From: Vibrio gallaecicus
GTDB taxonomy: Bacteria; Pseudomonadota; Gammaproteobacteria; Enterobacterales; Vibrionaceae
DNA length: 64,000 bases
Direction of reading: 5' to 3'
Assembly: GCF_024347495.1 (NCBI RefSeq)
Contig: NZ_AP025491.1
Coordinates: 682,001 to 746,000, forward strand
Below, in pieces: positions 1-64,000 of this stretch. The notes beneath the pieces are model-generated. The model was not told the origin of the DNA and searched no databases. It saw nothing but the letters and a program-made list of their open reading frames with translations. How positions within the stretch are numbered: position 1 is the stretch's first letter; each line of letters opens with the position of its first letter. Made by a program: the position numbers and the translations under genes.

Positions 1-815
1 TCTTGAGTCTTAAAAAGATTCTGTTCTGCAGGTTGAAAGCTCAGTGAGTCACTCACCACAATATGATCTATAACAGAACGAAACTGGTGGATTTTGCCTT
101 TATGTCTATTTGAGCGAATTTTACACTTAGCCTGAGTATTCTTTGTCGCTAGGGTTGCAGTGGTGTTATCGGTTAAAATACCCCATAGCCAATCATTGGG
201 GTAAGCTAAGTTATGGTTGAAGTCACCTAGAATGATATAAGCATCATTATTTTCCTCTCTAGCCCTAATCCACTGATTTAATCTTTCACCTTGAGCTTTT
301 AAACGCTGGCAATTCTTATTCCTTCTATAGGCACCACTGCAGCCTGCTTTCAAATGAATTGATAAGAGATGCACTTCGTTTTCTTCTATATCGACAGATA
401 TATAACTCGCAAATCTTAGCTTACTATTACTCTCTAGCGGGAAGTCTTCATAGTCTGTAATAGAAAGCCCTTTTCGAATCGCAAAACCAGTGTACTGGTT
501 TACGTTACTGAATTGATGACGTCTGTTCGCGGGAATAGCACGGTCTGATAAGAGTAAATCGAACTTATTGCCGGATATTCGGCTTAGAGCTTCAATACTG
601 TCTACTTCTTGGAAAGCGATAATATCCGAATTCAATTTATTGAAGTAATCAGAAAGCTTGTTTTCATCTGTAAATGTCCGTTGAGGAATGTTCAATTCAT
701 TAGTGGTTTTTGTGGTTAGCCACTCAATATTCCACGTTGTGATGGTCAATGGTGAAGCAAATGCTGGAATGCTAAAAAAGCAAAAAAGTGCAAGCCATTT
801 ATTTAGTTGTGTCAT
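1..815 (-). CDS. Endonuclease/exonuclease/phosphatase family protein, exported (3' end outside window)
   Basis: Translating the minus strand from the ATG at 815 gives a hydrophobic signal peptide (MTQLNKWLALFCFFSIPAFA) and then the metal-dependent EEP fold. TWNIEWL, with its Asn and Glu metal ligands, comes first, then FQEVDS, LGDFNHN and near the truncated end a DHIVVS segment. These are the usual catalytic blocks of DNase I-like phosphodiesterases. About 271 codons are visible and the C-terminus runs off the window. The substrate cannot be told from sequence: extracellular nuclease and phosphatase are both possible. It is divergent from nrdD. Confidence 0.8.
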   Translation of the reverse strand, partial: MTQLNKWLALFCFFSIPAFASPLTITTWNIEWLTTKTTNELNIPQRTFTDENKLSDYFNKLNSDIIAFQEVDSIEALSRISGNKFDLLLSDRAIPANRRHQFSNVNQYTGFAIRKGLSITDYEDFPLESNSKLRFASYISVDIEENEVHLLSIHLKAGCSGAYRRNKNCQRLKAQGERLNQWIRAREENNDAYIILGDFNHNLAYPNDWLWGILTDNTTATLATKNTQAKCKIRSNRHKGKIHQFRSVIDHIVVSDSLSFQPAEQNLFKTQ

Positions 816-981
816 GCGATTTGACCATAATAGAGTTAGTAATTGATATTTAGCCTTTATCCTACAACACCTACAGAAAATTCAACTCTTTTAAGTTTTT
901 TTTCATCAATTACATTGTTTCTTTTCAACTGAGAAGTCATGCGACAAGATCGAATTGTTATTAGTCAGCTTGTGACTATCC

Positions 982-995
982 TTGATCTAGATCAA
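982..995. promoter_or_regulatory. FNR box upstream of nrdDG
   Basis: TTGATCTAGATCAA is a perfect match to the FNR/CRP-family consensus TTGAT-N4-ATCAA. It lies about 120 bases before the nrdD start. FNR activation of the oxygen-sensitive class III reductase under anaerobiosis is the expected logic. Confidence 0.8.
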
Positions 996-1026
996 TGCTC
1001 AAAGTCGACGGTTCTCGTTAAATACG

Positions 1027-1073
1027 CCACAACATATTGTGTTAGTTCAATAATAAATAGCTCTATATAGTGT
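1027..1073. promoter_or_regulatory. Pair of NrdR-like boxes upstream of nrdD
   Basis: Two 16-bp palindrome-like boxes at 1027-1042 (core ACAACATATTGTGT) and 1058-1073 (core CTCTATATAGTGT) resemble the NrdR consensus acaCtATATaGtgt. Their starts are 31 bp apart, about three helical turns, which is the spacing expected for cooperative NrdR repression of ribonucleotide reductase operons. Both lie between the FNR box and the start codon. Confidence 0.65.
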
Positions 1074-1114
1074 GTCTGTGGATAACCCTGTGAATGCACT
1101 CTGAGTAAGGAGAC

Positions 1115-3238
1115 GTGGTGAAATCAATCGTAATCAAACGTGATGGCTCAAGAGCGCCGTTTAGCAGAGATCGTATTCAAGCTGCTGTAGAAGCCGCTGC
1201 TGACAAAGTAAGCCAAGATATCGCTATTTATGCGTTGAATGTAGCATTAGCTGTTGAATTAAAGCTTGAAGAGTACGATGAAGTTCATATTTCAGAAATT
1301 CAAACCATCGTCGAAAATGAACTTATGCAAGGTCCATATAAGTCACTTGCTCGTTCATACATTGAATACCGACACGACCGCGACATTGCACGTGAAAAGC
1401 AAAGTGCTTTGACTCGTGAAATAGAAGGTTTGATCGAAGAAAGTAACGTTGATTTAATCAATGAAAATGCAAATAAAGATGGCAAGGTAATTCCTACTCA
1501 ACGTGACTTACTTGCGGGTATTGTGGCTAAACATTATGCAAAAACACACATTTTGCCACGAGATATAGTTCAAGCTCACGAAAGTGGTGATATTCATTAC
1601 CATGATCTAGATTACGCACCGTTTTTCCCAATGTTCAACTGTATGTTGATTGATTTAAAGGGCATGTTAACGCATGGCTTTAAAATGGGTAATGCGGAAA
1701 TTGATACACCAAAATCAATTTCAACGGCAACAGCGGTAACCGCACAAATCATTGCACAAGTTGCTAGCCATATTTACGGCGGCACAACGATTAACCGTAT
1801 CGATGAGGTTCTTGAACCTTATGTAATGGCAAGCTACGAAAAGCACCTTTCATTAGCAAAAGAGTGGGATATTCATAGCCCTGAAGCATTTGCTATCGCT
1901 CGTACTGAAAAAGAATGTTACGACGCATTCCAGTCATTAGAGTATGAAGTAAATACATTGCACACCGCTAATGGACAAACGCCATTTGTCACGTTTGGCT
2001 TTGGTTTAGGTGAAAGTTGGGGCTCAAAGCTGATTCAAGAGTCTATCTTGAAGAATCGAATTGCTGGTCTTGGCAAGAACCGTAAGACAGCGGTTTTCCC
2101 TAAACTTGTGTTCGCAATTAAAGATGGCTTAAACCATCAGAAGCAAGATCCTAACTACGACATCAAGCAACTGGCTCTAGAGTGTGCTTCTAAGCGTATG
2201 TATCCAGACATCTTGAACTACGACAAAGTAGTAGAAGTGACAGGGTCATTTAAAACGCCTATGGGTTGCCGTAGTTTCTTGAATACATACGAAGAAAATG
2301 GCGAACTGATTCATGAAGGTCGTAACAACTTAGGTGTTGTTAGCCTTAACTTGCCACGTATTGCGATTAACGCAAAGGGCAATATTGATGACTTCTATAC
2401 ATTGCTTGATGAAAAACTGCACTTAGCACGTCGAGCACTAGAGACCCGTATTAGCCGTTTAGAAAACGTGAAAGCCAGAGTTGCCCCAATCCTATATATG
2501 GAAGGCGCATGTGGTGTTCGTTTAAAAGCGGATGATTCAATCGCAGATATTTTCAAAAACGGTCGTGCTTCGGTATCACTTGGCTATATCGGTATTCATG
2601 AAGCGATGACGGCTTTATTCGGTACTGATTCACATTTATATGATGACGTAGAGCAACGAAATAAAGCGTTAGAAATTGTTGAATACATGAAGAAAGTGGT
2701 TGAATCATGGACTCAAGAAACGGGTTATGCGTTTAGCTTATACGGCACACCAAGTGAAAATTTATGTAGTCGTTTCTGTAGCATCGATACAAAAGAGTTT
2801 GGAATCATTGAAGGGGTAACTGACAGAGGTTATTACACCAACAGCTTCCACTTAGATGTGCAAAAGAAAGTAAACCCGTACGACAAGATTGATTTCGAAA
2901 TGCCGTACCCACAAATTTCTAGTGGTGGCTTTATTTGCTATGGCGAATTCCCGAATATGCAAAAGAACATTGAAGCTTTAGAAAATGTTTGGGATTACAG
3001 CTACACACGCGTTCCTTACTACGGTACTAATACGCCAATAGATGAATGTTATGAATGTGGCTATAACGGTGAATTTGATTGTACAAGTAAAGGCTTTACT
3101 TGCCCTAAATGTGGTAATCATGACTCAACTAAAGTGTCAGTGACACGTCGTGTTTGTGGCTATTTAGGTAGCCCAGATGCAAGACCATTTAACTTCGGTA
3201 AGCAAGAAGAAGTTAAACGCCGCGTAAAACATTTATAA
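1115..3238 (+). CDS. nrdD: Anaerobic (class III) ribonucleoside-triphosphate reductase
   Basis: Reduces ribonucleoside triphosphates to deoxy forms without oxygen, using a glycyl radical installed by NrdG. The 707-residue length fits the family. The N-terminus carries an ATP-cone (residues ~3-95, starting KSIVIKRDGSRAPFSR). The C-terminus has a zinc site made of two CxxC pairs (CYECG and CPKCG) and the glycyl-radical loop RVCGYLG, with the radical glycine at residue 682. Start is GTG at 1115, or the next GTG at 1118, behind a TAAGGAG ribosome site. nrdG follows after 17 bases, so the two form an operon. Confidence 0.97.
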   Translation: MVKSIVIKRDGSRAPFSRDRIQAAVEAAADKVSQDIAIYALNVALAVELKLEEYDEVHISEIQTIVENELMQGPYKSLARSYIEYRHDRDIAREKQSALTREIEGLIEESNVDLINENANKDGKVIPTQRDLLAGIVAKHYAKTHILPRDIVQAHESGDIHYHDLDYAPFFPMFNCMLIDLKGMLTHGFKMGNAEIDTPKSISTATAVTAQIIAQVASHIYGGTTINRIDEVLEPYVMASYEKHLSLAKEWDIHSPEAFAIARTEKECYDAFQSLEYEVNTLHTANGQTPFVTFGFGLGESWGSKLIQESILKNRIAGLGKNRKTAVFPKLVFAIKDGLNHQKQDPNYDIKQLALECASKRMYPDILNYDKVVEVTGSFKTPMGCRSFLNTYEENGELIHEGRNNLGVVSLNLPRIAINAKGNIDDFYTLLDEKLHLARRALETRISRLENVKARVAPILYMEGACGVRLKADDSIADIFKNGRASVSLGYIGIHEAMTALFGTDSHLYDDVEQRNKALEIVEYMKKVVESWTQETGYAFSLYGTPSENLCSRFCSIDTKEFGIIEGVTDRGYYTNSFHLDVQKKVNPYDKIDFEMPYPQISSGGFICYGEFPNMQKNIEALENVWDYSYTRVPYYGTNTPIDECYECGYNGEFDCTSKGFTCPKCGNHDSTKVSVTRRVCGYLGSPDARPFNFGKQEEVKRRVKHL

Positions 3239-3255
3239 ACGGTCTGTAGATATAT

Positions 3256-3726
3256 ATGAATTACCATCAATATCACCCAATTGATGTGGTAAATGGACCA
3301 GGAACACGCTGTACATTGTTTGTTTCTGGTTGCGTTCACCAATGTCGAGGTTGTTACAATCAATCGACTCAGAGGCTTGATTCCGGTCACTTGTTTACGC
3401 AAGATCTTCAAGATCACATTATATCTGATTTGAATGACACGAGAATTAAACGAAGAGGGCTTTCTCTTTCTGGTGGAGACCCGCTACATCCTGCTAATGT
3501 GAGTGAAGTGCTTACATTAGTAAAACGTGTGAAAGAAGAGTGCCCCGGGAAAGATATCTGGTTGTGGTCTGGATATACGCTTGATGAGCTTACTGATGAG
3601 CAACGAGAATTGGTTGATCTTGTCGATACACTTATTGATGGTAAATTCATACAGGATGAAGCTGATCCAAGCTTAGAATGGCGTGGTAGTGCAAATCAAA
3701 TCATTCATCGATTTACTGATTTGTAA
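3256..3726 (+). CDS. nrdG: Anaerobic ribonucleotide reductase activating protein (radical SAM)
   Basis: Radical-SAM activase that uses S-adenosylmethionine and a 4Fe-4S cluster to generate the glycyl radical on NrdD. The cluster motif CX3CX2C is visible near residues 26-33 (GCVHQCRGCYN), preceded by the NGPGTRCTLFVSG entry typical of NrdG and followed by the LSLSGGDPL SAM-binding segment. At 156 residues it has the usual short NrdG length. It is directly downstream of nrdD in the same operon. Confidence 0.97.
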   Translation: MNYHQYHPIDVVNGPGTRCTLFVSGCVHQCRGCYNQSTQRLDSGHLFTQDLQDHIISDLNDTRIKRRGLSLSGGDPLHPANVSEVLTLVKRVKEECPGKDIWLWSGYTLDELTDEQRELVDLVDTLIDGKFIQDEADPSLEWRGSANQIIHRFTDL

Positions 3727-3737
3727 ACCCATTAAAA

Positions 3738-3777
3738 AAGGGCTTTATCGTTGGTATTCGCCGCAAATGAAGCCCTT
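3738..3777 (+). terminator. Possible terminator after nrdG
   Basis: AAGGGCTT and its reverse complement AAGCCCTT form an 8-bp stem downstream of the nrdG stop. The 24-base loop is long, so the structure may be weaker than a classic intrinsic terminator. Confidence 0.4.
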
Positions 3778-3868
3778 GGGTGTGAGTTCTTTAATTTCCT
3801 GTCTACTTAATACTTGTATTACTGTTTGATTCAGGTAATAGACTTTTATTATTCAAACCTATGCTTGC

Positions 3869-3985
3869 CAGTATCTTCAGTATCTTCAGTATCTTCAGTA
3901 TCTTCAGTATCTTCAGTATCTTCAGTATCTTCAGTATCTTCAGTATCTTCAGTATCTTCAGTATCTTCAGTATCTTCAGTATCTA
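3869..3985. repeat. Thirteen-copy 9-bp tandem repeat (CAGTATCTT) at the 3' end of the MATE gene
   Basis: Twelve exact head-to-tail copies of CAGTATCTT are followed by a thirteenth ending in TA instead of TT. The changed last copy contains the stop codon of the minus-strand MATE gene (CTA at 3983-3985), so the array forms the start of that gene's 3' untranslated region. The unit is a multiple of three, so copy-number change would not shift a frame. In the exporter's frame the repeat would read Ile-Leu-Lys if the stop were lost. Confidence 0.95.
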
Positions 3986-5368
3986 AGTAGCAAGTGGTGT
4001 CGGTTCTTCAATGAGGTTATTAATCCATTTTTTGGAATTAATTCTCTGAGTAGTTAAACCGATTTTTACCACCTCCTCTATGATTACAATCAGTAATACC
4101 CATTCTAACGACCATCCATATACAATTGCAGTTATGTACGCGAGTGGTATTCCAATTGCCCACTGACCGAAAAGGTCGATAAAAATGCTGTAATTAATAT
4201 CACCGCCACTTTTCATCACTCCTCCAATACCAACCATATTAAATACTCTAAAGATCATGCCGAAGATCATAACTAAGCATACATTTACAGCAGTATCTTT
4301 AAACTCTAGATGAGTAAGGTCAATCGCGTACACAATCAGTGGTTTTGCTAAGAAACAAGATACGGCGAGTAAAATAGCAAGTGAACAGCTAGCTAATACA
4401 TACCCCCAAGCCGTATTCTCAACTCTATTATAGTTTTTTGCCCCAATCTCATTGCCTAATATAATTGACGCCGCAACTGCAAACCCCATGAAAGCAGAAA
4501 TCAATACACTTTCGACAGGTGATAATAGGGAGATTATCGCCAGTTCACCGACTCCCATCTGCCCAACTATTATGTTGTATACAATTAATCCGCCAGCCCA
4601 TGCGGTGTCATGAACCATCATTGGAATAGCGACAGATAAATACTTCTTACGGTACTCAGGAAGTACAGCTTCAGTGTAACTTTTACGGGTAGGGAAGATA
4701 TTTGCATGATGTTTTTTAGCAAGAGTGAATAAAACAATAGTTTGTATGAATCTGGAAATTGTTGTGCCTATTGCAGCGCCAACGACGCCTAATTCGGGGA
4801 AGCCAAACATACCGAAAATGAGTAGAGCGTTTAATACAACGTTTACTCCAATCGCCATAATACTAATTTGTGTTGGTAACTTTGCATTTCCGACAGAGCG
4901 AAGAGCGCATTCAAGTGGAACAACTAACGCTGTAGCTAAAATGCTGGCTCCTGTTATCCAAAGGTAATCCTTTGCCATGAATATATAATCAGGATCTGAG
5001 GCCACCACAGACACTACTGATTCAGGAGCCAACAAGTACAACGCGATAAAAGGGGTAACAGCAAGTAAAGAAAAAGCCCAAGACTGAACTAATGTTCTTC
5101 TAATGCCATTAAAATCACCGGCACCAAAATATTGCGAAGCTAGTATGCTAACTGCGCCACTGATTCCAACTACCATGATCATGTTAAAGAAAAAAATACG
5201 ATTCCCAACACCAACAGCAGCGGTAGCAGCATCCCCAAGTTGGTTAACCATGAAAATGTCGACAACACCTAGTAAAGAAAACAGCATGGATTGCAGTGAA
5301 ACAGGCAAACCTATCTTGATTATCTTTTGCCAGAATTCTTTGTCTAAATGATTATATGTATTGAGCAT
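3983..5368 (-). CDS. MATE-family efflux transporter
   Basis: A 461-residue polytopic membrane protein with about twelve hydrophobic segments in two homologous halves, the normal MATE layout and length. The start IGLPVSLQSMLFSLLGVVDIFMVNQLGD is characteristic of NorM/DinF-type cation-coupled drug antiporters, and the second half opens with a similar block after KKYLSVAIPMMVHD. Substrate cannot be predicted. It is divergently transcribed from the AraC-type gene at 5464, with 95 bases between them, so that regulator may control it. The stop codon sits in the last unit of the 9-bp repeat array. Confidence 0.9.
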   Translation of the reverse strand: MLNTYNHLDKEFWQKIIKIGLPVSLQSMLFSLLGVVDIFMVNQLGDAATAAVGVGNRIFFFNMIMVVGISGAVSILASQYFGAGDFNGIRRTLVQSWAFSLLAVTPFIALYLLAPESVVSVVASDPDYIFMAKDYLWITGASILATALVVPLECALRSVGNAKLPTQISIMAIGVNVVLNALLIFGMFGFPELGVVGAAIGTTISRFIQTIVLFTLAKKHHANIFPTRKSYTEAVLPEYRKKYLSVAIPMMVHDTAWAGGLIVYNIIVGQMGVGELAIISLLSPVESVLISAFMGFAVAASIILGNEIGAKNYNRVENTAWGYVLASCSLAILLAVSCFLAKPLIVYAIDLTHLEFKDTAVNVCLVMIFGMIFRVFNMVGIGGVMKSGGDINYSIFIDLFGQWAIGIPLAYITAIVYGWSLEWVLLIVIIEEVVKIGLTTQRINSKKWINNLIEEPTPLAT

Positions 5369-5463
5369 CGCAAATCTCCTTTTCCTAATAGGGAAAAAGT
5401 GTATAGAGATTTGTTGAGAGTGTATTTTCTTAACTAATCATAAACTTTTGCCAAACTATCAAA

Positions 5464-6306
5464 ATGAATGACAAGCAAGAAAAGTATGAAATTTCAGAAA
5501 GTACTCATCAAGAATTTGTGGACCAAAGCCATGTCCTCGCGTTTCAAGAATTAGGTATTGTTCAGTGTGGGACCGCAACATGTCGTGATTTTTTCTCGGT
5601 TTATCGTAAGAATCAACAAAAGCACATGCTGCTATTTACAGTTAGAGGAAAAGGCTGGCTAGAAAGCGGGGCGTGTCGATACATATTAGAACCAGGGTCT
5701 TGTATCAGCGTACCAGCTTATGTAGAGAACGGATTCGGAATTGAGGAAGAAACATGGCAAATCGCGTGGGTCTTTTTATCAGCAGACAAAAAATGGAACA
5801 ACGTCATCGGAAGTGAAGTAACTTATTCATTAACGCCTGCTGCCGAAGTTATCGCATCCTGCATTCACACTTTGCTACGGAGTATTTCTCTACCCATCAA
5901 CCTAGGTGGCAAAATTGCCATTCACAGCGTTGCTCAAATTGAAGCCATTATTAATGCTCCAATACCCCAAGAACAATCGAGAAATTCAATCAGATTAAGA
6001 CGTGTATTTGATAATGTGCAAAAACAGTTACATAAAGAATGGAATGTAAAAGAACTTGCCAGCTTGTTTCCTTGCTCAGAACCTCATTTTCACCGGTTGT
6101 GCCAGCAATATCATTCTCATAGCCCAATGGAACATATCATGAGAATGAGAATGGAATATGGTGCAAGGTTGTTGAGGTCGAGTGATTGGTCCATTCAACA
6201 CATTGGAGAAATTGTTGGCTACCCGAATGCTGCAAACTTCAGCACAAGGTTTAAAGCTTGGTCAGGCATGACTCCAAGGCAATTTAAGAAGAGCGCTCCA
6301 GCTTAA
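5464..6306 (+). CDS. AraC-family transcriptional regulator
   Basis: 280 residues with an N-terminal cupin-like effector domain (roughly residues 30-165, including HMLLFTVRGKGWLE and LEPGSCISVPA) and a C-terminal double helix-turn-helix of the AraC/XylS type (residues ~185-278, ending IGEIVGYPNAANFSTRFKAWSGMTPRQFKK). The arrangement is that of sugar- or small-molecule-responsive activators. It is divergent from the MATE gene and the likely target is that exporter; this is inference from position only. Confidence 0.9.
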   Translation: MNDKQEKYEISESTHQEFVDQSHVLAFQELGIVQCGTATCRDFFSVYRKNQQKHMLLFTVRGKGWLESGACRYILEPGSCISVPAYVENGFGIEEETWQIAWVFLSADKKWNNVIGSEVTYSLTPAAEVIASCIHTLLRSISLPINLGGKIAIHSVAQIEAIINAPIPQEQSRNSIRLRRVFDNVQKQLHKEWNVKELASLFPCSEPHFHRLCQQYHSHSPMEHIMRMRMEYGARLLRSSDWSIQHIGEIVGYPNAANFSTRFKAWSGMTPRQFKKSAPA

Positions 6307-6494
6307 GAGTTCCGGTAAATATCGTCAGTTATAGAGACTAAAAAGAACATGCGTAAAATTAAAATACGCCATTTATGACGCTAATTTAACCTAAATGAAA
6401 CCGAGTAAACGCTTCTAATAAAAAACGTTTTTGATTTTGCTACGATAATGTTAACTTGAAACTATTACTTGAATTTCAAAGGGCTGTGACTTTC

Positions 6495-7679
6495 ATGTTC
6501 GCACAACTTCCAAAACCAACTTTAGATCCAATTCTTTCCCTCTCTGTTGCTTATCGCGGCGATACTCGTGCTGATAAGGTCGATCTCGGCATTGGCGTTT
6601 ACCGAAATAACCAAGGTGAAACACCAATAATGAAAGCTGTTTCAATGGCGCAAGATATTGTTGTTGAAACACAAAAAACCAAAGCTTATGTCGGCCTTGC
6701 TGGGTGTGAAGAATTTAACCAAAGTATGGTTGATTTACTCCTGAAAGGGACCTCTGCAATGGATAGGGTCGCGGCTATACAAACTCCTGGTGCAAGTGGT
6801 GCTTTACGCATGCTAGGAGATTTATTAAAAGTCGCTCAGCCTGATACTACTATCTGGATATCTAACCCAAGCTACGTGAACCATAAACCGGTGATGGAAG
6901 CTGCAGGTTTGAAAGTAAAACATTATTCTTACTTTAGCCCAGAAACAAAACAGGTCGATACCGCTCGTATGCTTGACGAACTATCAAAAGCAGGACCTAA
7001 GGATGTGGTCTTACTGCACGGCTGCTGCCATAACCCAACAGGCGCAGACATTGATTTTTCGGCTTGGCAAGAAATTACATCACTCTCTCAAAAGAACGGT
7101 TTCTTACCTTTCGTTGATATTGCTTACCAAGGCTTCGGCGATGGCCTAGAAGAAGACGCTAAAGGTCTTCAATTTATGGCGAATAACGTAGAAGAAATGC
7201 TGATCACCACTTCATGTTCTAAAAACTTTGGTTTGTACAGAGAAAGAACAGGGGCTGCAATTGTTATTGGTAAAAATAGTGAGCATGTAGGTAATGCAAA
7301 AGGGAAGTTACTTACCTTGGCACGCTCAACTTACACTATGCCGCCAGATCATGGTGCTGCTCTAGTCAAAACTATTCTTCAAAATCAAGAGCTAACAACG
7401 ATTTGGAAGACAGAGTTAAGTGAAATGCAGCAGCGTTTGTTAAATTTAAGACAATCTTTATGTCTGGAATTGCGAAATATTCATAACACGTCACACTTTG
7501 ATTTTATTGAAGGCCATAAAGGTATGTTTACTGTACTAGGCTTTAATGAATCGCAAATGCTGCAGCTACGTGAAGAATATGGCATTTATGGTGTTGGTGA
7601 TGGTCGAATCAACATAGCTGGTCTTTCTGAATCGCATATTCCTTATGTTGCAAACGCTATTGCAAGTGTATCTAAATAA
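6495..7679 (+). CDS. Aromatic amino acid / aspartate aminotransferase (class I, PLP)
   Basis: PLP-dependent class I aminotransferase of the AspC/TyrB type. The opening FAQLPKPTLDPILSLSVAYR...DKVDLGIGVYRN matches this group, as do HGCCHNPTGAD (the NPTG block) and SCSKNFGLYRERTG, which contains the Schiff-base lysine. The frame is open from 6456, but the ATG at 6495 gives the canonical N-terminus and 394 residues. I recall the neighbour of nrdDG on V. cholerae chromosome 2 as an aspC/tyrB-like gene, consistent with this position. It probably transaminates tyrosine, phenylalanine or aspartate with 2-oxoglutarate. Confidence 0.92.
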   Translation: MFAQLPKPTLDPILSLSVAYRGDTRADKVDLGIGVYRNNQGETPIMKAVSMAQDIVVETQKTKAYVGLAGCEEFNQSMVDLLLKGTSAMDRVAAIQTPGASGALRMLGDLLKVAQPDTTIWISNPSYVNHKPVMEAAGLKVKHYSYFSPETKQVDTARMLDELSKAGPKDVVLLHGCCHNPTGADIDFSAWQEITSLSQKNGFLPFVDIAYQGFGDGLEEDAKGLQFMANNVEEMLITTSCSKNFGLYRERTGAAIVIGKNSEHVGNAKGKLLTLARSTYTMPPDHGAALVKTILQNQELTTIWKTELSEMQQRLLNLRQSLCLELRNIHNTSHFDFIEGHKGMFTVLGFNESQMLQLREEYGIYGVGDGRINIAGLSESHIPYVANAIASVSK

Positions 7680-7690
7680 ATGGTGGATAA

Positions 7691-8374
7691 ATGTACAACT
7701 GGAAAGTAATCATTACTCTGATGTTAAGTGGTGGTCTTGTTGCTTGCACTACAACTAATCAAGTACCTGCAGAGCCTGATCAAAAACCACAAATCGAACA
7801 ACCGGTCGATAACAAAGTCACAGAGACCGAATCAGCTGTTAAAGAGAACGTTAAGAAAACTGAAGACAAAGAAGCAGAAGCTAAACCAGTTGAAGAACCA
7901 AAGAAAGAAGTGAAGCCACCGGTTGTTGAAAAATTGAAAAAGACTGCTGATGGCAAACTGATTCTTGGTGAAGAAGAGTGGGTATTTGTTCCGGGCTTAA
8001 AAGAAACTTTAAAAGCACGTATCGATACCGGTGCTACAACATCTTCTGTAAGTGCGGTTGATATAGTTCCGTTTGAAAGAGATGGAAAAGATTGGGTTAA
8101 ATTCAAGATTGAACACGATGGAATCAAGACTGCTGAAATTAGTCTCCCTGTAGAGCGCTGGGTTAAGATTAAGCAATCAAGTGCTGATGAATCGCAAAAG
8201 CGTGCGGTTATTTCAACATGGATTCAAATTGGTGATCTAAAAGAGAAAACCGAATTTACTCTAGCAGATCGAACTCATCTTACTTACCCATTATTAATGG
8301 GACGTAGTTTCTTTAGAGACGTAGCGGTAGTTGATGTTGGACAGAAATATGTTCAAGATAAAATTACCAAGTAA
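7691..8374 (+). CDS. Lipoprotein of the ATP-dependent zinc protease (retropepsin-like) family
   Basis: The N-terminus is a lipoprotein signal with lipobox LVAC at residues ~16-19. A low-complexity Lys/Glu/Pro linker (residues ~25-85) follows, probably spanning the periplasm. The C-terminal domain (residues ~90-225) opens LILGEEEWVFVPGLKETLKARIDTGATTSS. The DTGA motif is the aspartic-protease-like signature of the family annotated as putative ATP-dependent zinc protease (PF05618), despite no obvious ATPase motif. It starts 11 bases after the aminotransferase stop and may be cotranscribed. Its substrate is unknown. Confidence 0.8.
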   Translation: MYNWKVIITLMLSGGLVACTTTNQVPAEPDQKPQIEQPVDNKVTETESAVKENVKKTEDKEAEAKPVEEPKKEVKPPVVEKLKKTADGKLILGEEEWVFVPGLKETLKARIDTGATTSSVSAVDIVPFERDGKDWVKFKIEHDGIKTAEISLPVERWVKIKQSSADESQKRAVISTWIQIGDLKEKTEFTLADRTHLTYPLLMGRSFFRDVAVVDVGQKYVQDKITK

Positions 8375-8399
8375 ATACTAATCTTTACAGCATTTATTT

Positions 8400-8431
8400 A
8401 AAGCCCATTGAAACTCAATTCGATGGGCTTT
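8400..8431 (+). terminator. Intrinsic terminator after the zinc-protease-like gene
   Basis: AAAGCCCAT and ATGGGCTTT form a 9-bp stem about 25 bases after the stop codon, followed by a short T-rich run. Confidence 0.7.
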
Positions 8432-8590
8432 CTGTTTATTGTAGGTAAGCTTAGTATTTAGCCTCGACAATGTGATCCTGATCTCTGTATAATTCGCGCC
8501 TCAATTTCCCCATTAATTGTTACTTATCCATGTTTTATTTGGTGTTAAAGCTAGAAATAACAGACAAGTACTCTCCTAGGACATAATTTT

Positions 8591-10195
8591 TTGATCTCTA
8601 CTGCGAACATCACAATGCAATTTGGCGCTGAACCTTTGTTTGAAAACATTTCAGCTAAGTTTGGTAACGGTAACCGCTATGGCTTAATCGGTGCTAACGG
8701 TTGCGGTAAATCGACTTTTATGAAGATCCTAAGTGGTGTTCTTGCTCCAAGCTCTGGTAATGTTTCTATAACCCCTGGGGAAAAACTGGGCGTATTAAGC
8801 CAAGATCAATTTGCGTTTGAAAAATACAGCGTAATTGATGTTGTGATTATGGGAGATAAGAAGCTCTGGGAAGTAAAACAAGAACGTGAGCGTATTTATT
8901 CTTTACCAGAAATGAGTGAAGAAGATGGAATGAAAGTAGCAGAGCTTGAAAGTGAATTTGCTGAAATGGACGGCTATACAGCGGAAAGCCGTGCTGGTGA
9001 TATTCTTATACAAGCTGGTATTGAAGAAGAACTTCATTTTGGTTTGATGCAGCAAGTCGCACCTGGCTGGAAGTTAAGAGTACTTCTTGCACAAGCTTTA
9101 TTCGCTAACCCTGATATCCTGTTACTTGATGAACCAACAAACAACTTGGATATACATACGATTAACTGGTTAGCAGAAGAGCTGAACCAGCGTAAATGTA
9201 CAATGATCATCATTTCGCATGATAGACACTTCCTTAATTCTGTTTGTACGCACATGGCTGATATTGATTATGGTGAATTGCGTGTTTACCCAGGTAACTA
9301 TGAGTACTTCCTAGAAGCATCAGGATTGATTCGTGATCAACTCCTAGCAAGCAATGCAAAGAAAGCAGCTGAGATTAATGAGCTTCAAGATTTCGTAAAC
9401 CGTTTTGGTGCAAATGCATCAAAGGCAAAGCAAGCAAGTTCTCGTGCTAAGAAAATGGATAAAATCTCACTGGATGAAGTAAAGTCTTCAAGCCGTATGA
9501 GCCCATCAATTGATTTTGGTGAAGGTAAAAAACTTCACCGACAAGCTCTTGAGTTAACAGAGCTAGGTCATGGTTTTGATGGTGAAGTGCTTTTTGAAGG
9601 TGGTAACTTATTATTAGAAGCAGGGACTCGTCTTGCTGTTATTGGTGAGAATGGAGTGGGTAAAACGACATTCTTGCGTTGCTTAGTAGAAGAACTAGAG
9701 CAAAACAAAGGTACTGTTAAATGGTCTGAAAATGCATCGGTTGGCTATTGCCCCCAAGATAGCACTGCAGATTTTGATAACGATTTAAGTATTTTTGATT
9801 GGATTTCTCAATGGCGTACAGTTAAACACGATGACTTAATGGTTAGAGGTATTTTAGGTCGCTTGTTATTCACCGCTGATGATGCGAATAAGAAAGCAAA
9901 GAACTGTTCTGGTGGCGAAAAGAATCGTCTTTTATTCGGAAAGTTGATGATGCAAGATATCAACGTTCTAGTAATGGATGAGCCAACAAACCACATGGAT
10001 ATGGAAGCGATTGAAGCACTTAATGATGCTTTGAAGGTTTATACTGGTACATTGATTTTTGTCAGCCATGACCGTAAGTTTGTTTCATCGTTAGCAACAC
10101 AAATTATTGATGTAAAAGATAAGCAGTTGGTTAATTTCCAAGGGACTTATGATGAGTACTTGGCGCACCAAATAAAAGTATTGGCAACCTCTTAA
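8591..10195 (+). CDS. ybiT: ABC-F ATPase YbiT
   Basis: Soluble tandem-ATPase ABC-F protein that acts on ribosomes rather than in membranes. Two nucleotide-binding domains are visible: Walker [10 protein letters not shown] near residue 35 and GENGVGKTT near residue 353, each with an LLLDEPTNN or VMDEPTNH Walker B. The interdomain linker of about 80 residues is rich in Lys, Ala and Ser. The opening [20 protein letters not shown] and the [20 protein letters not shown] segment are close to E. coli YbiT, as is the 534-residue length. The start is TTG at 8591. Confidence 0.95.
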
Positions 10196-10240
10196 TTAAG
10201 TCACTGTCTTTAATCAAATACTTTTGAGTATTGATAAAAA

Positions 10241-10272
10241 GCCCCAAACGTAATTACGTTTGGGGCTTTTTT
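10241..10272 (+). terminator. Strong intrinsic terminator after ybiT
   Basis: A perfect palindrome with GCCCCAAACGTAA and its complement spans 10241-10266 and is followed by a run of T residues. It may also serve the convergent chemoreceptor gene. Confidence 0.9.
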
Positions 10273-10369
10273 GTAGGCTAACAAGTAGCAGTGTAACTGT
10301 TTGTTTGACTTAATCTATATTCAATCGAAAGCCTATTTTATAAGTCAAAACTGGAATACCTGTTAACTA

Positions 10370-12256
10370 TTAGTATTTAAACAGCTGCACTTGTGTATTT
10401 AATTGTTGGGCAATCCCACGAAGTTCTTCTGACAAGTGACGTGAATTATCAGCCTCATTTGACATGTTATCAGACACATCATTAACAAGTTGGATATTCT
10501 TACTTACTTCCCCAGTCACAGTTCGCTGTTCACTTGCAGCATTCGATATGTGTGATGCCATATCTGAAATTTGCTGTATAGACGTCGCAATCTCTTCCAG
10601 TGCTGTTGTTGCATTATTTGCGTCATCTACACTTGATTGAGCTAAATCTTGGCTACGCTGCATTGATTCGACAGCGTTAACACTGTTCTTTTGCAGTGTT
10701 TCGATCATTTCACGAATTTCATCAGTTGAACTGTGCGTGCGTTGTGAAAGAACACGAACTTCATCAGCAACAACAGCGAAACCGCGGCCTTGTTCGCCAG
10801 CTCGTGCAGCCTCAATTGCTGCATTAAGTGCAAGAAGGTTGGTTTGCTCTGCAATGTCTGAAATCGTGGAGAGAATGGTATTGATATCGAGAGCATTCTT
10901 TTCAAGCTCTTGGATAATTCCAGACGCATTCTCAACTTGTTCAGCCAGATTGGTAATTGAATCTTGGTTTCTGATAATAACTTGTTTACCTTGCTCACAG
11001 TTTTCTGTAGAGCTAATCGCGGAATCAGCTGTCATTTGAGCATTGTTTGCTACTTCTTCTGCAGTAGCAGACATCTCATGAACTGCAGTAGCAATTTGAG
11101 AAATTTCATGCAGTTGTACAGATAGACCTTCACTTGTTTTGCGTGCAACATTGGTACTCACTTCCGACTGCTGATTTAGCTTTGTTGATGAGTCAGCAAT
11201 GTCACGAACGATTTCTTGCAGCTTTGCTATAAATGCATTGACGTGAGTCGCTAGCGTGCCGATTTCATCTTTACTGTTAACAGTAATGCGTTGAGTTAAA
11301 TCACCATCTCCCTTAGAAAGTGCTTCCATCGCAGAACTAAGCGTTGTGAGAGGAGACAAAGCTTTTTTAATCACAAACATAGCGACAAATGCGATTACAG
11401 CAAGTTGTATCAAACCAAAAATAGCTGACTGGCGTAGCAGGGAACGATAAGAAGCAAAAGACTTCGTTTTATCAATGACCACAGTGAAGTACCAGTCGGT
11501 ATGAGGTACTTTCTGAACAGATAAGAATGCTTCCGAGTTATCAATAACCGTTTCTTCGAATGAACTATTCAAGGACATCGATTTAATTTTATGTGCATTG
11601 AGGTTATTCGAGATATTTGAAACTGACTGTAGAGTTAGGTTTCGGTTTTTATGCGCAACAATATTGCCATTACCGTCCACCAAGAAAGCATAAACCCCTG
11701 GTTGTTCAATGCTTACAATGTCATCAACCAATTGGTTTAGGTTTAAGTCGGCACCGATAACACCAGAGAATCCATTTGTATTAAAAGGAGAAGAAATAGT
11801 TACGACAAGATCATTGGTTGCCACATCAATATAAGGTTCAGTGACAACAGTTTTACCTTGAGCCATTGTTTCTTTATACCAGGAGCGAGTTCTTGGGTCA
11901 TAGCCTGCAGGTACAGGAAGATCGACACCTTGTAAGAATCGACCATCAGATAATCCGGCATAAGCGATTTGAAATTGACCAGCATTGGTACTTTGAGTGA
12001 AGTAACTCGTTGGATCGTCAGAGTATTTGAATGCATCTTTGGCGGCATTAACGACGTTAATACGACCTTCAATCCACTTTTCAATACCGGCAACATTTGA
12101 TGAAGTGAGCGTATCAGCATATTGCTGAATAGAGCGGTATGTCTCGTTAAGTAGTTGTTTACCCGTAATATAAGTTTGAATCATGGTCATTGTAAAAATA
12201 ATGACGACAAAAATTAGCGTCAGTTTATTTTTAATCGATATGCTGTTAAGACTCAT
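10370..12256 (-). CDS. Methyl-accepting chemotaxis protein (dCache-type)
   Basis: 628 residues in classic chemoreceptor order. There is a first membrane segment (residues ~10-30) and a periplasmic dCache-like sensor (~35-275) with [20 protein letters not shown] and [15 protein letters not shown]. The second membrane segment is at ~283-303, then HAMP (~305-355), then the coiled-coil signalling domain. The hairpin tip has [20 protein letters not shown] and [18 protein letters not shown], which bind CheA and CheW. The sensor type suggests amino acids or organic acids as ligands, but the ligand cannot be assigned. It is monocistronic. Confidence 0.95.
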
Positions 12257-12419
12257 TTTTAATGGTACTCCATATTAATCAGCAAGGTTTTTTTGCGAGA
12301 TTACCAGTACGCTATACGCTGGTAAAGCTATTTATGAAACCTTGCTAATAATATGAGTACCTTATGCAATCGAGAGCTAAGCTCTTTAGTGCATTTTCAT
12401 GTAAGCCTAAGAGTTGATA

Positions 12420-12956
12420 CTAAAACCCAAACTTAGCTGACATTAAGATTTGGTGACCATAAGTACCGTTGTTACGAAAGTCGAGACCAAGTGAAAGTTG
12501 ATCTGTTGAATGGAATCGACCGCCAAAACCAACTACCGAGTTTGTGCCATCGTTATCTATCAATTGACCTAGGCGAGCATTAACTTCTACACCAGCCATT
12601 AACCAAGCTCTAACACCTAGGTTAATCTCTGTTTTAAAAGCATCGTCTTTACTACTGTCTGAGTCATACTTGATGTTATGAAGCAGCATTTGACCATACA
12701 CATCAGCAAACTGACCGGCAGGACCATTAAACCCTATACCACCCGCAAGATCCCAATCTCCATCAAACCCACTATCAAAACGACCTATAAAATGCGTATT
12801 TTCAGTAAAGTAAGTGGTAAATTCACCGCCAAATGTACTTGGGCTAGCCCCCATGCGAACTTCAAAGGCGTTGTAGTTAAAATTATTTGCCGAGACCGAA
12901 AATGAACTCAATACAGCTAATCCAATTAGCAACTGTTTGTTAGTTATGCCAAACAT
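12420..12956 (-). CDS. Outer-membrane beta-barrel protein, YfaZ-like
   Basis: A 178-residue exported protein with signal peptide ending FSVSA and alternating short hydrophobic strands, ending in the aromatic ILMSAKFGF typical of outer-membrane barrels. The motif GGIGFNGPAGQFADVYGQM resembles Vibrio proteins I recall as YfaZ family, which is a tentative family call. The ATG at 12956 is preferred because it has a GGAG site just upstream and directly precedes the signal peptide; the frame is open further upstream to 12986. Confidence 0.65.
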   Translation of the reverse strand: MFGITNKQLLIGLAVLSSFSVSANNFNYNAFEVRMGASPSTFGGEFTTYFTENTHFIGRFDSGFDGDWDLAGGIGFNGPAGQFADVYGQMLLHNIKYDSDSSKDDAFKTEINLGVRAWLMAGVEVNARLGQLIDNDGTNSVVGFGGRFHSTDQLSLGLDFRNNGTYGHQILMSAKFGF

Positions 12957-13073
12957 GGGAACTCCAAAAAATATAATTGTTTGCATTATAATACAAAAAG
13001 GTCTGCAAAATGCAGACCATATTTTAAAGAGTACAAATAAATAGATGAATTAAATCAGTAATTCATACTCCCA

Positions 13074-13451
13074 CTAAAGAACTTGGATATGATCTACTTC
13101 AATCTCAGGTGTCTTACCACCTTCGTATTCACCAAATATTCTAATACTTGTATCTGCTGTTAACGGTTGAAGCAATTGAATGTCATCATCCAGTTCAATT
13201 TGTATTTCACTGCTTCCGTCAGAAAATACGAAAGTGTCTTTATTAATTTGGCGAACTATCTTCCCGTCAACAACCGCATCTTTTTCGGTGAACATACCGG
13301 TATCAGCCAGTAATGACTCAATAGATATAGCTTCTACAGGACCTGTATAGGTAACATTATTTGAATCATTACGGTCATGCTCAACACCTGCGAAAGCAAG
13401 AGTAGGTGCAAGAATGATAGTTGAAGCGATAGCAATAATTGTCTTTTTCAT
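13074..13451 (-). CDS. YgiW/YdeI-family periplasmic OB-fold stress protein
   Basis: 125 residues from the ATG at 13451. A signal peptide (MKKTIIAIASTIILAPTLAFA) is followed by a single OB-fold domain with TYTGPVEAISIESLL, VVDGKIVRQINKDTFVFSDG and the closing IEVDHIQVL. This layout is typical of the BOF family (YgiW, YdeI), small periplasmic proteins linked to envelope and peroxide stress. The frame remains open upstream to 13517, but that segment lacks coding character. It sits upstream of and divergent from cobQ. Confidence 0.85.
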   Translation of the reverse strand: MKKTIIAIASTIILAPTLAFAGVEHDRNDSNNVTYTGPVEAISIESLLADTGMFTEKDAVVDGKIVRQINKDTFVFSDGSSEIQIELDDDIQLLQPLTADTSIRIFGEYEGGKTPEIEVDHIQVL

Positions 13452-13625
13452 AATAAATCCTATTTTGTTTGTTCGTTTAATGAAACGTTTTGTTTCGATG
13501 GAGCTATTAAACAACACTCAGATTGAATCTAGAGTGAGTAAGACATTCATTTTCCATTCATTTTATTGAGCAACTACATGATATGGCGGTAAGATAGAGG
13601 TTCAGTTTGTAAGGAATTCAGATCA

Positions 13626-15098
13626 ATGCTCACACCTCTCGACGCCCTTATGGTTCAAGGGACAACATCAGATGCCGGAAAAAGTGTTCTAGTGGCAGGC
13701 TTATGCCGCGTTTTAGCAAGGAGAGGGATAAAAGTCGCCCCTTTCAAACCACAAAACATGGCACTAAATAGTGCGGTAACATCAGATGGTGGTGAAATAG
13801 GTCGAGCACAAGCGGTTCAAGCACAAGCGTGTAATGTCGAGCCAACCGTTCATATGAACCCTGTCTTGTTAAAGCCAAACTCAGACACTGGGGCACAAGT
13901 GATTCTACAAGGCAAAGCCTTAAGTAATATGGAAGCAACGGGTTACCATGATTACAAAAAGGTAGCCATGAATACCGTAATGGATTCATTCAAACGTTTA
14001 ACTGATGATTTTGAAAGTGTGATGATTGAAGGAGCCGGCAGCCCCGCTGAAATTAACCTTCGAGAAAATGACATCGCCAATATGGGATTTGCTGAAGAGG
14101 CAGATGTACCTGTAATCATAGTTGCGGATATTGATAGAGGCGGTGTATTTGCACATTTGTATGGCACATTAGAGCTCTTATCTGAGTCTGAACAAAATAG
14201 AGTGAAAGGCTTTGTTATTAATCGCTTTAGAGGTGATATAGCACTTCTTCAGTCAGGTTTAGATTGGCTAGAAGATAAGACCGGCAAACCTGTTATTGGT
14301 GTACTTCCTTATCTGCATGGTTTTAATTTGGAAGCTGAGGATGCTATTACTTCTGAGCAAGTATCTGGAAGCCATATAAAATTAAATGTGGTTGTTCCCG
14401 TGTTAACACGCATCAGTAACCATACTGACTTTGATACTTTACGCCTTAACCCTGATATTAATCTTCGTTATGTGGGCAAGGGTGAACCTTTAAACAATGC
14501 CGATTTGATTATAATTCCTGGAACTAAGTCAGTGAGAGCTGATCTTGAATATCTTAAAAGCCAAGGTTGGGACAAAGATATACAAAGGCATATTCGCTTA
14601 GGTGGAAAAGTGATAGGCATCTGCGGAGGATATCAAATACTTGGGAATATAATTGATGATCCAGATGGTGTTGAAGGGGCGCCGGGGAGTAGTTCAGGCT
14701 TAGGTTATTTAGATATTGATACCGTATTAACACAACAAAAAACATTAACAAAAAGTTCGGGTACTTTGACGTTAAATGGTAATACCCAAACAGTCGATGG
14801 CTATGAAATTCATGTAGGATTAACGCAGGTTAAAATGGAGTCTCCGGTAATGCTCAATTCAGGCACACCTGACGGAGCGGTTAGCCAATGCAACCAGATC
14901 TTTGGTACTTATTTGCATGGTCTCTTTGATAGCAGTGAAGCACTCAATTTAATTTGCGAGTGGGCTGGTGCAAAAGATATTGCTGAAATAGACCATCAAG
15001 AATTAAAAGAGATAGGGATCAATCGAATTGCCGATGCGATCGAAAAATATATGGATTTATCCTTATTGTGGCCTGAACTAAACTTCGAAAGGAAATAG
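13626..15098 (+). CDS. cobQ: Cobyric acid synthase
   Basis: Amidates adenosylcobyrinic acid a,c-diamide at four carboxylates in cobalamin synthesis or salvage. The N-terminal ATPase domain starts [21 protein letters not shown] (P-loop SDAGKS) with [10 protein letters not shown]. The C-terminal glutamine amidotransferase domain has [10 protein letters not shown] with the catalytic Cys, and GTYLHGLFD with the catalytic His. Length of 490 residues is normal. modA begins 4 bases after the stop, so cobQ and modABC are likely one transcript. I saw no cobalamin riboswitch in the preceding bases. Confidence 0.95.
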
Positions 15099-15101
15099 AC
15101 G

Positions 15102-15875
15102 ATGAAAACGTTTTGCGTCTTTCTGTTTAGCTTGCTGTTGTCCACGACAGCGTTCGCAGGTGAAAAGCTTAGAATTTACGCCGCGTCATCAATGACAAAT
15201 GCAACGAATGCTTTAATAGAAGGTTTTCAGAAGAAGCATCCGGTAGACATTACTCCGGTTTACGCCAGTACTTCATCTTTAGTTCGCCAAATTGAAAGAG
15301 GGGCGCCTGCTGATATTTTTATCTCTGCAAATGAAGCATGGATGGATTATTTAATCGATAGCAGTATTGTACTGAGTGACAATGTCACAAGTTTATGTGA
15401 GAACGAACTAGTACTAATCGCCCCCAATGATTCTTCACTTGACCCGCAAATAAGCCTGAACCAGTCATTTGATATTCAGTCGAAAGATGAGTGGAAAAAA
15501 AATCTTCTTGGAGAGCGCCTTGCCATAGGTAATGTTAAGTCAGTGCCTGCTGGTATCTATGCAAAAGAAGCATTAGAGTCTTTGAGGGTGTGGAGTGACG
15601 TTGAAAGGCGTCTTGCTCCAACAAATAATGTACGGATGGCACTCGCACTAGTTGAGCGGGGTGAAGCGGCAATGGGAGTTGTATATAAAACGGATGCGAT
15701 TTTATCTGATCAAGTACAAATCATAGCTACCTTCAGTCAGGATTCTCACTCGGCAATCCGTTACCCTGTAGCAAAGATATCCAATTCGAAGATGGCTAAA
15801 AACTTTTATGCCTACCTCAATAGTTCTGAAGCAATCAGTATCTTAAATAGTTTTGGTTTTAAAACGCTTAAATGA
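15102..15875 (+). CDS. modA: Molybdate ABC transporter substrate-binding protein
   Basis: Periplasmic molybdate receptor of 257 residues with signal peptide (cleavage near TTAFA/GEKL). The mature start LRIYAASSMTNA with STSSLVRQIERGAPADIFISAN is the ModA signature, the Ser residues binding the oxyanion. The second ligand segment ALALVERGEAAMGVVYKTDA is also present. Second gene of the cobQ-modABC cluster; its stop overlaps the modB start by four bases. Confidence 0.95.
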   Translation: MKTFCVFLFSLLLSTTAFAGEKLRIYAASSMTNATNALIEGFQKKHPVDITPVYASTSSLVRQIERGAPADIFISANEAWMDYLIDSSIVLSDNVTSLCENELVLIAPNDSSLDPQISLNQSFDIQSKDEWKKNLLGERLAIGNVKSVPAGIYAKEALESLRVWSDVERRLAPTNNVRMALALVERGEAAMGVVYKTDAILSDQVQIIATFSQDSHSAIRYPVAKISNSKMAKNFYAYLNSSEAISILNSFGFKTLK

Positions 15876-16570
15876 TGTATTTATCTGAATATGAATATCA
15901 GGCATTACTCTTGAGCTTAAAGGTCGCTGGTTTTGCGATTCTTTGGCTTATTCCCATTGGAATATCACTTGCTTGGTTAATGGCTAAAAAGCAATTTATT
16001 GGCAAGAGCTTGTTAGAAAGCTTAATTCATTTACCACTTGTTTTACCTCCAGTCGTCATTGGTTATTTATTGTTGATCGTAATGGGAAGGAAAGGTGTCG
16101 TTGGAGAGTGGCTCTATGATGTTTTCGGCATTGTCTTTAGTTTCAGTTGGAAAGGGGCCGTCCTCGCTTGTATTGTCGTTGCTTTGCCGTTGATGGTTCG
16201 CTCTATTCGGCTTAGTCTGGAAACCGTGGACAGCAAATTAGAAGAGGCAGCTGCAACACTTGGAGCTTCACCTTTAAAGGTCTTTTTTACCATAACACTC
16301 CCACTGATGCTTCCTGGAATAATCACAGGCACTATGTTGTCATTTGCAAGAAGCTTAGGTGAATTTGGCGCGACAATTAGTTTTGTTTCAAATATTCCAG
16401 GTGAGACACAAACTATACCTCTTGCAATGTATACCTTTATTGAGACTCCAGGATCAGAGTTGGAAGCCGCACGACTATGCGTGATTTCGATAGTCATAGC
16501 ATTGAGCTCATTATTGCTTTCGGAATGGCTAACTCGTAAGTCATCAAAAAGACTTGGAGGGGCATCATGA
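15872..16570 (+). CDS. modB: Molybdate ABC transporter permease
   Basis: 232-residue inner-membrane permease with about five membrane segments. The cytoplasmic EAA loop that contacts ModC is visible as [27 protein letters not shown]. The opening [22 protein letters not shown] fits ModB. ATGA overlaps link it to modA upstream and modC downstream, indicating translational coupling. Confidence 0.95.
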
Positions 16571-17673
16571 GCTTTATCACTTTAAGATATCAACAAATCC
16601 TAGGTGAAACTGAGTTTGATATTGATATTGAACTACCAAGCACGGGGATTACCGCAATATTTGGTCGTTCTGGTGCAGGTAAAACCTCTTTAATCAATGT
16701 TATTAGCGGTCTTAAGAAACCAGATTCTGGGTTAATTGATATTGCAGGGCATAGGGTTTTTGATAGTGAAAAATCGATTAATTTGCCTATCCACAAACGC
16801 AATGTAGGGTATGTTTTTCAAGAGTCTCGCCTTTTTCCACATATGAAAGTGGAGGCGAATCTTAAATACGGCATAAAGACTGTTGATAAAGAACATTTTG
16901 ATCAAATAGTCAATTTACTTGCACTCGAAGATATTCTTGGTAGGTATCCAATGCGTCTTTCTGGAGGGGAGAAGCAACGTGTCGCCATTGGACGTGCACT
17001 TTTATCTAAACCAAATATCTTATTAATGGATGAACCTTTAGCTTCGTTAGATTTACCCAGAAAAAGAGAAGTCATGCCGTTTCTAGAGAACCTTGCAGAA
17101 ACAGTAAATATTCCAATTTTGTATGTGACCCATAGTTTGAATGAAATCCTTCGATTGTCTAATCACCTTGTCATTATTGATCAAGGCAAAGTAGTATCTT
17201 CAGGTGCAACAGAGACGGTTTGGTCTTCTAGAACGATGAGCCCATGGCAATCATTTTCTGAACAAAGTTCCTTATTCGAAGGAACCGTTATTGAGCATAA
17301 TTCTGAGTATGGGTTATCCAAACTTAAGTTGTCTGAATCGACGTCTTTATGGGTTCAACAGGTCGACAATGTGCGCGGCACTTCAGTAAGGTTACAAGTC
17401 AGAGCGAATGATGTTTCTATCACGCTTGAAAAGCCCTCTAACACCTCTATAAGAAATATCTTACCCGCAGTAATATGTAGAGTAGAAACCCAGCAGAAAG
17501 GCGCTCATAAACAAAGTGTGTCAGTTGAATTAGAGCTTGATGAAGGCTGTTACCTTTGGGCAACAATCACACTATGGGCTTTGGATGAGCTTAATCTCAC
17601 CATTGGGCAATGCGTCTACGCTCAAGTTAAAGGTGTGAGTGTAACTCAAAGAGATATAGCCGTTACTCATTAG
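16567..17673 (+). CDS. modC: Molybdate ABC transporter ATP-binding protein
   Basis: 368-residue ATPase powering molybdate uptake. Walker [10 protein letters not shown] (residues ~34-42), signature [15 protein letters not shown], Walker [12 protein letters not shown] and the switch His in YVTHSLNEI are all present. The C-terminal ~100 residues form the Mop-type regulatory domain (residues ~290-365). Last gene of the cobQ-modABC operon. Confidence 0.95.
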
Positions 17674-17733
17674 AGTAAAAGAGGCTTAGAGTTATTTTTG
17701 TTGTCTAGCGGTGAATATTAGCATTAACAAAAA

Positions 17734-17760
17734 AGCCGCTGAATGCGATATTCAACGGCT
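17734..17760. terminator. Bidirectional terminator between modC and the DUF3069 gene
   Basis: An 11-bp stem, AGCCGCTGAAT pairing with ATTCAACGGCT with one mismatch, is flanked by A-rich and T-containing sequence. It lies between convergent genes and can serve both. Confidence 0.8.
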
Positions 17761-17832
17761 TTGGTTTGTCAGAATTAATTGTTAACTCTTAACAGAAATG
17801 GAAACGAAAGTAGAGGGCTATAAGCCAATCTA

Positions 17833-18270
17833 TTATTTCGTGAACACTTCCTTAAAATCAGTTTTCAAGATTGGATCACGACGAGCTTTTTTGATTTGTT
17901 TAACCATGTCTTTCACACAGTTGTGTAAAACTTGATCAAGCAACTGCGCGCGGTACTCTTCTTTTTCTTCATCTGTCATGCCTTCAGGTAACTTAAGAGT
18001 AGGGAACTCTTCCATTACGTTTACGCCGGCAAAAGACTGGCTAACAGTAATTAGCGCATGAAACTGTTCAAAGTTATCAAGAACATTTTGTGCACTTGCT
18101 GGCAGAGTGTCCCATGCTTCACGTACTGCTTCTTCAGACACTTCGTGAATAGAAGTAACCATGTGGTGCATCTCTTTTGGTACTTCATCAAATTCGATAA
18201 CTTGGCGAAGTTCAGGTGAGATAGTGGTTAAATCAACTTCTTGTTGTTCGTTGTTTGTAGCGTCTGACAT
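17833..18270 (-). CDS. DUF3069-family protein
   Basis: A 145-residue acidic soluble protein from the ATG at 18270 (MSDATNNEQQEVDLTTISPELRQ). The segment LPASAQNVLDNFEQFHALITVSQSFAGVNVMEEFP and the Lys-rich end match what I recall as DUF3069, a family common in Vibrio. No function is known and no motif suggests an enzyme. Confidence 0.75.
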   Translation of the reverse strand: MSDATNNEQQEVDLTTISPELRQVIEFDEVPKEMHHMVTSIHEVSEEAVREAWDTLPASAQNVLDNFEQFHALITVSQSFAGVNVMEEFPTLKLPEGMTDEEKEEYRAQLLDQVLHNCVKDMVKQIKKARRDPILKTDFKEVFTK

Positions 18271-18401
18271 AGTATTTCTCTTCAAAAAGAAACAATGCTA
18301 AAAAAATCTGTAAAAAAGTCAATCAAATATAGTAATTAGTGCATGAATTAGAGCGGTTTTTCATATACTTTGGAGTATTCGGTAACCTGCAGGGGATAAG
18401 A

Positions 18402-19361
18402 ATGACAGGTAAAGGTTCTTCTATGCGCATTTTATTAGTGGATGATGTTCAGTTGGATAGAATGCAGCTGGCTATTCGACTCAAACAATTAGGGCACGAT
18501 GTTGAAGCTGTTTCTAGTGGTAAGGAAGCATTATCTTTGTATTCCCAATTCGATCCAGAGCTAGTTTTACTTGATATCAGCATGCCCGAGATGGATGGCT
18601 TTGAAGTTGCGAACCAAATACGTAAAACATTCCCTGAGTGGGTTCCTATAATCTTTTTGAGTGGTCACGAAGAACCAGAAATGATCGCACAAGCAATAGA
18701 TGCTGGTGGTGATGATTACCTTATAAAGCCAGTTAACAAAGTTGTATTGAACTCTAAACTCATTGCAATGCAGAGAATTGCATATATGCGAAGAGAGTTG
18801 AAACAGACAAGCGCAAAACTTGAAGAATTGAACACACTCCTTCAATTACAGGCGAATGAAGATGGTTTAACCAAAATTTATAACCGTCGTTTTATGGATA
18901 CAAAACTTGAAGAAGTATTGGCATTACATGGAAGACGTAAAGCCTCAATGACTTTAATTTTACTTGATGTGGATTTCTTTAAACCTTACAACGATAATTA
19001 TGGGCACATTCAAGGCGATAAGTGCTTACAAAACTTAGCGACCACGTTAAATCACTTATTTGAACGAGCTGGCGAGTATGTGGGTCGATACGGAGGTGAG
19101 GAGTTTGTCATCATCATCAGCGACAGCGATATTCAGTGTGCATCAAAGCATGCTTTTCGGATTCAAAATGAAATTCATAATATGAATGACAAGCACGATC
19201 ATTCAAGTGTTTCAGATAGAATCACGTTGTCACAAGGCGTTATTTCTTTTGAACCCAAAGGTTCGGAATCATTAAATGAGGTCTATGAAGCCGCCGATAA
19301 AGCTTTGTACCAAGCGAAGCAAAACGGTCGTAATACCTATGTTTGCGGATCATTTAAATAG
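18402..19361 (+). CDS. Response regulator with diguanylate cyclase output (REC-GGDEF)
   Basis: 319 residues: an N-terminal receiver domain (residues ~8-125; MRILLVDDVQLDR, phosphoacceptor in LVLLDISMPEMDG, Lys in YLIKPVNK), a short coiled coil, then a GGDEF domain (residues ~150-318) with the active-site loop GRYGGEEFVI and start DGLTKIYNRRFMD. It should synthesise c-di-GMP when phosphorylated. The ATG at 18402 is chosen for the AGGGGA ribosome site just before it; the frame is open back to 18339. No partner kinase gene is adjacent. Confidence 0.93.
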   Translation: MTGKGSSMRILLVDDVQLDRMQLAIRLKQLGHDVEAVSSGKEALSLYSQFDPELVLLDISMPEMDGFEVANQIRKTFPEWVPIIFLSGHEEPEMIAQAIDAGGDDYLIKPVNKVVLNSKLIAMQRIAYMRRELKQTSAKLEELNTLLQLQANEDGLTKIYNRRFMDTKLEEVLALHGRRKASMTLILLDVDFFKPYNDNYGHIQGDKCLQNLATTLNHLFERAGEYVGRYGGEEFVIIISDSDIQCASKHAFRIQNEIHNMNDKHDHSSVSDRITLSQGVISFEPKGSESLNEVYEAADKALYQAKQNGRNTYVCGSFK

Positions 19362-19376
19362 AGCTACTATTTTTAA

Positions 19377-20621
19377 TTAGGCGTGGTGGCTAACAAGGCG
19401 GTTTCTGCCTGCCTTTTTCGCTCCATACAAGGCATTATCTGCGAGTTTTATTACTTCTTCTGGTTGACGCGTTGTGCTGCTGTCTGCCACACCAATACTT
19501 ACGGTAACATTCACAATTTTAGATGTTGGAGCAACTTTTCCACGTTTTTTTATTCCAGTTTCGTCATTTTCGGGTCTTGACTGACTATTACGAATCGTCA
19601 TGTCGTAGCTTTCAATATCATGAATTAAGTCTTCAAGGTGTTCTTTGACTTGATGAGCCTGTTTGCCTTTGAAAATTATAGTAAATTCCTCACCGCCATA
19701 TCGATAAGCCTTAGCGCCTCCAGACGTTAATTTTAAGCGGCTAGCGACTAACTTCAGAACATCATCACCAGTGTCATGACCATAGGTATCATTGAATGAC
19801 TTAAAGTGGTCAATATCAACCATAGCCATCGTATATTTCCGTCCTAAATGCTTCATGTCGACTTCTAGCGCATGCCTTCCCGGGATATCAGTCAATTGGT
19901 CATTAAACGCCAATGCGTGGCTTGCAGACATCACATAAACAATAATGAGTATCCCTGAAAGCGAGAACATAGTGCTTGATATGTACTGGATGTGAAAGAA
20001 AACAAATGTAGTTGAAGCTAGCAGAATTGAGCTGTAAACGACAACGTCAATAGGACGATTATGAAGTAATACCAAAATGGAGGTTAAGCCAGATAAACCT
20101 AAGCCATATAGGACTAAAATCAAAGGAAGTTTGGAGATAGTAGGGACAGTAAATAACACACCTTCACTCCAAGTCTCAAAGCCACCGTCATTGAAGTGAT
20201 TAAGGATAAGCTGAGACCAAATAATGAAAAGCAATAAGATGCTGACATATAGAGCAATGCTTTTAGAATCTACGCCTGTATCTGGAAAGGCGTAAACCAA
20301 CAAACAAGCCACTGGGAGTAATGTCACCAGAAGAGACAGTTCAAGAAGAGTTGTTCCGCTGTGTAAAGGGGTCTGCAAACGGTATTGTATAATGCTATAG
20401 GCTGTAAGCATTGCCAAAGACACCATTGCCATTCTACCTTGCTTAAAGGTGTGACAAAGGAGCCCTGCCACAATTAAGAGGATATAGGGTAGATTACTTG
20501 CAATACCTAAATTAGAGTTGGTGACTAATATGACATTATTCATGCCAATTAATAGGACGCCCAACAGTAACAAAGGAAAGAAAAATCGAAATATGCTCGA
20601 TGTTACAAATGAAGATGTCAT
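19377..20621 (-). CDS. Membrane-anchored diguanylate cyclase (GGDEF)
   Basis: 414 residues with seven or eight predicted membrane helices over the first ~240 residues and a C-terminal GGDEF domain (~245-412). The start DQLTDIPGRHALEVD and active loop YRYGGEEFTI indicate an active cyclase. An insertion containing ESYDMTIRNSQSRPENDETG interrupts the domain before VTVSIGVADSS. It is convergent with the REC-GGDEF gene, only 15 bases apart, so two c-di-GMP producers face each other. Confidence 0.93.
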   Translation of the reverse strand: MTSSFVTSSIFRFFFPLLLLGVLLIGMNNVILVTNSNLGIASNLPYILLIVAGLLCHTFKQGRMAMVSLAMLTAYSIIQYRLQTPLHSGTTLLELSLLVTLLPVACLLVYAFPDTGVDSKSIALYVSILLLFIIWSQLILNHFNDGGFETWSEGVLFTVPTISKLPLILVLYGLGLSGLTSILVLLHNRPIDVVVYSSILLASTTFVFFHIQYISSTMFSLSGILIIVYVMSASHALAFNDQLTDIPGRHALEVDMKHLGRKYTMAMVDIDHFKSFNDTYGHDTGDDVLKLVASRLKLTSGGAKAYRYGGEEFTIIFKGKQAHQVKEHLEDLIHDIESYDMTIRNSQSRPENDETGIKKRGKVAPTSKIVNVTVSIGVADSSTTRQPEEVIKLADNALYGAKKAGRNRLVSHHA

Positions 20622-20864
20622 TTAAGTAATGTGCCTAGCTAAACTGATAATCTTATAATTAGAATTTACTTGTAGGATACGGCTTAAAAATAAATTGCCA
20701 AGCTTTTTACCTAGATTCTAGATAAAAACACTAACTACTAGATAAAAATATGATAGATGATTGGCAATAGTTCAACCTTATTCATATTACTTTCTATTTG
20801 CTATTGCACATTAATGAGACTAAATAGTATATAAGAGTTAAGCAGTTACTTATGGAGAAGCAGG

Positions 20865-21230
20865 ATGCAGATTAGTGTCGATGTACATAACTATATGGAA
20901 ACACTGGTAGGTCACGTACTCGCGAAAGACGAATATATTGAAAAGTATGATAACGAGCAGCTAGCTGATTTGGCCTGTTTAGCCTTAGGTCAGCTTCGAC
21001 CAATTTACATTCGTTTCGACATAGACTTTCTTTCGGCTTTAGCTGAAGAAAAACTCGTTCAATACAAAAGCAACAGTGAAATTGCAGTTAAAAATGCAGA
21101 GGCGATGATTCAACAAGATCGACGCAAAAATAGAGAAGACGATATTCCTGTCATATTTGCACATCAAAGCTTTGATGATGATGTTGAGCTTGAGTGGTTT
21201 GAGAAGCCGCTGCTTAAAGGTAAAAAATAG
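20865..21230 (+). CDS. ComFB-like protein
   Basis: 121 residues from an ATG with a GGAG site nearby. YMETLVGHVLAK and LADLACLALGQLRPIYIRFDIDFLSAL resemble the late-competence ComFB family (PF10719), which includes c-di-GMP-binding receptors. The cysteine pair often seen in ComFB proteins is absent. Its location next to two GGDEF genes supports a c-di-GMP link, which is inference. A HlyU-family gene follows after 24 bases. Confidence 0.7.
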   Translation: MQISVDVHNYMETLVGHVLAKDEYIEKYDNEQLADLACLALGQLRPIYIRFDIDFLSALAEEKLVQYKSNSEIAVKNAEAMIQQDRRKNREDDIPVIFAHQSFDDDVELEWFEKPLLKGKK

Positions 21231-21254
21231 TTAATACAAGATAAGGAGCAATAC

Positions 21255-21536
21255 GTGGGGTTATTTTCTAGGTTGTTTGGTGGCAAAGAAAAAGTAGTAA
21301 AAGAAGTCAGCATTGAGCCTGTTGAATATAAAGGATTTCACATTTATCAAGATCCTATTGCTGAAGCCGGGCAATACCGAGTTGCCGGGCGAATAGAAAA
21401 AGAAATTGATGGAGAGATAAAATCACATCGCTTCATTCGATCTGATGTTGTTTCAAACAAAGATGATGCAAATGAATTAATGCTTAAGAAAGCGCAAATG
21501 TTTGTTGATCAAATGGGTGAAGGCATTTTTAGTTAA
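21255..21536 (+). CDS. HlyU-family small protein
   Basis: 93 residues starting at GTG behind AAGGAG. GFHIYQDPIAEAGQYRVAGRIEKEIDGEIKSHRFIRSD is the hallmark of PF10115, annotated as transcriptional activator HlyU. This family is distinct from the ArsR-type HlyU of Vibrio, so the name should not be taken as proof of DNA binding. Likely cotranscribed with the ComFB-like gene. Confidence 0.8.
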   Translation: MGLFSRLFGGKEKVVKEVSIEPVEYKGFHIYQDPIAEAGQYRVAGRIEKEIDGEIKSHRFIRSDVVSNKDDANELMLKKAQMFVDQMGEGIFS

Positions 21537-21572
21537 CCAATTAGGGTTAGACTTGATGCTAGTCATAATTTT

Positions 21573-21609
21573 AAGAGCTTTCAGTGTATATGCTGAAAGC
21601 TCTTTTTAG
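21573..21609 (+). terminator. Intrinsic terminator after the HlyU-family gene
   Basis: AAGAGCTTTCAG and CTGAAAGCTCTT form a perfect 12-bp stem with an 8-base loop, followed by TTTTT. Confidence 0.92.
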
Positions 21610-21837
21610 TTTGGGAAGGCAAACTCAACTAGCTGTTTGTTATTAAAGGGAAAAGCCTTAGGTGGTTTGACCTCTTGCTTTGTTTCTCTATTAATTTTCA
21701 GTCAACCCAAGTGATTTATAAGCATACAAAACTGTTATATGTAATAACATTTTCGATTCTTGTTACAAAAAACTTGAAGTATTAGTTGCCGTTAGATACA
21801 AACGAATAATCATTGTGCCAATAGTAAAGGAATCGCT

Positions 21838-23391
21838 ATGCAAATTGGTGTACCAAAAGAGATACTCGCGGGTGAAACCCGAGTCGCGGCTTCACCGAAA
21901 TCAGTGGAGCAACTACTTAAGTTAGGGTTTGAAGTTTGTGTAGAATCGCAAGCCGGAGCGCTAGCGAGTTTTGATAATGCTGCTTACGAAAAAGCAGGTG
22001 CTTCAATCGTAACGACTGAAGAAGTTTGGAATTCAGAATTAATCTTAAAGGTTAATGCTCCAATCGTTGACGAACCAGCAGAAATTAATGAAATTGCTCT
22101 GATCAAAGAAGGCGCTAGTTTAGTTAGCTTTATTTGGCCAGCACAAAACCCTGAGTTAATGGAACAGCTATCCAGCAAAAAAATTAACGTTATGGCTATG
22201 GATTCGGTTCCTAGAATCTCACGAGCTCAAGCTCTTGATGCATTAAGCTCTATGGCAAATATTGCTGGCTATCGCTCAGTTGTTGAAGCTGCTCATGAGT
22301 TTGGTCGTTTCTTCACTGGACAAATTACCGCCGCCGGTAAAGTTCCACCTGCAAAAGTTCTGGTTGCTGGCGCTGGTGTGGCTGGTCTAGCTGCAATTGG
22401 TGCTGCAGGCAGTTTAGGCGCAATTGTTCGCTCTTTCGACGTTCGCCCAGAAGTAAAAGAACAAGTTGAATCGATGGGCGCTGAATTCTTGGAAGTCGAT
22501 TACCAAGAAGATACTAGTGCTGGTGATGGCTACGCAAAAGAAATGTCAGAAGCATTCAATAAGAAAGCAGAAGAACTCTATGCCGCACAAGCAAAAGACG
22601 TCGATATTATTATCACAACGGCACTTATCCCGGGTCGCCCAGCTCCAAAGTTAATTACCAAAGAAATGGTTGATAGCATGGCTGCTGGTAGTGTGATTGT
22701 CGATCTCGCGGCAGCAAATGGTGGTAACTGTGAATACACAGTCGCAGACCAAGTTATTACAACTGCTAATGGTGTAAAAGTCGTTGGTTATACCGATATG
22801 GTCGGTCGATTACCAACTCAATCATCTCAGTTATACGCAACCAACTTGGTTAACTTGCTCAAGTTACTTTGTAAAGAAAAAGACGGCACGATTGATATTA
22901 ACTTCGATGATGTTGTTTTACGCGGTGTCACAGTTGTTAAAGATGGTGAAATCACTTGGCCAGCTCCACCAATTCAAGTTTCAGCACAACCTCAACAAGA
23001 AAAGCCTAAAGCAGCTAAACCAGAACCTAAAGTAGAAGAGCCTACTTCTCCGGTTAAGAAATTCGTTGGCTTAGGCGTTGCTGTTGGTGCTTTCGCTTGG
23101 GTAGCTTCAGTAGCACCTGCAGCATTCTTATCTCACTTTACTGTTTTTGTTTTAGCTTGTGTTGTTGGTTACTACGTTGTTTGGAATGTGTCTCACTCAT
23201 TGCATACACCATTAATGTCTGTAACAAACGCAATTTCAGGCATTATCGTCGTAGGCGCATTGCTACAAATAGGGCAAGGAAGTGGCGTTGTAACGTTTTT
23301 ATCTTTTATTGCTGTTCTTATTGCAAGTATCAATATATTTGGTGGTTTTACCGTGACCAAACGTATGCTTGAAATGTTCCGTAAAGACTAG
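21838..23391 (+). CDS. pntA: NAD(P) transhydrogenase subunit alpha
   Basis: Proton-translocating transhydrogenase alpha subunit, which transfers hydride from NADH to NADP+ using the proton gradient. 517 residues: alanine-dehydrogenase-like N-terminal domain ([20 protein letters not shown]), the NAD-binding Rossmann loop [22 protein letters not shown], a Pro/Lys-rich linker near residue 385 and four membrane helices at the C-terminus. pntB follows 13 bases downstream. Confidence 0.97.
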
Positions 23392-23404
23392 TAAGGAGTC
23401 ACCA

Positions 23405-24784
23405 ATGTCTGAAGGATTAGTACAAGCGGCATATATTATTGCTGCTGTATTCTTTATTATGAGCTTAGCGGGTTTATCTAAGCAGGAATCGGCTCGTGCT
23501 GGTAACTACTACGGTATTACTGGTATGGCTATCGCTTTACTTGCCACAATTTTCGGTCCTGATTCTCAGGGTGTCGTTTGGATTATCATTGCTATGGTAA
23601 TTGGTGGTGGTATTGGTATTCATTACGCCAAGAAAGTTGAAATGACCGAAATGCCTGAGCTTGTTGCAATCTTGCACAGCTTCGTTGGTATGGCTGCAGT
23701 TCTTGTCGGTTATAACAGCTACATTGATGCACCGGTAGCAGCAACTCATGCTGAGCATGTTATTCACTTAGTTGAAGTATTCTTGGGCGTGTTTATTGGC
23801 GCGGTTACCTTCACAGGTTCAATTGTTGCGTTTGGTAAATTACGTGGTGTTATTTCATCATCAGCATTGAATATCCCTCATAAGCATAAATGGAATCTAG
23901 CTGCATTAGTTTCTTCTGCATTGCTTCTAAGCATGTTCGTAAATGCAGACGGCAGCATGTTCGCTATGATTGTGATGACCCTTATTGCCTTCGCATTTGG
24001 TTATCACTTAGTTGCTTCAATTGGTGGTGCAGATATGCCAGTTGTTGTTTCGATGCTTAACTCTTATTCAGGTTGGGCTGCGGCTGCGGCTGGTTTCATG
24101 CTTGCAAATGATTTATTGATTGTTACTGGTGCCCTAGTTGGTTCATCAGGTGCAATTCTTTCTTACATTATGTGTAAAGCAATGAACCGTTCTTTCATCA
24201 GTGTTATTGCGGGTGGTTTTGGTCAAGAGGTTTCTGTTTCTGCAGAAGTTGAAGATCAAGGCGAGCACCGTGCAACGTCTGCTGAAGAAGTAGCAGACAT
24301 GCTTAAAAATTCCAAATCAGTCATCATCACCCCAGGGTATGGTATGGCAGTGGCTCAAGCGCAATACCCAGTACATGAAATTACTGAGAAGCTTAGAGCT
24401 CAAGGTATTAACGTTCGATTTGGTATTCACCCAGTCGCTGGCAGGTTACCCGGTCACATGAATGTGTTACTTGCTGAAGCAAAAGTACCATACGACATTG
24501 TATTAGAAATGGATGAACTGAATGATGATTTCGGCGAAACCGACACTGTACTTGTAATTGGTGCGAATGACACAGTTAACCCTGCAGCTCTAGAGGATCC
24601 AAATAGCCCAATTGCTGGCATGCCAGTTCTTGAAGTTTGGAATGCTCAAAATGTTGTCGTATTCAAGCGTTCGATGAATACGGGCTATGCTGGTGTCCAA
24701 AACCCGTTGTTCTTCAAAGAAAACACTCAAATGCTATTTGGTGATGCTAAAGAAAGCGTTGATGCAATTTCTAAAGCTCTTTAA
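23405..24784 (+). CDS. pntB: NAD(P) transhydrogenase subunit beta
   Basis: 459 residues from the ATG at 23405, preceded by AAGGAG. About nine membrane helices are followed by a cytosolic NADP-binding domain (residues ~285-459) with [15 protein letters not shown] and the [14 protein letters not shown] segment. The frame is open upstream into pntA, but the ATG behind the ribosome site gives the family N-terminus [11 protein letters not shown]. Confidence 0.97.
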
Positions 24785-24830
24785 TTACAACTCAAGAGTA
24801 AAGCTATAATTAGAGTCATTAGCGATTAAA

Positions 24831-24855
24831 AAGCCAGCGAATTGCTGGCTTTTTT
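24831..24855 (+). terminator. Intrinsic terminator after pntB
   Basis: AAGCCAGC, a 5-base loop, and GCTGGCTT followed by a T run. Confidence 0.9.
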
Positions 24856-24956
24856 GTGTTTATAAACCATAACCGTGGTAGCTAGAGGGTTAACAATTTA
24901 TCTTTATCGTGTTCTGTTATATATTTGATTTAATAGAATGAAATTACGTATCGCTT

Positions 24957-26411
24957 GTGACTATAAAATCAATCTTATCCTTCATTGCCATGACTTTCTT
25001 GATTTCTGCAAATTCATTTGCGGATTCACTACCTGAGCGCATAGATAATTTCACCAAGTTGTTTGATCACCAAGCTGCTATCGATTCATACGATATACGT
25101 ATTCTGCAATCGGACTACCCAAACAAGCTCATTACACCTTCATCAATGCTCCCTCAAACCGCTAAATATCCACTTAAAGATATTCAAAGGCTTTATCAGT
25201 TATCAAAGACTTGCAGCGGAAAACTACCTTTAAGCCCTCTGATTACAGAACCACTCGTTTTTACTCGAGCATTGTGTAAAGGAACAAAACTATCTGTACG
25301 CTGGTTCAGCAGAAGCGGGTTAATACATCCTGGCGGCGGTTCATACGCAGCAAGGTATGTAGAAAAGTACCCGGAAAAATTTGAATCTCTAAAGCAGTTC
25401 ATGCATATACAAGAGCGAAAAAGCACAGATAACGACGAATTGTTAAGCCGCTTAAAAAATATGGACAGTGATGCTATTACAGCATTGATCGCAGGCGCTA
25501 GCATGTTCGTGGAGTTGGATGAAATTTGGCTTAAGCGTGGAGATCAGTACTATCTATATGACGCTAGCGTTTGGAAAGACAATGCCAAGCTGTCTGGACT
25601 TGCTTTCAGTCTACATGCAGAAGGTCAAAGCTGTTTTGTCCAAAGAGGAAATATATGCTGGGAAATAGAAGATCACTCTGAACTTTTACAGCTATCAATG
25701 CTAGTTCTTGTGGTTGCCAATATTTTACTTGTTATCGGTTGGGCTCTTTACCGCTGGAACAGTAAGAAACAAGAACTTAAAAGTAGAATGCTGGTACTTC
25801 AAATTTTGACTCACGAGCTTCGTACTCCTATTGCAAGTTTGTCACTTACCGTTGAGGGGTTCCGTAGAGAGTTCGAACATTTACCTGAGTCTGTATACGA
25901 TGAATTTCGGCGTCTGTGTGAAGACACAAGACGTCTTCGTCAACTTGCTGAAGCGAGTAAGGATTATCTGCAATCGGATAATCAACCATTGGCAACTGAA
26001 TGGTTGCCTAGCGTACATGAATGGCTTGAGTATAAATTAGATGAAGAATTTTCAGCTGACATCACTCTACAAATTAATGCTGATATTGCAGCTAAAGTGA
26101 ATATATACTGGCTAGGAACATGTATCGATAATTTAATTCGCAATGCCGTAAAGTACGGTATTGCACCAATCACCGTCGATGTAACAACTTCTAACAAAAG
26201 TCTGACATTTAGAGTGATAGATAATGGAGACTTGACCCGGAAAGATTGGGAACAGTTAAAGAAGCCGTTTGTGAGTAAAAGCGGACTTGGCTTAGGGCTA
26301 ACTATAGTTGAATCTATGGTTGGCAAGATGGGAGGGAAAATGACATTAATTGGCCCACCAACGACATTTATTTTGGAGATACCTTGTGAAACAGACACTG
26401 CTACTCGTTGA
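24957..26411 (+). CDS. vxrA: Sensor histidine kinase VxrA
   Basis: 484 residues starting at GTG. A signal or first membrane segment (residues ~4-22) is followed by a DUF3404-type periplasmic sensor (~25-235), a membrane helix (~245-265), a HisKA domain with the phosphorylated His in LTHELRTPIASL, and an HATPase domain (FVSKSGLGLGLTIVESM). Position next to pntB and layout match VxrA/WigK of V. cholerae, which responds to cell-wall damage and controls peptidoglycan, type VI secretion and biofilm genes. The last 26 bases overlap vxrB. Confidence 0.9.
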   Translation: MTIKSILSFIAMTFLISANSFADSLPERIDNFTKLFDHQAAIDSYDIRILQSDYPNKLITPSSMLPQTAKYPLKDIQRLYQLSKTCSGKLPLSPLITEPLVFTRALCKGTKLSVRWFSRSGLIHPGGGSYAARYVEKYPEKFESLKQFMHIQERKSTDNDELLSRLKNMDSDAITALIAGASMFVELDEIWLKRGDQYYLYDASVWKDNAKLSGLAFSLHAEGQSCFVQRGNICWEIEDHSELLQLSMLVLVVANILLVIGWALYRWNSKKQELKSRMLVLQILTHELRTPIASLSLTVEGFRREFEHLPESVYDEFRRLCEDTRRLRQLAEASKDYLQSDNQPLATEWLPSVHEWLEYKLDEEFSADITLQINADIAAKVNIYWLGTCIDNLIRNAVKYGIAPITVDVTTSNKSLTFRVIDNGDLTRKDWEQLKKPFVSKSGLGLGLTIVESMVGKMGGKMTLIGPPTTFILEIPCETDTATR

Positions 26412-27045
26412 AGACGATAAAAACTTGGCTGATGGTTTATTAGTTAGTTTAGAGCAAGCTGGATATGAATGTTTGCATGCTGAAGCCATTTCTGAAGTTG
26501 AAGGGTACTGGGAGCAAGCTGATCTTGTCATTTTGGATAGACAGCTTCCTGATGGAGACTCTGTCGACCACTTGCTTGGTTGGAAAAAGATAAAAGATGT
26601 CCCAGTGATTCTTTTAACAGCATTAGTGACTGTCAAAGATAAAGTGGCTGGTCTGGATTCAGGAGCAAATGATTATTTAACGAAACCATTTGCTGAAGCA
26701 GAATTGTTTGCAAGAATAAGAGCACAGCTAAGATCCCCTGATTCTGAAGAGCAAGACTCCACAAAAGTGTTTGCTCAAAATTTAGTGATAGATAAAGCTA
26801 CTCGTGAAGTCTTCTTTAATGAACAAGCAATTACTTTAACGAGAACTGAATTTGATTTACTTCTGTTCTTAGCTAGTAACCTCGGTAGAGTATTTACAAG
26901 AGATGAATTGCTTGACCATGTTTGGGGATATAATCACTTCCCAACGACAAGAACAGTAGATACACACGTTTTACAATTAAGACAAAAATTACCAGGGTTA
27001 GAGATTGAAACTTTGCGTGGTGTTGGCTACAAGATGAAAATCTAA
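26386..27045 (+). CDS. vxrB: Response regulator VxrB (OmpR family)
   Basis: 219 residues from a GTG at 26386 (KQTLLLVEDDKNLADG). A receiver domain carries the phosphoacceptor in LVILDRQLPDGDS and Lys in YLTKPFAEAEL. A winged-helix OmpR output domain (~125-219) contains RTEFDLLLFLASNLGRVFTRDELLDHVWG. It overlaps vxrA by 26 bases and is joined to vxrC by a TAATG overlap, so vxrABC are translationally linked. Confidence 0.92.
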   Translation: MKQTLLLVEDDKNLADGLLVSLEQAGYECLHAEAISEVEGYWEQADLVILDRQLPDGDSVDHLLGWKKIKDVPVILLTALVTVKDKVAGLDSGANDYLTKPFAEAELFARIRAQLRSPDSEEQDSTKVFAQNLVIDKATREVFFNEQAITLTRTEFDLLLFLASNLGRVFTRDELLDHVWGYNHFPTTRTVDTHVLQLRQKLPGLEIETLRGVGYKMKI

Positions 27046-27932
27046 TGAGAATTCCAGCTCTCTCAATCATCTTACTTACTAGCTTGTGCAATTCTGTGCA
27101 AGCTTCGGATTGGTTTGATAATAATGATACACTTACTCAAGTACACAAGCATCTATTGGATGACGATCTTCCAGGGATGTTTGAGTCACTTGTTGAAGTT
27201 TGGCAAAACAATCCTAAACAAGTGAAAGAAGATCATCTAAATGAACTTTTCACTCAAGCGCTAGACCGAGATTGTGGTAAAAGCCTTTCTAAACCTGTAT
27301 TACCAAGCTGGATAGGCTCACTTGCCGTTAAACGGCTTGCAATTCAAAGCCCTGGTAGAGACAGTTTCCGTTTAGTCGTTGACGCGGAAGTTGAAAGCTT
27401 TATTGAAAACATCGAGCTAAGTAAATGGGTTGATAAACCCATTTCAAGTGACAGTTTATTCTATAAACAAAGTTCAAAAGAATCTTCACCGGCAAACCAT
27501 AGCTATAGAAAACGATACAACTTAAATTCACCCCTGGATTCAGGGTTATACCGGCTAACCGTAACCTCCCAAAATAAGAAAACTTGGAGCTCTTGGATAA
27601 TCCTTGGAGAAGTGAGGTTGAAACAACAGGTTCGTTGGGCATCTAAAGACACATGGCTAATTGATAAAAAAGAATTACTAAACCCTTACTGCCCATTACC
27701 ACGCTTAGATGTTGGCCTCTTCGATTATATCAATGGTCAATATGAAGAAGTTTGGGGGAAAAGCTACGAATCAGATTACCCAACAACATTAGAGGGCGGA
27801 AACATTTCTAATGACAGATATGTTTTGGCTGTCTCAATGGTTCATTCTCGTTGGCAAGGTGATATTGCTATTGAACAAACTCAAACTATTAGTAAAACAT
27901 TCGATATTTCTGGTAGTGAAGAGTTAAAGTAA
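27045..27932 (+). CDS. vxrC: VxrC, DUF2861-family periplasmic protein
   Basis: 295 residues with signal peptide (MRIPALSIILLTSLCNSVQA). The rest is a soluble periplasmic domain with CGKSLSKPVLPSWIGSLAVKR and a terminal SMVHSRWQGDIAIEQTQTISK segment, consistent with DUF2861. It corresponds by position to vxrC of V. cholerae, a small gene reported in the vxr operon. Molecular role unknown. Confidence 0.8.
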   Translation: MRIPALSIILLTSLCNSVQASDWFDNNDTLTQVHKHLLDDDLPGMFESLVEVWQNNPKQVKEDHLNELFTQALDRDCGKSLSKPVLPSWIGSLAVKRLAIQSPGRDSFRLVVDAEVESFIENIELSKWVDKPISSDSLFYKQSSKESSPANHSYRKRYNLNSPLDSGLYRLTVTSQNKKTWSSWIILGEVRLKQQVRWASKDTWLIDKKELLNPYCPLPRLDVGLFDYINGQYEEVWGKSYESDYPTTLEGGNISNDRYVLAVSMVHSRWQGDIAIEQTQTISKTFDISGSEELK

Positions 27933-27983
27933 TTTAAAATTATGCCGTTAACAATGTTAGGGATATAACAAAGAATTATCAGC

Positions 27984-29132
27984 ATGAATAAAACAATAAA
28001 ACTACTCGCAGCATCTATTTCATTAGCTAGCCTCCCGCTAAGCGCCGCCAATTATGCTATCGAAGCAAGAGGAGATGCAATGGGGGGCGTTGGTGTTGTT
28101 TCTGCTAATTTTTTAACCGCTCCTTTCTATAATCCCGCACTAACTGCAATTTATCGTCGAAATGATGATGTAGGTATGATCACGCCTAGTTTTGGTATTT
28201 CTTATAATGACCCTGATTCACTGGTTGATGATATCGACTCTGTGTTAGGGGCGTCTTCTCCTGCCGATATTACAAGCGCCTTAAATGACTTGAATGGAGA
28301 TAAGTTAAAACTAGAAATTGGTGGTGTTGTTGCTTTTGCTATTCCTAATCAATTTATTGCCGCTAATGCATTTGGTAAAGCGTACACTGAGTCATTTGTC
28401 ACTCCCGAAGTGTATACCGCTTCCGGAACGGCTTTAACTAATGCAGAACTTACAGCAATAAAAGCGGTATCTATCGGGGTCACAGAGGTAGGTATCTCAC
28501 TTGCTAAGTATCAAACTTTTATGGGGCAACACATTTCATTTGGTATATCTCCAAAGCTTCAAAGGATTTATACATATAACTATATTGCATCTGTAAATGA
28601 CTACGACTTATCAGATGTAAGAGAAAACGACTCAGCCGATACACAATTTAATATGGACGCTGGTGCTTTGTGGTTCTTTGGACCATTCAGAGTCGGTTTT
28701 GCAGCGACTAACTTGGTTAGCCGTGATATCGATACTAAATATGTAGAAAAAACACTCACTGCAACAGACACAACGACAACAACAGTGACCGCGCAACACT
28801 CATACAGCATGGGACCGGTTTATACCGTAGGGGCTGGGATTGTTTCAGATTACTTCACAATAAGTGTGGATTATGATTTAAATGAAGCAGAGAAATTTAG
28901 CTCTTTTGATGATAATGAGCAAATGATACGTATTGGTACTGAAATCGACTTAATGCGCCAACTTAAACTAAGAGGTGGTTACTACCAAAACTTAGCATAC
29001 TCAGATTCTGAAGGTACGATTACAGCAGGTGTGGGAATATCTCCACTGAACTTATTCCAATTAGATATTAGCGCTAATTACACTAATGAAAATGCAATGG
29101 GTGCTTCTATCAATTTCCTTGCTAGTTACTAA
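27984..29132 (+). CDS. TraF-family outer-membrane-type protein downstream of vxrC
   Basis: 382 residues with signal peptide ending LPLSA. AIEARGDAMGGVGVVSANFLTAPFYNPAL matches the family annotated as conjugal transfer protein TraF (PF13729). Its members resemble FadL/PorV-like barrels and are mostly unrelated to conjugation. The Thr-rich stretch TATDTTTTTVTAQ lies in a loop. It lies 51 bases after vxrC and may be a further member of the vxr operon (vxrD or vxrE in V. cholerae); I cannot say which. Confidence 0.75.
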   Translation: MNKTIKLLAASISLASLPLSAANYAIEARGDAMGGVGVVSANFLTAPFYNPALTAIYRRNDDVGMITPSFGISYNDPDSLVDDIDSVLGASSPADITSALNDLNGDKLKLEIGGVVAFAIPNQFIAANAFGKAYTESFVTPEVYTASGTALTNAELTAIKAVSIGVTEVGISLAKYQTFMGQHISFGISPKLQRIYTYNYIASVNDYDLSDVRENDSADTQFNMDAGALWFFGPFRVGFAATNLVSRDIDTKYVEKTLTATDTTTTTVTAQHSYSMGPVYTVGAGIVSDYFTISVDYDLNEAEKFSSFDDNEQMIRIGTEIDLMRQLKLRGGYYQNLAYSDSEGTITAGVGISPLNLFQLDISANYTNENAMGASINFLASY

Positions 29133-29173
29133 CTCTCCTTATATAGTTCGGCTTCTCTTATTTGGAGCCGAAC

Positions 29174-29323
29174 ATGCTAAACGACTTACCAACACTTTCT
29201 CACGCAGAACAACAAGCAGCAGTTGAAAAAATTCAGGAGTTAATGACTCAAGGGATCAGCACTGCTCAAGCAATTAAAATCGTTGCAGAAGAAATCAGAA
29301 AAGAAATGAACGAAAAAGAGTAG
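29174..29323 (+). CDS. yoaH: YoaH family (UPF0181) small protein
   Basis: A 49-residue protein read directly from the sequence: it opens [20 protein letters not shown] and has the segment [20 protein letters not shown], as in UPF0181/YoaH. Function unknown; related proteins are cytosolic and acidic. It lies 41 bases downstream of the TraF-family gene. Confidence 0.88.
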
Positions 29324-29393
29324 GGGAGCTGTTTAGCAAATTATTGCTCTAACTGGTTACCGAACACTAGTTCCGTGAAATTTCAATACTAAA

Positions 29394-29421
29394 GCCGACA
29401 AGTTAATCTTGTCGGCATTTT
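29394..29421 (+). terminator. Intrinsic terminator after yoaH
   Basis: GCCGACAAG and CTTGTCGGC form a perfect 9-bp stem with a 5-base loop, followed by ATTTTTA. Confidence 0.88.
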
Positions 29422-30072
29422 TATAAACATACCACCCAGAATATCCATCGATGTTGATGTCACACCAAGATACCTATATTCCTAGATTCGCCGAAAGCTA
29501 GTGCACTATAAGTTGATGGAAAACAGATTTAGCATAACGTACTAATGTAACTATCACATGTTAAAGAATCCAACCTGCCCATAAAAATCAACAAAATCAC
29601 TTTGTAAACAATAATTTAGTGCAGAATAATATCCCGCCCGGGTCGTAACACTTAGTGAGTGTGTAATAAAATTACAAGAAGATCGGTAACTCCAACATAG
29701 AGTCAAATAAATTGACACTTAATTTTATGTCGAAAGTTCTGTGATTTTTTAGATGGAAAGATTGATAGGAGCTCTTGTTTTGAGTGAGAATCTGTCTCTT
29801 CTCATGGCTTGAATTGGCAAAAGTAATTAAGTGTTTAGATTAGTCACCCCGTAACTTTCTATGTTGGTAATACTCTAAAATAGATATGCGGAGCGTTTAA
29901 ATGGAGATGTTTTATATAGACTTATAGAGCATGTACTTCATTTCTATAGATCTAAATTGAACAGAAGGGTTTACACATTTCTAATGTGTGATTTATTTCC
30001 TTATATTATTGCGGTCACCGCGTTAGACAGCCAGTTTTTATTCTACTAGTTTATAAGTAACATAAACTTTAA
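29422..30072. other. Intergenic region with no recognised gene
   Basis: About 650 bases of AT-rich sequence before the binding-protein gene. I found no convincing reading frame, tRNA or strong hairpin. It probably holds the promoter of the gene at 30073. Confidence 0.5.
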
Positions 30073-30867
30073 ATGGAAGTTGGTATGCGTCGTTTTCTTT
30101 GTTTTCCTCGTCCATTATTTATTGTAATCGTTTTGAATTATCTACTATCCCTGCCTGTTCTATCAGACGATTTGCAAAACCTTTCATTTTTCACTGAAAA
30201 TTATCCGCCTGCTAACTTTGAAGATAACGGTAAAATTTCAGGTTACGCGGTAGAAATATTAGTAGCAGCTGGTGAAGCTGTTGGTGAGGAGATTGACGTT
30301 TCAAAAATCTCTATCTTACCTTGGCCTCGTTCATATCGAAATTCGCTTAACCTCGATGATGCAGTTTTGTTTTCAACGACACGTACTGAACACCGTGAAA
30401 ATCTATTTCACTGGGTTGGACCTATAACTAAAATAAAAGTTGTCATTCTTGCTAGAAAGCACGACAAGATTCTTATCAACGATCCTATGGACATAAGTAA
30501 ATACAAAATTGGAGTGATACGTGACGATATTGGTGAGCAATCATTGTTACAAATTGGTATCCCAAGTTTTTCTATGCAGGAAGCCACTTCAGTTACAACC
30601 CTCGCAGAGCAGCTTGTGAAAGGTCGTATCGACTTACTCGCATACGATGAGAAAGCAGCGTATTGGTGGGCAACACAAGCTGGAATCGAGTCAGATGTTT
30701 TTGAGCCAGTATACGTCTTAACTGAAGGCAAATTGTATTACGCGTTTAACAAGAACATAGACCTAGAAATAGTAGAAAAATTTCAAAAAGGTCTCGATAT
30801 AATCAAGTCTCAAAAGAATGCTCAAGGCATTAGTCTTGACCAAGAGATCATTAATAAGTACCGTTAA
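30073..30867 (+). CDS. Periplasmic amino-acid-type substrate-binding protein (SBP_bac_3)
   Basis: 264 residues with a signal peptide ending LPVLS. SFFTENYPPANFEDNGKISGYAVEILVAAGEAVG is the entry to a family-3 solute-binding fold, and VGPITKIKVVILARKHD and LLAYDEKAAYWW belong to the second lobe. No permease or ATPase gene is adjacent, so it may be an orphan receptor, for example a signalling or chemotaxis ligand binder. Last chromosomal gene before the dif array. The start could be 30085 instead. Confidence 0.8.
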   Translation: MEVGMRRFLCFPRPLFIVIVLNYLLSLPVLSDDLQNLSFFTENYPPANFEDNGKISGYAVEILVAAGEAVGEEIDVSKISILPWPRSYRNSLNLDDAVLFSTTRTEHRENLFHWVGPITKIKVVILARKHDKILINDPMDISKYKIGVIRDDIGEQSLLQIGIPSFSMQEATSVTTLAEQLVKGRIDLLAYDEKAAYWWATQAGIESDVFEPVYVLTEGKLYYAFNKNIDLEIVEKFQKGLDIIKSQKNAQGISLDQEIINKYR

Positions 30868-30955
30868 TCGCAATAGTAATAAGTCCTAGCACTTTGATTT
30901 CTCAGTTAGACTTTAGAAATTTCTTAGCCAGTATCTTGTTGTTAATTTATGCTTC

Positions 30956-30984
30956 AGTGCGTATTATCTATCTTTAAGTTAAAT
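30956..30984 (+). other. dif-like XerC/XerD site A
   Basis: XerC arm AGTGCGTATTA, central TCTATCT (7 bases), XerD arm TTAAGTTAAAT, close to Vibrio dif1/dif2 arms. It forms the left boundary of the mini-element. Confidence 0.8.
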
Positions 30985-31061
30985 AACCTCTTCTTATTCA
31001 GTAACTTATCAATAATAACTCAGAGCCATTTTCTACTCATAAAGAGTGGAGTGCGTTCAAG

Positions 31062-31412
31062 ATGACTAAAAACCAAATTTTTCGAGAATTCAACTGCCGT
31101 TTATCTATCGAAGACACTGCGAAACTATGTTTTAAAAGTGTGAAGACAGTCACTAGGTGGGACAAAGGGGGGGCAATCCCACCAGAGTGTAAAAGACTTA
31201 TGAGAATGTATTCTGGAAGAGAATTAAGCCCAAGGGAAGAATGGAGTGATTTTCAAATGATCCATGATCGACTTGTTTTACCTACTGGGTTGAAGATGAG
31301 CCCTGAGCAAGTTCTAACAGGTGCAGCACTGTTAGAAGTTTTATCAACGGGTGAGATTATAGTATTAGGAAAACTAGTAAGGTATGCACGCGAGTTAGCA
31401 AAAAGAATTTAA
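31062..31412 (+). CDS. DUF3653-like phage protein, copy A
   Basis: 116 residues, starting MTKNQIFREFNCRLSIEDTA. The family hallmark is KTVTRWDKGGAIPPECKRLM, which has a helix-turn-helix look. The rest resembles proteins I recall as DUF3653 in Vibrio filamentous phages. Similar genes occur at 32550 and, inverted, at 63390, each 50-80 bases inside a dif-like site. A regulatory role at the attachment end of Xer-integrating phages is inference. Confidence 0.7.
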   Translation: MTKNQIFREFNCRLSIEDTAKLCFKSVKTVTRWDKGGAIPPECKRLMRMYSGRELSPREEWSDFQMIHDRLVLPTGLKMSPEQVLTGAALLEVLSTGEIIVLGKLVRYARELAKRI

Positions 31413-31423
31413 GTTCAATTTAA

Positions 31424-31443
31424 AAGGCTCTAAATAGAGCCTT
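31424..31443. terminator. Bidirectional terminator between copy A and antisense cargo
   Basis: AAGGCTC, a 6-base loop and GAGCCTT, with flanking A and T bases on each side, between convergent genes. Confidence 0.75.
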
Positions 31444-31456
31444 ATTCTACTAGCAA

Positions 31457-31861
31457 TCACATCTCTCGGTTATGAGTGTCGTTTGGTCCAATAACACAAG
31501 CCCATTTGAAATTTTGATTCATCTCCGGTGTTGAGAAATTCATCTTAACAACACCAGTATCTTTATTAAGCTTGGCAAACCCAACATAATCTTTTATAAA
31601 AATGCTTTGCTTTAAGTCTTGTACATTAGTGCTATGGTTTCCATCATATGTAGATACCACCCAGCCACCAATTTCGATTGAGTAAAAGAAACCTTCTTTA
31701 ACCCGAAGCCAACCATCTCTGATATCACCCCTTCCAAAATCACTCATCTTAGGGCTGATGGATGTCAATTCACAAAATAAACGTTTTTTAATGTCATAAT
31801 TTACCGTATCACTAGCGTAAGCGTTAATAGCAAGTGGTACTAAAAGTAATAGTTTTTTCAT
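31457..31861 (-). CDS. Small exported protein of unknown function
   Basis: 134 residues from the ATG at 31861. Signal peptide MKKLLLLVPLAINAYA is followed by a mature domain with two cysteines (LFCELTSI and KWACVIG) that could form a disulfide. No family recognised. Carried as cargo between dif-like sites A and B, together with the lipoprotein upstream. A surface role such as superinfection exclusion is possible but unsupported. Confidence 0.6.
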   Translation of the reverse strand: MKKLLLLVPLAINAYASDTVNYDIKKRLFCELTSISPKMSDFGRGDIRDGWLRVKEGFFYSIEIGGWVVSTYDGNHSTNVQDLKQSIFIKDYVGFAKLNKDTGVVKMNFSTPEMNQNFKWACVIGPNDTHNREM

Positions 31862-31907
31862 AGGATTTCTTTTCAATTGGAATTTTTATCTTAATCGACG
31901 TAGTAGG

Positions 31908-32288
31908 CTAATTTGTGTGGTGAACAGTAACGTCAACTTTTTTGTCCTGGAGCTTACAATAAGAGATATACCAAATGCCGCCTGACTGTATACAAGCAAC
32001 TTGGAGTTGATTATCTAGAGAAGCTTTTTCATTTTTTCTAATTGATTTTAACTTGTAAGCATCTTTTCTTGCCGTAACGCATTCAGATGATGACGTGCTT
32101 TCCCCTCGGGATTTTAGCTCTTTAGCCACCACATTCAATGTAGCTGAGCGATATGCTTTAGCAGTTGTAGCAGATTCATAACATAAACTATATGTATCCA
32201 TTAGCTTTGCGTCTTGTTCTGAGATTGTCGAACAACCAGTTAAAAAAAGAGCACCTAATAGACCACTACTTAGTATTATCTTTTTCAT
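31908..32288 (-). CDS. Small lipoprotein of unknown function
   Basis: 126 residues with a clear lipoprotein signal: MKKIILSSGLLGALFLTGCS, lipobox LTGC, lipidated Cys at residue 19. The mature part is Lys/Ser-rich and mostly helical (SLCYESATTAKAYRSATLNV). No family recognised. First gene of the mini-element's antisense pair; its promoter would lie beside dif-like site B. Confidence 0.65.
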   Translation of the reverse strand: MKKIILSSGLLGALFLTGCSTISEQDAKLMDTYSLCYESATTAKAYRSATLNVVAKELKSRGESTSSSECVTARKDAYKLKSIRKNEKASLDNQLQVACIQSGGIWYISYCKLQDKKVDVTVHHTN

Positions 32289-32468
32289 TACACATAACTT
32301 ATTTAATTAAATGATATCAGTCGCATACTCTATATGAATGATTTGATTTTATAAATGAACAAAATGTGAAAAATGGTGAGCTATGTCATTGTTTATAAAA
32401 TAGTTATCGGATTTGTTATTTAATTTGCAACACAAGTAGCACTATGACCAAATAATAAAAATGTCATT

Positions 32469-32497
32469 AATGCGCATTATCTCTCGTTATGTTGAAT
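32469..32497 (+). other. dif-like XerC/XerD site B
   Basis: XerC arm AATGCGCATTA (identical to the arm I recall for Vibrio dif2), central TCTCTCG (7 bases), XerD arm TTATGTTGAAT. It is shared by the mini-element and the prophage as their common junction. Confidence 0.8.
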
Positions 32498-32549
32498 AGA
32501 GTTGCATACGGTCTAAATATACAATCCTTTGACTATCAAAGGATTAACG

Positions 32550-32921
32550 ATGAAGTACCGAGAAATGAGTAAGAATTACATTTTTCGTAAATTGGAATGC
32601 CAATTAACAAAGAAAGAAACCGCAGATTTGTGTTTCAAAAACGTGAAGACGATCACTCGATGGGATCAAGGGCAGGTTATTCCACCTGAATGTAAACGCC
32701 TAATGAGAATGACCAAAGGTCGAGAATTGGGTGTAAGTGAGGAGTGGAAGCAATTCAAAGTGCATTATGACAAGCTAGAATTACCAACCGGACAATTGGT
32801 TTCAGCTCAGCAGATACTTGTCGGAATGGCTTTACTGGAGATTCAATCAGAATTAGAAATTCATACTTCTACTTATCTCCTAAGATTAGCTCGTTCAATC
32901 GCTGAACTTAAAAAGATATGA
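32550..32921 (+). CDS. DUF3653-like phage protein, copy B
   Basis: 123 residues. The ATG at 32550 (MKYREMSKNYIFRKLECQ) has an AAAGGA site six bases before it and is preferred over starts at 32529 or 32565. KTITRWDQGQVIPPECKRLM is the conserved block. It is closer to the inverted copy at 63028-63390 than to copy A. It sits just inside dif-like site B at the end of the prophage opposite the repressor. Confidence 0.72.
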   Translation: MKYREMSKNYIFRKLECQLTKKETADLCFKNVKTITRWDQGQVIPPECKRLMRMTKGRELGVSEEWKQFKVHYDKLELPTGQLVSAQQILVGMALLEIQSELEIHTSTYLLRLARSIAELKKI

Positions 32922-32923
32922 AA

Positions 32924-32942
32924 AAGGCCCATAAAGGGCCTT
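32924..32942. terminator. Bidirectional terminator between copy B and the antisense cassette
   Basis: AAGGCCC, loop ATAAA, GGGCCTT, with A-rich and T-rich flanks; it starts three bases after copy B's stop codon. Confidence 0.8.
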
Positions 32943-32946
32943 ATTG

Positions 32947-34209
32947 TTATTCTATTATTGGCTTGAATAATTTTAGCCAAGCATTCAGAGTCTTTGATCT
33001 TCTACGTGCTGTATTTGCATTTAGAGTGGGGACGCAATCTTGAAGGAAATCAAAGCCACTTCCATCAGGAATATCTGACAGAGTCTTTCCAGATGCCCAG
33101 CTTATCCATGTCCAACCACAATCACTACTCTGGAACCTCATAGCAGCAGATTTTAATCTTTGATTATCATCTAATTTTCCAAACTGCATACCAGCCGAAG
33201 TAGCCTGATTAGATCTATCTAAATAACCTAACATACGAGCAGCATGAAGGTAATAAGCAACTTGCCTTGGTGTAATACCTAAAGTGAATTCATTAACTTC
33301 TTGATATTCTGACTTAGCTATCACTACATCAAATACACGTTTAAGATCATCAGCTTGCGGGACTCTTAAACTAGATAAATATGTTAGCTCACTAGTCTTC
33401 AGTTCAGTTAATATTCGCTCAGCAGCCGATTTGGATAACTGGTGTGGGGAACTCCCATCTATAAGTGGAGTTAACTTAAAATCATATGAAGAATCAACAA
33501 CTAATGACAAAAATTCTTTAACTACATCAACATCAATTTTCATTTCTATTAATGTTGAATGTATATCTTCTGAACGAGTTAAAATACCAAAGAAATCATC
33601 AATAACAGGTGACACCTTTTCATAGTGATTTGACTCTAGCCGAACGATGAAAGAACCAGGTCGAGCATCAACTGGTACTAATCTGTCAGATATATTAATT
33701 GTTCTTACAAACTCATCATATAAAGAAGACCATCCATCAAGAATCTTTGAAATTGAATCTAACTTAACTATGCCACGTCGACCAGACTTTGAGATATGAA
33801 TCTCATGATTAGTAACAGCAGGAACGGTTTCTTCGACTGAAGTGAATTCACATTCAATTCTATAATCTATTGGAGGTAGCTCCTCTTCCGTCAATTCTTC
33901 TGCTGTTAAGAGTGCTAATTCTTCTTGCTCACCATCAAAAGAGGTGTAAATCTTAAAAATAGAGTTTTCTTCCGGATATAAGAATGCATCACGAAGTGAA
34001 CGAGTGGCACTTTCAAGCTTTTCAAGGCGACCATAAGACATTGGGACATATAACCAAGTGTCACCTTCTTCAAGCTCATCTATCCAATAAATTAAGTAAT
34101 AGAGTCCTAACGCATTGACTGCGCTAAAAAGTTTAGGACCATCATACTCTTCGTAGATTTTATGGAACTCAAGTGTTCCTAACCTGCTGTTTTGTGCTAA
34201 TGGATACAT
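32947..34209 (-). CDS. Uncharacterised 420-residue protein (DUF6575-like N-terminus), methyltransferase partner
   Basis: The first ~100 residues (LGTLEFHKIYEEYDGPKLFSAVNALGLYYLIYWIDE) resemble what I recall as DUF6575. The C-terminal third has a winged-helix-like block, ITPRQVAYYLHAARMLGYLD, followed by conserved aromatics (GWTWISWASGK). Similar C-terminal blocks occur in restriction-type proteins, but I see no clear nuclease active site. It is the last gene of a three-gene group with a methyltransferase and a small protein, spaced 4 bases from the latter. A restriction or effector role is inference. Confidence 0.5.
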   Translation of the reverse strand: MYPLAQNSRLGTLEFHKIYEEYDGPKLFSAVNALGLYYLIYWIDELEEGDTWLYVPMSYGRLEKLESATRSLRDAFLYPEENSIFKIYTSFDGEQEELALLTAEELTEEELPPIDYRIECEFTSVEETVPAVTNHEIHISKSGRRGIVKLDSISKILDGWSSLYDEFVRTINISDRLVPVDARPGSFIVRLESNHYEKVSPVIDDFFGILTRSEDIHSTLIEMKIDVDVVKEFLSLVVDSSYDFKLTPLIDGSSPHQLSKSAAERILTELKTSELTYLSSLRVPQADDLKRVFDVVIAKSEYQEVNEFTLGITPRQVAYYLHAARMLGYLDRSNQATSAGMQFGKLDDNQRLKSAAMRFQSSDCGWTWISWASGKTLSDIPDGSGFDFLQDCVPTLNANTARRRSKTLNAWLKLFKPIIE

Positions 34210-34213
34210 TTCA

Positions 34214-34594
34214 TTATTCTTCTATACACTCAAATCGTTCGTGTGGAAGAGCTTCTTTTTTAAACCAAACTGTAATGTGACAAGGACCACCAGTCTTTTT
34301 CATCATTCCATCATCACTAGACAAATGACCTGCAGATAAGGTTTTGTTCCTTAATGGTTTAAATAGCTTCTTTTTCTTTAACGCTTCTTCTTGTCTTGTA
34401 AAAAGTGAAGCCCCATAAAGCATTTCTCTATCGCTAGGCTTTTTAGCTGCTCTTTTAGGGTTCTCTTCAATTGTAGATCTAAAGTCGACTTTTTGAGGAG
34501 GATTATTGTCTACCAACCGATAAGCCTCACCATTTGCATCGATTGCATTTTCCGGAGGCATGTCTTCAGGGTAAAAATCAGGATAATCGCACAT
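34214..34594 (-). CDS. Small uncharacterised protein in the methyltransferase cassette
   Basis: 126 residues, Pro/Asp-rich at the start (MCDYPDFYPEDMPPENAID) and Lys-rich in the middle (QEEALKKKKLFKPLRNKTL). It ends with ITVWFKKEALPHERFE, a possible beta element. No family recognised. The spacing of 4 bases to the 420-residue gene and 48 bases to the methyltransferase argues for one operon and possibly a complex. Confidence 0.5.
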   Translation of the reverse strand: MCDYPDFYPEDMPPENAIDANGEAYRLVDNNPPQKVDFRSTIEENPKRAAKKPSDREMLYGASLFTRQEEALKKKKLFKPLRNKTLSAGHLSSDDGMMKKTGGPCHITVWFKKEALPHERFECIEE

Positions 34595-34642
34595 ATTTAA
34601 TTGAACTTGTCACATAAAACATTGTTGCATAGTAAAGAGCAT

Positions 34643-35356
34643 TTACTTATTTATCAATGGGCTGACTCGTGAATGTGTGATGGACATCGATTCGCTAGAG
34701 ATATCACTTCCCCAAAAGCAACGTTGATTAGACAACGCAGAAACGCCAACAGCACCTGATCCCATGAAAGGATCACAAACTAACTCTCCTTCAGTACTGC
34801 TTTGCTTTATGAGTATGTCCATTAATTCTACAGGCTTTTCTGTCGGATAGCCTCTATGTATCCTGGGTACTTGCAATATATCAGGAGTGCTTAGGTCATT
34901 TAACTTTCTTTTACCTTTTTCAAAGAATAGAATAAATTCGTAGCGGGCGCGATAATGGTAACCCATACCAATCTTCATTTTGTCCCATACGATCGGTTTC
35001 CAAAATTTGAAACCAATTGATTCCGCTATTGGTTTAACGATAAACGCAGTTTCTTGATCACAAAAAAGATAGAAGTGGGAATTTTTCTTTAGAACTCTAT
35101 ATATTTCAATAAATAGTTCTTCGAACCTATCATTAGGAAAAATCTCGAACCATTGGTTGCTTGATGCTTTGCTGTTTTTAAGCCTCGTTGTCGTTCCGAC
35201 TTTACGGTGCTTCTCTAATGATTCATATGGTGGATCAGTAATAAGTAAATCAATTGATGAGTCATCAATTGTTTTTAGCCATTCAACTGCATCTAGCTCA
35301 TATAAACTACACTGTAATTTTTTAGTACTATTATTCAACAACTTAAACTTACCCAT
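34643..35356 (-). CDS. DNA N6-adenine or N4-cytosine methyltransferase
   Basis: 237 residues of the N6_N4_Mtase family. Motif IV is LLITDPPYES near residue 40 and motif I is CDPFMGSGAVGVSAL near residue 198. IV before I is the order of beta-class enzymes. GYPTEKPVELMDILI is the usual segment before motif I. It should methylate DNA using S-adenosylmethionine. Either a stand-alone epigenetic or anti-restriction enzyme of the phage, or the modification part of a restriction-like cassette with the two genes downstream. Target sequence unknown. Confidence 0.88.
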   Translation of the reverse strand: MGKFKLLNNSTKKLQCSLYELDAVEWLKTIDDSSIDLLITDPPYESLEKHRKVGTTTRLKNSKASSNQWFEIFPNDRFEELFIEIYRVLKKNSHFYLFCDQETAFIVKPIAESIGFKFWKPIVWDKMKIGMGYHYRARYEFILFFEKGKRKLNDLSTPDILQVPRIHRGYPTEKPVELMDILIKQSSTEGELVCDPFMGSGAVGVSALSNQRCFWGSDISSESMSITHSRVSPLINK

Positions 35357-35515
35357 ACTGATAATGTCACATCATTCAAAAAACGATGCATTCTATACGA
35401 AATTGATTGCAAAATCAGGTTTAAATTTTGATAGATAAATGTCATCAAATAGATATTTCCAATGATGCTTAACACTGTTTCTGAGTTGTATAGGATTTCC
35501 CAGAAATTTAGTAGG

Positions 35516-36154
35516 TTATAAGCAATCAATTTTATTTCTAAGTTTTTTATATATTGTTGCAGCGTCATAACCCCATGATGCTTTAAAGCGTATCAACTTG
35601 TGCTGCCCATCAAGAGCTTCATTTACATACTTATCTCGCTTCTTTCGGTCAGCTCGCTCATGTGAACGATCATCTAGCTCAATCACACATATAATTTTCG
35701 TGGTGCTGTCAGTCACAACAAAATCCATGCGCTTTGCCCACGTTCTTGAGTTGTTTTTCCATTCCACAGGCTGAATTAGAGCCATTAATGATGTTTGGCA
35801 ATGAATCATGTAGTCATCAGGGAGCGCTTTGCGAAGGGCAATATAGAAATTACGTTCATTCTTTGAAGTAAGATACTCTGAACGTTTATGCTCAACTTTG
35901 TCGGATGATTTATCTACTTTAGCAGGAGTGATAGGTTGCTTGTTCCCATCCGCATAAGGCGGAGAAGCATCTACTGAATGTAGAGAAGGGCGTCGTCTTA
36001 TTGGTTCAACTTTAGGCTCGACTCTAGCCTTATTTACCCACGGCTCTTTTTCGGGCGAATCTTCTTTCAATTTATAGACAACATAACCAATTGCTAGTAA
36101 CCCAATCAATAACAAAAACACAGTGACCTCCTTGATATAATCAACAAGGAGCAT
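35516..36154 (-). CDS. Membrane-anchored DUF2726 (PD-(D/E)xK-like) protein
   Basis: 212 residues. A single membrane helix is at residues ~8-28 (VTVFLLLIGLLAIGYVVYKL), then a charged linker, then a DUF2726 domain (~90-210). The core MDFVVTD, IICVIELDDRSHERADRKKRDKYV resembles a PD-(D/E)xK nuclease centre, with the D of MDFVV and the E of VIELDD as candidate ligands. DUF2726 proteins are common beside phages and plasmids. It lies between the methyltransferase and the secretin gene on the same strand; whether it belongs to the cassette or is separate is unclear. Confidence 0.75.
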   Translation of the reverse strand: MLLVDYIKEVTVFLLLIGLLAIGYVVYKLKEDSPEKEPWVNKARVEPKVEPIRRRPSLHSVDASPPYADGNKQPITPAKVDKSSDKVEHKRSEYLTSKNERNFYIALRKALPDDYMIHCQTSLMALIQPVEWKNNSRTWAKRMDFVVTDSTTKIICVIELDDRSHERADRKKRDKYVNEALDGQHKLIRFKASWGYDAATIYKKLRNKIDCL

Positions 36155-36308
36155 ACTTTGTTTGTTTCTCAGATTATAAAGCTTTTGTTCTATAGTGTTA
36201 TCAAAAGCAAGTAATGCGCTTTGGACTAATCGAAATGATCTAACGCACTACGTTTATTTACTCATTTTGATCCTACAAGCAAGCTTATAGCGACCAAAAT
36301 CGAGTTGA

Positions 36309-37511
36309 TTATAGAATTGTTGTCTTAATAACGACCTTTAATTCTTTCTTAACCTGATTCGTACCCTCTGAGCGAAAGATAGCGCCGAGCCACGGTATAT
36401 CCATGAGCAGTGGAACACCCGAAACAGACTTTCTTTCCTCACTAGAGATTAAGCCACCTAGAGCAATGGTTTGCTGGTCTTGAACTTTAACTACTGTGCT
36501 TAATGTTCGCTTATTGGTGATGATGTCAGCCGCTATGACAGAATTAGTAACTGAGCTAGATTCTTGGTTTATAACCAGTACTACATGGTCGCCCATAACA
36601 TGGGGTGTAACTTCTAGTGAGACACCTACATCTTTACGTTCTATCTGTTGAATTGTGTTACCGCCATCTGTCACTTCACTTGATGTTAGGAAAGGGACGT
36701 TTTGACCAACGGTGATATAGCCGCGTTCTCTATCCATGATGAGCATGTTAGGGCGTGATAGTAGTTCAGTATTTTCACTTGATTGGACAGCTTTAACCAA
36801 AGCAGAAAAATCACCATTATCGAAAAACAGTAAGTTATCGACAGCCTTATCTATTGCTATGGGCTGAGTAATAAACCCCGCATTATCAAAAGCGACCTCT
36901 AAATTTACGCCAACGTCCTTACTATCACCAAGTTCAGTTTCAGTAATAATAGCCTCAATAAATACCTGCTTCTGGGGTTTGTCTATACCTTGAATAATTG
37001 CGTCTATCTTGTGAAGTTGTTCCTCTGAGCCAGTGACGATAATGGCATTGGTTGTCGGTAAGATTTGCACATCATAATTATCAAGCGTCTGCTCTTTTAT
37101 CGTGTGGGTTTGCGTTGCTTTCAGCATGGAGTTCATAAGGCTAACGATTGATGAATTACGAACATGGTGAAGTCTGTAAAGCTTGACCAGTGGAGGCTCG
37201 ATAGCGACAACGCTGTCTTTATCTATCGAGACGGTATAAACACCACTAGAATGCGAAAGTGCGTAGCCATGAGAGCGAAGAACAGAATCAAAGAAAGAAG
37301 CGTATTCAGAGGGTTGAAGTTCAGGGGCGGTAAAGCTGACTTTTCCAGTGACGCCTTGACCAAGCACAACAGTTTGCCCCGTATAGCTGGCAAACCAAGA
37401 AACAAACTCAGCGATTGGTGTATCACGCGATTCAAATACAGGTGATATTGGGGCGGAAGCATGAGTTAGCGATGTAAAGCAAAGTAAGAATATTAAAATA
37501 TATCGAGACAT
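36309..37511 (-). CDS. Filamentous phage secretin (pIV-like)
   Basis: 400 residues from the ATG at 37511, which overlaps the zot stop as TAATG. Signal peptide ends THASA. An N0/STN-like domain (residues ~25-105) and an N1 domain (LPTTNAIIVTGSEEQLHKIDAIIQ) precede the secretin core (~190-400; NVPFLTSSEV, VGVSLEVTPHV, ALGGLISSEERKSVSGVPLL). It forms the outer-membrane channel for virion release. Some Vibrio phages borrow the host EpsD secretin instead, so an own secretin makes this phage more self-sufficient. Confidence 0.92.
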   Translation of the reverse strand: MSRYILIFLLCFTSLTHASAPISPVFESRDTPIAEFVSWFASYTGQTVVLGQGVTGKVSFTAPELQPSEYASFFDSVLRSHGYALSHSSGVYTVSIDKDSVVAIEPPLVKLYRLHHVRNSSIVSLMNSMLKATQTHTIKEQTLDNYDVQILPTTNAIIVTGSEEQLHKIDAIIQGIDKPQKQVFIEAIITETELGDSKDVGVNLEVAFDNAGFITQPIAIDKAVDNLLFFDNGDFSALVKAVQSSENTELLSRPNMLIMDRERGYITVGQNVPFLTSSEVTDGGNTIQQIERKDVGVSLEVTPHVMGDHVVLVINQESSSVTNSVIAADIITNKRTLSTVVKVQDQQTIALGGLISSEERKSVSGVPLLMDIPWLGAIFRSEGTNQVKKELKVVIKTTIL

Positions 37512-38578
37512 TAGCAAAAGACCTTATGTGATAGCTGTCCATTGCTTACTCTTATCGTGCAGCTGGATAGCACAGTGACATTAAAACCCATATCTCGAAG
37601 TTCATAACTTGTTAGCCTATGACCACTTTTATCGAGCGTAAAAGCAGGGAGTTGATTGGGTGGATTCCATGCACTGACTACTCGATAACCATCAAGTAAA
37701 TCAGCGATAGATTGTGTATTGTGTTCAACTTGTGTGACTTCTGATTTTACTGGCTCTGGCATGTAATAGAGGGAGATTGCAAATGTGAACAACGCGCCAG
37801 CCGTAAATGAAAAGATGCGTGAATATTTACGACCATAGATTTTAGTCAGTCTCATAATATTCCTAAAGGTGTAAGGGACGGTATAACGTCCATGCGTATA
37901 GTAAGGAGGCAAAACAGAATAAGTACGGTGTGGATAGTTAGAGGCAAACATCTGCTTAGTGTTATATGACTTATATAAATCTGTTCCCCACAAATACCAT
38001 TTATCGACAGTTGGGGAGTTGCCATTGTCACCATATTTCACGATGCCTATGTGAAGTTTAGGCATGGGGATTTTTAAGAGTCCAAGTGAAGCAATAGAAA
38101 CTAATGTTGATAAGAATGGCACTTTCATTCTGTCCAAGCGGCGACAAAAAACGGTGTGCTCAGCCAAAGTTAGACGAGCCTGTTTATCTACGACGGCAAT
38201 ATCTTGAACAATAAACATGACTGACCAACCAAGTTTTCTTATGTGTAAAAGAAGATCAAGTAAGGGCTGTCTGCCTTTATCATTCCAAGTCCGAGAATTG
38301 AACCAAGTTCCACACTCATCAAGCACTATCAAACCATCTTTTGAGGTATCAAAGCTCTTGTTGGCTGAGCCGATAGCGGCAAAATCTTGAGCCGTTGGTT
38401 TATCTGGCAAGCGGTACAATCTTGTTTGTTTCTTATTGCGCCCGAGCATAAACCGCAAATCAATATCAAGGTTAGTGGCGACTGGAAGCCCTTTCTCAAG
38501 ATGCTCGCGAATCTTACCTACAGCCGTGAGTGTCTTACCAGAACCCAATTTACCAGTGATGAAATCAACGCGAGCCAT
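37511..38578 (-). CDS. zot: Zot-like morphogenesis ATPase (pI)
   Basis: 355 residues. N-terminal ATPase with Walker A ITGKLGSGKTLTA (residues ~8-20) and Walker B GLIVLDECGTWFNSR. A membrane helix near residue 265 (FTAGALFTFAISLYYM) separates the cytoplasmic ATPase from a periplasmic tail with two cysteines (SSCTIRV and HKVFC at the very end). In filamentous phages pI/Zot drives virion assembly at the inner membrane with the secretin. Whether the tail has toxin activity as in CTXphi cannot be judged. Confidence 0.93.
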   Translation of the reverse strand: MARVDFITGKLGSGKTLTAVGKIREHLEKGLPVATNLDIDLRFMLGRNKKQTRLYRLPDKPTAQDFAAIGSANKSFDTSKDGLIVLDECGTWFNSRTWNDKGRQPLLDLLLHIRKLGWSVMFIVQDIAVVDKQARLTLAEHTVFCRRLDRMKVPFLSTLVSIASLGLLKIPMPKLHIGIVKYGDNGNSPTVDKWYLWGTDLYKSYNTKQMFASNYPHRTYSVLPPYYTHGRYTVPYTFRNIMRLTKIYGRKYSRIFSFTAGALFTFAISLYYMPEPVKSEVTQVEHNTQSIADLLDGYRVVSAWNPPNQLPAFTLDKSGHRLTSYELRDMGFNVTVLSSCTIRVSNGQLSHKVFC

Positions 38579-38940
38579 TAGCTTGATACCTTAGAAACAA
38601 CATAGAATTGCCATTCCCAAACCCAACGAACTAGGCGAGAGGCAAAGATGGCACTTAGGCAAGGTACTGCATTATTAGGAATGAAAAACGCGAACCCTTG
38701 ACGAAGTTCGGGCGGTGCTAAATAGCTTAGACCGACCGCAGTGGATTGAATGACCAGTGCTATCGCTAGAGCCAAACCTATGACCAAAGTTATAATGGTT
38801 AGGTTTAAAGCAACTTGCTTAGTAAGCCTTAGAGCAAAAAAACCAAATATCTGAGCACCAAGACCACCAAGAAAAGCAGCGAGCGCAGGGAGGCGCATTG
38901 CTGAGCCAATGGTCGAAATGATAGGTAGTAAAGCAATCAT
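38578..38940 (-). CDS. Minor virion protein, pVI-like (DUF2523 type)
   Basis: 120 residues with about three membrane segments (LPALAAFLGGLGAQIFGFFAL, LNLTIITLVIGLALAIALVI and a C-terminal one ending VRWVWEWQFYVVSKVSS). Position between pIII-like and Zot genes and the hydrophobic profile match the pVI/DUF2523 proteins of Vibrio filamentous phages. It shares a base with the zot start. Confidence 0.8.
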   Translation of the reverse strand: MIALLPIISTIGSAMRLPALAAFLGGLGAQIFGFFALRLTKQVALNLTIITLVIGLALAIALVIQSTAVGLSYLAPPELRQGFAFFIPNNAVPCLSAIFASRLVRWVWEWQFYVVSKVSS

Positions 38941-38946
38941 AGAGCG

Positions 38947-40470
38947 TTATCCTTTATTGACGGTATAAGCCCGAGGGGTGATACCAGTGAATAAAATGTC
39001 TACTAAGGTATTGAGTGTTAAGAAGTAGATAACAAAAGAAAATATGGTCTTGAACTTGACGCTAAAATCACAAGGAATAACGAAAGAGCCACCGAACGGG
39101 CTAGGGATAGCAAGAGGTGTGCAGTCGTCATACTCAGGTAAAACATTCAAAACCATATTTATCTGTTCTTCGATAACCAGCTGTACATCGTCAGTCATAG
39201 GAGTTGTTACAGCATTTTGAGCTTCAACTAAAATCGTGCTGTGACCAGAAGATATAGAACCATCTACAGACTCACTAAGTTGTGAAAAAACGTCGGTGAC
39301 ATAACCTGAAGTCGTACCGTGAGGGTTTTCACATTGGTTATTTTCAGCAGTCGGAATACAAGGCTCTGGAATTTTGTCAGCTAGCCTATCAATAGCACCT
39401 TCAAGGGTCGTAGTTTGACCTTCAATTGAGCCTTTCAATGATGAAGTTTGTCCACTGATGGCGTTAACAATGTTATTGCCGTTATTGTTAATCGCTCCAG
39501 TTTGCTGCAATGCGAGATCTTTATTAGCCTCATATATCGCATAGTCTTGGTTCATTTGATCAACAAGAGAACCACCAATAGCAAGAGCATTAGAATTAAG
39601 AGTAGCCAGCTGGTTATTGGTATCTGCAAAACCATCATTCATATCTTTATTTAAAGCATTAGCGGCTTCATTTGAATCACGATTAAGATTTTGTATTGCG
39701 GTCAAAACCGCTGTATCAGTGCTATCTGTTGGCTCAACTGGGTCAGGTTCAGGCTTTTCAAAAGATGGTGGAGTAGGGTTTATTGGGTCTGGATTGTCAG
39801 GATTAAAACGACCACTTGGTGGTGATACTGGTTCTGTAGGGTCTAAACCATCCAAACATTGCGGCCAGTTAGGCAGACCAAGAGCGCAATCATTTGGTTG
39901 GGTGCATCGAGTTTCCAAAATGTCTAAAAAGTCTGAACACTCAAATGTAAAAATTCCATTTTCAGCCGCGCAAGATTGTTCAGCTTCAAAAATAGCATCA
40001 GTGGTAGATTGTCTATCGCAAAGAGGCACATCGACACATTCAAAAGTGTCTGGGTCTAGCTCTAATGGAGGCTCGCACGTTTCACAATCACCAGTAATAG
40101 GGTTCAATAAATCAGGTAATTTACATTCAGGTGGTGGATAATCACAAAAACCCTCTTCATTCACTTCTTGACCCGGAGGGCAGCTAGCTAATCTTTTTAT
40201 GCTATACATCCGAGTATTGTCCCCGTTATAAGTTTGCCTACAATAAATAGAACTTAAATCATACTGGTCAGTACAGTTATATGCTTTCCACCAATGATAA
40301 GGACACTCCAAACCCGTTAGAAAAGAAGATGAATAAACAACATCCATATCAAGTGGACAATTAATATCACCGTTGATTTTTTTTGTTACTTGAAAAAAAC
40401 CGTCAGAAAGAGCACTAAAAGAAACACCCATCATTAGCAAAAGGAGAAAGATATTTTTCTTAATGTTCAT
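38947..40470 (-). CDS. Receptor-binding adhesin (pIII-like)
   Basis: 507 residues from the ATG at 40470, which opens a signal peptide (MNIKKNIFLLLLMMGVSFSA). The N-terminal half is cysteine-rich, with many pairs in residues ~20-220, and is followed by a Pro/Asp-rich linker (PTEPVSPPSGRFNPDNPDP). A long Asn/Gln/Ala-rich helical region comes next, then a C-terminal membrane anchor (FSFVIYFLTLNTLVDILF). This is the layout of minor coat pIII/OrfU proteins that contact pilus and Tol. The frame is open upstream to 40518, without a ribosome site. Confidence 0.82.
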   Translation of the reverse strand: MNIKKNIFLLLLMMGVSFSALSDGFFQVTKKINGDINCPLDMDVVYSSSFLTGLECPYHWWKAYNCTDQYDLSSIYCRQTYNGDNTRMYSIKRLASCPPGQEVNEEGFCDYPPPECKLPDLLNPITGDCETCEPPLELDPDTFECVDVPLCDRQSTTDAIFEAEQSCAAENGIFTFECSDFLDILETRCTQPNDCALGLPNWPQCLDGLDPTEPVSPPSGRFNPDNPDPINPTPPSFEKPEPDPVEPTDSTDTAVLTAIQNLNRDSNEAANALNKDMNDGFADTNNQLATLNSNALAIGGSLVDQMNQDYAIYEANKDLALQQTGAINNNGNNIVNAISGQTSSLKGSIEGQTTTLEGAIDRLADKIPEPCIPTAENNQCENPHGTTSGYVTDVFSQLSESVDGSISSGHSTILVEAQNAVTTPMTDDVQLVIEEQINMVLNVLPEYDDCTPLAIPSPFGGSFVIPCDFSVKFKTIFSFVIYFLTLNTLVDILFTGITPRAYTVNKG

Positions 40471-40533
40471 AAGGGATAACCATGTTGAAGTGAAGAGGGA
40501 ATTGGATGCCTTGACCATCCAAACGCTGAGTGA

Positions 40534-40776
40534 TTAAGTTGCTTTGTTCGCACCTTTTTTCACTAGCTTGATTCCAATGAAGCCAACTAAAAGAGCAGTT
40601 GCAATCGGCCAGACCCCAGTCAGCAAATCAGTGACAAAAAGTGCAATAGCATCAAGAGCTGCTTGAGCGTCAGCTGGTAGAGCAGCACTTGCAGAGCCTG
40701 CGACCATTAGAGCGATTGAACCAACAGCAACACGTTTAGGTGTTGCAAATTTTCTTAAAGATTTAAAGTATTTCAT
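40534..40776 (-). CDS. Major coat protein (pVIII-like)
   Basis: 80 residues: a basic signal peptide ending MVAGSASA, then a mature protein of about 49 residues. The mature part has the standard order: acidic N-terminus (ALPADAQAALDAI), membrane span (VWPIATALLVGFIGIKL), and basic C-terminus (VKKGANK) that contacts the ssDNA. Size and charge distribution are diagnostic for inovirus coat subunits. Confidence 0.92.
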   Translation of the reverse strand: MKYFKSLRKFATPKRVAVGSIALMVAGSASAALPADAQAALDAIALFVTDLLTGVWPIATALLVGFIGIKLVKKGANKAT

Positions 40777-40792
40777 GGTTATTCCTTAGCCA

Positions 40793-40909
40793 TTAAGTAG
40801 AGATTTCGGCTGCTTGTTTTAAAGCAAGGATTTGCTTTCCAACTGAGAAGCCGATACAGATTACAGTGCCAAATGCACCGACAATAAACTCAATATCTTG
40901 AATATTCAT
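40793..40909 (-). CDS. Tiny membrane protein, pVII/pIX-like virion cap
   Basis: 38 residues from the ATG at 40909 (MNIQDIEFIVGAFGTVICIG...), with one membrane span and a basic-polar tail. The ATG overlaps the stop of the preceding tiny gene (ATGA) and has a purine-rich stretch before it. A longer frame starts at 40978, but the overlap arrangement favours the short form. Position beside the coat gene suggests one of the two end-cap proteins. Confidence 0.65.
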   Translation of the reverse strand: MNIQDIEFIVGAFGTVICIGFSVGKQILALKQAAEIST

Positions 40910-41004
40910 CGCTGACCACCCCAGATTATTGATAGTAAAAGGCATATGAAAAGAGCACTGATAAATATCAGAAGCCAAAGAGAATCGAATTGCTCAGCAC
41001 TCAT
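40906..41004 (-). CDS. 32-residue membrane protein, second virion cap candidate
   Basis: Read directly from the minus strand: MSAEQFDSLWLLIFISALFI continues as a hydrophobic helix and ends SIIWGGQR. The ATG at 41004 has AAGGCGG upstream, and its TGA overlaps the next gene's ATG. Two tiny single-span proteins in tandem between ssDNA-binding protein and coat gene are exactly the pVII-pIX arrangement of Ff-type phages. Which is which cannot be told. Confidence 0.7.
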   Translation of the reverse strand: MSAEQFDSLWLLIFISALFICLLLSIIWGGQR

Positions 41005-41017
41005 AATTCAAACCGCC

Positions 41018-41329
41018 TTATTTAGCTAGTACTGGTAAATCGAATAGGTGGAAGCCGTTTAAAGCAACGTGCTTACCATCTTCATTACCAAAACTAAATT
41101 CTTTGTATTCCACGTTGAATTGCATTCGGTTACCAACGCATGATTTTAAAATGTCCCCAGCTTTACCACCGGCCCAAAGTTCTTGGCTAATTTTTACTTC
41201 GATGGTGTTCGTTGGGTTAGTTGTGATTAGCTTTAATTTACCGACCGTAATAGATTCACCCGTGCCACGAGCTGCCTTTGTTTCTTGAATGATATCGGTA
41301 GCGTCTAAAATCAAACCTTCGAGTTTCAT
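41018..41329 (-). CDS. ssDNA-binding protein (pV-like, DUF1293)
   Basis: 103 residues (MKLEGLILDATDIIQETKAA...FDLPVLAK). A compact, beta-rich profile and position right after the replication gene match the DUF1293 ssDNA-binding proteins of Vibrio filamentous phages, which coat the viral strand and switch from double-strand to single-strand synthesis. Confidence 0.8.
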   Translation of the reverse strand: MKLEGLILDATDIIQETKAARGTGESITVGKLKLITTNPTNTIEVKISQELWAGGKAGDILKSCVGNRMQFNVEYKEFSFGNEDGKHVALNGFHLFDLPVLAK

Positions 41330-41403
41330 AATGTATTTCCTTTCTTGACGTAAAATTTTTAAAGATAAAAGCGGGAGTTATTGACACAAGTCCAAGGGCG
41401 AAA

Positions 41404-43386
41404 TTAATGGTATGTATCCGGCGGGGCTGCGCCCACCGAACACACCCCATTAAAATCGCCAAAGAGCATCATGGCTTCAAGCTCCTCGACATATTCCATA
41501 TGAGCTTCATATTCTTGAAAGCGTTTGTCTGCCATGCGTTCATATTCCTGTTCAGCTTCAAGAGCATCAAAGAAGTCAGTCACACCGCGCATGATGGTTT
41601 GTTGTGATGCCAAGAACTTCTCTTTGTTCTCTACTTTCCAATTGCGGAAACGGGTACAAAGGTAGACCTCTTTGAACAACAAGCCAGAAACACGGGCAGG
41701 GGCTTTATCACCAAAACGGGTATATTCCTGGCCATCATGTCCTGTTTCTTCTAACAACAATTTTTGAACAGCTTCAGGCGCACCATATTGGAGTCGAACC
41801 TTTTGAGATTGACGCTTGACCATCACGCCACCCATAGCAAAGCAAAAGTCTTTCCAGTCGCCAACATCGGCAGCCTTTCGAATTTTTTCGAGCATGTAAT
41901 GCTCTGTTTCATCTAAATCTGATAACAAAGCGTCATCCTCTTTGAATTCTTCTCTAAGGCGTCTAAATTCACGCCAGACCGAAACCGAAGGCCCACCAAT
42001 AAATTGAAATTGACGAATCTGATTTACACGCGCCCAAGTGACAACACGCTCAGCGGCTTCAATGCCATTCAGACTTGAGCCTTTATCTTTGGCGATGTGC
42101 TGACCATCAATATTTTTCGAAAGATATTTAGCGACATAACCAACGGCAGAGCCTTTTGATAGGTCGATGTTTTCAGCCTTGAAACGGTATTTATTTGCGC
42201 CTTTTTCATTAGAGCAATCAACCATACAAATGCTATTAAATTTTTTGGTTACACGGTCACGGTCTTTTGATTCCATGAACAGTAAAAAGTGGTGATGTGG
42301 TGTGCCGTCTTGGTGTGGCTCAGCGATTCTCATTCCATAAACTTTGATGTCATTCTTAGAAAGCCAGCGTCCTAATTTTTGCCAGTTCTCTAATAAATAT
42401 TCATGAGTCTGCTTAGCTGTAGGCTTGCCAGCTTCCAACCACTTAGGATTAACCGAGCCTTTAGAATTAGCATGAAAGCGGCTAGGGGATGTGACCGTAT
42501 AGAAAACGGAAGAGTGATTTTGTTCAGCAGCTATTTCTTCAAAGCCACGCAAACGAACAAACATTTCACCGCGTCTAATCTCAGGGTTAGAAACTGACTT
42601 AGCCGCTAAATCCGCAATCGTGAACCAGTTATTAGTATCATTACTGTCATAAGCTACGGTTTGCTCTAATGCTTCTGCATTGGAGGCTCTACGCTCACGA
42701 GTACGGTTAACCGAAAAATCAGAGCAGTAAACCTGCTTATGACGCTGGACTAATGCTAAGTCTCTCGCCACCTGTTCCACATGGTAAGCGCACTTTCTAC
42801 GAAGTTGACGACGTAAAAATATTTCATCACTCACACGTTCAACCAGAGATAAAAGCTCACCCTTTAAGCACTTATCTATGATTAATTCGTCCGAAAATTC
42901 CAAACCAATTGAATCAAGCAATTCACAAGCTTTCATAAATAGAAACTGTGGAGATTCAATATCAATAAGCTCTTTGGTGAATTTACGTGACTTTGAAAAA
43001 GCCAGCTCTTTGATTTCATCGTCAGACATAGCCGCGCTATAACCGTATTGATTCAAACGCTTATTAGCATCTTCAATTTGGTGTAAAGCTTCTGTGTAGT
43101 TCTTATCATCACAAACCGAAAGAAATGATCGCGTCATGTGACGGCTAAAGTCACCATGACGGAAACAAGCGCGAAAAACATCATCACGCCAGTTTGTAAG
43201 TATGTTTAGTTTTGATTGGCGGTAACGCTCAGGAAGATTAAACGATTCAATGTATTCACCGAACGCAGATAAGCGAGGCTTTGTTACGTGCTTAACTGTA
43301 GAAACAAAACGCTTATTGGGAACTGGCAAACGAGGTGCAGAGAAATGGCGTGCTGGTTCAACTTGAGGTGAATACAAATGATCCAT
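41404..43386 (-). CDS. Rolling-circle replication initiator (phage replication gene A type)
   Basis: 660 residues from the ATG at 43386, two bases after the stop of the preceding small gene. Central residues hold an HUH-type nuclease: DGTPHHHFLLFM supplies the metal-binding histidines, and GSAVGYVAKYLSKNIDG the catalytic Tyr and Lys. FYTVTSPSRFHANSKG is the usual first motif of this class. It is much longer than Ff pII and resembles P2-gpA-like initiators (PF05840). Nicks the double-strand form to start plus-strand synthesis. Confidence 0.88.
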   Translation of the reverse strand: MDHLYSPQVEPARHFSAPRLPVPNKRFVSTVKHVTKPRLSAFGEYIESFNLPERYRQSKLNILTNWRDDVFRACFRHGDFSRHMTRSFLSVCDDKNYTEALHQIEDANKRLNQYGYSAAMSDDEIKELAFSKSRKFTKELIDIESPQFLFMKACELLDSIGLEFSDELIIDKCLKGELLSLVERVSDEIFLRRQLRRKCAYHVEQVARDLALVQRHKQVYCSDFSVNRTRERRASNAEALEQTVAYDSNDTNNWFTIADLAAKSVSNPEIRRGEMFVRLRGFEEIAAEQNHSSVFYTVTSPSRFHANSKGSVNPKWLEAGKPTAKQTHEYLLENWQKLGRWLSKNDIKVYGMRIAEPHQDGTPHHHFLLFMESKDRDRVTKKFNSICMVDCSNEKGANKYRFKAENIDLSKGSAVGYVAKYLSKNIDGQHIAKDKGSSLNGIEAAERVVTWARVNQIRQFQFIGGPSVSVWREFRRLREEFKEDDALLSDLDETEHYMLEKIRKAADVGDWKDFCFAMGGVMVKRQSQKVRLQYGAPEAVQKLLLEETGHDGQEYTRFGDKAPARVSGLLFKEVYLCTRFRNWKVENKEKFLASQQTIMRGVTDFFDALEAEQEYERMADKRFQEYEAHMEYVEELEAMMLFGDFNGVCSVGAAPPDTYH

Positions 43387-43388
43387 GA

Positions 43389-43685
43389 TTAACGCTCCAA
43401 CCCAAAGAACGTACAAAATTGCTCAAGCTCTTGGTCGTTATCAAACGTAAAAGTGAATGCGTCACTAGAATTAGTTTCGGAGCTGGCAAACGAAACAGTA
43501 TGAAAACGTTCTTCGCCAATCATTCGATGACCAAATTTAAGATCGCTAGCTAAGAATTCAAAATAGATTTCTAATGGTGAATTGTGGAGAGACACAGACG
43601 CGTGCGTAAAATATGGAGAGTAAGAAAAACAAACGTGTTCAGATTTAAGAACAGAGCCATATTCGACAGGTTCAACTTGAAACAT
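43389..43685 (-). CDS. Small protein upstream of the replication gene
   Basis: 98 residues from the ATG at 43685, behind AAGGTGG. Beta-rich, acidic near the end (FTFDNDQELEQFCTFFGLER). No family recognised. First gene of the leftward phage transcript, ending two bases before the replication start, so probably translationally coupled to it. Confidence 0.6.
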   Translation of the reverse strand: MFQVEPVEYGSVLKSEHVCFSYSPYFTHASVSLHNSPLEIYFEFLASDLKFGHRMIGEERFHTVSFASSETNSSDAFTFTFDNDQELEQFCTFFGLER

Positions 43686-43838
43686 AACAACCACCTTGAC
43701 TTGATTATTCTGAATTGGGTTTTGACCGACTAAGCCGAGCCAACAGCGTCAAGGGCAAACAGCCCAAACTTAGCCAGTCAAAAGAGAACCCAAACGACCT
43801 AGAGAGAGTCAGTCCAGAAGCCGCTCGGGTGTAATACA

Positions 43839-43870
43839 AGAATTTCTGTAGCGATTAAATACAGAATTCT
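43839..43870. promoter_or_regulatory. Inverted repeat in the phage switch region, candidate repressor operator
   Basis: AGAATTTCTGTA at 43839 and TACAGAATTCT at 43860 are near-perfect inverted copies in the 250-base gap between the leftward phage operon and the rightward repressor gene. It is the most likely operator for the repressor. Confidence 0.5.
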
Positions 43871-43945
43871 ATGTACCGTCAACACAGCAAATTTTGTATT
43901 AAAAGACTAGAATCAAGGTAATTGGTGATTTAAGGAAAATCAGAA

Positions 43946-44302
43946 ATGTATACAAACAAGCTCATTGATGCCTATAAAGAGCGCATGAACTATGTTCAAT
44001 ACAAGCAAATTGCTCACGATTTGGGTGTAAGCCCGCAAATGATTACTGAAGTAAGAAAAGGCAGAACGTATCTCAATGAAAATCAGATACTTATGCTTGC
44101 TGATGTTGTTGGCGAAGATAAAGAAAAAGCATTAGTTGGTCTTGCTTTAGATAAAGCTAAATCTGATGAAGCTCAGACACTGTGGAACAGTATTGCAAAA
44201 AAGTATAATGGGCATGGTTTAACAAGTATTTCAATGGCTTGCGGTGCTATAGCCCTATACTTAGAACCACTACAACAGTGCGTATTATCTATCTTATGTT
44301 AA
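43946..44302 (+). CDS. Phage repressor-like HTH protein whose 3' end contains dif
   Basis: 118 residues. A helix-turn-helix covers residues ~15-45 (YKQIAHDLGVSPQMITEVRKGRTYLNENQ), followed by a helical tail. Position opposite to and divergent from the replication operon is that of RstR-like repressors. The last nine codons lie within dif site C, so the C-terminus (from CVLSILC back) is encoded by the attachment sequence; recombination at dif therefore joins or replaces the last residues. Confidence 0.75.
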   Translation: MYTNKLIDAYKERMNYVQYKQIAHDLGVSPQMITEVRKGRTYLNENQILMLADVVGEDKEKALVGLALDKAKSDEAQTLWNSIAKKYNGHGLTSISMACGAIALYLEPLQQCVLSILC

Positions 44303-44304
44303 AT
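44277..44304 (+). other. Canonical 28-bp dif site C
   Basis: XerC arm AGTGCGTATTA, 6-base centre TCTATC, XerD arm TTATGTTAAAT. Of the four dif-like sites it alone has the 6-base centre and a perfect XerD arm, so it is probably the functional chromosome-2 dif after phage integration. Confidence 0.85.
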
Positions 44305-44312
44305 AGTCTGGG

Positions 44313-44409
44313 TTTCGGGTTAACTTCATAAGTAGGACACTTTCAACAACTTACCGACCAGATCAACCACTTGTTAAATTTCGGTTCTGGGCTTACGATA
44401 ACTTCATAA
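44313..44409. repeat. Direct repeats at the left boundary of the intA module
   Basis: The 11-mer TAACTTCATAA occurs at 44321-44331 and 44399-44409. Each copy is preceded by TTTCGG, at 44313 and 44379. They lie between dif C and intA and are candidate recombinase-binding sites at the element end. Confidence 0.55.
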
Positions 44410-44438
44410 TATCTAATTGTGAGGTTTTAGTTGGGTTC

Positions 44439-45959
44439 ATGAGTTACACAACTTTGGAAGTAACAAGGAATAAGCAGCAAACTCTTATCTTGGTTGATGA
44501 TGAGACCACCCTGCCGTCCTTGTTCGTCACAATCTACGCATTGAATAACCTGCGCCGGAAACGGTTGAGCACTCAGGGGAACATCCATCGTTCACTGAAG
44601 TTCTTCTATGTATATTTCTTCAAGAAGCACAAGGTTACTTTCGATTACGCCTTCCACGAGGCTGGCTACAATATTTCGAAGTTTATTGATGAGCTTGATG
44701 GCTTCTTCACTTACCTCCTTGGTCAGCAGCACCTTAATAATGAGGAGGATATTGTTGGTCTTGGTTTTATGCACTCAGGTATCACTAAGGCAAACAAAGT
44801 AACCTACGGGGTGCACATCAGCCATGTAGGCGGTTTTTTTAAGTACCTCAACTACCGATACATGAATGTGTCATACCAAAATATGTCACCAATGGAAGCT
44901 CATCAAATTAGCAAGGCAAACAAAGAGAACCTTGCTTATGCAATAAATAACTTCAATAAGATTGAGGTCTCTCAGAACGAGCCTGCACACAGATACAAAA
45001 GTATCACGGAGAAGCAGAGCATTGAGCTGATGAACATGTTAATCCCCTCCACTCCTGCTTTCACTGATGTTGATACTAATCAACTCGTTGATGCCGTAGT
45101 TAACCCTGTAAATCCATTTGAAGAAGGTTTTCAGCAATATCGTAACTATCTCATACATAGATTTATGTACAACTATGGTTTGCGTGTCGGTGAGGTGCAG
45201 TTGCTCATGACAGACAGCATTGCCGAAACGCTGCCAGACTCACGAGGTGAAACTCAATTTGTGATGGTTGTACAGGATCTACCGGATGAGGTTGATGACC
45301 CAAGGAAGCATAAGCCGTCAGTTAAGACAGAGCACTCATATCGTCGAATAGAGCTGACTGAAGACGACTTCATCATGGTTGAGATCTTTAACAATCGTTA
45401 CCGTGCTCCGCTGTTTGAAGAAAAAGCTATCGAAGACCATGGCATCCTCTTTATCAAAGGGTCTGGAAAGCTAACCCCATTCTCCTACGATGGAATTAGC
45501 ACAATCTATAAGAAAAAAATCGACCCTTCGTTCATTCACCTCCATCCCTATTACCGAACTGAGGCGAAAAAGAAGATCGATTATATGGTGAAATTGACTC
45601 CCCATGTAGGCCGACACACTTGGGCATACATTACATTGGAATACATCTACAACGAAATTCTGAAAGAGAATTTAATGATGGCTAGTGACTACGGAATCCG
45701 CGCAAGGATGAATGGTGAGCTAGATGCCGCTGTCGAAAAACTGCGATCATTAGGAGGCTGGTCTGTGACCAGTAACGTGCCTCTAAAGTATGCCAAACGA
45801 TTTGTCGAAATGGTGAGTAACGAGAGTAATAAGAATCGAACTAAACGTAATGATTGGCAGGCCGCTATACCTGCTCCGAAGAGTGAAACGAAATCAACTT
45901 ACAACCCTTTAGAAGATGATGGATATGATGAAGACATCCCATTCGACTTATTCGATTAA
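44439..45959 (+). CDS. intA: Tyrosine recombinase IntA of an SE-type element
   Basis: 506 residues, all catalytic positions visible: Arg249 in NYGLRVGEVQ, His389 and Arg392 in TPHVGRHTWA, Trp441 in LGGWS (in place of the second His) and the nucleophile candidate Tyr451 in LKYAKRFVE. N-terminal ~170 residues are the core-binding region. The start at 44439 is ATG. Its end overlaps tfp by 44 bases. Expected to cut and rejoin element ends together with IntB. Confidence 0.82.
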   Translation: MSYTTLEVTRNKQQTLILVDDETTLPSLFVTIYALNNLRRKRLSTQGNIHRSLKFFYVYFFKKHKVTFDYAFHEAGYNISKFIDELDGFFTYLLGQQHLNNEEDIVGLGFMHSGITKANKVTYGVHISHVGGFFKYLNYRYMNVSYQNMSPMEAHQISKANKENLAYAINNFNKIEVSQNEPAHRYKSITEKQSIELMNMLIPSTPAFTDVDTNQLVDAVVNPVNPFEEGFQQYRNYLIHRFMYNYGLRVGEVQLLMTDSIAETLPDSRGETQFVMVVQDLPDEVDDPRKHKPSVKTEHSYRRIELTEDDFIMVEIFNNRYRAPLFEEKAIEDHGILFIKGSGKLTPFSYDGISTIYKKKIDPSFIHLHPYYRTEAKKKIDYMVKLTPHVGRHTWAYITLEYIYNEILKENLMMASDYGIRARMNGELDAAVEKLRSLGGWSVTSNVPLKYAKRFVEMVSNESNKNRTKRNDWQAAIPAPKSETKSTYNPLEDDGYDEDIPFDLFD

Positions 45960-47580
45960 TAACCCTGCACAAGAGCCACTACATGGTCACTCGCTATTCA
46001 CCGCTGAGCAGGTGGAATGGATTGATTCAATCAAGCTACCACAGCGGCTTCTCTTGTTGAGTGCAACGGAATTTGATGACCAGTTTTTAACTTTGACTAG
46101 CGATTGGCGATACCGTTTTTCTGGTGCAAACAAAGCCATCTTGTTTGCATCCGGTAAGAACTTCCGTGCTCTATCTTCATCTTCAATCAAGTTGCTTAAG
46201 CATCTGACAGTTGAATACATAAAAGAGAACTCTGCAAGTGGTGCCAACTGGTTTGCGGAAGGTTTAGCGAGGGTATTTTCGGAACTTGAGTCTGTTTCTC
46301 GTGAGAGCCTAATTGCCAAATTAAGGGAGCTAGTTGCTAAGGTTGACCGCAATGCGTCAGACAACAGCCATTTCTATTACACGCTCAATGCCCTTCGTAC
46401 ACTGGAGCGTCGTAATTTCTTTAAAAGCACTGGTGACAAAGGTGACCTTGAGGATTTGTTGCTGGAAGTACCTCGACCTAGGAATCCGCACTGGGGTCGG
46501 TATCAGAACCTAGACCTCGTTATTCCAGATGAAGTAAGCCTGATGATCGAGAACGGCGTTCAGCTATGGGCGTCAAAACTATGCCCGAAACTGGAGACTA
46601 AAGAGGCTAAGGTCAAGCATCTTGAGAAGGTCAAAAAAGTCGCAAAAATCGATGTCTTAAGAGATTGTATCATCACTGGCATCGTCTATTACGTTGGAGC
46701 GCGACCAGTTCAAATCGGAAAGATGGCTGGAGGTGACTATGTAGTAGACACCATGAATGAACATGGAATGCGTTATTCATTACTTGTGCCTTATGCAAAG
46801 AAGTCGAAATTGACTATTGACCGGGTTCGTATCGCTGTTCCTGAAGAGCTTGGGAAGCTGATCACCCTGTACAAGTACCTTGAGAAAATTGGGGATGAAG
46901 ACCCGCTATTCCCTACTAAGCTATCTTCGACTCCGATGGTTGATAAATCGATTAAGAGTATGCTGCTTAAGTTCTCCCCTAAGGAAATTCAGGAGGCTGT
47001 AAAAAACGAAGACTACAAACTGCCCGTTTATACCGCTAGTCTCTTTCGCCATAACGTGGGTCATTCTATGGCGATGAATGGTTCAAGTGCTGCTGAGATT
47101 GCGTATATCTTAGGACATTCCAACTACGTCGTTGCCGACAAATACATTGCAGCTACCCCCGAAATGGCTGACATCCGAGAGATGGCACTGGGTCGAAACC
47201 CTGTGTTCAAAAACATGATTGCGCTGGCATTGACTGGCAACCTAGTCCACAACACTAAGTGGAAAGGTCGTCGGGTTGCTGCCTCTATCGGCGGCAAGCT
47301 ACATCACCATATTGGCGGGTGCAATTACGAAGAAAACATCTGCCCATTCTCCCAAGGTCGTGGGTGCTATGGATGCCTGTACTTTATGCCCTTCACTGAC
47401 GGTGAGCACGAGGAAGTACTCGATTCATTCTTTGACGAGATTGATGAAGTCCGTCACGTAGCTGACGACACAGGTCAAGTACACCACCCACTGATGACTG
47501 AATTGGTTCGCAGGAAAGACCATGTGATTCAGGTAATTGCTCGTATTAAAATGGTTCAGGCTAAGGAAGAGATCGAATAA
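45916..47580 (+). CDS. tfp: Tyrosine-recombinase-fold protein (Tfp) of an SE-type element
   Basis: 554 residues with the recombinase fold but an altered active site. Arg263 (GARPVQIGKM), Arg378 (LFRHNVGHS), His401 (LGHSN) and Tyr410 (DKYIAA) are present. The His expected three residues before Arg378 is Ser375. A cysteine cluster near the end (Cys469, Cys476, Cys484, Cys487) looks like a metal site. This fits the accessory, possibly non-catalytic, Tfp role. The start is one of four closely spaced ATGs from 45916 on. Confidence 0.75.
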   Translation: MMDMMKTSHSTYSINNPAQEPLHGHSLFTAEQVEWIDSIKLPQRLLLLSATEFDDQFLTLTSDWRYRFSGANKAILFASGKNFRALSSSSIKLLKHLTVEYIKENSASGANWFAEGLARVFSELESVSRESLIAKLRELVAKVDRNASDNSHFYYTLNALRTLERRNFFKSTGDKGDLEDLLLEVPRPRNPHWGRYQNLDLVIPDEVSLMIENGVQLWASKLCPKLETKEAKVKHLEKVKKVAKIDVLRDCIITGIVYYVGARPVQIGKMAGGDYVVDTMNEHGMRYSLLVPYAKKSKLTIDRVRIAVPEELGKLITLYKYLEKIGDEDPLFPTKLSSTPMVDKSIKSMLLKFSPKEIQEAVKNEDYKLPVYTASLFRHNVGHSMAMNGSSAAEIAYILGHSNYVVADKYIAATPEMADIREMALGRNPVFKNMIALALTGNLVHNTKWKGRRVAASIGGKLHHHIGGCNYEENICPFSQGRGCYGCLYFMPFTDGEHEEVLDSFFDEIDEVRHVADDTGQVHHPLMTELVRRKDHVIQVIARIKMVQAKEEIE

Positions 47581-50163
47581 ATGGCTCTGGAAATTAAAGT
47601 AATAAATAACAAGCACGCAAAGAACCTTGTTGCCTACGTGGACAAACACAAAACGGCATTTCATGAGCGCCTTGAAGCCTACAATGCGGTTGGAGACTTG
47701 GACTGGGATGCAGCGTCTTGGCACTTTGGTGAAAAAGGTGTTGCGTGGCTAAAAGAAACCAAAGACCACGGCTTTAAATGGAGTGAAGTATCAAATCGCG
47801 TTAAAGGACTCACTAAAATGGAAATCTCTAAAGATTTTCAGGACTTTATGCGTGCTTACCACATGCATCAGGTTGTGATTTCCAGCGGTTTACCATCAGG
47901 TTCAACTCTAGATAAGCCATTGCAGATCATGAAGCGTTGGTACTGGGAAATGGTTACAGAAACGGGTCAAACGCACCCTATGTACCTCACTGCCGATATC
48001 ATTCATGCTGCTATGGATCGCCATAAAGACAACTCAAAAAGCGCCCCTAACGTCAGTGACTATTGCGACGTTGCCGTAAATATTATCAAACTTCTTCGGA
48101 AGTATGATTTATTCATGGTGAATATTGAAGTCGAAAATAAGCACCCTTGCCGTAGCTCCTCTGTTGGGACAAAGGAAAAGAAGAAGGCTTCCGAATTAAG
48201 TCCAGACGACACCCCTGACAAAAAGCTGATTTCCATCCGTGCATTCATGGCTGTTATTGAGCTGATGGCACTGGCAGAAAACGACTATCAGCGCATCTTT
48301 TACAACATGTTGCTACTTTGCATCATCTGTGGCTTCCGCTTCCAAGAAGTCATGTCGATGAACATGGATTCATTGGTTAAAAGGGATATCACCGAAGAAA
48401 GTAAGCGTCAGCACGCCATTGACCAAGGTTGGCCTACTTACAAACTAGGTATTGAATACCTTGGTGCAAAAAAAGCAGGTTGGCGAATTCATTGGCTGGC
48501 ACCGACCTCTTACCCAGTGGTTGAGATGATTTATAAGCAGGTGGAAGAACTGACCTATGGTTTCCGTGAGACCATCAAAGCCTTTAGAGAATCTGACTTC
48601 ACCAACTTCTTGCCTAGTAAAATCGTAGAGCTTTCGGAAGACCTGATTGAATGCCGTGAACTCTATGACATCATGTTTACTGGTACAGGCGGTCGTCGTA
48701 ATGTGCTCTATAAATCTATCAGCGTTTCTATGGAATCATGGGCTGGTTACAAACCGATTGTGAGTGGTGAAACGGAGAAATTTAACGTTCAAGGTAAATA
48801 TTTTACCAAAGAACAATTAAATGATTATGTTTACCAGCGCTATGCCCAAACCAAGAACTTCACTAAGGGGCACCAATGTGTGTTGTCGCTAAAAGACAGT
48901 GGTGACTGGGAGCATTTCAACTACGAAGATTTAATGTTCATTATGCCGGAAGGTGCTTTTGGTATTGGGCAAGATTTTGTTTCGTTACAGAACATAGTTC
49001 CTCTGGATGAACATGCCGTTGAGGCATGGCTAGGCGGTGCCAATAACCGTAAATCTCTCTTCGACTACTTCAACTTGTTTGAAGATGACGGTTCTCGTAT
49101 CCAACTGAAAAAGCATGTGCCAAGGCATAACATCAATACCTTCTTGGCTATCGCAGGTGTGACTGACCATATTCAAGCCATCTTGATGGGTCGTGTTGAT
49201 ATCACCCAGAACAAGCATTACCAACACCAAGCACAATCGCAGTCTTATCAGACAGCCTCATTAGCAATGTCCATGCTTGAGAAAGCATATGATGAAGGCA
49301 AAAATGCTCTTGCAAAAGAAAACCAGTTGTCTCTATTTGATGCTGATGGAGAGCCTGAACCTCGCCCAAAACCATCGGTTTCTGCTGTTCAAGAACCTCC
49401 AAGGACTGAGGTTAGTCGCCGGATGTCAGCTCTTGCTAAATCAGCTATGCCAACGAAGAACACTGGTGTCGCCAACGTTAAAGCATCAACCTCAATGGCG
49501 ATAAATCCAAAACTAAGCGTGGAGCACAACCTTAAACAAAACATGCAGACCTTTGGCGAAACTACTGACGAAGTAGCTCACTATATCGCAGGTGCAATGT
49601 CGGATAAGTTCCTCCCTGAACTTAAAGCTGCCCACGAAAAACTAGTAGCACAAGGCATGGCGGAAAAGGCGAAGGAACTGCTGGAGCGACATGCAAAACT
49701 ACACCCTTTAGGGTTTGGTGCTTGTACGCGTGACGTAGCACGCTGGGGCTGCCCTCATGCCGTGAAATGTCAGTCAGGGTTGCCTTGTGGGTACTTCACC
49801 CTTACAGGACGTTTGGGTGAAGCTGAGGAAGCATCTCGGCGTCTGGCTATCAAGCAAGCCGAGGTTATTGAGCTTCGTAAATTCGCTGAAGCTGACCCTA
49901 ATTTCAAATTGGCTCTGGAAGAACAAGAAGAGGCTCTGGTTGTGCTGGAAGCTCTGGAAGCAGACGCCATCGAGGCTCAAAGCGCCAAGAAACTAGTAGA
50001 TCTCATGTCAGACGACAAAGACAACCCGCTAGGCCGAATCATGGCGCGAATTAATGAACAAATGCTAATTGGTAAAACCCCGAAAACCCTTGCCGACCTG
50101 TTCTTCATCGAACAAAAACGCTTGGAGAGAGATGCAGCCCAGAAGGAATCAAATAATGGCTAA
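47581..50163 (+). CDS. intB: Large tyrosine recombinase IntB of an SE-type element
   Basis: 860 residues starting directly after the tfp stop (TAAATG). Catalytic positions: Arg253 (IICGFRFQEV), His512 and Arg515 (KKHVPRHNINT), the MGR at ~538 and Tyr547 (NKHYQHQ). Residues ~620-700 form a variable linker. A Cys/His cluster follows (FGACTRDVARWGCPHAVKCQ and GLPCGYF), then a long coiled coil to the C-terminus. The cluster echoes the one in Tfp. Confidence 0.8.
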   Translation: MALEIKVINNKHAKNLVAYVDKHKTAFHERLEAYNAVGDLDWDAASWHFGEKGVAWLKETKDHGFKWSEVSNRVKGLTKMEISKDFQDFMRAYHMHQVVISSGLPSGSTLDKPLQIMKRWYWEMVTETGQTHPMYLTADIIHAAMDRHKDNSKSAPNVSDYCDVAVNIIKLLRKYDLFMVNIEVENKHPCRSSSVGTKEKKKASELSPDDTPDKKLISIRAFMAVIELMALAENDYQRIFYNMLLLCIICGFRFQEVMSMNMDSLVKRDITEESKRQHAIDQGWPTYKLGIEYLGAKKAGWRIHWLAPTSYPVVEMIYKQVEELTYGFRETIKAFRESDFTNFLPSKIVELSEDLIECRELYDIMFTGTGGRRNVLYKSISVSMESWAGYKPIVSGETEKFNVQGKYFTKEQLNDYVYQRYAQTKNFTKGHQCVLSLKDSGDWEHFNYEDLMFIMPEGAFGIGQDFVSLQNIVPLDEHAVEAWLGGANNRKSLFDYFNLFEDDGSRIQLKKHVPRHNINTFLAIAGVTDHIQAILMGRVDITQNKHYQHQAQSQSYQTASLAMSMLEKAYDEGKNALAKENQLSLFDADGEPEPRPKPSVSAVQEPPRTEVSRRMSALAKSAMPTKNTGVANVKASTSMAINPKLSVEHNLKQNMQTFGETTDEVAHYIAGAMSDKFLPELKAAHEKLVAQGMAEKAKELLERHAKLHPLGFGACTRDVARWGCPHAVKCQSGLPCGYFTLTGRLGEAEEASRRLAIKQAEVIELRKFAEADPNFKLALEEQEEALVVLEALEADAIEAQSAKKLVDLMSDDKDNPLGRIMARINEQMLIGKTPKTLADLFFIEQKRLERDAAQKESNNG

Positions 50164-50656
50164 AGTACCACGTACTCGTAATGCAGATGACAAAGTGATT
50201 CAGGGTAAAGAGCTTGATGCCTACATCAAAGCTGAGCTGCAAGCGATGGTGCGTGAGGGGCTTGAAAAGTCCCCCATTCAGCCATCAACACTCCATGCAC
50301 GCCTGAAGGCTAAAGGTATTATCAAGGGCGGGGTCAGCACCCTGAGTACCCGTAGAGTTATTATCAATGAATACAAACTTCGCCAGCATAACAACCATGA
50401 GGATGGAAAGCGCGAATTGACTGCTGACGAAAGAATCATGTTAGCTCAAGGACGAACTGGAGCCGCCTACATCAGTAAGGCTGACCGTCTCGATAGTGCG
50501 CTTAAAGACTACAAGGCGCGTTATGAGCGTAATATTTTAGCTGTCGCAGACATCATTGAATATGTTGACTCCCACCTTCCAGTTAGTGTTGAGACCTTAC
50601 TTGCAGAGGATCTTATTCGTGAGTTGAGAGTATATGGTAAGGGAAATGAAAAATGA
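50156..50656 (+). CDS. srap: SE-associated recombination auxiliary protein (Srap-like)
   Basis: 166 residues from the ATG at 50156, which overlaps the intB end by eight bases and has AAGGA nearby; the frame is open upstream inside intB. Basic and helical (KVPRTRNADDKVIQGKELDA, STLSTRRVIINEYKLRQHNN), consistent with a DNA-binding accessory protein. Identification rests on its position as the fourth gene after intA-tfp-intB. Confidence 0.65.
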   Translation: MAKVPRTRNADDKVIQGKELDAYIKAELQAMVREGLEKSPIQPSTLHARLKAKGIIKGGVSTLSTRRVIINEYKLRQHNNHEDGKRELTADERIMLAQGRTGAAYISKADRLDSALKDYKARYERNILAVADIIEYVDSHLPVSVETLLAEDLIRELRVYGKGNEK

Positions 50657-50729
50657 TGGAAAATGGTTCAATTGTTTACGTAGTCCATAACTGAATGTAT
50701 TTAACAATAGTTTGATTTACCATAAAGTA

Positions 50730-50775
50730 GGTAATCACCATTATTTAAACTATCGTCTAAATAATGGTGATTACC
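50730..50775. repeat. Perfect 18-bp inverted repeat after srap
   Basis: GGTAATCACCATTATTTA and its exact reverse complement are separated by 10 bases. There is no T run afterwards, so a recombination, replication or regulatory site is as likely as a terminator. Confidence 0.85.
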
Positions 50776-51106
50776 GCTCAAAAACTTACTCAGTTGGTGC
50801 ATTTTTGGTAGTTTCAATCCGAGGAATTGAGAAACTTAGCGCGCTCTTTTTTGTTTATCCACAACCAAATTATGAACAGTATAACCGCCCTCTTTATCCA
50901 TTCATTATCTTTTCTTTGTGACAATGTAACGTTATTGCGCTGAGAGTTTTCAAATTACGCTAGTGTGTTGGAATCTAGAACAGATCATTCTTGAGCGCTA
51001 ACTTTTTCGAGAATTGGTTAACCAAAAAGGTGTTAAAGATATCGATATAACAAAAAGCGTGGCGCTATTTGGAGCATGTCTTTTACGTTGTACTAGTTGC
51101 TTTGAT
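50776..51106. other. Intergenic region downstream of srap
   Basis: About 330 bases without a convincing gene. It contains several GCGC-containing stretches (near 50840, 50938, 50997 and 51063) but no clear repeat unit. Confidence 0.4.
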
Positions 51107-51640
51107 TTATGGTTGATTATTCTTGTTGATTAGTCTCAGGGTTTTGTTTCTAACGTTTAACTTTGCCACGAGAGAAGATGCTTTATTGTTGGCCTCATTG
51201 TACAACGGAGTTAACAATGGCTTTAACTTAACAGAGCGTTCCATCAGTAAATTGTACTCATCAACTTCTGTAAGGGCTGCGGCCAACTCGAATTCAATCT
51301 CTGCTCTCTCTTTTTCTAGTTCCTCAAGGAGGCTTATCTCTCTCTTTTTATTCGGATATCTTCTGCGCTTCGTTAAAATAAAGAAAGCATCATAGAACTT
51401 TAAAGATTTACGGTAGATGCGGTGGCAACCATAACCTTTGCCGGTTAAAAGCCCTGCAATTTCGAGCTTTTTCAGTTCCCTACTTATAAATGCCCTCATA
51501 GCTGGTTGCTCTTCCCCGACCCTTGTAGAACGAATCGTAAACTCTCTTCTTATTTCTCGAACAGAAATTTCATACATAGCTCTAGGGAAAAGAATTTCAT
51601 ATATATCTTTATTTATTCGATATTTGTTAGATTTTTTCAT
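51107..51640 (-). CDS. Winged-helix-like protein with C-terminal coiled coil
   Basis: 177 residues. The first ~75 (EISVREIRREFTIRSTR, AFISRELKKLEIAGLLTGKGYGCHRIY) look like a winged helix with Arg/Lys-rich recognition surface. Residues ~100-175 form a coiled coil (LLEELEKERAEIEFELAAAL). No family recognised. Divergent from the XRE gene at 51730, sharing a 90-base control region. Confidence 0.55.
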   Translation of the reverse strand: MKKSNKYRINKDIYEILFPRAMYEISVREIRREFTIRSTRVGEEQPAMRAFISRELKKLEIAGLLTGKGYGCHRIYRKSLKFYDAFFILTKRRRYPNKKREISLLEELEKERAEIEFELAAALTEVDEYNLLMERSVKLKPLLTPLYNEANNKASSLVAKLNVRNKTLRLINKNNQP

Positions 51641-51665
51641 GGGAGTATCAGGATTTATAATTATG

Positions 51666-51728
51666 CGGATTATAGTCCGTGGTTATCTTGGCTTCAAGGG
51701 TGGATAGTCTTTCATTTTTCGGATTATA
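51666..51728. promoter_or_regulatory. Operator-like repeats between divergent regulators
   Basis: CGGATTATA occurs at 51666 and again at 51720, directly before the XRE start codon. The first copy is part of the palindrome-like CGGATTATAGTCCG. The arrangement suggests autoregulation by the XRE protein. Confidence 0.55.
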
Positions 51729-51729
51729 A

Positions 51730-51936
51730 ATGAAAGATATAGCAAAGCATTTTGGTAGGAATCTTAAAGCTGTGAGAAAAGAGCGAGGAATCTCGCAGGA
51801 TAAACTCGCCCTCTTGGCCGACATCGATCGCAGTTATGTTGGAAGAATTGAGAGAGGTGAAGTGAACGTTACGCTAGAGAAAGTCTATCAACTATCTGAA
51901 GTGCTAGATTGTGATCTTAATGATCTACTTCCATAA
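51730..51936 (+). CDS. XRE-family regulator resembling restriction controller (C) proteins
   Basis: 68 residues, a single helix-turn-helix domain (LKAVRKERGISQDKLALLADIDRSYVGRIERGEVNVTL). The compact size and IDRSYVGRIERGEVN block resemble the C proteins that time expression of restriction-modification genes. Here no methyltransferase lies adjacent; it probably regulates element genes. Transcript appears nearly leaderless, with the operator touching the start codon. Confidence 0.82.
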   Translation: MKDIAKHFGRNLKAVRKERGISQDKLALLADIDRSYVGRIERGEVNVTLEKVYQLSEVLDCDLNDLLP

Positions 51937-52099
51937 TATTATTAGTTGATCTGTCAGAGTTAAAAAGAGCCTAATGGTTGTGCTCGAAGCAGCTTGAGTT
52001 TAAAAATGTCTTGTAGAGTGTCAATGTGTGTGGGGTGCCGATCATTGATAATTTGGTTTAGTATTCTTACTAAAGCAATCTAGTAAAGTAGAGTTTAAA

Positions 52100-52576
52100 T
52101 TGAATACAAAACGCGCCCCCTCTCCTGAGTATCAAATCACACCAGAAATTTTTGTGCGCAATGCATGGGATATGGACTTTAGAATATCTACTGCAGACTC
52201 CTCAGCACTTCCTCCTGGTTTCATAAAAAACACAACATCACTAGCTGAAAAGGAAGGTATCATCGTTCACTCTTTAGACTTTTCTGAGTACGAATCGGCA
52301 GTAGCCGCATTAACCGCAAAAGAAAATTCACGTTTCCTTGAAGCCATTGAAAATGATGGAGGCAATAAATCATTACTATGGTTTGTAAATTGCGATTCGC
52401 TTGCACCTTTGAACGTTGATATAACCTATTCCCTTCGTACTGTATTGACGACACGAATAGGAAGTAACACCCAGTCAGTATTCATTTCTACTAAGGCATC
52501 ATTATTAATGATGTTCGCTAACCCCGAAGCACCTTTTTACCAAAGTCACTTTAGACTAACGGGATATAGTAGTTAA
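52100..52576 (+). CDS. Uncharacterised 158-residue protein
   Basis: Soluble, slightly acidic, no recognised family. Features are NAWDMDFRISTADSSALPPG and LLWFVNCDSLAPLNVDITY. No membrane segment or signal. It is separated from the graspetide operon by 203 bases containing that operon's probable promoter, so it may or may not belong with it. The start may be TTG or GTG-type; the first codon in the frame at 52100 is TTG. Confidence 0.5.
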   Translation: MNTKRAPSPEYQITPEIFVRNAWDMDFRISTADSSALPPGFIKNTTSLAEKEGIIVHSLDFSEYESAVAALTAKENSRFLEAIENDGGNKSLLWFVNCDSLAPLNVDITYSLRTVLTTRIGSNTQSVFISTKASLLMMFANPEAPFYQSHFRLTGYSS

Positions 52577-52779
52577 CGGCGGGAAAGCCTATCTAGAAAA
52601 ATTCAAAAATAGAACCGACAAAACTTAGTATGATATTCACTGAAAGTGTCCTTAAACTAAATTACGAAATTGATTTAGAAATACCTTTTATGCGCACCAC
52701 GTTTCATGCTAGCTTGACGATAAAAATCAAGTAGCACTGCTGCTGAAATAATCTTCGTAAACATTCCTAAGGAACATCT

Positions 52780-53133
52780 ATGTTAGATACCCATAAGCCG
52801 TTTATTCTTAACTACGCAACAGAAAGAGTTCATTCAGATGTTCCATCTTTAGGTGGGCACTACTGCGAAAACGAACATATGTGGGTTGATAACGAATCCA
52901 AGACGCCAATTATAAATCTAGTTGATAGAAATCACCCTGAATTAGTCACAAAAACAGACGTTCAAATTGAAAGCGATGATCAGTCCTACGCTTTTGAATT
53001 GCTGACAAAAACCAAAGTTCAAGATGAGAGTGATGACAATGATATTAGGTTATGCCATTTAAACGAGCTTCTCACTAAAACAGCAGTGATGCAAGAAAGC
53101 GACGATAACTCCTACAGTTTTGGTATGTTATGA
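52780..53133 (+). CDS. Graspetide precursor peptide with three core repeats
   Basis: 117 residues behind AAGGAAC. The leader covers residues 1-53 and includes aromatic-rich YATERVHSDV and CENEHMWVDNES. Three core repeats follow at residues 54-67, 73-86 and 96-109. Each has the pattern Glu-Leu-x-Thr-Lys-Thr-x-Val-x-x-Glu-Ser-Asp-Asp. Paired Thr donors followed by Glu/Asp acceptors are what omega-ester (graspetide) formation needs, and the ligase gene overlaps by four bases. The product should have repeated small macrolactone or macrolactam rings. Confidence 0.82.
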   Translation: MLDTHKPFILNYATERVHSDVPSLGGHYCENEHMWVDNESKTPIINLVDRNHPELVTKTDVQIESDDQSYAFELLTKTKVQDESDDNDIRLCHLNELLTKTAVMQESDDNSYSFGML

Positions 53134-54083
53134 TTCTTTTAGTTACTAATAAGCGAGATCTAACTACTGACTATGTTGTCAGAGAACTGAAGCTTAGAGG
53201 TGTTTCATATGTTAGGCTTAACACAGAGACACTAAATGAGCATAGGTGTTCTATCGGTTATGACTCGATAGATGATTGGAAAATTGGTGATATCAACGGT
53301 AAGAAAGTCACCTCTGCTTACTTTAGAAGACCCTGCCCTACAACAACTTCTCACCCCACACTAACTGAAGGGGAATCAGAGTACTTAGATATGGAATGGC
53401 TATCATTTCTTAAGAGCATTTATTATCGGCTTGATAGAAAGTGGTTAAGCTCTCCTACCAACATAGCTTTAGCTGAAGATAAGCCAAGACAGCTATTATT
53501 AGCAAGTTCTCTTGGTTTCAACGTACCACAAGGTATTATTACTAATGATGTTTTTACAGTTATGGCGAGAACAGCGAATGAAAACCTCATAGCCAAGCCA
53601 TTGAGACAAGCACTTTTAAAGGAAAAGAATGAAAGTGTTGTTTTCACTAGCCAGATACCAACACTTACACCTGAGTATGACGAATCAATAGGTTTTGCTC
53701 CCTCCATATATCAACAAGAGATTTCAAAAAAATATGATGTTCGCGTAACTGTAGTTGGCGATAAAGTGTTTCCTGTAGCAATTTGGTCACAAACATCTGA
53801 AAAAACAAAAGTTGACTGGCGTCAAGGTGGAAGAATTGATCTGCTCCACGAGCATATAGATATACCAGATGATTTGAAAATGAAATGTATCAGGCTAGTT
53901 AGATCTTTGAACCTGAGGTTTGGTGCTATCGATTTGGTATGTGACTTGGATGGAGTTTATTGGTTTCTTGAGATTAACCCCAATGGCCAGTGGGCTTGGA
54001 TTGAGAATCAGACTAAGTTGCCAATTGCGTCATCCATCGTTCACGAGTTAATGAAAATTAGTGAGTATAATTATGAATCTTGA
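53130..54083 (+). CDS. ATP-grasp macrocyclase of a graspetide cluster (MvdD-like)
   Basis: 317 residues. The N-terminal domain (MILLVTNKRDLTTDYVVREL) is followed by the ATP-grasp fold: NENLIAKPLRQALL carries the ATP-binding Lys, then QEISKKYDVRVTVVGDKVF, and IDLVCD and FLEINPNGQWAWIE carry the metal-binding acid and Asn residues. EINP(N/S)GQW is the signature of microviridin-type ligases. It should activate side-chain carboxylates of the precursor and join them to Thr or Lys. Start ATG overlaps the precursor stop (ATGA). Confidence 0.9.
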   Translation: MILLVTNKRDLTTDYVVRELKLRGVSYVRLNTETLNEHRCSIGYDSIDDWKIGDINGKKVTSAYFRRPCPTTTSHPTLTEGESEYLDMEWLSFLKSIYYRLDRKWLSSPTNIALAEDKPRQLLLASSLGFNVPQGIITNDVFTVMARTANENLIAKPLRQALLKEKNESVVFTSQIPTLTPEYDESIGFAPSIYQQEISKKYDVRVTVVGDKVFPVAIWSQTSEKTKVDWRQGGRIDLLHEHIDIPDDLKMKCIRLVRSLNLRFGAIDLVCDLDGVYWFLEINPNGQWAWIENQTKLPIASSIVHELMKISEYNYES

Positions 54084-54762
54084 CTTGTTTTGGCCGACAA
54101 TTTCATATGGTTCTGAAAATGCAAAAAAAGAGCTCCTTGAAAGAGACTTAGAACTGTTAAATGATTTGTCAGTAAATGACGCGATAGGTGTTACATTAGA
54201 TGAATCTCGGCGGTTGTACGATCAAGAACAGGCAAGGCGATCGACCGTAGATAGTAAAGCTGGTACATATATCGCAGCTTCAACTGCACTTATACCAATA
54301 CTGATATCATTGGCTTCAATTATTACTAGTTTTGATACTCTCATCGAATTCAATGGCTTAAGTGTTTTGGGGCTACTCACAACTGTTGCGTTTATGTTTG
54401 CCTTAATTATGTCGATTAGGTGCGTGATGTGGTCCCACAAAGCGCTTAAAGTTTCATCCTTCCACTTGTTAAGCTGGCAAGAGTTAATTACTCATGACAA
54501 CCCCGAAACATTACAACTTCAATTAGCCAAAAAGCTGTTGAGCGCTTTACGTATCAATTATGATTTAACCAATAGCACAGTTACTTGTGTAAAGATGGCT
54601 CATGCCCTGCTCACTAGCGCTATGTTTTGGTTGATCGTTGGTACGCTATTACAAGCATTTGCTTATTTACTAAATGGTTCTGAAGCGCTTGGTGGCCTAC
54701 ATAATAGAGATGCAATCAGCCCGATCATTAATATCTTTAATATCAAATCAGACCCCATTTAA
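54073..54762 (+). CDS. Three-helix membrane protein coupled to the graspetide genes
   Basis: 229 residues from the ATG at 54073, overlapping the ligase gene by 11 bases (a GTG at 54061 is an alternative). An acidic cytosolic N-terminus is followed by DSKAGTYIAASTALIPILISL (helix 1, ~64-86), a second helix (~94-118) and a third (~177-201). The Lys-Ala-x-x-x-(hydrophobic) entry to helix 1 resembles membrane effectors of nucleotide-signalling defence systems such as Pycsar TM proteins. An exporter or immunity role is also possible, although no ATPase is present. Confidence 0.7.
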   Translation: MNLDLFWPTISYGSENAKKELLERDLELLNDLSVNDAIGVTLDESRRLYDQEQARRSTVDSKAGTYIAASTALIPILISLASIITSFDTLIEFNGLSVLGLLTTVAFMFALIMSIRCVMWSHKALKVSSFHLLSWQELITHDNPETLQLQLAKKLLSALRINYDLTNSTVTCVKMAHALLTSAMFWLIVGTLLQAFAYLLNGSEALGGLHNRDAISPIINIFNIKSDPI

Positions 54763-54940
54763 AGCCCGGGCTTCATTTACTGTTTGATCTTAAATGGTGA
54801 TTTTAAGTTATGGCTTATAAATGTTTTATACGGTTATGTTACATGGATGAGTTAGCTCAGAGGTTAACTAAAAAATGAGCAGCCTCTTTAGGCCCAAGAT
54901 AGCACAGAACTCACAACGTTGTACGGATCTTGGCAAGTTA

Positions 54941-54972
54941 GTATTGAGGCGAACTAGTGTTAGCCTCAATAC
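54941..54972. terminator. Terminator hairpin between convergent genes
   Basis: GTATTGAGGC and GCCTCAATAC form a perfect 10-bp stem with a 12-base loop between the graspetide operon and the STAND gene. Confidence 0.75.
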
Positions 54973-54995
54973 ATCAATAACAATTGGGTTTTAAA

Positions 54996-57900
54996 CTAAG
55001 ACAGCAGCCCATTATCAAGCTCTTTAACCGCACTCATTGCTGTATAAACTTCTGAATTCAACAGCTCATCCCAGATGTCTAAACAAGTACTTATTGCCTC
55101 ATCATCTTCATCTTCTGAAGCTTCATCGTAAAGACGTTGCAACACGCTTAGGAGGGAAGATTCCCTAATATGAAGATGTCGATGCTTAAAAAACTCATCA
55201 TTCTGATCAACTTTAACGATGTTTTTTACTAGATCCAACAAAGATTCACTTATACCGGTGAGCATGCCGGGAAAGCTTTCCAGCTTCTTAAATATCTGAT
55301 ATATACTGTGTTTTGCAGCTTTTGACTTCACAAGTTCACTAAATAGGAACGTCGAATTATGCTTTTTCCAGTAGCTATCATGCTGAACACAATTACCTAT
55401 TTGTTGCAGAACATCTTTATCCTCGTCGTTTAGCAAAGTTATGTATGACGACTCTATTTTGCCAATTCGGTCATGGTACTTATCTTCCCGTAAGAATTGG
55501 GAAAGCACTGAAGCGCACCCACTTCTTAACTCTTTGTCCCCTCTCAGAACCAAAGTTAGCTCATGTTTAAATAAGTCATTGAAAAACCAGCGAGCATAGA
55601 TCTGCCTAGCTGCTTCTTTGTTGATATCCAAATACTGAGAGCCAAGCATTCTAAGAACAAGTTTCACGTATTCATTGACGTAAGTGCTCTCGAAACCTTG
55701 GTTGAAAAAGTAATTTGCACCATATGCTCCAGTGACCCGAATATCTTTGGTGCATAACTCAATAAATTTAGAATGAGCAAATGGACTATCGTAATTTAGA
55801 TAAGGCAAGATTAACTCTAGGGCTGACATCTTGACTGCGGGGTGTTTATCAGCAATTGCGTGATTTACTAAGTACCTATTTTCGTTTGCGAGTGATTCGT
55901 TTTTGAAAAAAATCTTAGCTATTGCGTGATATGCCTGACCCCGAACACAATTGATTGAGTTATCCATCAAAGACTTTGCTGATGCAACATCAGTAGTATG
56001 TCCTTTGTCTGAGCTCCAAACATTGAGTTTGTTAAATTCAGGGTCTCTGGAATTGCGCGCCAAATTTAGCAGTAGGTTAAGAGTTTTTGTATCTGAGGTC
56101 AGCGATCGGCAGCTAAGTAATTTAACTAAAGAACGTTCACGCTCACATTCACACTCATTTTGGGGGAAATGCTCGATAACCTTTTCCAATAAAGTATTAC
56201 TACATTGGGACCAATCCTCTTTGTAATCCTTATGAGCTTTTTCTTTACTAGAGTCCGCTATCCCTCGAAAAAATGCAGTTATATATCGAGGATCTATATT
56301 TTGGGGCAACAACAATGCAAGGTTTGCGAATCTGCTTGGTTCATTACAAACAGAATCCTCTAGAGTGCGAGAGAACTGTGTTATAGTTGACTCGGACATT
56401 ACTTCTTTACCTACTTGCTTCCAGTTTCTACCAATAGATGGCTTTTCAGGAGATAGAATTAGCTTCGACCAAGACTTATTAGAAAGTTTGTTTCCGATAG
56501 GTAATGGTGAAGTAATTATCCCCCCTGTAATTTGATAATTTGAACAAAAGTCAAAGGTTGAATAATTGATAAACTTCCGCTCCAGAACCGTAATTAATTG
56601 TGCAGTGGCAGTAGAGATACGGTGTTGATCGAGTTTAGGTAACAAAAAATATTGAGCACTTCCCCAATAACTATAGTCTGACCCTCTTCGTCTTGTCTCC
56701 AAAATCCGCTTAATTTGCTCTATGTTCATGTCACTTTTTAAGCGGGTGATCGATTCTTCTAGCTTTGTAAAATGTCCGTTGGAGCAACTTTTTGAAAACT
56801 TCGATATTAGTTTTCCAGGCAATATCCAAACTGGTTCAAGACGTGTGTTACCACACGATAAGTGCGAATTTGGACGACGCAGGATCCAATCTATGACTGT
56901 ATCAGCGTACTCTGGAGATAAATTAAGTAATAGTCTAGCGACTAAGTTTACGGTGACTGGATTTTTAATCGCTAAGTAAGGCTTTATGAGCTCGTATAAT
57001 ATTCCAGAATCAGTTTGTAGGTTTTCTCCCGCCTTTTCTATCAGTTGAAACATGCAAAATGTTAGGTTATGGTCTATCTCATAATCATCAGCTTTATCCT
57101 TATGTAACCAAGTCAAAACCGATTCATGTTCACCTTCTGATTCCGCTATATCAGTGATATTTCGAAGTAAACGCGTCAATACCTCTTCTGGAACTTGTTC
57201 AGCGACGACCCACATGTCTTCTAACTCTGTTAGAGACCAGTTTTCGCTTTGTGTGATTTTCCGATGCTCTCTAATCTCATATGAATAACTATCCTTACAG
57301 ATAACCTCTCTGTAATGACTCAAGAGAGCTTCAATTAATGATAAAGCTTGATATGGACGTTTCTTAGACAAGTTTCGCCAATCTATATAATTTACAGAAC
57401 AGCCTTTTTGAATAAGTTCAAGCCTTAAGTCGAACATATCGTCAGAATCATCTTCAATAGCCCAACACAGACTACTACATACTTTTTGATTCCAACTATC
57501 TGACCTATCTACATATGGGCGTAAAGTAGCCACCACTAACGCTGGCTTAAGCTCTGAAATGGAACTTAGGAGGCTGATAGAAGTGTCAATTAGCTTTTCA
57601 TCAGAACTATTTAGCCAAGCGCCCAAAATGCCCTTCTCACATAGGCATTCAACGATTTCTGGATTTTTAAAGCAAGTCGTAGAGGTAAACTTCTGAATTA
57701 ACTCGGAATCACGAACTAACTTGTCGATTAGTTTTCTTGCGGGGGCTTTAATGACCTTTAAGTCCTTTAGTGAATTAAGGGCTAAGAACTTCAGGTGAAA
57801 GCGAACGTTATCGCTAAATAAAACTGCATCAATACTAGAGCAGTAATATTTTTGGTTAGCTTCTAGCAACATATTTAATGCGTACCTAAGGTGCTCTCTT

Positions 57901-59684
57901 TTATCCAGAGTTTGGTTGCTATACCCACCCAGTTCATATAGAAGCTTTTCAGAAGAGTCACTACCTGCTCGATATAACTTTGAACCGACTTGATAATCAT
58001 ATAATGCCTGATGCCTAAAACTTATTCGTTGTTCCTGGCTAGTTAATACTCCCACTGACATTAATACCTCTAAGGTCCTTCGCGAACCTACACGAATAGA
58101 GTTCAATGATACAGACAAAGAACCTTGCTTCATCATTAAACCTACCAGCTTATCAATAAGCTGTTCGGCTTCGTCTATTGATAGATGGTGGGCATGTATT
58201 TGACTTAATCGATCATCCCAAAAATTCTTAACCAACTCTAGTTTGTTGTTAAAGCTAGGTGCATTCTGCGTCCGGTGTGCAATCGTTAGGTATATACCAA
58301 GCCATAAAGGTATCTTAAGAATCTCTTTCTTGACGGAAGAAAGTTGTGAGTAGGTCTCAAATGGCGATATCAACTCGACGACTTTTTCCTCACTCAACGT
58401 AGATAATTTAACCTCATGTAATGAATCCGAAATACTATTCAGCCAACTTGATAAGGCTATGTCTTCGTTTAGCTCAAAATCCCGCGAAGCCAAGACGATT
58501 GATATGTCGGCACCTTCTTTACGCAGCGCGATCGTTTGTCGGATTAAATCCTGGCAAATATGCAGCGCTACATTAGAATGTGATCCAGTCCAACGAATAG
58601 CGTCGAGCTGGTCCAATATAATGACAACTTTGTTGTGCTTTGATATTGCACTTAAGCTGAATGGAGGTGAGTAAGGGAACCCTAAAGCCCTTCCATACGC
58701 ATCTAAATTATCGACTGGATTTCGTCGATCAAGTCTCACAGGGACACTTATCGCCCCCTTGTTACGAAGGTGATGGTGCAGTTCGAGAAGCAATGAACTT
58801 TTTCCAACGCCAGCTTCTGCTCTAACGAGCGTTACAGGATTTTCTTCCAAAGAATTGATGATGTTATCCAGCTCTTTTCGTTTAATAAGCTCATTACATA
58901 TTAAGAATGGTTGGATTGACTCCTCAAATTCTTTGGAAAGATTTTCAACAACTGAAAGTACTCTTTCATCTTCTGGTAGACTTCTTGCAACAAAACCGGC
59001 CTTTGTTAGATCACTTAATAGTTGGTTTGCCGTAATCTTGTTACGTAATTTATTATATTCGGCGGGATAAGATTTGAGGTACTGGACTAATTTGCTACTG
59101 CTTCCAATGAACAGAGACGAAGCTTTATCTTCTAATTCATCTTGGCTATGTTTGTTCAAATCATAACGGACAATCTTGAAGCGTTGCAGAAACAGCATTG
59201 CTTTTCGAAGATCCTCTTCTAAGTTTAAGGACAAGCCAAGATACCCACATAATGAATTGAAGCATTTTTCTCTATCTTTACTTTGTTTTACTTGATGTTC
59301 GAGGAAATCTATTGGTATTGCATTACTATTCAATGCACTTTCACATAAATCACTGATAATTCTACTTGAAAGTGGTGAAACCAAGTGAAACTCTGTAGCC
59401 CCTCTATTGATTTGAAAATTTGCGTTTTTTAAAATTTTGGTACTGTGAAGTTTAGATAAATTCCAGTATTCATCATTACTAGAGCTCGCTTTACACTGGT
59501 GATGTTCGTGTGAACCATCGTTATTACCTATTACCAAGTCAACTCCGACCTCGTCATCCCCAATTGGCTCTACAGTCACATAACTCGTCTTTTCTTGTAA
59601 TAGACGTAATAACTGATAAGCAATCCAGTTAGATTCATATCTATTACCAAGCTTTTCTGCATATCCACCCGCTTCTAGCGCCAT
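54996..59684 (-). CDS. Avs-like STAND NTPase with N-terminal nuclease domain
   Basis: 1562 residues. N-terminal PD-(D/E)xK-like nuclease (residues ~1-130): Asp49 in VGVDLVI and Glu60-x-x-Gln-x-Lys65 in EHHQCK. STAND/NACHT ATPase next (~255-560): Walker A AEAGVGKSSLLL with Lys295, Walker B VVIILDQLDAIRW around residue 358, and sensor Arg in ASRDFEL. The remaining ~950 residues are helical repeats, the usual ligand sensor. The layout matches antiphage pattern-recognition nucleases (Avs and relatives), which oligomerise on a phage protein and degrade DNA. Which phage protein it senses is unknown. Confidence 0.85.
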   Translation of the reverse strand: MALEAGGYAEKLGNRYESNWIAYQLLRLLQEKTSYVTVEPIGDDEVGVDLVIGNNDGSHEHHQCKASSSNDEYWNLSKLHSTKILKNANFQINRGATEFHLVSPLSSRIISDLCESALNSNAIPIDFLEHQVKQSKDREKCFNSLCGYLGLSLNLEEDLRKAMLFLQRFKIVRYDLNKHSQDELEDKASSLFIGSSSKLVQYLKSYPAEYNKLRNKITANQLLSDLTKAGFVARSLPEDERVLSVVENLSKEFEESIQPFLICNELIKRKELDNIINSLEENPVTLVRAEAGVGKSSLLLELHHHLRNKGAISVPVRLDRRNPVDNLDAYGRALGFPYSPPFSLSAISKHNKVVIILDQLDAIRWTGSHSNVALHICQDLIRQTIALRKEGADISIVLASRDFELNEDIALSSWLNSISDSLHEVKLSTLSEEKVVELISPFETYSQLSSVKKEILKIPLWLGIYLTIAHRTQNAPSFNNKLELVKNFWDDRLSQIHAHHLSIDEAEQLIDKLVGLMMKQGSLSVSLNSIRVGSRRTLEVLMSVGVLTSQEQRISFRHQALYDYQVGSKLYRAGSDSSEKLLYELGGYSNQTLDKREHLRYALNMLLEANQKYYCSSIDAVLFSDNVRFHLKFLALNSLKDLKVIKAPARKLIDKLVRDSELIQKFTSTTCFKNPEIVECLCEKGILGAWLNSSDEKLIDTSISLLSSISELKPALVVATLRPYVDRSDSWNQKVCSSLCWAIEDDSDDMFDLRLELIQKGCSVNYIDWRNLSKKRPYQALSLIEALLSHYREVICKDSYSYEIREHRKITQSENWSLTELEDMWVVAEQVPEEVLTRLLRNITDIAESEGEHESVLTWLHKDKADDYEIDHNLTFCMFQLIEKAGENLQTDSGILYELIKPYLAIKNPVTVNLVARLLLNLSPEYADTVIDWILRRPNSHLSCGNTRLEPVWILPGKLISKFSKSCSNGHFTKLEESITRLKSDMNIEQIKRILETRRRGSDYSYWGSAQYFLLPKLDQHRISTATAQLITVLERKFINYSTFDFCSNYQITGGIITSPLPIGNKLSNKSWSKLILSPEKPSIGRNWKQVGKEVMSESTITQFSRTLEDSVCNEPSRFANLALLLPQNIDPRYITAFFRGIADSSKEKAHKDYKEDWSQCSNTLLEKVIEHFPQNECECERERSLVKLLSCRSLTSDTKTLNLLLNLARNSRDPEFNKLNVWSSDKGHTTDVASAKSLMDNSINCVRGQAYHAIAKIFFKNESLANENRYLVNHAIADKHPAVKMSALELILPYLNYDSPFAHSKFIELCTKDIRVTGAYGANYFFNQGFESTYVNEYVKLVLRMLGSQYLDINKEAARQIYARWFFNDLFKHELTLVLRGDKELRSGCASVLSQFLREDKYHDRIGKIESSYITLLNDEDKDVLQQIGNCVQHDSYWKKHNSTFLFSELVKSKAAKHSIYQIFKKLESFPGMLTGISESLLDLVKNIVKVDQNDEFFKHRHLHIRESSLLSVLQRLYDEASEDEDDEAISTCLDIWDELLNSEVYTAMSAVKELDNGLLS

Positions 59685-59938
59685 ACTGTTTTTCTCAACT
59701 AAACCTTACACATCAGTAAGATATGGCCTATGTCTACTTTTTACAATCATTCTTCTATTATCTGTGATGATTACGAGCTAATTGCTCAGTCTGCGAAAAG
59801 CCTTTAGTAAGGTGTATACATAAACGCTCCCACAGCAATTGCACAGTGCGACAGTTAGGATTAAACCATCCTGGGACTGTTTCGAGTTGAAGGCTGCTGC
59901 TAGTTGAAGTTAGCTAGAGATAACTCTGCCCAAGCGAA

Positions 59939-60055
59939 TTAAATCGGATATGGGAACACACCATTTTTCAAACGGCAGATGGTGTCGAGAACAACCATAG
60001 TGTCTTCAGGTGTTGAAAGCATACCAAGTGACCACTTGTTGCTTAGATCTTCATT
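59939..60055 (-). pseudogene. 3' remnant of a gene cut by the IS3-family element
   Basis: A minus-strand open frame runs from the insertion point (NEDLSNKWSLGML) to a stop at 59939 (ending NGVFPYPI), about 38 codons with protein-like composition. Across the element, 61292-61363 stays open for 24 codons (reading toward RRNRPY) in a compatible frame. No family recognised. It may be a defence or cargo gene disrupted by the insertion. Confidence 0.4.
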
Positions 60056-60117
60056 TGATCCGCACCAGAAGTTTTGGACACTGAGTTAAGTGATTACAAT
60101 CACTAACGAGGTGAACA

Positions 60118-60402
60118 ATGACAACTAAGAAAACACGAATTAAACATGCTCCTGAATTTAAAGCCGAAGCGCTTAAGTTAGCAGAGAAAGTCGGTGTCGC
60201 TGCCGCCGCACGACAGCTTTCGCTATATGAATCTCAAATTTATGGGTGGCGTAAAGCCGTCAAAAAAGATGCGAAAATCAGCGATAGAGAAAAGGAACTA
60301 GCCACTGAAAATGCCAAACTCAAACGATTATTGGCAGAGCAAGCTGAAGAGCTAGATATCGTAAAAAAGGCCGCCACCTACTTCGCGAAAAATCTAAAGT
60401 AG
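60118..60402 (+). CDS. IS3-family transposase OrfA
   Basis: 94 residues with a helix-turn-helix (KHAPEFKAEALKLAEKVGVAAAARQLSLYESQIYGWRKA) and a leucine-zipper-like coiled coil (KELATENAKLKRLLAEQAEEL). Binds the element ends and, in active copies, is joined to OrfB by programmed frameshifting. Confidence 0.92.
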   Translation: MTTKKTRIKHAPEFKAEALKLAEKVGVAAAARQLSLYESQIYGWRKAVKKDAKISDREKELATENAKLKRLLAEQAEELDIVKKAATYFAKNLK

Positions 60403-60416
60403 ATTGCTATGAGTTT

Positions 60417-61261
60417 ATGCTCGAACACCTGATGCAGTATAAGGTTGTCCGTATGGCTAAGGTGTTTGGGGTTTCTCGAAGTGGGTTTTATTATTGGATT
60501 GATAATCGGCATAAAGTCACCCAACGCAACGAACACCGAAAGCAGCTTGATAGCAAAGTTCGTGAAGTCTTTGATGATAAAAAGGAGCGTGATGGTGCAA
60601 GGCGCATTCAAAAAGAACTTGAAGAAAATGGTAATAAACACGATGTAAAAACCATCGCCGCGAGCATGAGGCGTTAGTTGCGAAGGCCGCCCGTAAATTC
60701 AAATGTACGACAGACAGTAAGCATAGACTTCCTGTAGCCCCGAATTTGCTTGAGCAAGACTTTAATGCGACAGCACCAAACCAAAAATGGGCTGGAGATA
60801 TCACTTATCTAGCGACAAGCGAAGGCTGGATGTATTTAGCCGTTGTTATCGACTTGTACTCACGGCAAGTAGTTGGTTGGTCAATGAGTACCAGAATGAC
60901 CGCAACTCTGGTCTGTGATGCGCTATCAATGGCATTGTTCCGCAGAGGCATGCCAGAAGAAGTGATTATCCATAGTGATAGAGGTAGCCAATATTGTTCA
61001 AAAGACTACCGCGACTTAATCGCAGCTCATAATCTAAAGCAAAGTATGAGTAGGAAGGGAAATTGCTGGGACAACGCTTGTGTTGAAAGCTTTTTCCACT
61101 CAATGAAAGTAGAAGCCGTCCAATACGAGTCGATAATGACCCGAGAAGAGATGCGTCAAGCACTCTTTGAATACATCGAAGTTGATTATAATCGAACAAG
61201 AAGGCACAGTGCTCTTGGGTATCTAAGTCCAGTTAACTTTGAAAAACAATATGTCGCTTAA
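60417..61261 (+). pseudogene. IS3-family transposase OrfB (DDE), frameshifted
   Basis: The N-terminal part (MLEHLMQYKVVRMAKVFGVSRSGFYYW) ends at a stop at 60677. The catalytic core continues in another frame: [13 protein letters not shown] (first Asp), [11 protein letters not shown] (second Asp), [12 protein letters not shown] (Glu). Joining MRR to [11 protein letters not shown] requires restoring a small indel near 60670, probably a loss of about five bases. The element cannot make a normal transposase itself. Confidence 0.88.
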
Positions 61262-61436
61262 TGCGGTGTCCAGTCTTACTGGAGCAGATCAATATGGTCT
61301 ATTGCGTCTTGTTACAGAAAAGGAACAAATTAGACTAACAGCACTTTTTATATTGATAATAAGTTATTAAGAAATAGTATTTTTTAGTAGTATCGGACAC
61401 AAAGAACATATGCAATTATTTTCTATAGGAGTCCGG

Positions 61437-62813
61437 ATGAGAATTCAAGAAGAGTATAAGAAATCGGGATATTTTTGGTTACCCGGAAATGAAGAAAAAA
61501 AAATACCCGGTACTTTAACAATAAACGATGGTGGCAACACCCAACTAGAAGTCGTGGGGCTTTTTGATGACAGTATTGAAGCTTTAAATGGTGACGATGA
61601 TCTTAGTCGTATCATTGGGCATGTTGAAAATGATGGCTTTGTTACTCTTGAAGACTGTTTTTATACAAACAAGAACATTGGATTTGGTGGAATTTCAAAG
61701 TCAAAGGTTTTAGTTAACAAAGTTTTAAGTGGAGCGGCCTGGGACAAAGATGAAAAAGTAAAATTTAACACGTTGTCATTTTCGGTTGATTGTTTAGATG
61801 AATGGGTTGGAATCAGCGGAATTAATGTGGATACAGCCCCTGACTACAAGACGGCAACAATCAGCTATGAACCACCTGAGGCACTAAGCTATGCACTTGA
61901 TAACGGCATGGAACTCAAACTGTGCTTTGCTTATACTCTCCCTGGCTTCCCTACGCTTCAAGAGGCGAAAATCACACAACGTGCCTATTTTAAAATAATT
62001 TCTAATGAATTGCGTGAGTTATCAGAATTTACAATTCTTGCATATAAGATCACAAACTTAATGTGTTTTGCAATGAATGAGACGGTGTCAATGAAAACAC
62101 TATCAGCCACTTCTAATGAAATTAAGCGAAATAATATCCCACAACCTATCAAGATTTATTACCAAAGTATTCCATACACGGAAAAAGAGCCTACTAAAAC
62201 TCGATATGATATGTTGTTCAGTTTTAGGACAATCCAAGACAATGCGGGTCAAATTTTCAACAATTGGATAAATGCATATGACTTTTTATCACCTGCATTG
62301 GGCCTCTATTTTTCAACTAAAATGGGTGCACAGAAATACCTAGACGGTAAATTTTTAGCTCTTGCTCAAGGATTAGAGACATATCACCGTAGAACTAGTA
62401 ACGAAACACTTATGGACCCAGAGGATTTTGGTACCTTAGTAGATACTATTCTAGAAGGCTGCCCAGAAAACAATCGGGACTGGTTAAAAGACCGTTTAGT
62501 CCATGGGAATGAAATAAATTTGGGTAAGCGACTTAAGAAAATTGTTGAACCTTTTAAAAAACACCTTGGCAGTAGCAAAGATAGAGGCAAGCTCCTACGC
62601 AAAATAGTAGATACAAGAAACTACTTAACTCATTATAATGAGGAACTTAAGGGTGCAGCTGCTAATGGCAAGGACCTTTTTAACTTATGTTCGAAAATGG
62701 AGCTAATTTTTAACTTACATTTTTTAAAGGTTGTAGGGTTTACTGATAAAGAGATAGAAATTGTGGTAGAAACCTCCCAGCCTTTAAAGGCTAAAATGAT
62801 GAACATAAATTGA
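61437..62813 (+). CDS. apeA: ApeA-like HEPN abortive-infection protein
   Basis: 458 residues from the ATG at 61437 with AGGAG upstream; an earlier ATG at 61410 lacks one. The N-terminal domain (YKKSGYFWLPGNEEKKIPGTLTINDGG) matches the ApeA N-terminal region. The C-terminal HEPN domain has the RNase motif RNYLTH (Arg394-x4-His399) preceded by LAQGLETYHRR. HEPN RNases of this family stop phage growth by cleaving RNA, probably tRNA, after sensing infection. It is convergent with the third DUF3653-like gene, like cargo in the filamentous prophage. Confidence 0.85.
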   Translation: MRIQEEYKKSGYFWLPGNEEKKIPGTLTINDGGNTQLEVVGLFDDSIEALNGDDDLSRIIGHVENDGFVTLEDCFYTNKNIGFGGISKSKVLVNKVLSGAAWDKDEKVKFNTLSFSVDCLDEWVGISGINVDTAPDYKTATISYEPPEALSYALDNGMELKLCFAYTLPGFPTLQEAKITQRAYFKIISNELRELSEFTILAYKITNLMCFAMNETVSMKTLSATSNEIKRNNIPQPIKIYYQSIPYTEKEPTKTRYDMLFSFRTIQDNAGQIFNNWINAYDFLSPALGLYFSTKMGAQKYLDGKFLALAQGLETYHRRTSNETLMDPEDFGTLVDTILEGCPENNRDWLKDRLVHGNEINLGKRLKKIVEPFKKHLGSSKDRGKLLRKIVDTRNYLTHYNEELKGAAANGKDLFNLCSKMELIFNLHFLKVVGFTDKEIEIVVETSQPLKAKMMNIN

Positions 62814-62838
62814 TACAAAACTAATGTTTATGATAAAA

Positions 62839-62862
62839 AGCCGAACTCAATGAGTCCGGCTT
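62839..62862. terminator. Terminator after apeA
   Basis: AAGCCGAACTCA and TGAGTCCGGCTT form a stem with small mismatch, followed by a T-rich stretch. Confidence 0.75.
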
Positions 62863-63027
62863 CTTTCTCCTTGATATGACCAAAAAGGAGGACTAGTAAT
62901 TCGAAAAAACAAGGATATTCTTCGTTCTAGTCACAGCTACCTTATCAGTAAGAATGACATCATTTTAGTCAATGTTATTGAGGCTTTGAACTCACATTGG
63001 GAAAATCATACTTTTCTAATCCTATTT

Positions 63028-63390
63028 CTAGATATTAGCTATCGCTCTAGCAAGGCCAAGCAAGTGTGTTGAAGTCTTAATCTCTAACTCTGATTGAATA
63101 CCCAATAATGCAATCCCTGCTAAGATTTGTTGCGGCCTCACCACTTGGCCTGTCGGCAGCTCCATACTGTCATATAACATTTTGAACTGTATCCAGTCTT
63201 CGCTAATACTTAGTTCTCGACCTTTTGCCATTCTCATTAGTCTTTTGCACTCAGGCGGTATTGGTTTTCCTTCGTCCCATCCCGTGACCGTTCTCACAGT
63301 TTTAAAACACAGTTCCGCGACCTCTTCCTTGGTCATTTGGCACTCTAACTCTCGAAAAATGTAATTCTTACTCATTTCGCGATACTTCAC
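63028..63390 (-). CDS. DUF3653-like phage protein, inverted copy D
   Basis: 120 residues from a GTG at 63390 (KYREMSKNYIFRELECQMTK), with AGAGG eight bases upstream; the frame is open to 63498 but that part covers the dif-like site. TVTGWDEGKPIPPECKRLM is the conserved block. Very similar to copy B. Its orientation is opposite to copies A and B, and it ends towards apeA. Confidence 0.72.
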   Translation of the reverse strand: MKYREMSKNYIFRELECQMTKEEVAELCFKTVRTVTGWDEGKPIPPECKRLMRMAKGRELSISEDWIQFKMLYDSMELPTGQVVRPQQILAGIALLGIQSELEIKTSTHLLGLARAIANI

Positions 63391-63442
63391 AGATAAAACC
63401 TCTAAATACAAGAGGTTGCACCGTAATGACAAGATATGCTGC

Positions 63443-63471
63443 ATTGAACATAAGCAGACATAATACGCACA
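63443..63471 (-). other. dif-like XerC/XerD site D, inverted
   Basis: On the minus strand: XerC arm TGTGCGTATTA, central TGTCTGC (7 bases), XerD arm TTATGTTCAAT. It is oriented opposite to sites A-C and lies about 50 bases upstream of the inverted DUF3653-like start, the same geometry as at sites A and B. Confidence 0.7.
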
Positions 63472-63617
63472 ATTGATATTTAGATTAATAGTAGCCACTT
63501 TTAAAATGGTTCAACATGCTCAGAAATATCCGAAGGTTAGTTTCAGATTTTCCTACTTGTGTTCAGTCAAGAGAAGACTTACCTTGCACGCCCTTAATAA
63601 ATTAGATTTGGTCAACA

Positions 63618-64000
63618 ATGAACAGACTACTTATATTACTATTAGCTTTTTCTTCGTGCTCACTAGCGTCAGTAATTGAACGCCCTACACACGTTTTCGA
63701 GCAGTTTGACGAAAGCCGCTATAGTTGGCTCCCACACTACGATGAGCATTTATTCAATACACACATAAATGACGATGCAGCAAAGTTCATTTCAGAAAAT
63801 GAGCTTCAAAGGTACGTGAAGCTCAGATTCAGAAACTTCGTCAAAGACTTAAAGCTCAAAGAAAATATCGAACACCAAGCCCATAACTATATGGATGTAA
63901 GCATCGACTTGTATAAATACAACGACACATTAGACATCTACTTTGGCATGATGTCGTTCAAAATAACCCATTCCATCAATTGGGAAAATAGCAACGCCGC
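63618..64000 (+). CDS. Exported protein of unknown function (3' end outside window)
   Basis: Starts at ATG 63618 with a signal peptide (MNRLLILLLAFSSCSLAS) and continues open for 127 codons to the window end. Visible features are HVFEQFDESRYSWLPHYDEH and LYKYNDTLDIYFGMM. No family recognised. Probably the first chromosomal gene beyond the insertion hotspot. Confidence 0.7.
   Translation, partial: MNRLLILLLAFSSCSLASVIERPTHVFEQFDESRYSWLPHYDEHLFNTHINDDAAKFISENELQRYVKLRFRNFVKDLKLKENIEHQAHNYMDVSIDLYKYNDTLDIYFGMMSFKITHSINWENSNA

Follow-up and report, generated by a model that had tools for sequence, protein, structure and literature searches.

The window, by which we mean the whole 64,000-nucleotide stretch of Vibrio gallaecicus DNA analysed here, contains a compact three-gene unit that encodes a repeat-containing precursor, an ATP-grasp ligase with the signature EINPNGQW and a membrane protein with three predicted helices (Table 1). 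The precursor and ligase genes overlap by 4 nt, and the ligase and membrane protein genes overlap by 11 nt. An alternative in-frame GTG start of the membrane protein at 54061 would give a protein of 233 aa. The unit that the window shares with its relatives includes no exporter or protease gene and no peptidase or ABC gene. An earlier note on this DNA had described the same three components, with three repeats in the precursor, the same overlaps of 4 and 11 bases and no exporter or protease, and our analysis bears it out on each of these points. It had also called the cluster graspetide-type with a core unlike the microviridin and plesiocin patterns, and this too holds: the ligase class, the leader motif and a core of Thr/Lys and Glu/Asp are those of a graspetide, and the core motif TKTx4ExDD differs from both patterns. 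Overall, the sequence evidence supports assignment of the unit to a graspetide-type cluster, with ring formation as a prediction.

The unit is flanked by a probable mobility module and by two candidate defence proteins. In the recombinase-type trio, the second gene matched the NCBIfam integrase NF041502 (E 3e-25, below cut-off) and the first gave a XerA-like match (E 3e-4, below cut-off); both also carried weak Pfam Phage_integrase matches, and the third gene had no match. The trio presumably resembles the gamma-Mobile-Trio elements. All Pfam matches of the STAND-type NTPase were below cut-off. The statement in the earlier note that the neighbours are antiphage genes is retained only in part: they are defence-like, but the STAND-type NTPase and the ApeA-like HEPN protein belong to candidate families only.

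Table 1. Positions of the three-gene unit and neighbouring features in the window
Feature	Position	Strand	Details
Recombinase-type trio (506, 554 and 860 aa, overlapping/abutting) plus small gene	44439..50656	+	probable mobility module
Precursor gene	52780..53133	+	117 aa, leader plus three core repeats
Leader motif PFILNY	52798..52815	+	fits the published motif Phhx(1,2)h
Core repeat 1, TKTDVQIESDD	52948..52980	+	TKTx4ESDD pattern
Core repeat 2, TKTKVQDESDD	53005..53037	+	TKTx4ESDD pattern
Core repeat 3, TKTAVMQESDD	53074..53106	+	TKTx4ESDD pattern
ATP-grasp graspetide synthetase gene	53130..54083	+	317 aa
Three-helix PycTM-like membrane protein gene	54073..54762	+	ATG start, 229 aa
Predicted transmembrane segment 1	54271..54327	+	residues 67-85, directly after DSKAG motif; hydropathy
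Predicted transmembrane segment 2	54340..54396	+	residues 90-108; model helix 95-125
Predicted transmembrane segment 3	54595..54651	+	residues 175-193, inside model helix 144-204
STAND-type NTPase, candidate defence protein	54996..59684	-	1562 aa; nSTAND3 E 8e-4; PADLOC PDC-M54A E 6e-15
ApeA-like HEPN candidate defence protein	61410..62813	+	ApeA_NTD1 E 2e-62; HEPN_Apea E 1e-37; PADLOC PDC-S58 E 5e-97

The precursor family and its core motif

The window precursor leader reads KPFILNYATER...GGHYC...MWV, and Phhx(1,2)h is the leader motif published for graspetides (PMC8939145). A profile built from nine precursors matched 303 proteins at E<=1e-3, of which the best 120 were read; none of these 120 carried a precomputed Pfam domain. 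In the same best 120 of the 303, the exact motif TKTx4ExDD occurred 414 times, compared with 0 in 100 shuffles, and 414 of the 429 TKT triplets had ExDD exactly four residues later. Leave-one-out counts in these 120 proteins gave 414 T, 6 S and 2 I at the first Thr (n = 422), 414 K, 3 I and 2 V but never Arg at Lys (n = 419), 414 T and 4 S at the second Thr (n = 418), Glu in 414 of 415 cases, 414 D and 2 N at the first Asp (n = 416) and 414 D, 4 E and 3 others at the second Asp (n = 421). Swaps of Ser for Thr and of Glu for Asp are to be expected if the hydroxyls and carboxylates at these positions form rings. Between TKT and ExDD, the four intervening residues were mostly variable, the best kept being Val (233/422). 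A slightly looser pattern counted four repeats in 72 of the 120 proteins, three in 44 and two in 4; in the 18 uncut loci described below, a relaxed pattern gave one (L054), two (L032, L042 and L044) and up to four repeats. The leader motif was recovered by a simple pattern in 93 of the best 120 precursors, and GG or PG preceded Tyr or Phe within the first 80 residues in 76 of them, which marks a possible cleavage site.

Microviridin and plesiocin, whose ligases are MdnB/MdnC and PsnB, respectively, resemble the window's unit in the ligase family by sequence and in the expected Thr/Lys to Glu/Asp side-chain rings, and plesiocin is also repeated. However, their core pattern is different, an effector-like membrane partner is present only here, and the unit in the window has no adjacent acetyltransferase, protease or ABC exporter. 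A plain microviridin cluster was rejected on the different core and the lack of an exporter or protease.

The ligase clade and recurrence of the unit

The window ligase matched NCBIfam TIGR04187 (E 1e-67), TIGR04185 MvdC (E 2e-47) and MvdD (E 3e-42), and because every NCBIfam score lay under its curated cut-off, the ligase appears to represent a distinct subfamily. Its relatives in the PDB were 5ig8 (E 1e-28), 7mgv CdnC, 5ig9, 9bou, 7m4s AMdnB and 7drm, and K156, E281 and N283, which we take to be the catalytic residues, were invariant in all 10 aligned ligases. A ligase tree of 37 rows comprised 17 ligases of the TKT type, those of L013, L015 and L040 (which we take to be thuringinin-type from their core motif), those of L017 and L035, and 15 others. 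The 17 TKT ligases and the five named ones formed one clade with support 99/97, and every membrane-coupled ligase of the tree fell inside this single clade, with the 15 others outside. Within it, the L017 ligase gene precedes one for a protein of 352 aa with three hydrophobic segments, and the L035 ligase gene one for a coupled membrane protein of 216 aa; at L035, a TKT precursor was looked for and not found. Outside the clade, L018 and L019 have, by eye, an HlyD-like gene after the ligase, and L036 and L037 a methyltransferase-like one; in L028 and L029, the next gene encodes a protein of 353 or 335 aa that has one hydrophobic segment at most, and in L039, it is a 104-aa frame. No frame of at least 50 aa starts within 250 nt after the ligase in L016, L020, L027 and L038.

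Thuringinin corresponds to precursor cluster 13 and membrane-protein cluster 18 of Makarova 2022, where thuringinin-specific membrane proteins were already noted and transport was guessed (PMC8939145). L013, L015 and L040 each have a ligase, an overlapping gene for a membrane protein of 356-368 aa and a downstream precursor with acidic Thr-rich repeats, which in L013 read TxxTxxxExxDxD by eye, and the leaders of L013 and L015 are of the same type as those of TKT precursors (MKPYIMNYSE; KPxIxxY-type). Compared with these three loci, which stand for the thuringinin type by motif rather than for thuringinin itself or the cluster 18 sequences, the window has the same ligase clade, several repeats and a homologous three-helix membrane protein whose gene overlaps the ligase gene. 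It differs in its core, TKTx4ExDD rather than the thuringinin core TxxTxxxExxDxD, in its gene order (precursor-ligase-membrane protein vs ligase-membrane protein-precursor) and in the length of the membrane protein, ∼230 aa. Within the clade, the TKT label needs two changes, which leaves room for an origin of the thuringinin-type core inside the clade.

The triplet was found uncut at 18 places (the window, L002-L007, L009, L010, L031-L034, L041-L044 and L054) in Pseudomonadota, Bacteroidota and phages, the hosts being Vibrio, Shewanella, Pseudomonas, Croceicoccus, Sinorhizobium, Agrobacterium, Allomuricauda and Mesonia. The L054 record carries no annotation and is flagged as unverified. At all 18 uncut loci, the ligase and membrane protein genes overlap by 4 to 20 nt, and the end of the precursor gene ranges from 26 nt within the ligase gene to 20 nt ahead of it. 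Seventeen of the 18 were gathered via the ligase with the membrane protein disregarded, the ligase searches having drawn on ten loci in genome contigs, ten in viral contigs, plasmids and two phage records; from the plasmids, four of the five matches at >=44% identity were taken in, and a second Croceicoccus plasmid (H3) and lower-identity matches were left out. Kept apart from the 18 are L008, in which a contig end cuts the precursor but the ligase and membrane protein are intact, the remnant L011 and L012/L025, broken beside an insertion sequence; L045-L049 are repeats of the L031/L032 contigs. The Leptospira phage record KF114876 (L053) has all three genes, with a membrane protein identical to that of L034. 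Among the viral-contig loci, L035 and L040 likewise couple a membrane protein to the ligase, although their precursor is of another kind or was not found, and L036-L039 represent other graspetide types. A one-off chance arrangement of three genes is ruled out by the 17 other places and the motif counts.

The search for the triplet across genomes that the earlier note had proposed thus returned 17 other uncut places, and a check for the pattern it had named as speaking against it, homologous clusters that lack the membrane protein and never lie near defence genes, did not refute it. The coupling of ligase and membrane protein that it had pointed out is constant in the clade but is not unique to the TKT core, as the thuringinin-type loci share it.

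The unit is rare. In the window's taxonomic family, 10 of 197 genomes have some graspetide ligase at E<=1e-20, only two of them of this ligase family by score, and in its class, 4 of 369 genomes match at E<=1e-45, and of these the window's genome alone has a ligase of this family. Within the 197- and 369-genome sets, high-score membrane proteins occurred in the same two genomes only; weak matches occurred in three more genomes, and three of the weak matches (L087, L088 and L090) were short proteins without a ligase in the surrounding DNA examined. In the other of the two genomes (L025), the ligase is broken beside insertion-sequence copies and the membrane-protein frame is intact; a second ligase piece was not found in that genome, nor was a precursor in its 19.9 kb. 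Between the window and L002, dN was lowest for the ligase (0.08), followed by the precursor (0.10) and the membrane protein (0.19), against a dS of 0.6-0.9, which indicates purifying selection on all three genes. The faster divergence of the membrane protein fits an effector facing changing targets, but also simple looseness.

The membrane protein and its genomic surroundings

The AlphaFold model of the window membrane protein is helical and of medium confidence (pLDDT 76.9, pTM 0.70), with long helices at residues 38-84, 95-125 and 144-204. Its top PADLOC family was PycTM, with a weak match (E 0.007). Counting this one, PycTM was the top family in 9 of 11 membrane proteins of this or related families scanned singly, with E values of 3e-5 to 0.009 in eight of the ten further proteins and no PycTM match for those of L010 and L015; in the TKT family proper, it was the top family in three of four. 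No Pfam family matched more than two of 21 members at E<=0.1, and PF18967 matched 0 of 21; a precomputed tag on the window protein (P0001) lists PF18967. Comparison by hhalign of 30 membrane proteins with 21 PycTM proteins gave a probability of 10.8% and a score of 26.9 (shuffles <=13.5), whereas comparison with the thuringinin-type proteins gave 91.7% (E 8e-7, score 53.8; <=15.0 in 20 column shuffles) and with three stand-alone proteins 96.3%. Column shuffles are a lenient control because they destroy the hydrophobic pattern too. From these sequence comparisons, we conclude that the TKT-type and thuringinin-type membrane proteins are homologous and that the membrane proteins of the clade form one family of PycTM-like layout, with kinship to PycTM unproven.

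PycTM (PF18967) and the membrane protein are alike in length, in having three hydrophobic segments and in a DxKA motif that precedes the first helix. However, in Pycsar, the partner of PycTM is a cyclase, whereas here it is a peptide-modifying enzyme and the sequence match is weak; none of the nine window proteins scanned from the operon and its surroundings matched a nucleotide or pyrimidine cyclase. Membership of Pycsar was rejected because no cyclase was found among these nine and the profile match was weak. The resemblance to defence effectors that the earlier note had seen therefore stands for the layout, but not as proven kinship.

Named defence genes lie near several of the relatives. 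Of L002-L010, the nine that come from genome assemblies, five carry Gabija, Shedu or Tmn genes no more than 8 kb away, and in L005, L006 and L008, a Gabija pair directly follows the membrane protein. In L005 and L006, OLD-type GajA and UvrD-type GajB start ∼40 nt past it; L006 also has Shedu (E 2e-209), and L005 has a partial Shedu match (E 5e-30) and a TIR protein nearby. L008 has GajA (E 7.5e-250), a UvrD helicase and a DUF4062 protein; L010 has Shedu (E 1e-148), a caspase-like protein (E 5e-20) and a ThsB-like TIR protein (E 2e-10); and L004 has Tmn (E 1e-72) and SLATT_5 (E 1e-28). The strongest GajA/GajB attributions were inferred, via Pfam for L005 and via 95% identity to L005 for L006; the L008 GajA was scanned singly and its helicase identified by Pfam only. 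L005, L006 and L008 are close kin, with ligases 93-97% identical. Comparing L008 with L005, the ligases are 93% identical, but the GajA proteins are only 21-29% identical over parts and the helicases have no BLAST match; near-identical cassettes thus lie beside two unrelated Gabija systems. Elsewhere, L044 has a candidate defence match (PDC-M01A, E 5e-45), L003 a weak DUF3644 match, and single proteins scanned alone gave weak matches at L002 and none at L009. No strong named defence system was attributed at L002, L003, L007, L009 and L041-L043, where most proteins were scanned in batch only (all of them at L007 and L041-L043), in a table that names no loci and lists 25 of 277 families.

This PADLOC batch scan matched 277 families in 103 flank frames, a raw count; the frames were 101 of the 126 listed plus two annotated L044 frames, with L031-L034 and L054 left out and 25 plasmid frames, many antisense-looking, dropped by eye. 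By comparison, a control of 104 frames drawn from 13 random stretches of one genome, that of the window, matched 31 families; none of the 25 listed was Gabija, Shedu or Tmn, but matches of helicase, PspF type and GlgB type still occurred there, the strongest at E 3e-89. The viral-contig loci have a phage context: L031 has a tail-protein gene on one side and a weakly repressor-like gene on the other, L032 adjoins a DarB-like gene, L033 is near a baseplate wedge gene, and the contig of L034 carries a tail-fibre protein. Because these four loci come from a viral collection, they indicate that phages carry the cassette, not how frequently they do so. Overall, the cassettes lie close to recognised defence genes or among prophage cargo, and the check for defence islands that the earlier note had suggested came out in its favour, at five of nine assembly relatives in a small sample with one control genome.

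Possible roles of the membrane-coupled unit

We posit a mobile, membrane-coupled graspetide module for conflict between phage and host or between elements, in which the cyclised peptide acts intracellularly with the membrane protein, and we judge the chances of this full reading to be slightly short of even; that the module has some role in phage conflict is, taken by itself, somewhat probable. By analogy with the ligase family, the precursor leader would recruit the ATP-grasp ligase, which would join the Thr/Lys/Thr to the Glu/Asp/Asp side chains in each TKTx4ExDD repeat, with up to three dehydrations per repeat. The simplest ring layout would be a nested hairpin of an inner Thr-Glu link, a Lys-Asp amide and an outer Thr-Asp link; the inner Thr-Glu spacing is as in plesiocin. 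The product would not be exported by the unit and would stay in the cell, with or without its leader. The coupling of ligase and membrane protein is kept across three phyla, two core motifs and two gene orders within a single ligase clade, and the cyclised peptide could bind the membrane protein from the cytosol and so determine its state, a step that we propose only tentatively. A phage cue would then shift this state, such that the membrane is perturbed and the infected cell stopped, as reported for PycTM, which reportedly disrupts the membrane on binding cyclic pyrimidines (PMC11224242). More doubtful still is the idea that a stapled repeat peptide replaces the cyclic nucleotide of Pycsar or CBASS as messenger or lock of a PycTM-like effector, with the thuringinin family part of the same system.

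The transport reading of Makarova 2022 is the main rival: transport was proposed there because thuringinin loci mostly lack known transporters (PMC8939145). On this view, the graspetide would be secreted, whether as a bacteriocin, a signal or a protease inhibitor, and the membrane protein would be devoted to its export or would confer immunity to it. The homology of the thuringinin-type and TKT-type membrane proteins speaks for export, and the possible GG/PG cleavage site in 76 of the best 120 of 303 precursors for secretion. Small membrane proteins whose genes overlap a RiPP operon can be immunity genes, and such an overlap is present here. However, the protein has three helices and no significant transporter match in Pfam or the PDB, the shared unit includes no peptidase or ABC gene, and the cassettes reside in prophages and beside defence systems; overall, we regard export or immunity as unlikely.

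The same prophage and defence-gene context would also suit an intracellular inhibitor of a phage or host protease, for example one for capsid maturation, that is anchored or placed by the membrane protein. Against such an inhibitor, which the earlier note had set aside and to which we still give a small probability, are two arguments of little weight, namely that the inner four core residues are mostly variable and that the membrane protein diverges at about twice the rate of the ligase, which is needless for an anchor. An arrangement akin to a toxin-antitoxin pair, in which a toxic membrane protein is restrained by the (modified) peptide and freed when phage shut-off depletes it, accords with the tight operon, the terminal position of the membrane protein gene and the mobile context. 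Yet the intact membrane-protein frame of L025, left with a broken ligase and no precursor found, argues against a constitutively lethal protein restrained by the peptide, unless its promoter is gone too, and this explanation is likewise very unlikely.

Where their activity is known, graspetides mostly inhibit proteases, and to our knowledge, most graspetides have no known biological role. The chemistry here is of a kind already known; that membrane proteins of loci with two different cores are homologous, and that they have a phage-defence context, is not described in the portion of the literature drawn on. One graspetide branch, thuringinin-type included, is tied to one membrane-protein family, defence neighbourhoods and prophages, which makes its function directly testable. 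If the peptide gates the membrane protein, a bacterial immune signal would be a genetically encoded macrocycle rather than a nucleotide.

A RiPP precedent for intracellular phage defence is provided by lanthipeptides of Actinomycetota (PMC12360287, PMC12715929). Like the module posited here, these lanthiphages act inside the cell and lie in defence islands, and phage protection is reported for them; they differ in chemistry, enzymes and hosts, and the parts of these papers at hand describe no membrane partner. Further, Carter 2026 numbers graspetide groups up to 43, two of them new with long repeat precursors (PMC13097080). Groups 34 and 35 have such precursors, the partners of group 34 having no Pfam match, and the TKTx4ExDD family, set beside them by description only, may be one of the Carter 2026 groups.

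Membrane-protein relatives outside the triplet

Stand-alone relatives of the membrane protein are encoded in other Vibrionaceae genomes (loci L087, L088 and L090), and examination of the flanking DNA of each locus revealed no ligase beside them; these proteins could be free-standing effectors. Two of the relatives lie on one contig, 66 kb apart, and near both we found a similar sequence (HSSKRVMQAL or HGSKRVMQAL), a likeness that suggests that this pair are gene cassettes. At L025, in a second Vibrio genome, insertion-sequence copies adjoin a broken ligase. The membrane-protein frame is intact there despite the broken ligase, and the precursor was not found at this locus.

Neighbors of the related clusters

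In the thuringinin-type loci (L013, L015 and L040), the precursor gene comes after the membrane-protein gene. Because two large genes, serine recombinase-like by eye, lie immediately upstream of the L040 cluster, thuringinin-type clusters may be mobile as well. Directly upstream of a Pseudomonas triplet (L007) are a radical SAM-like enzyme and companions, possibly a second peptide-modifying cluster. A DUF4062 protein is encoded close to the L008 triplet and Gabija; the abstract of a 2026 preprint (PMC13174449) describes DUF4062 proteins as antiphage NADases.

Surroundings of the operon in the window

A small protein is encoded between a helix-turn-helix gene and the operon; its sole match, to PADLOC RmrA, is weak (E 0.001). 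An inovirus-like prophage adjoins the element.

Locations of features (L-numbers, within locus; others, window)
Feature	Location	Strand	Basis
Stand-alone relative	L087:1510-2196		
Stand-alone relative	L088:1474-2010		
Stand-alone relative	L090:1522-1995		
Radical SAM-like enzyme and companions	L007:3677-5845		enzyme by eye
DUF4062 protein	L008:5952-7001		E 4e-19
Small protein	52100-52576		
Inovirus-like prophage	36309-43416	-	
Secretin-like	36309-37517	-	by eye
Zot-like	37511-38578	-	by eye
Replication protein	41407-43416	-	Phage_GPA, E 1e-81
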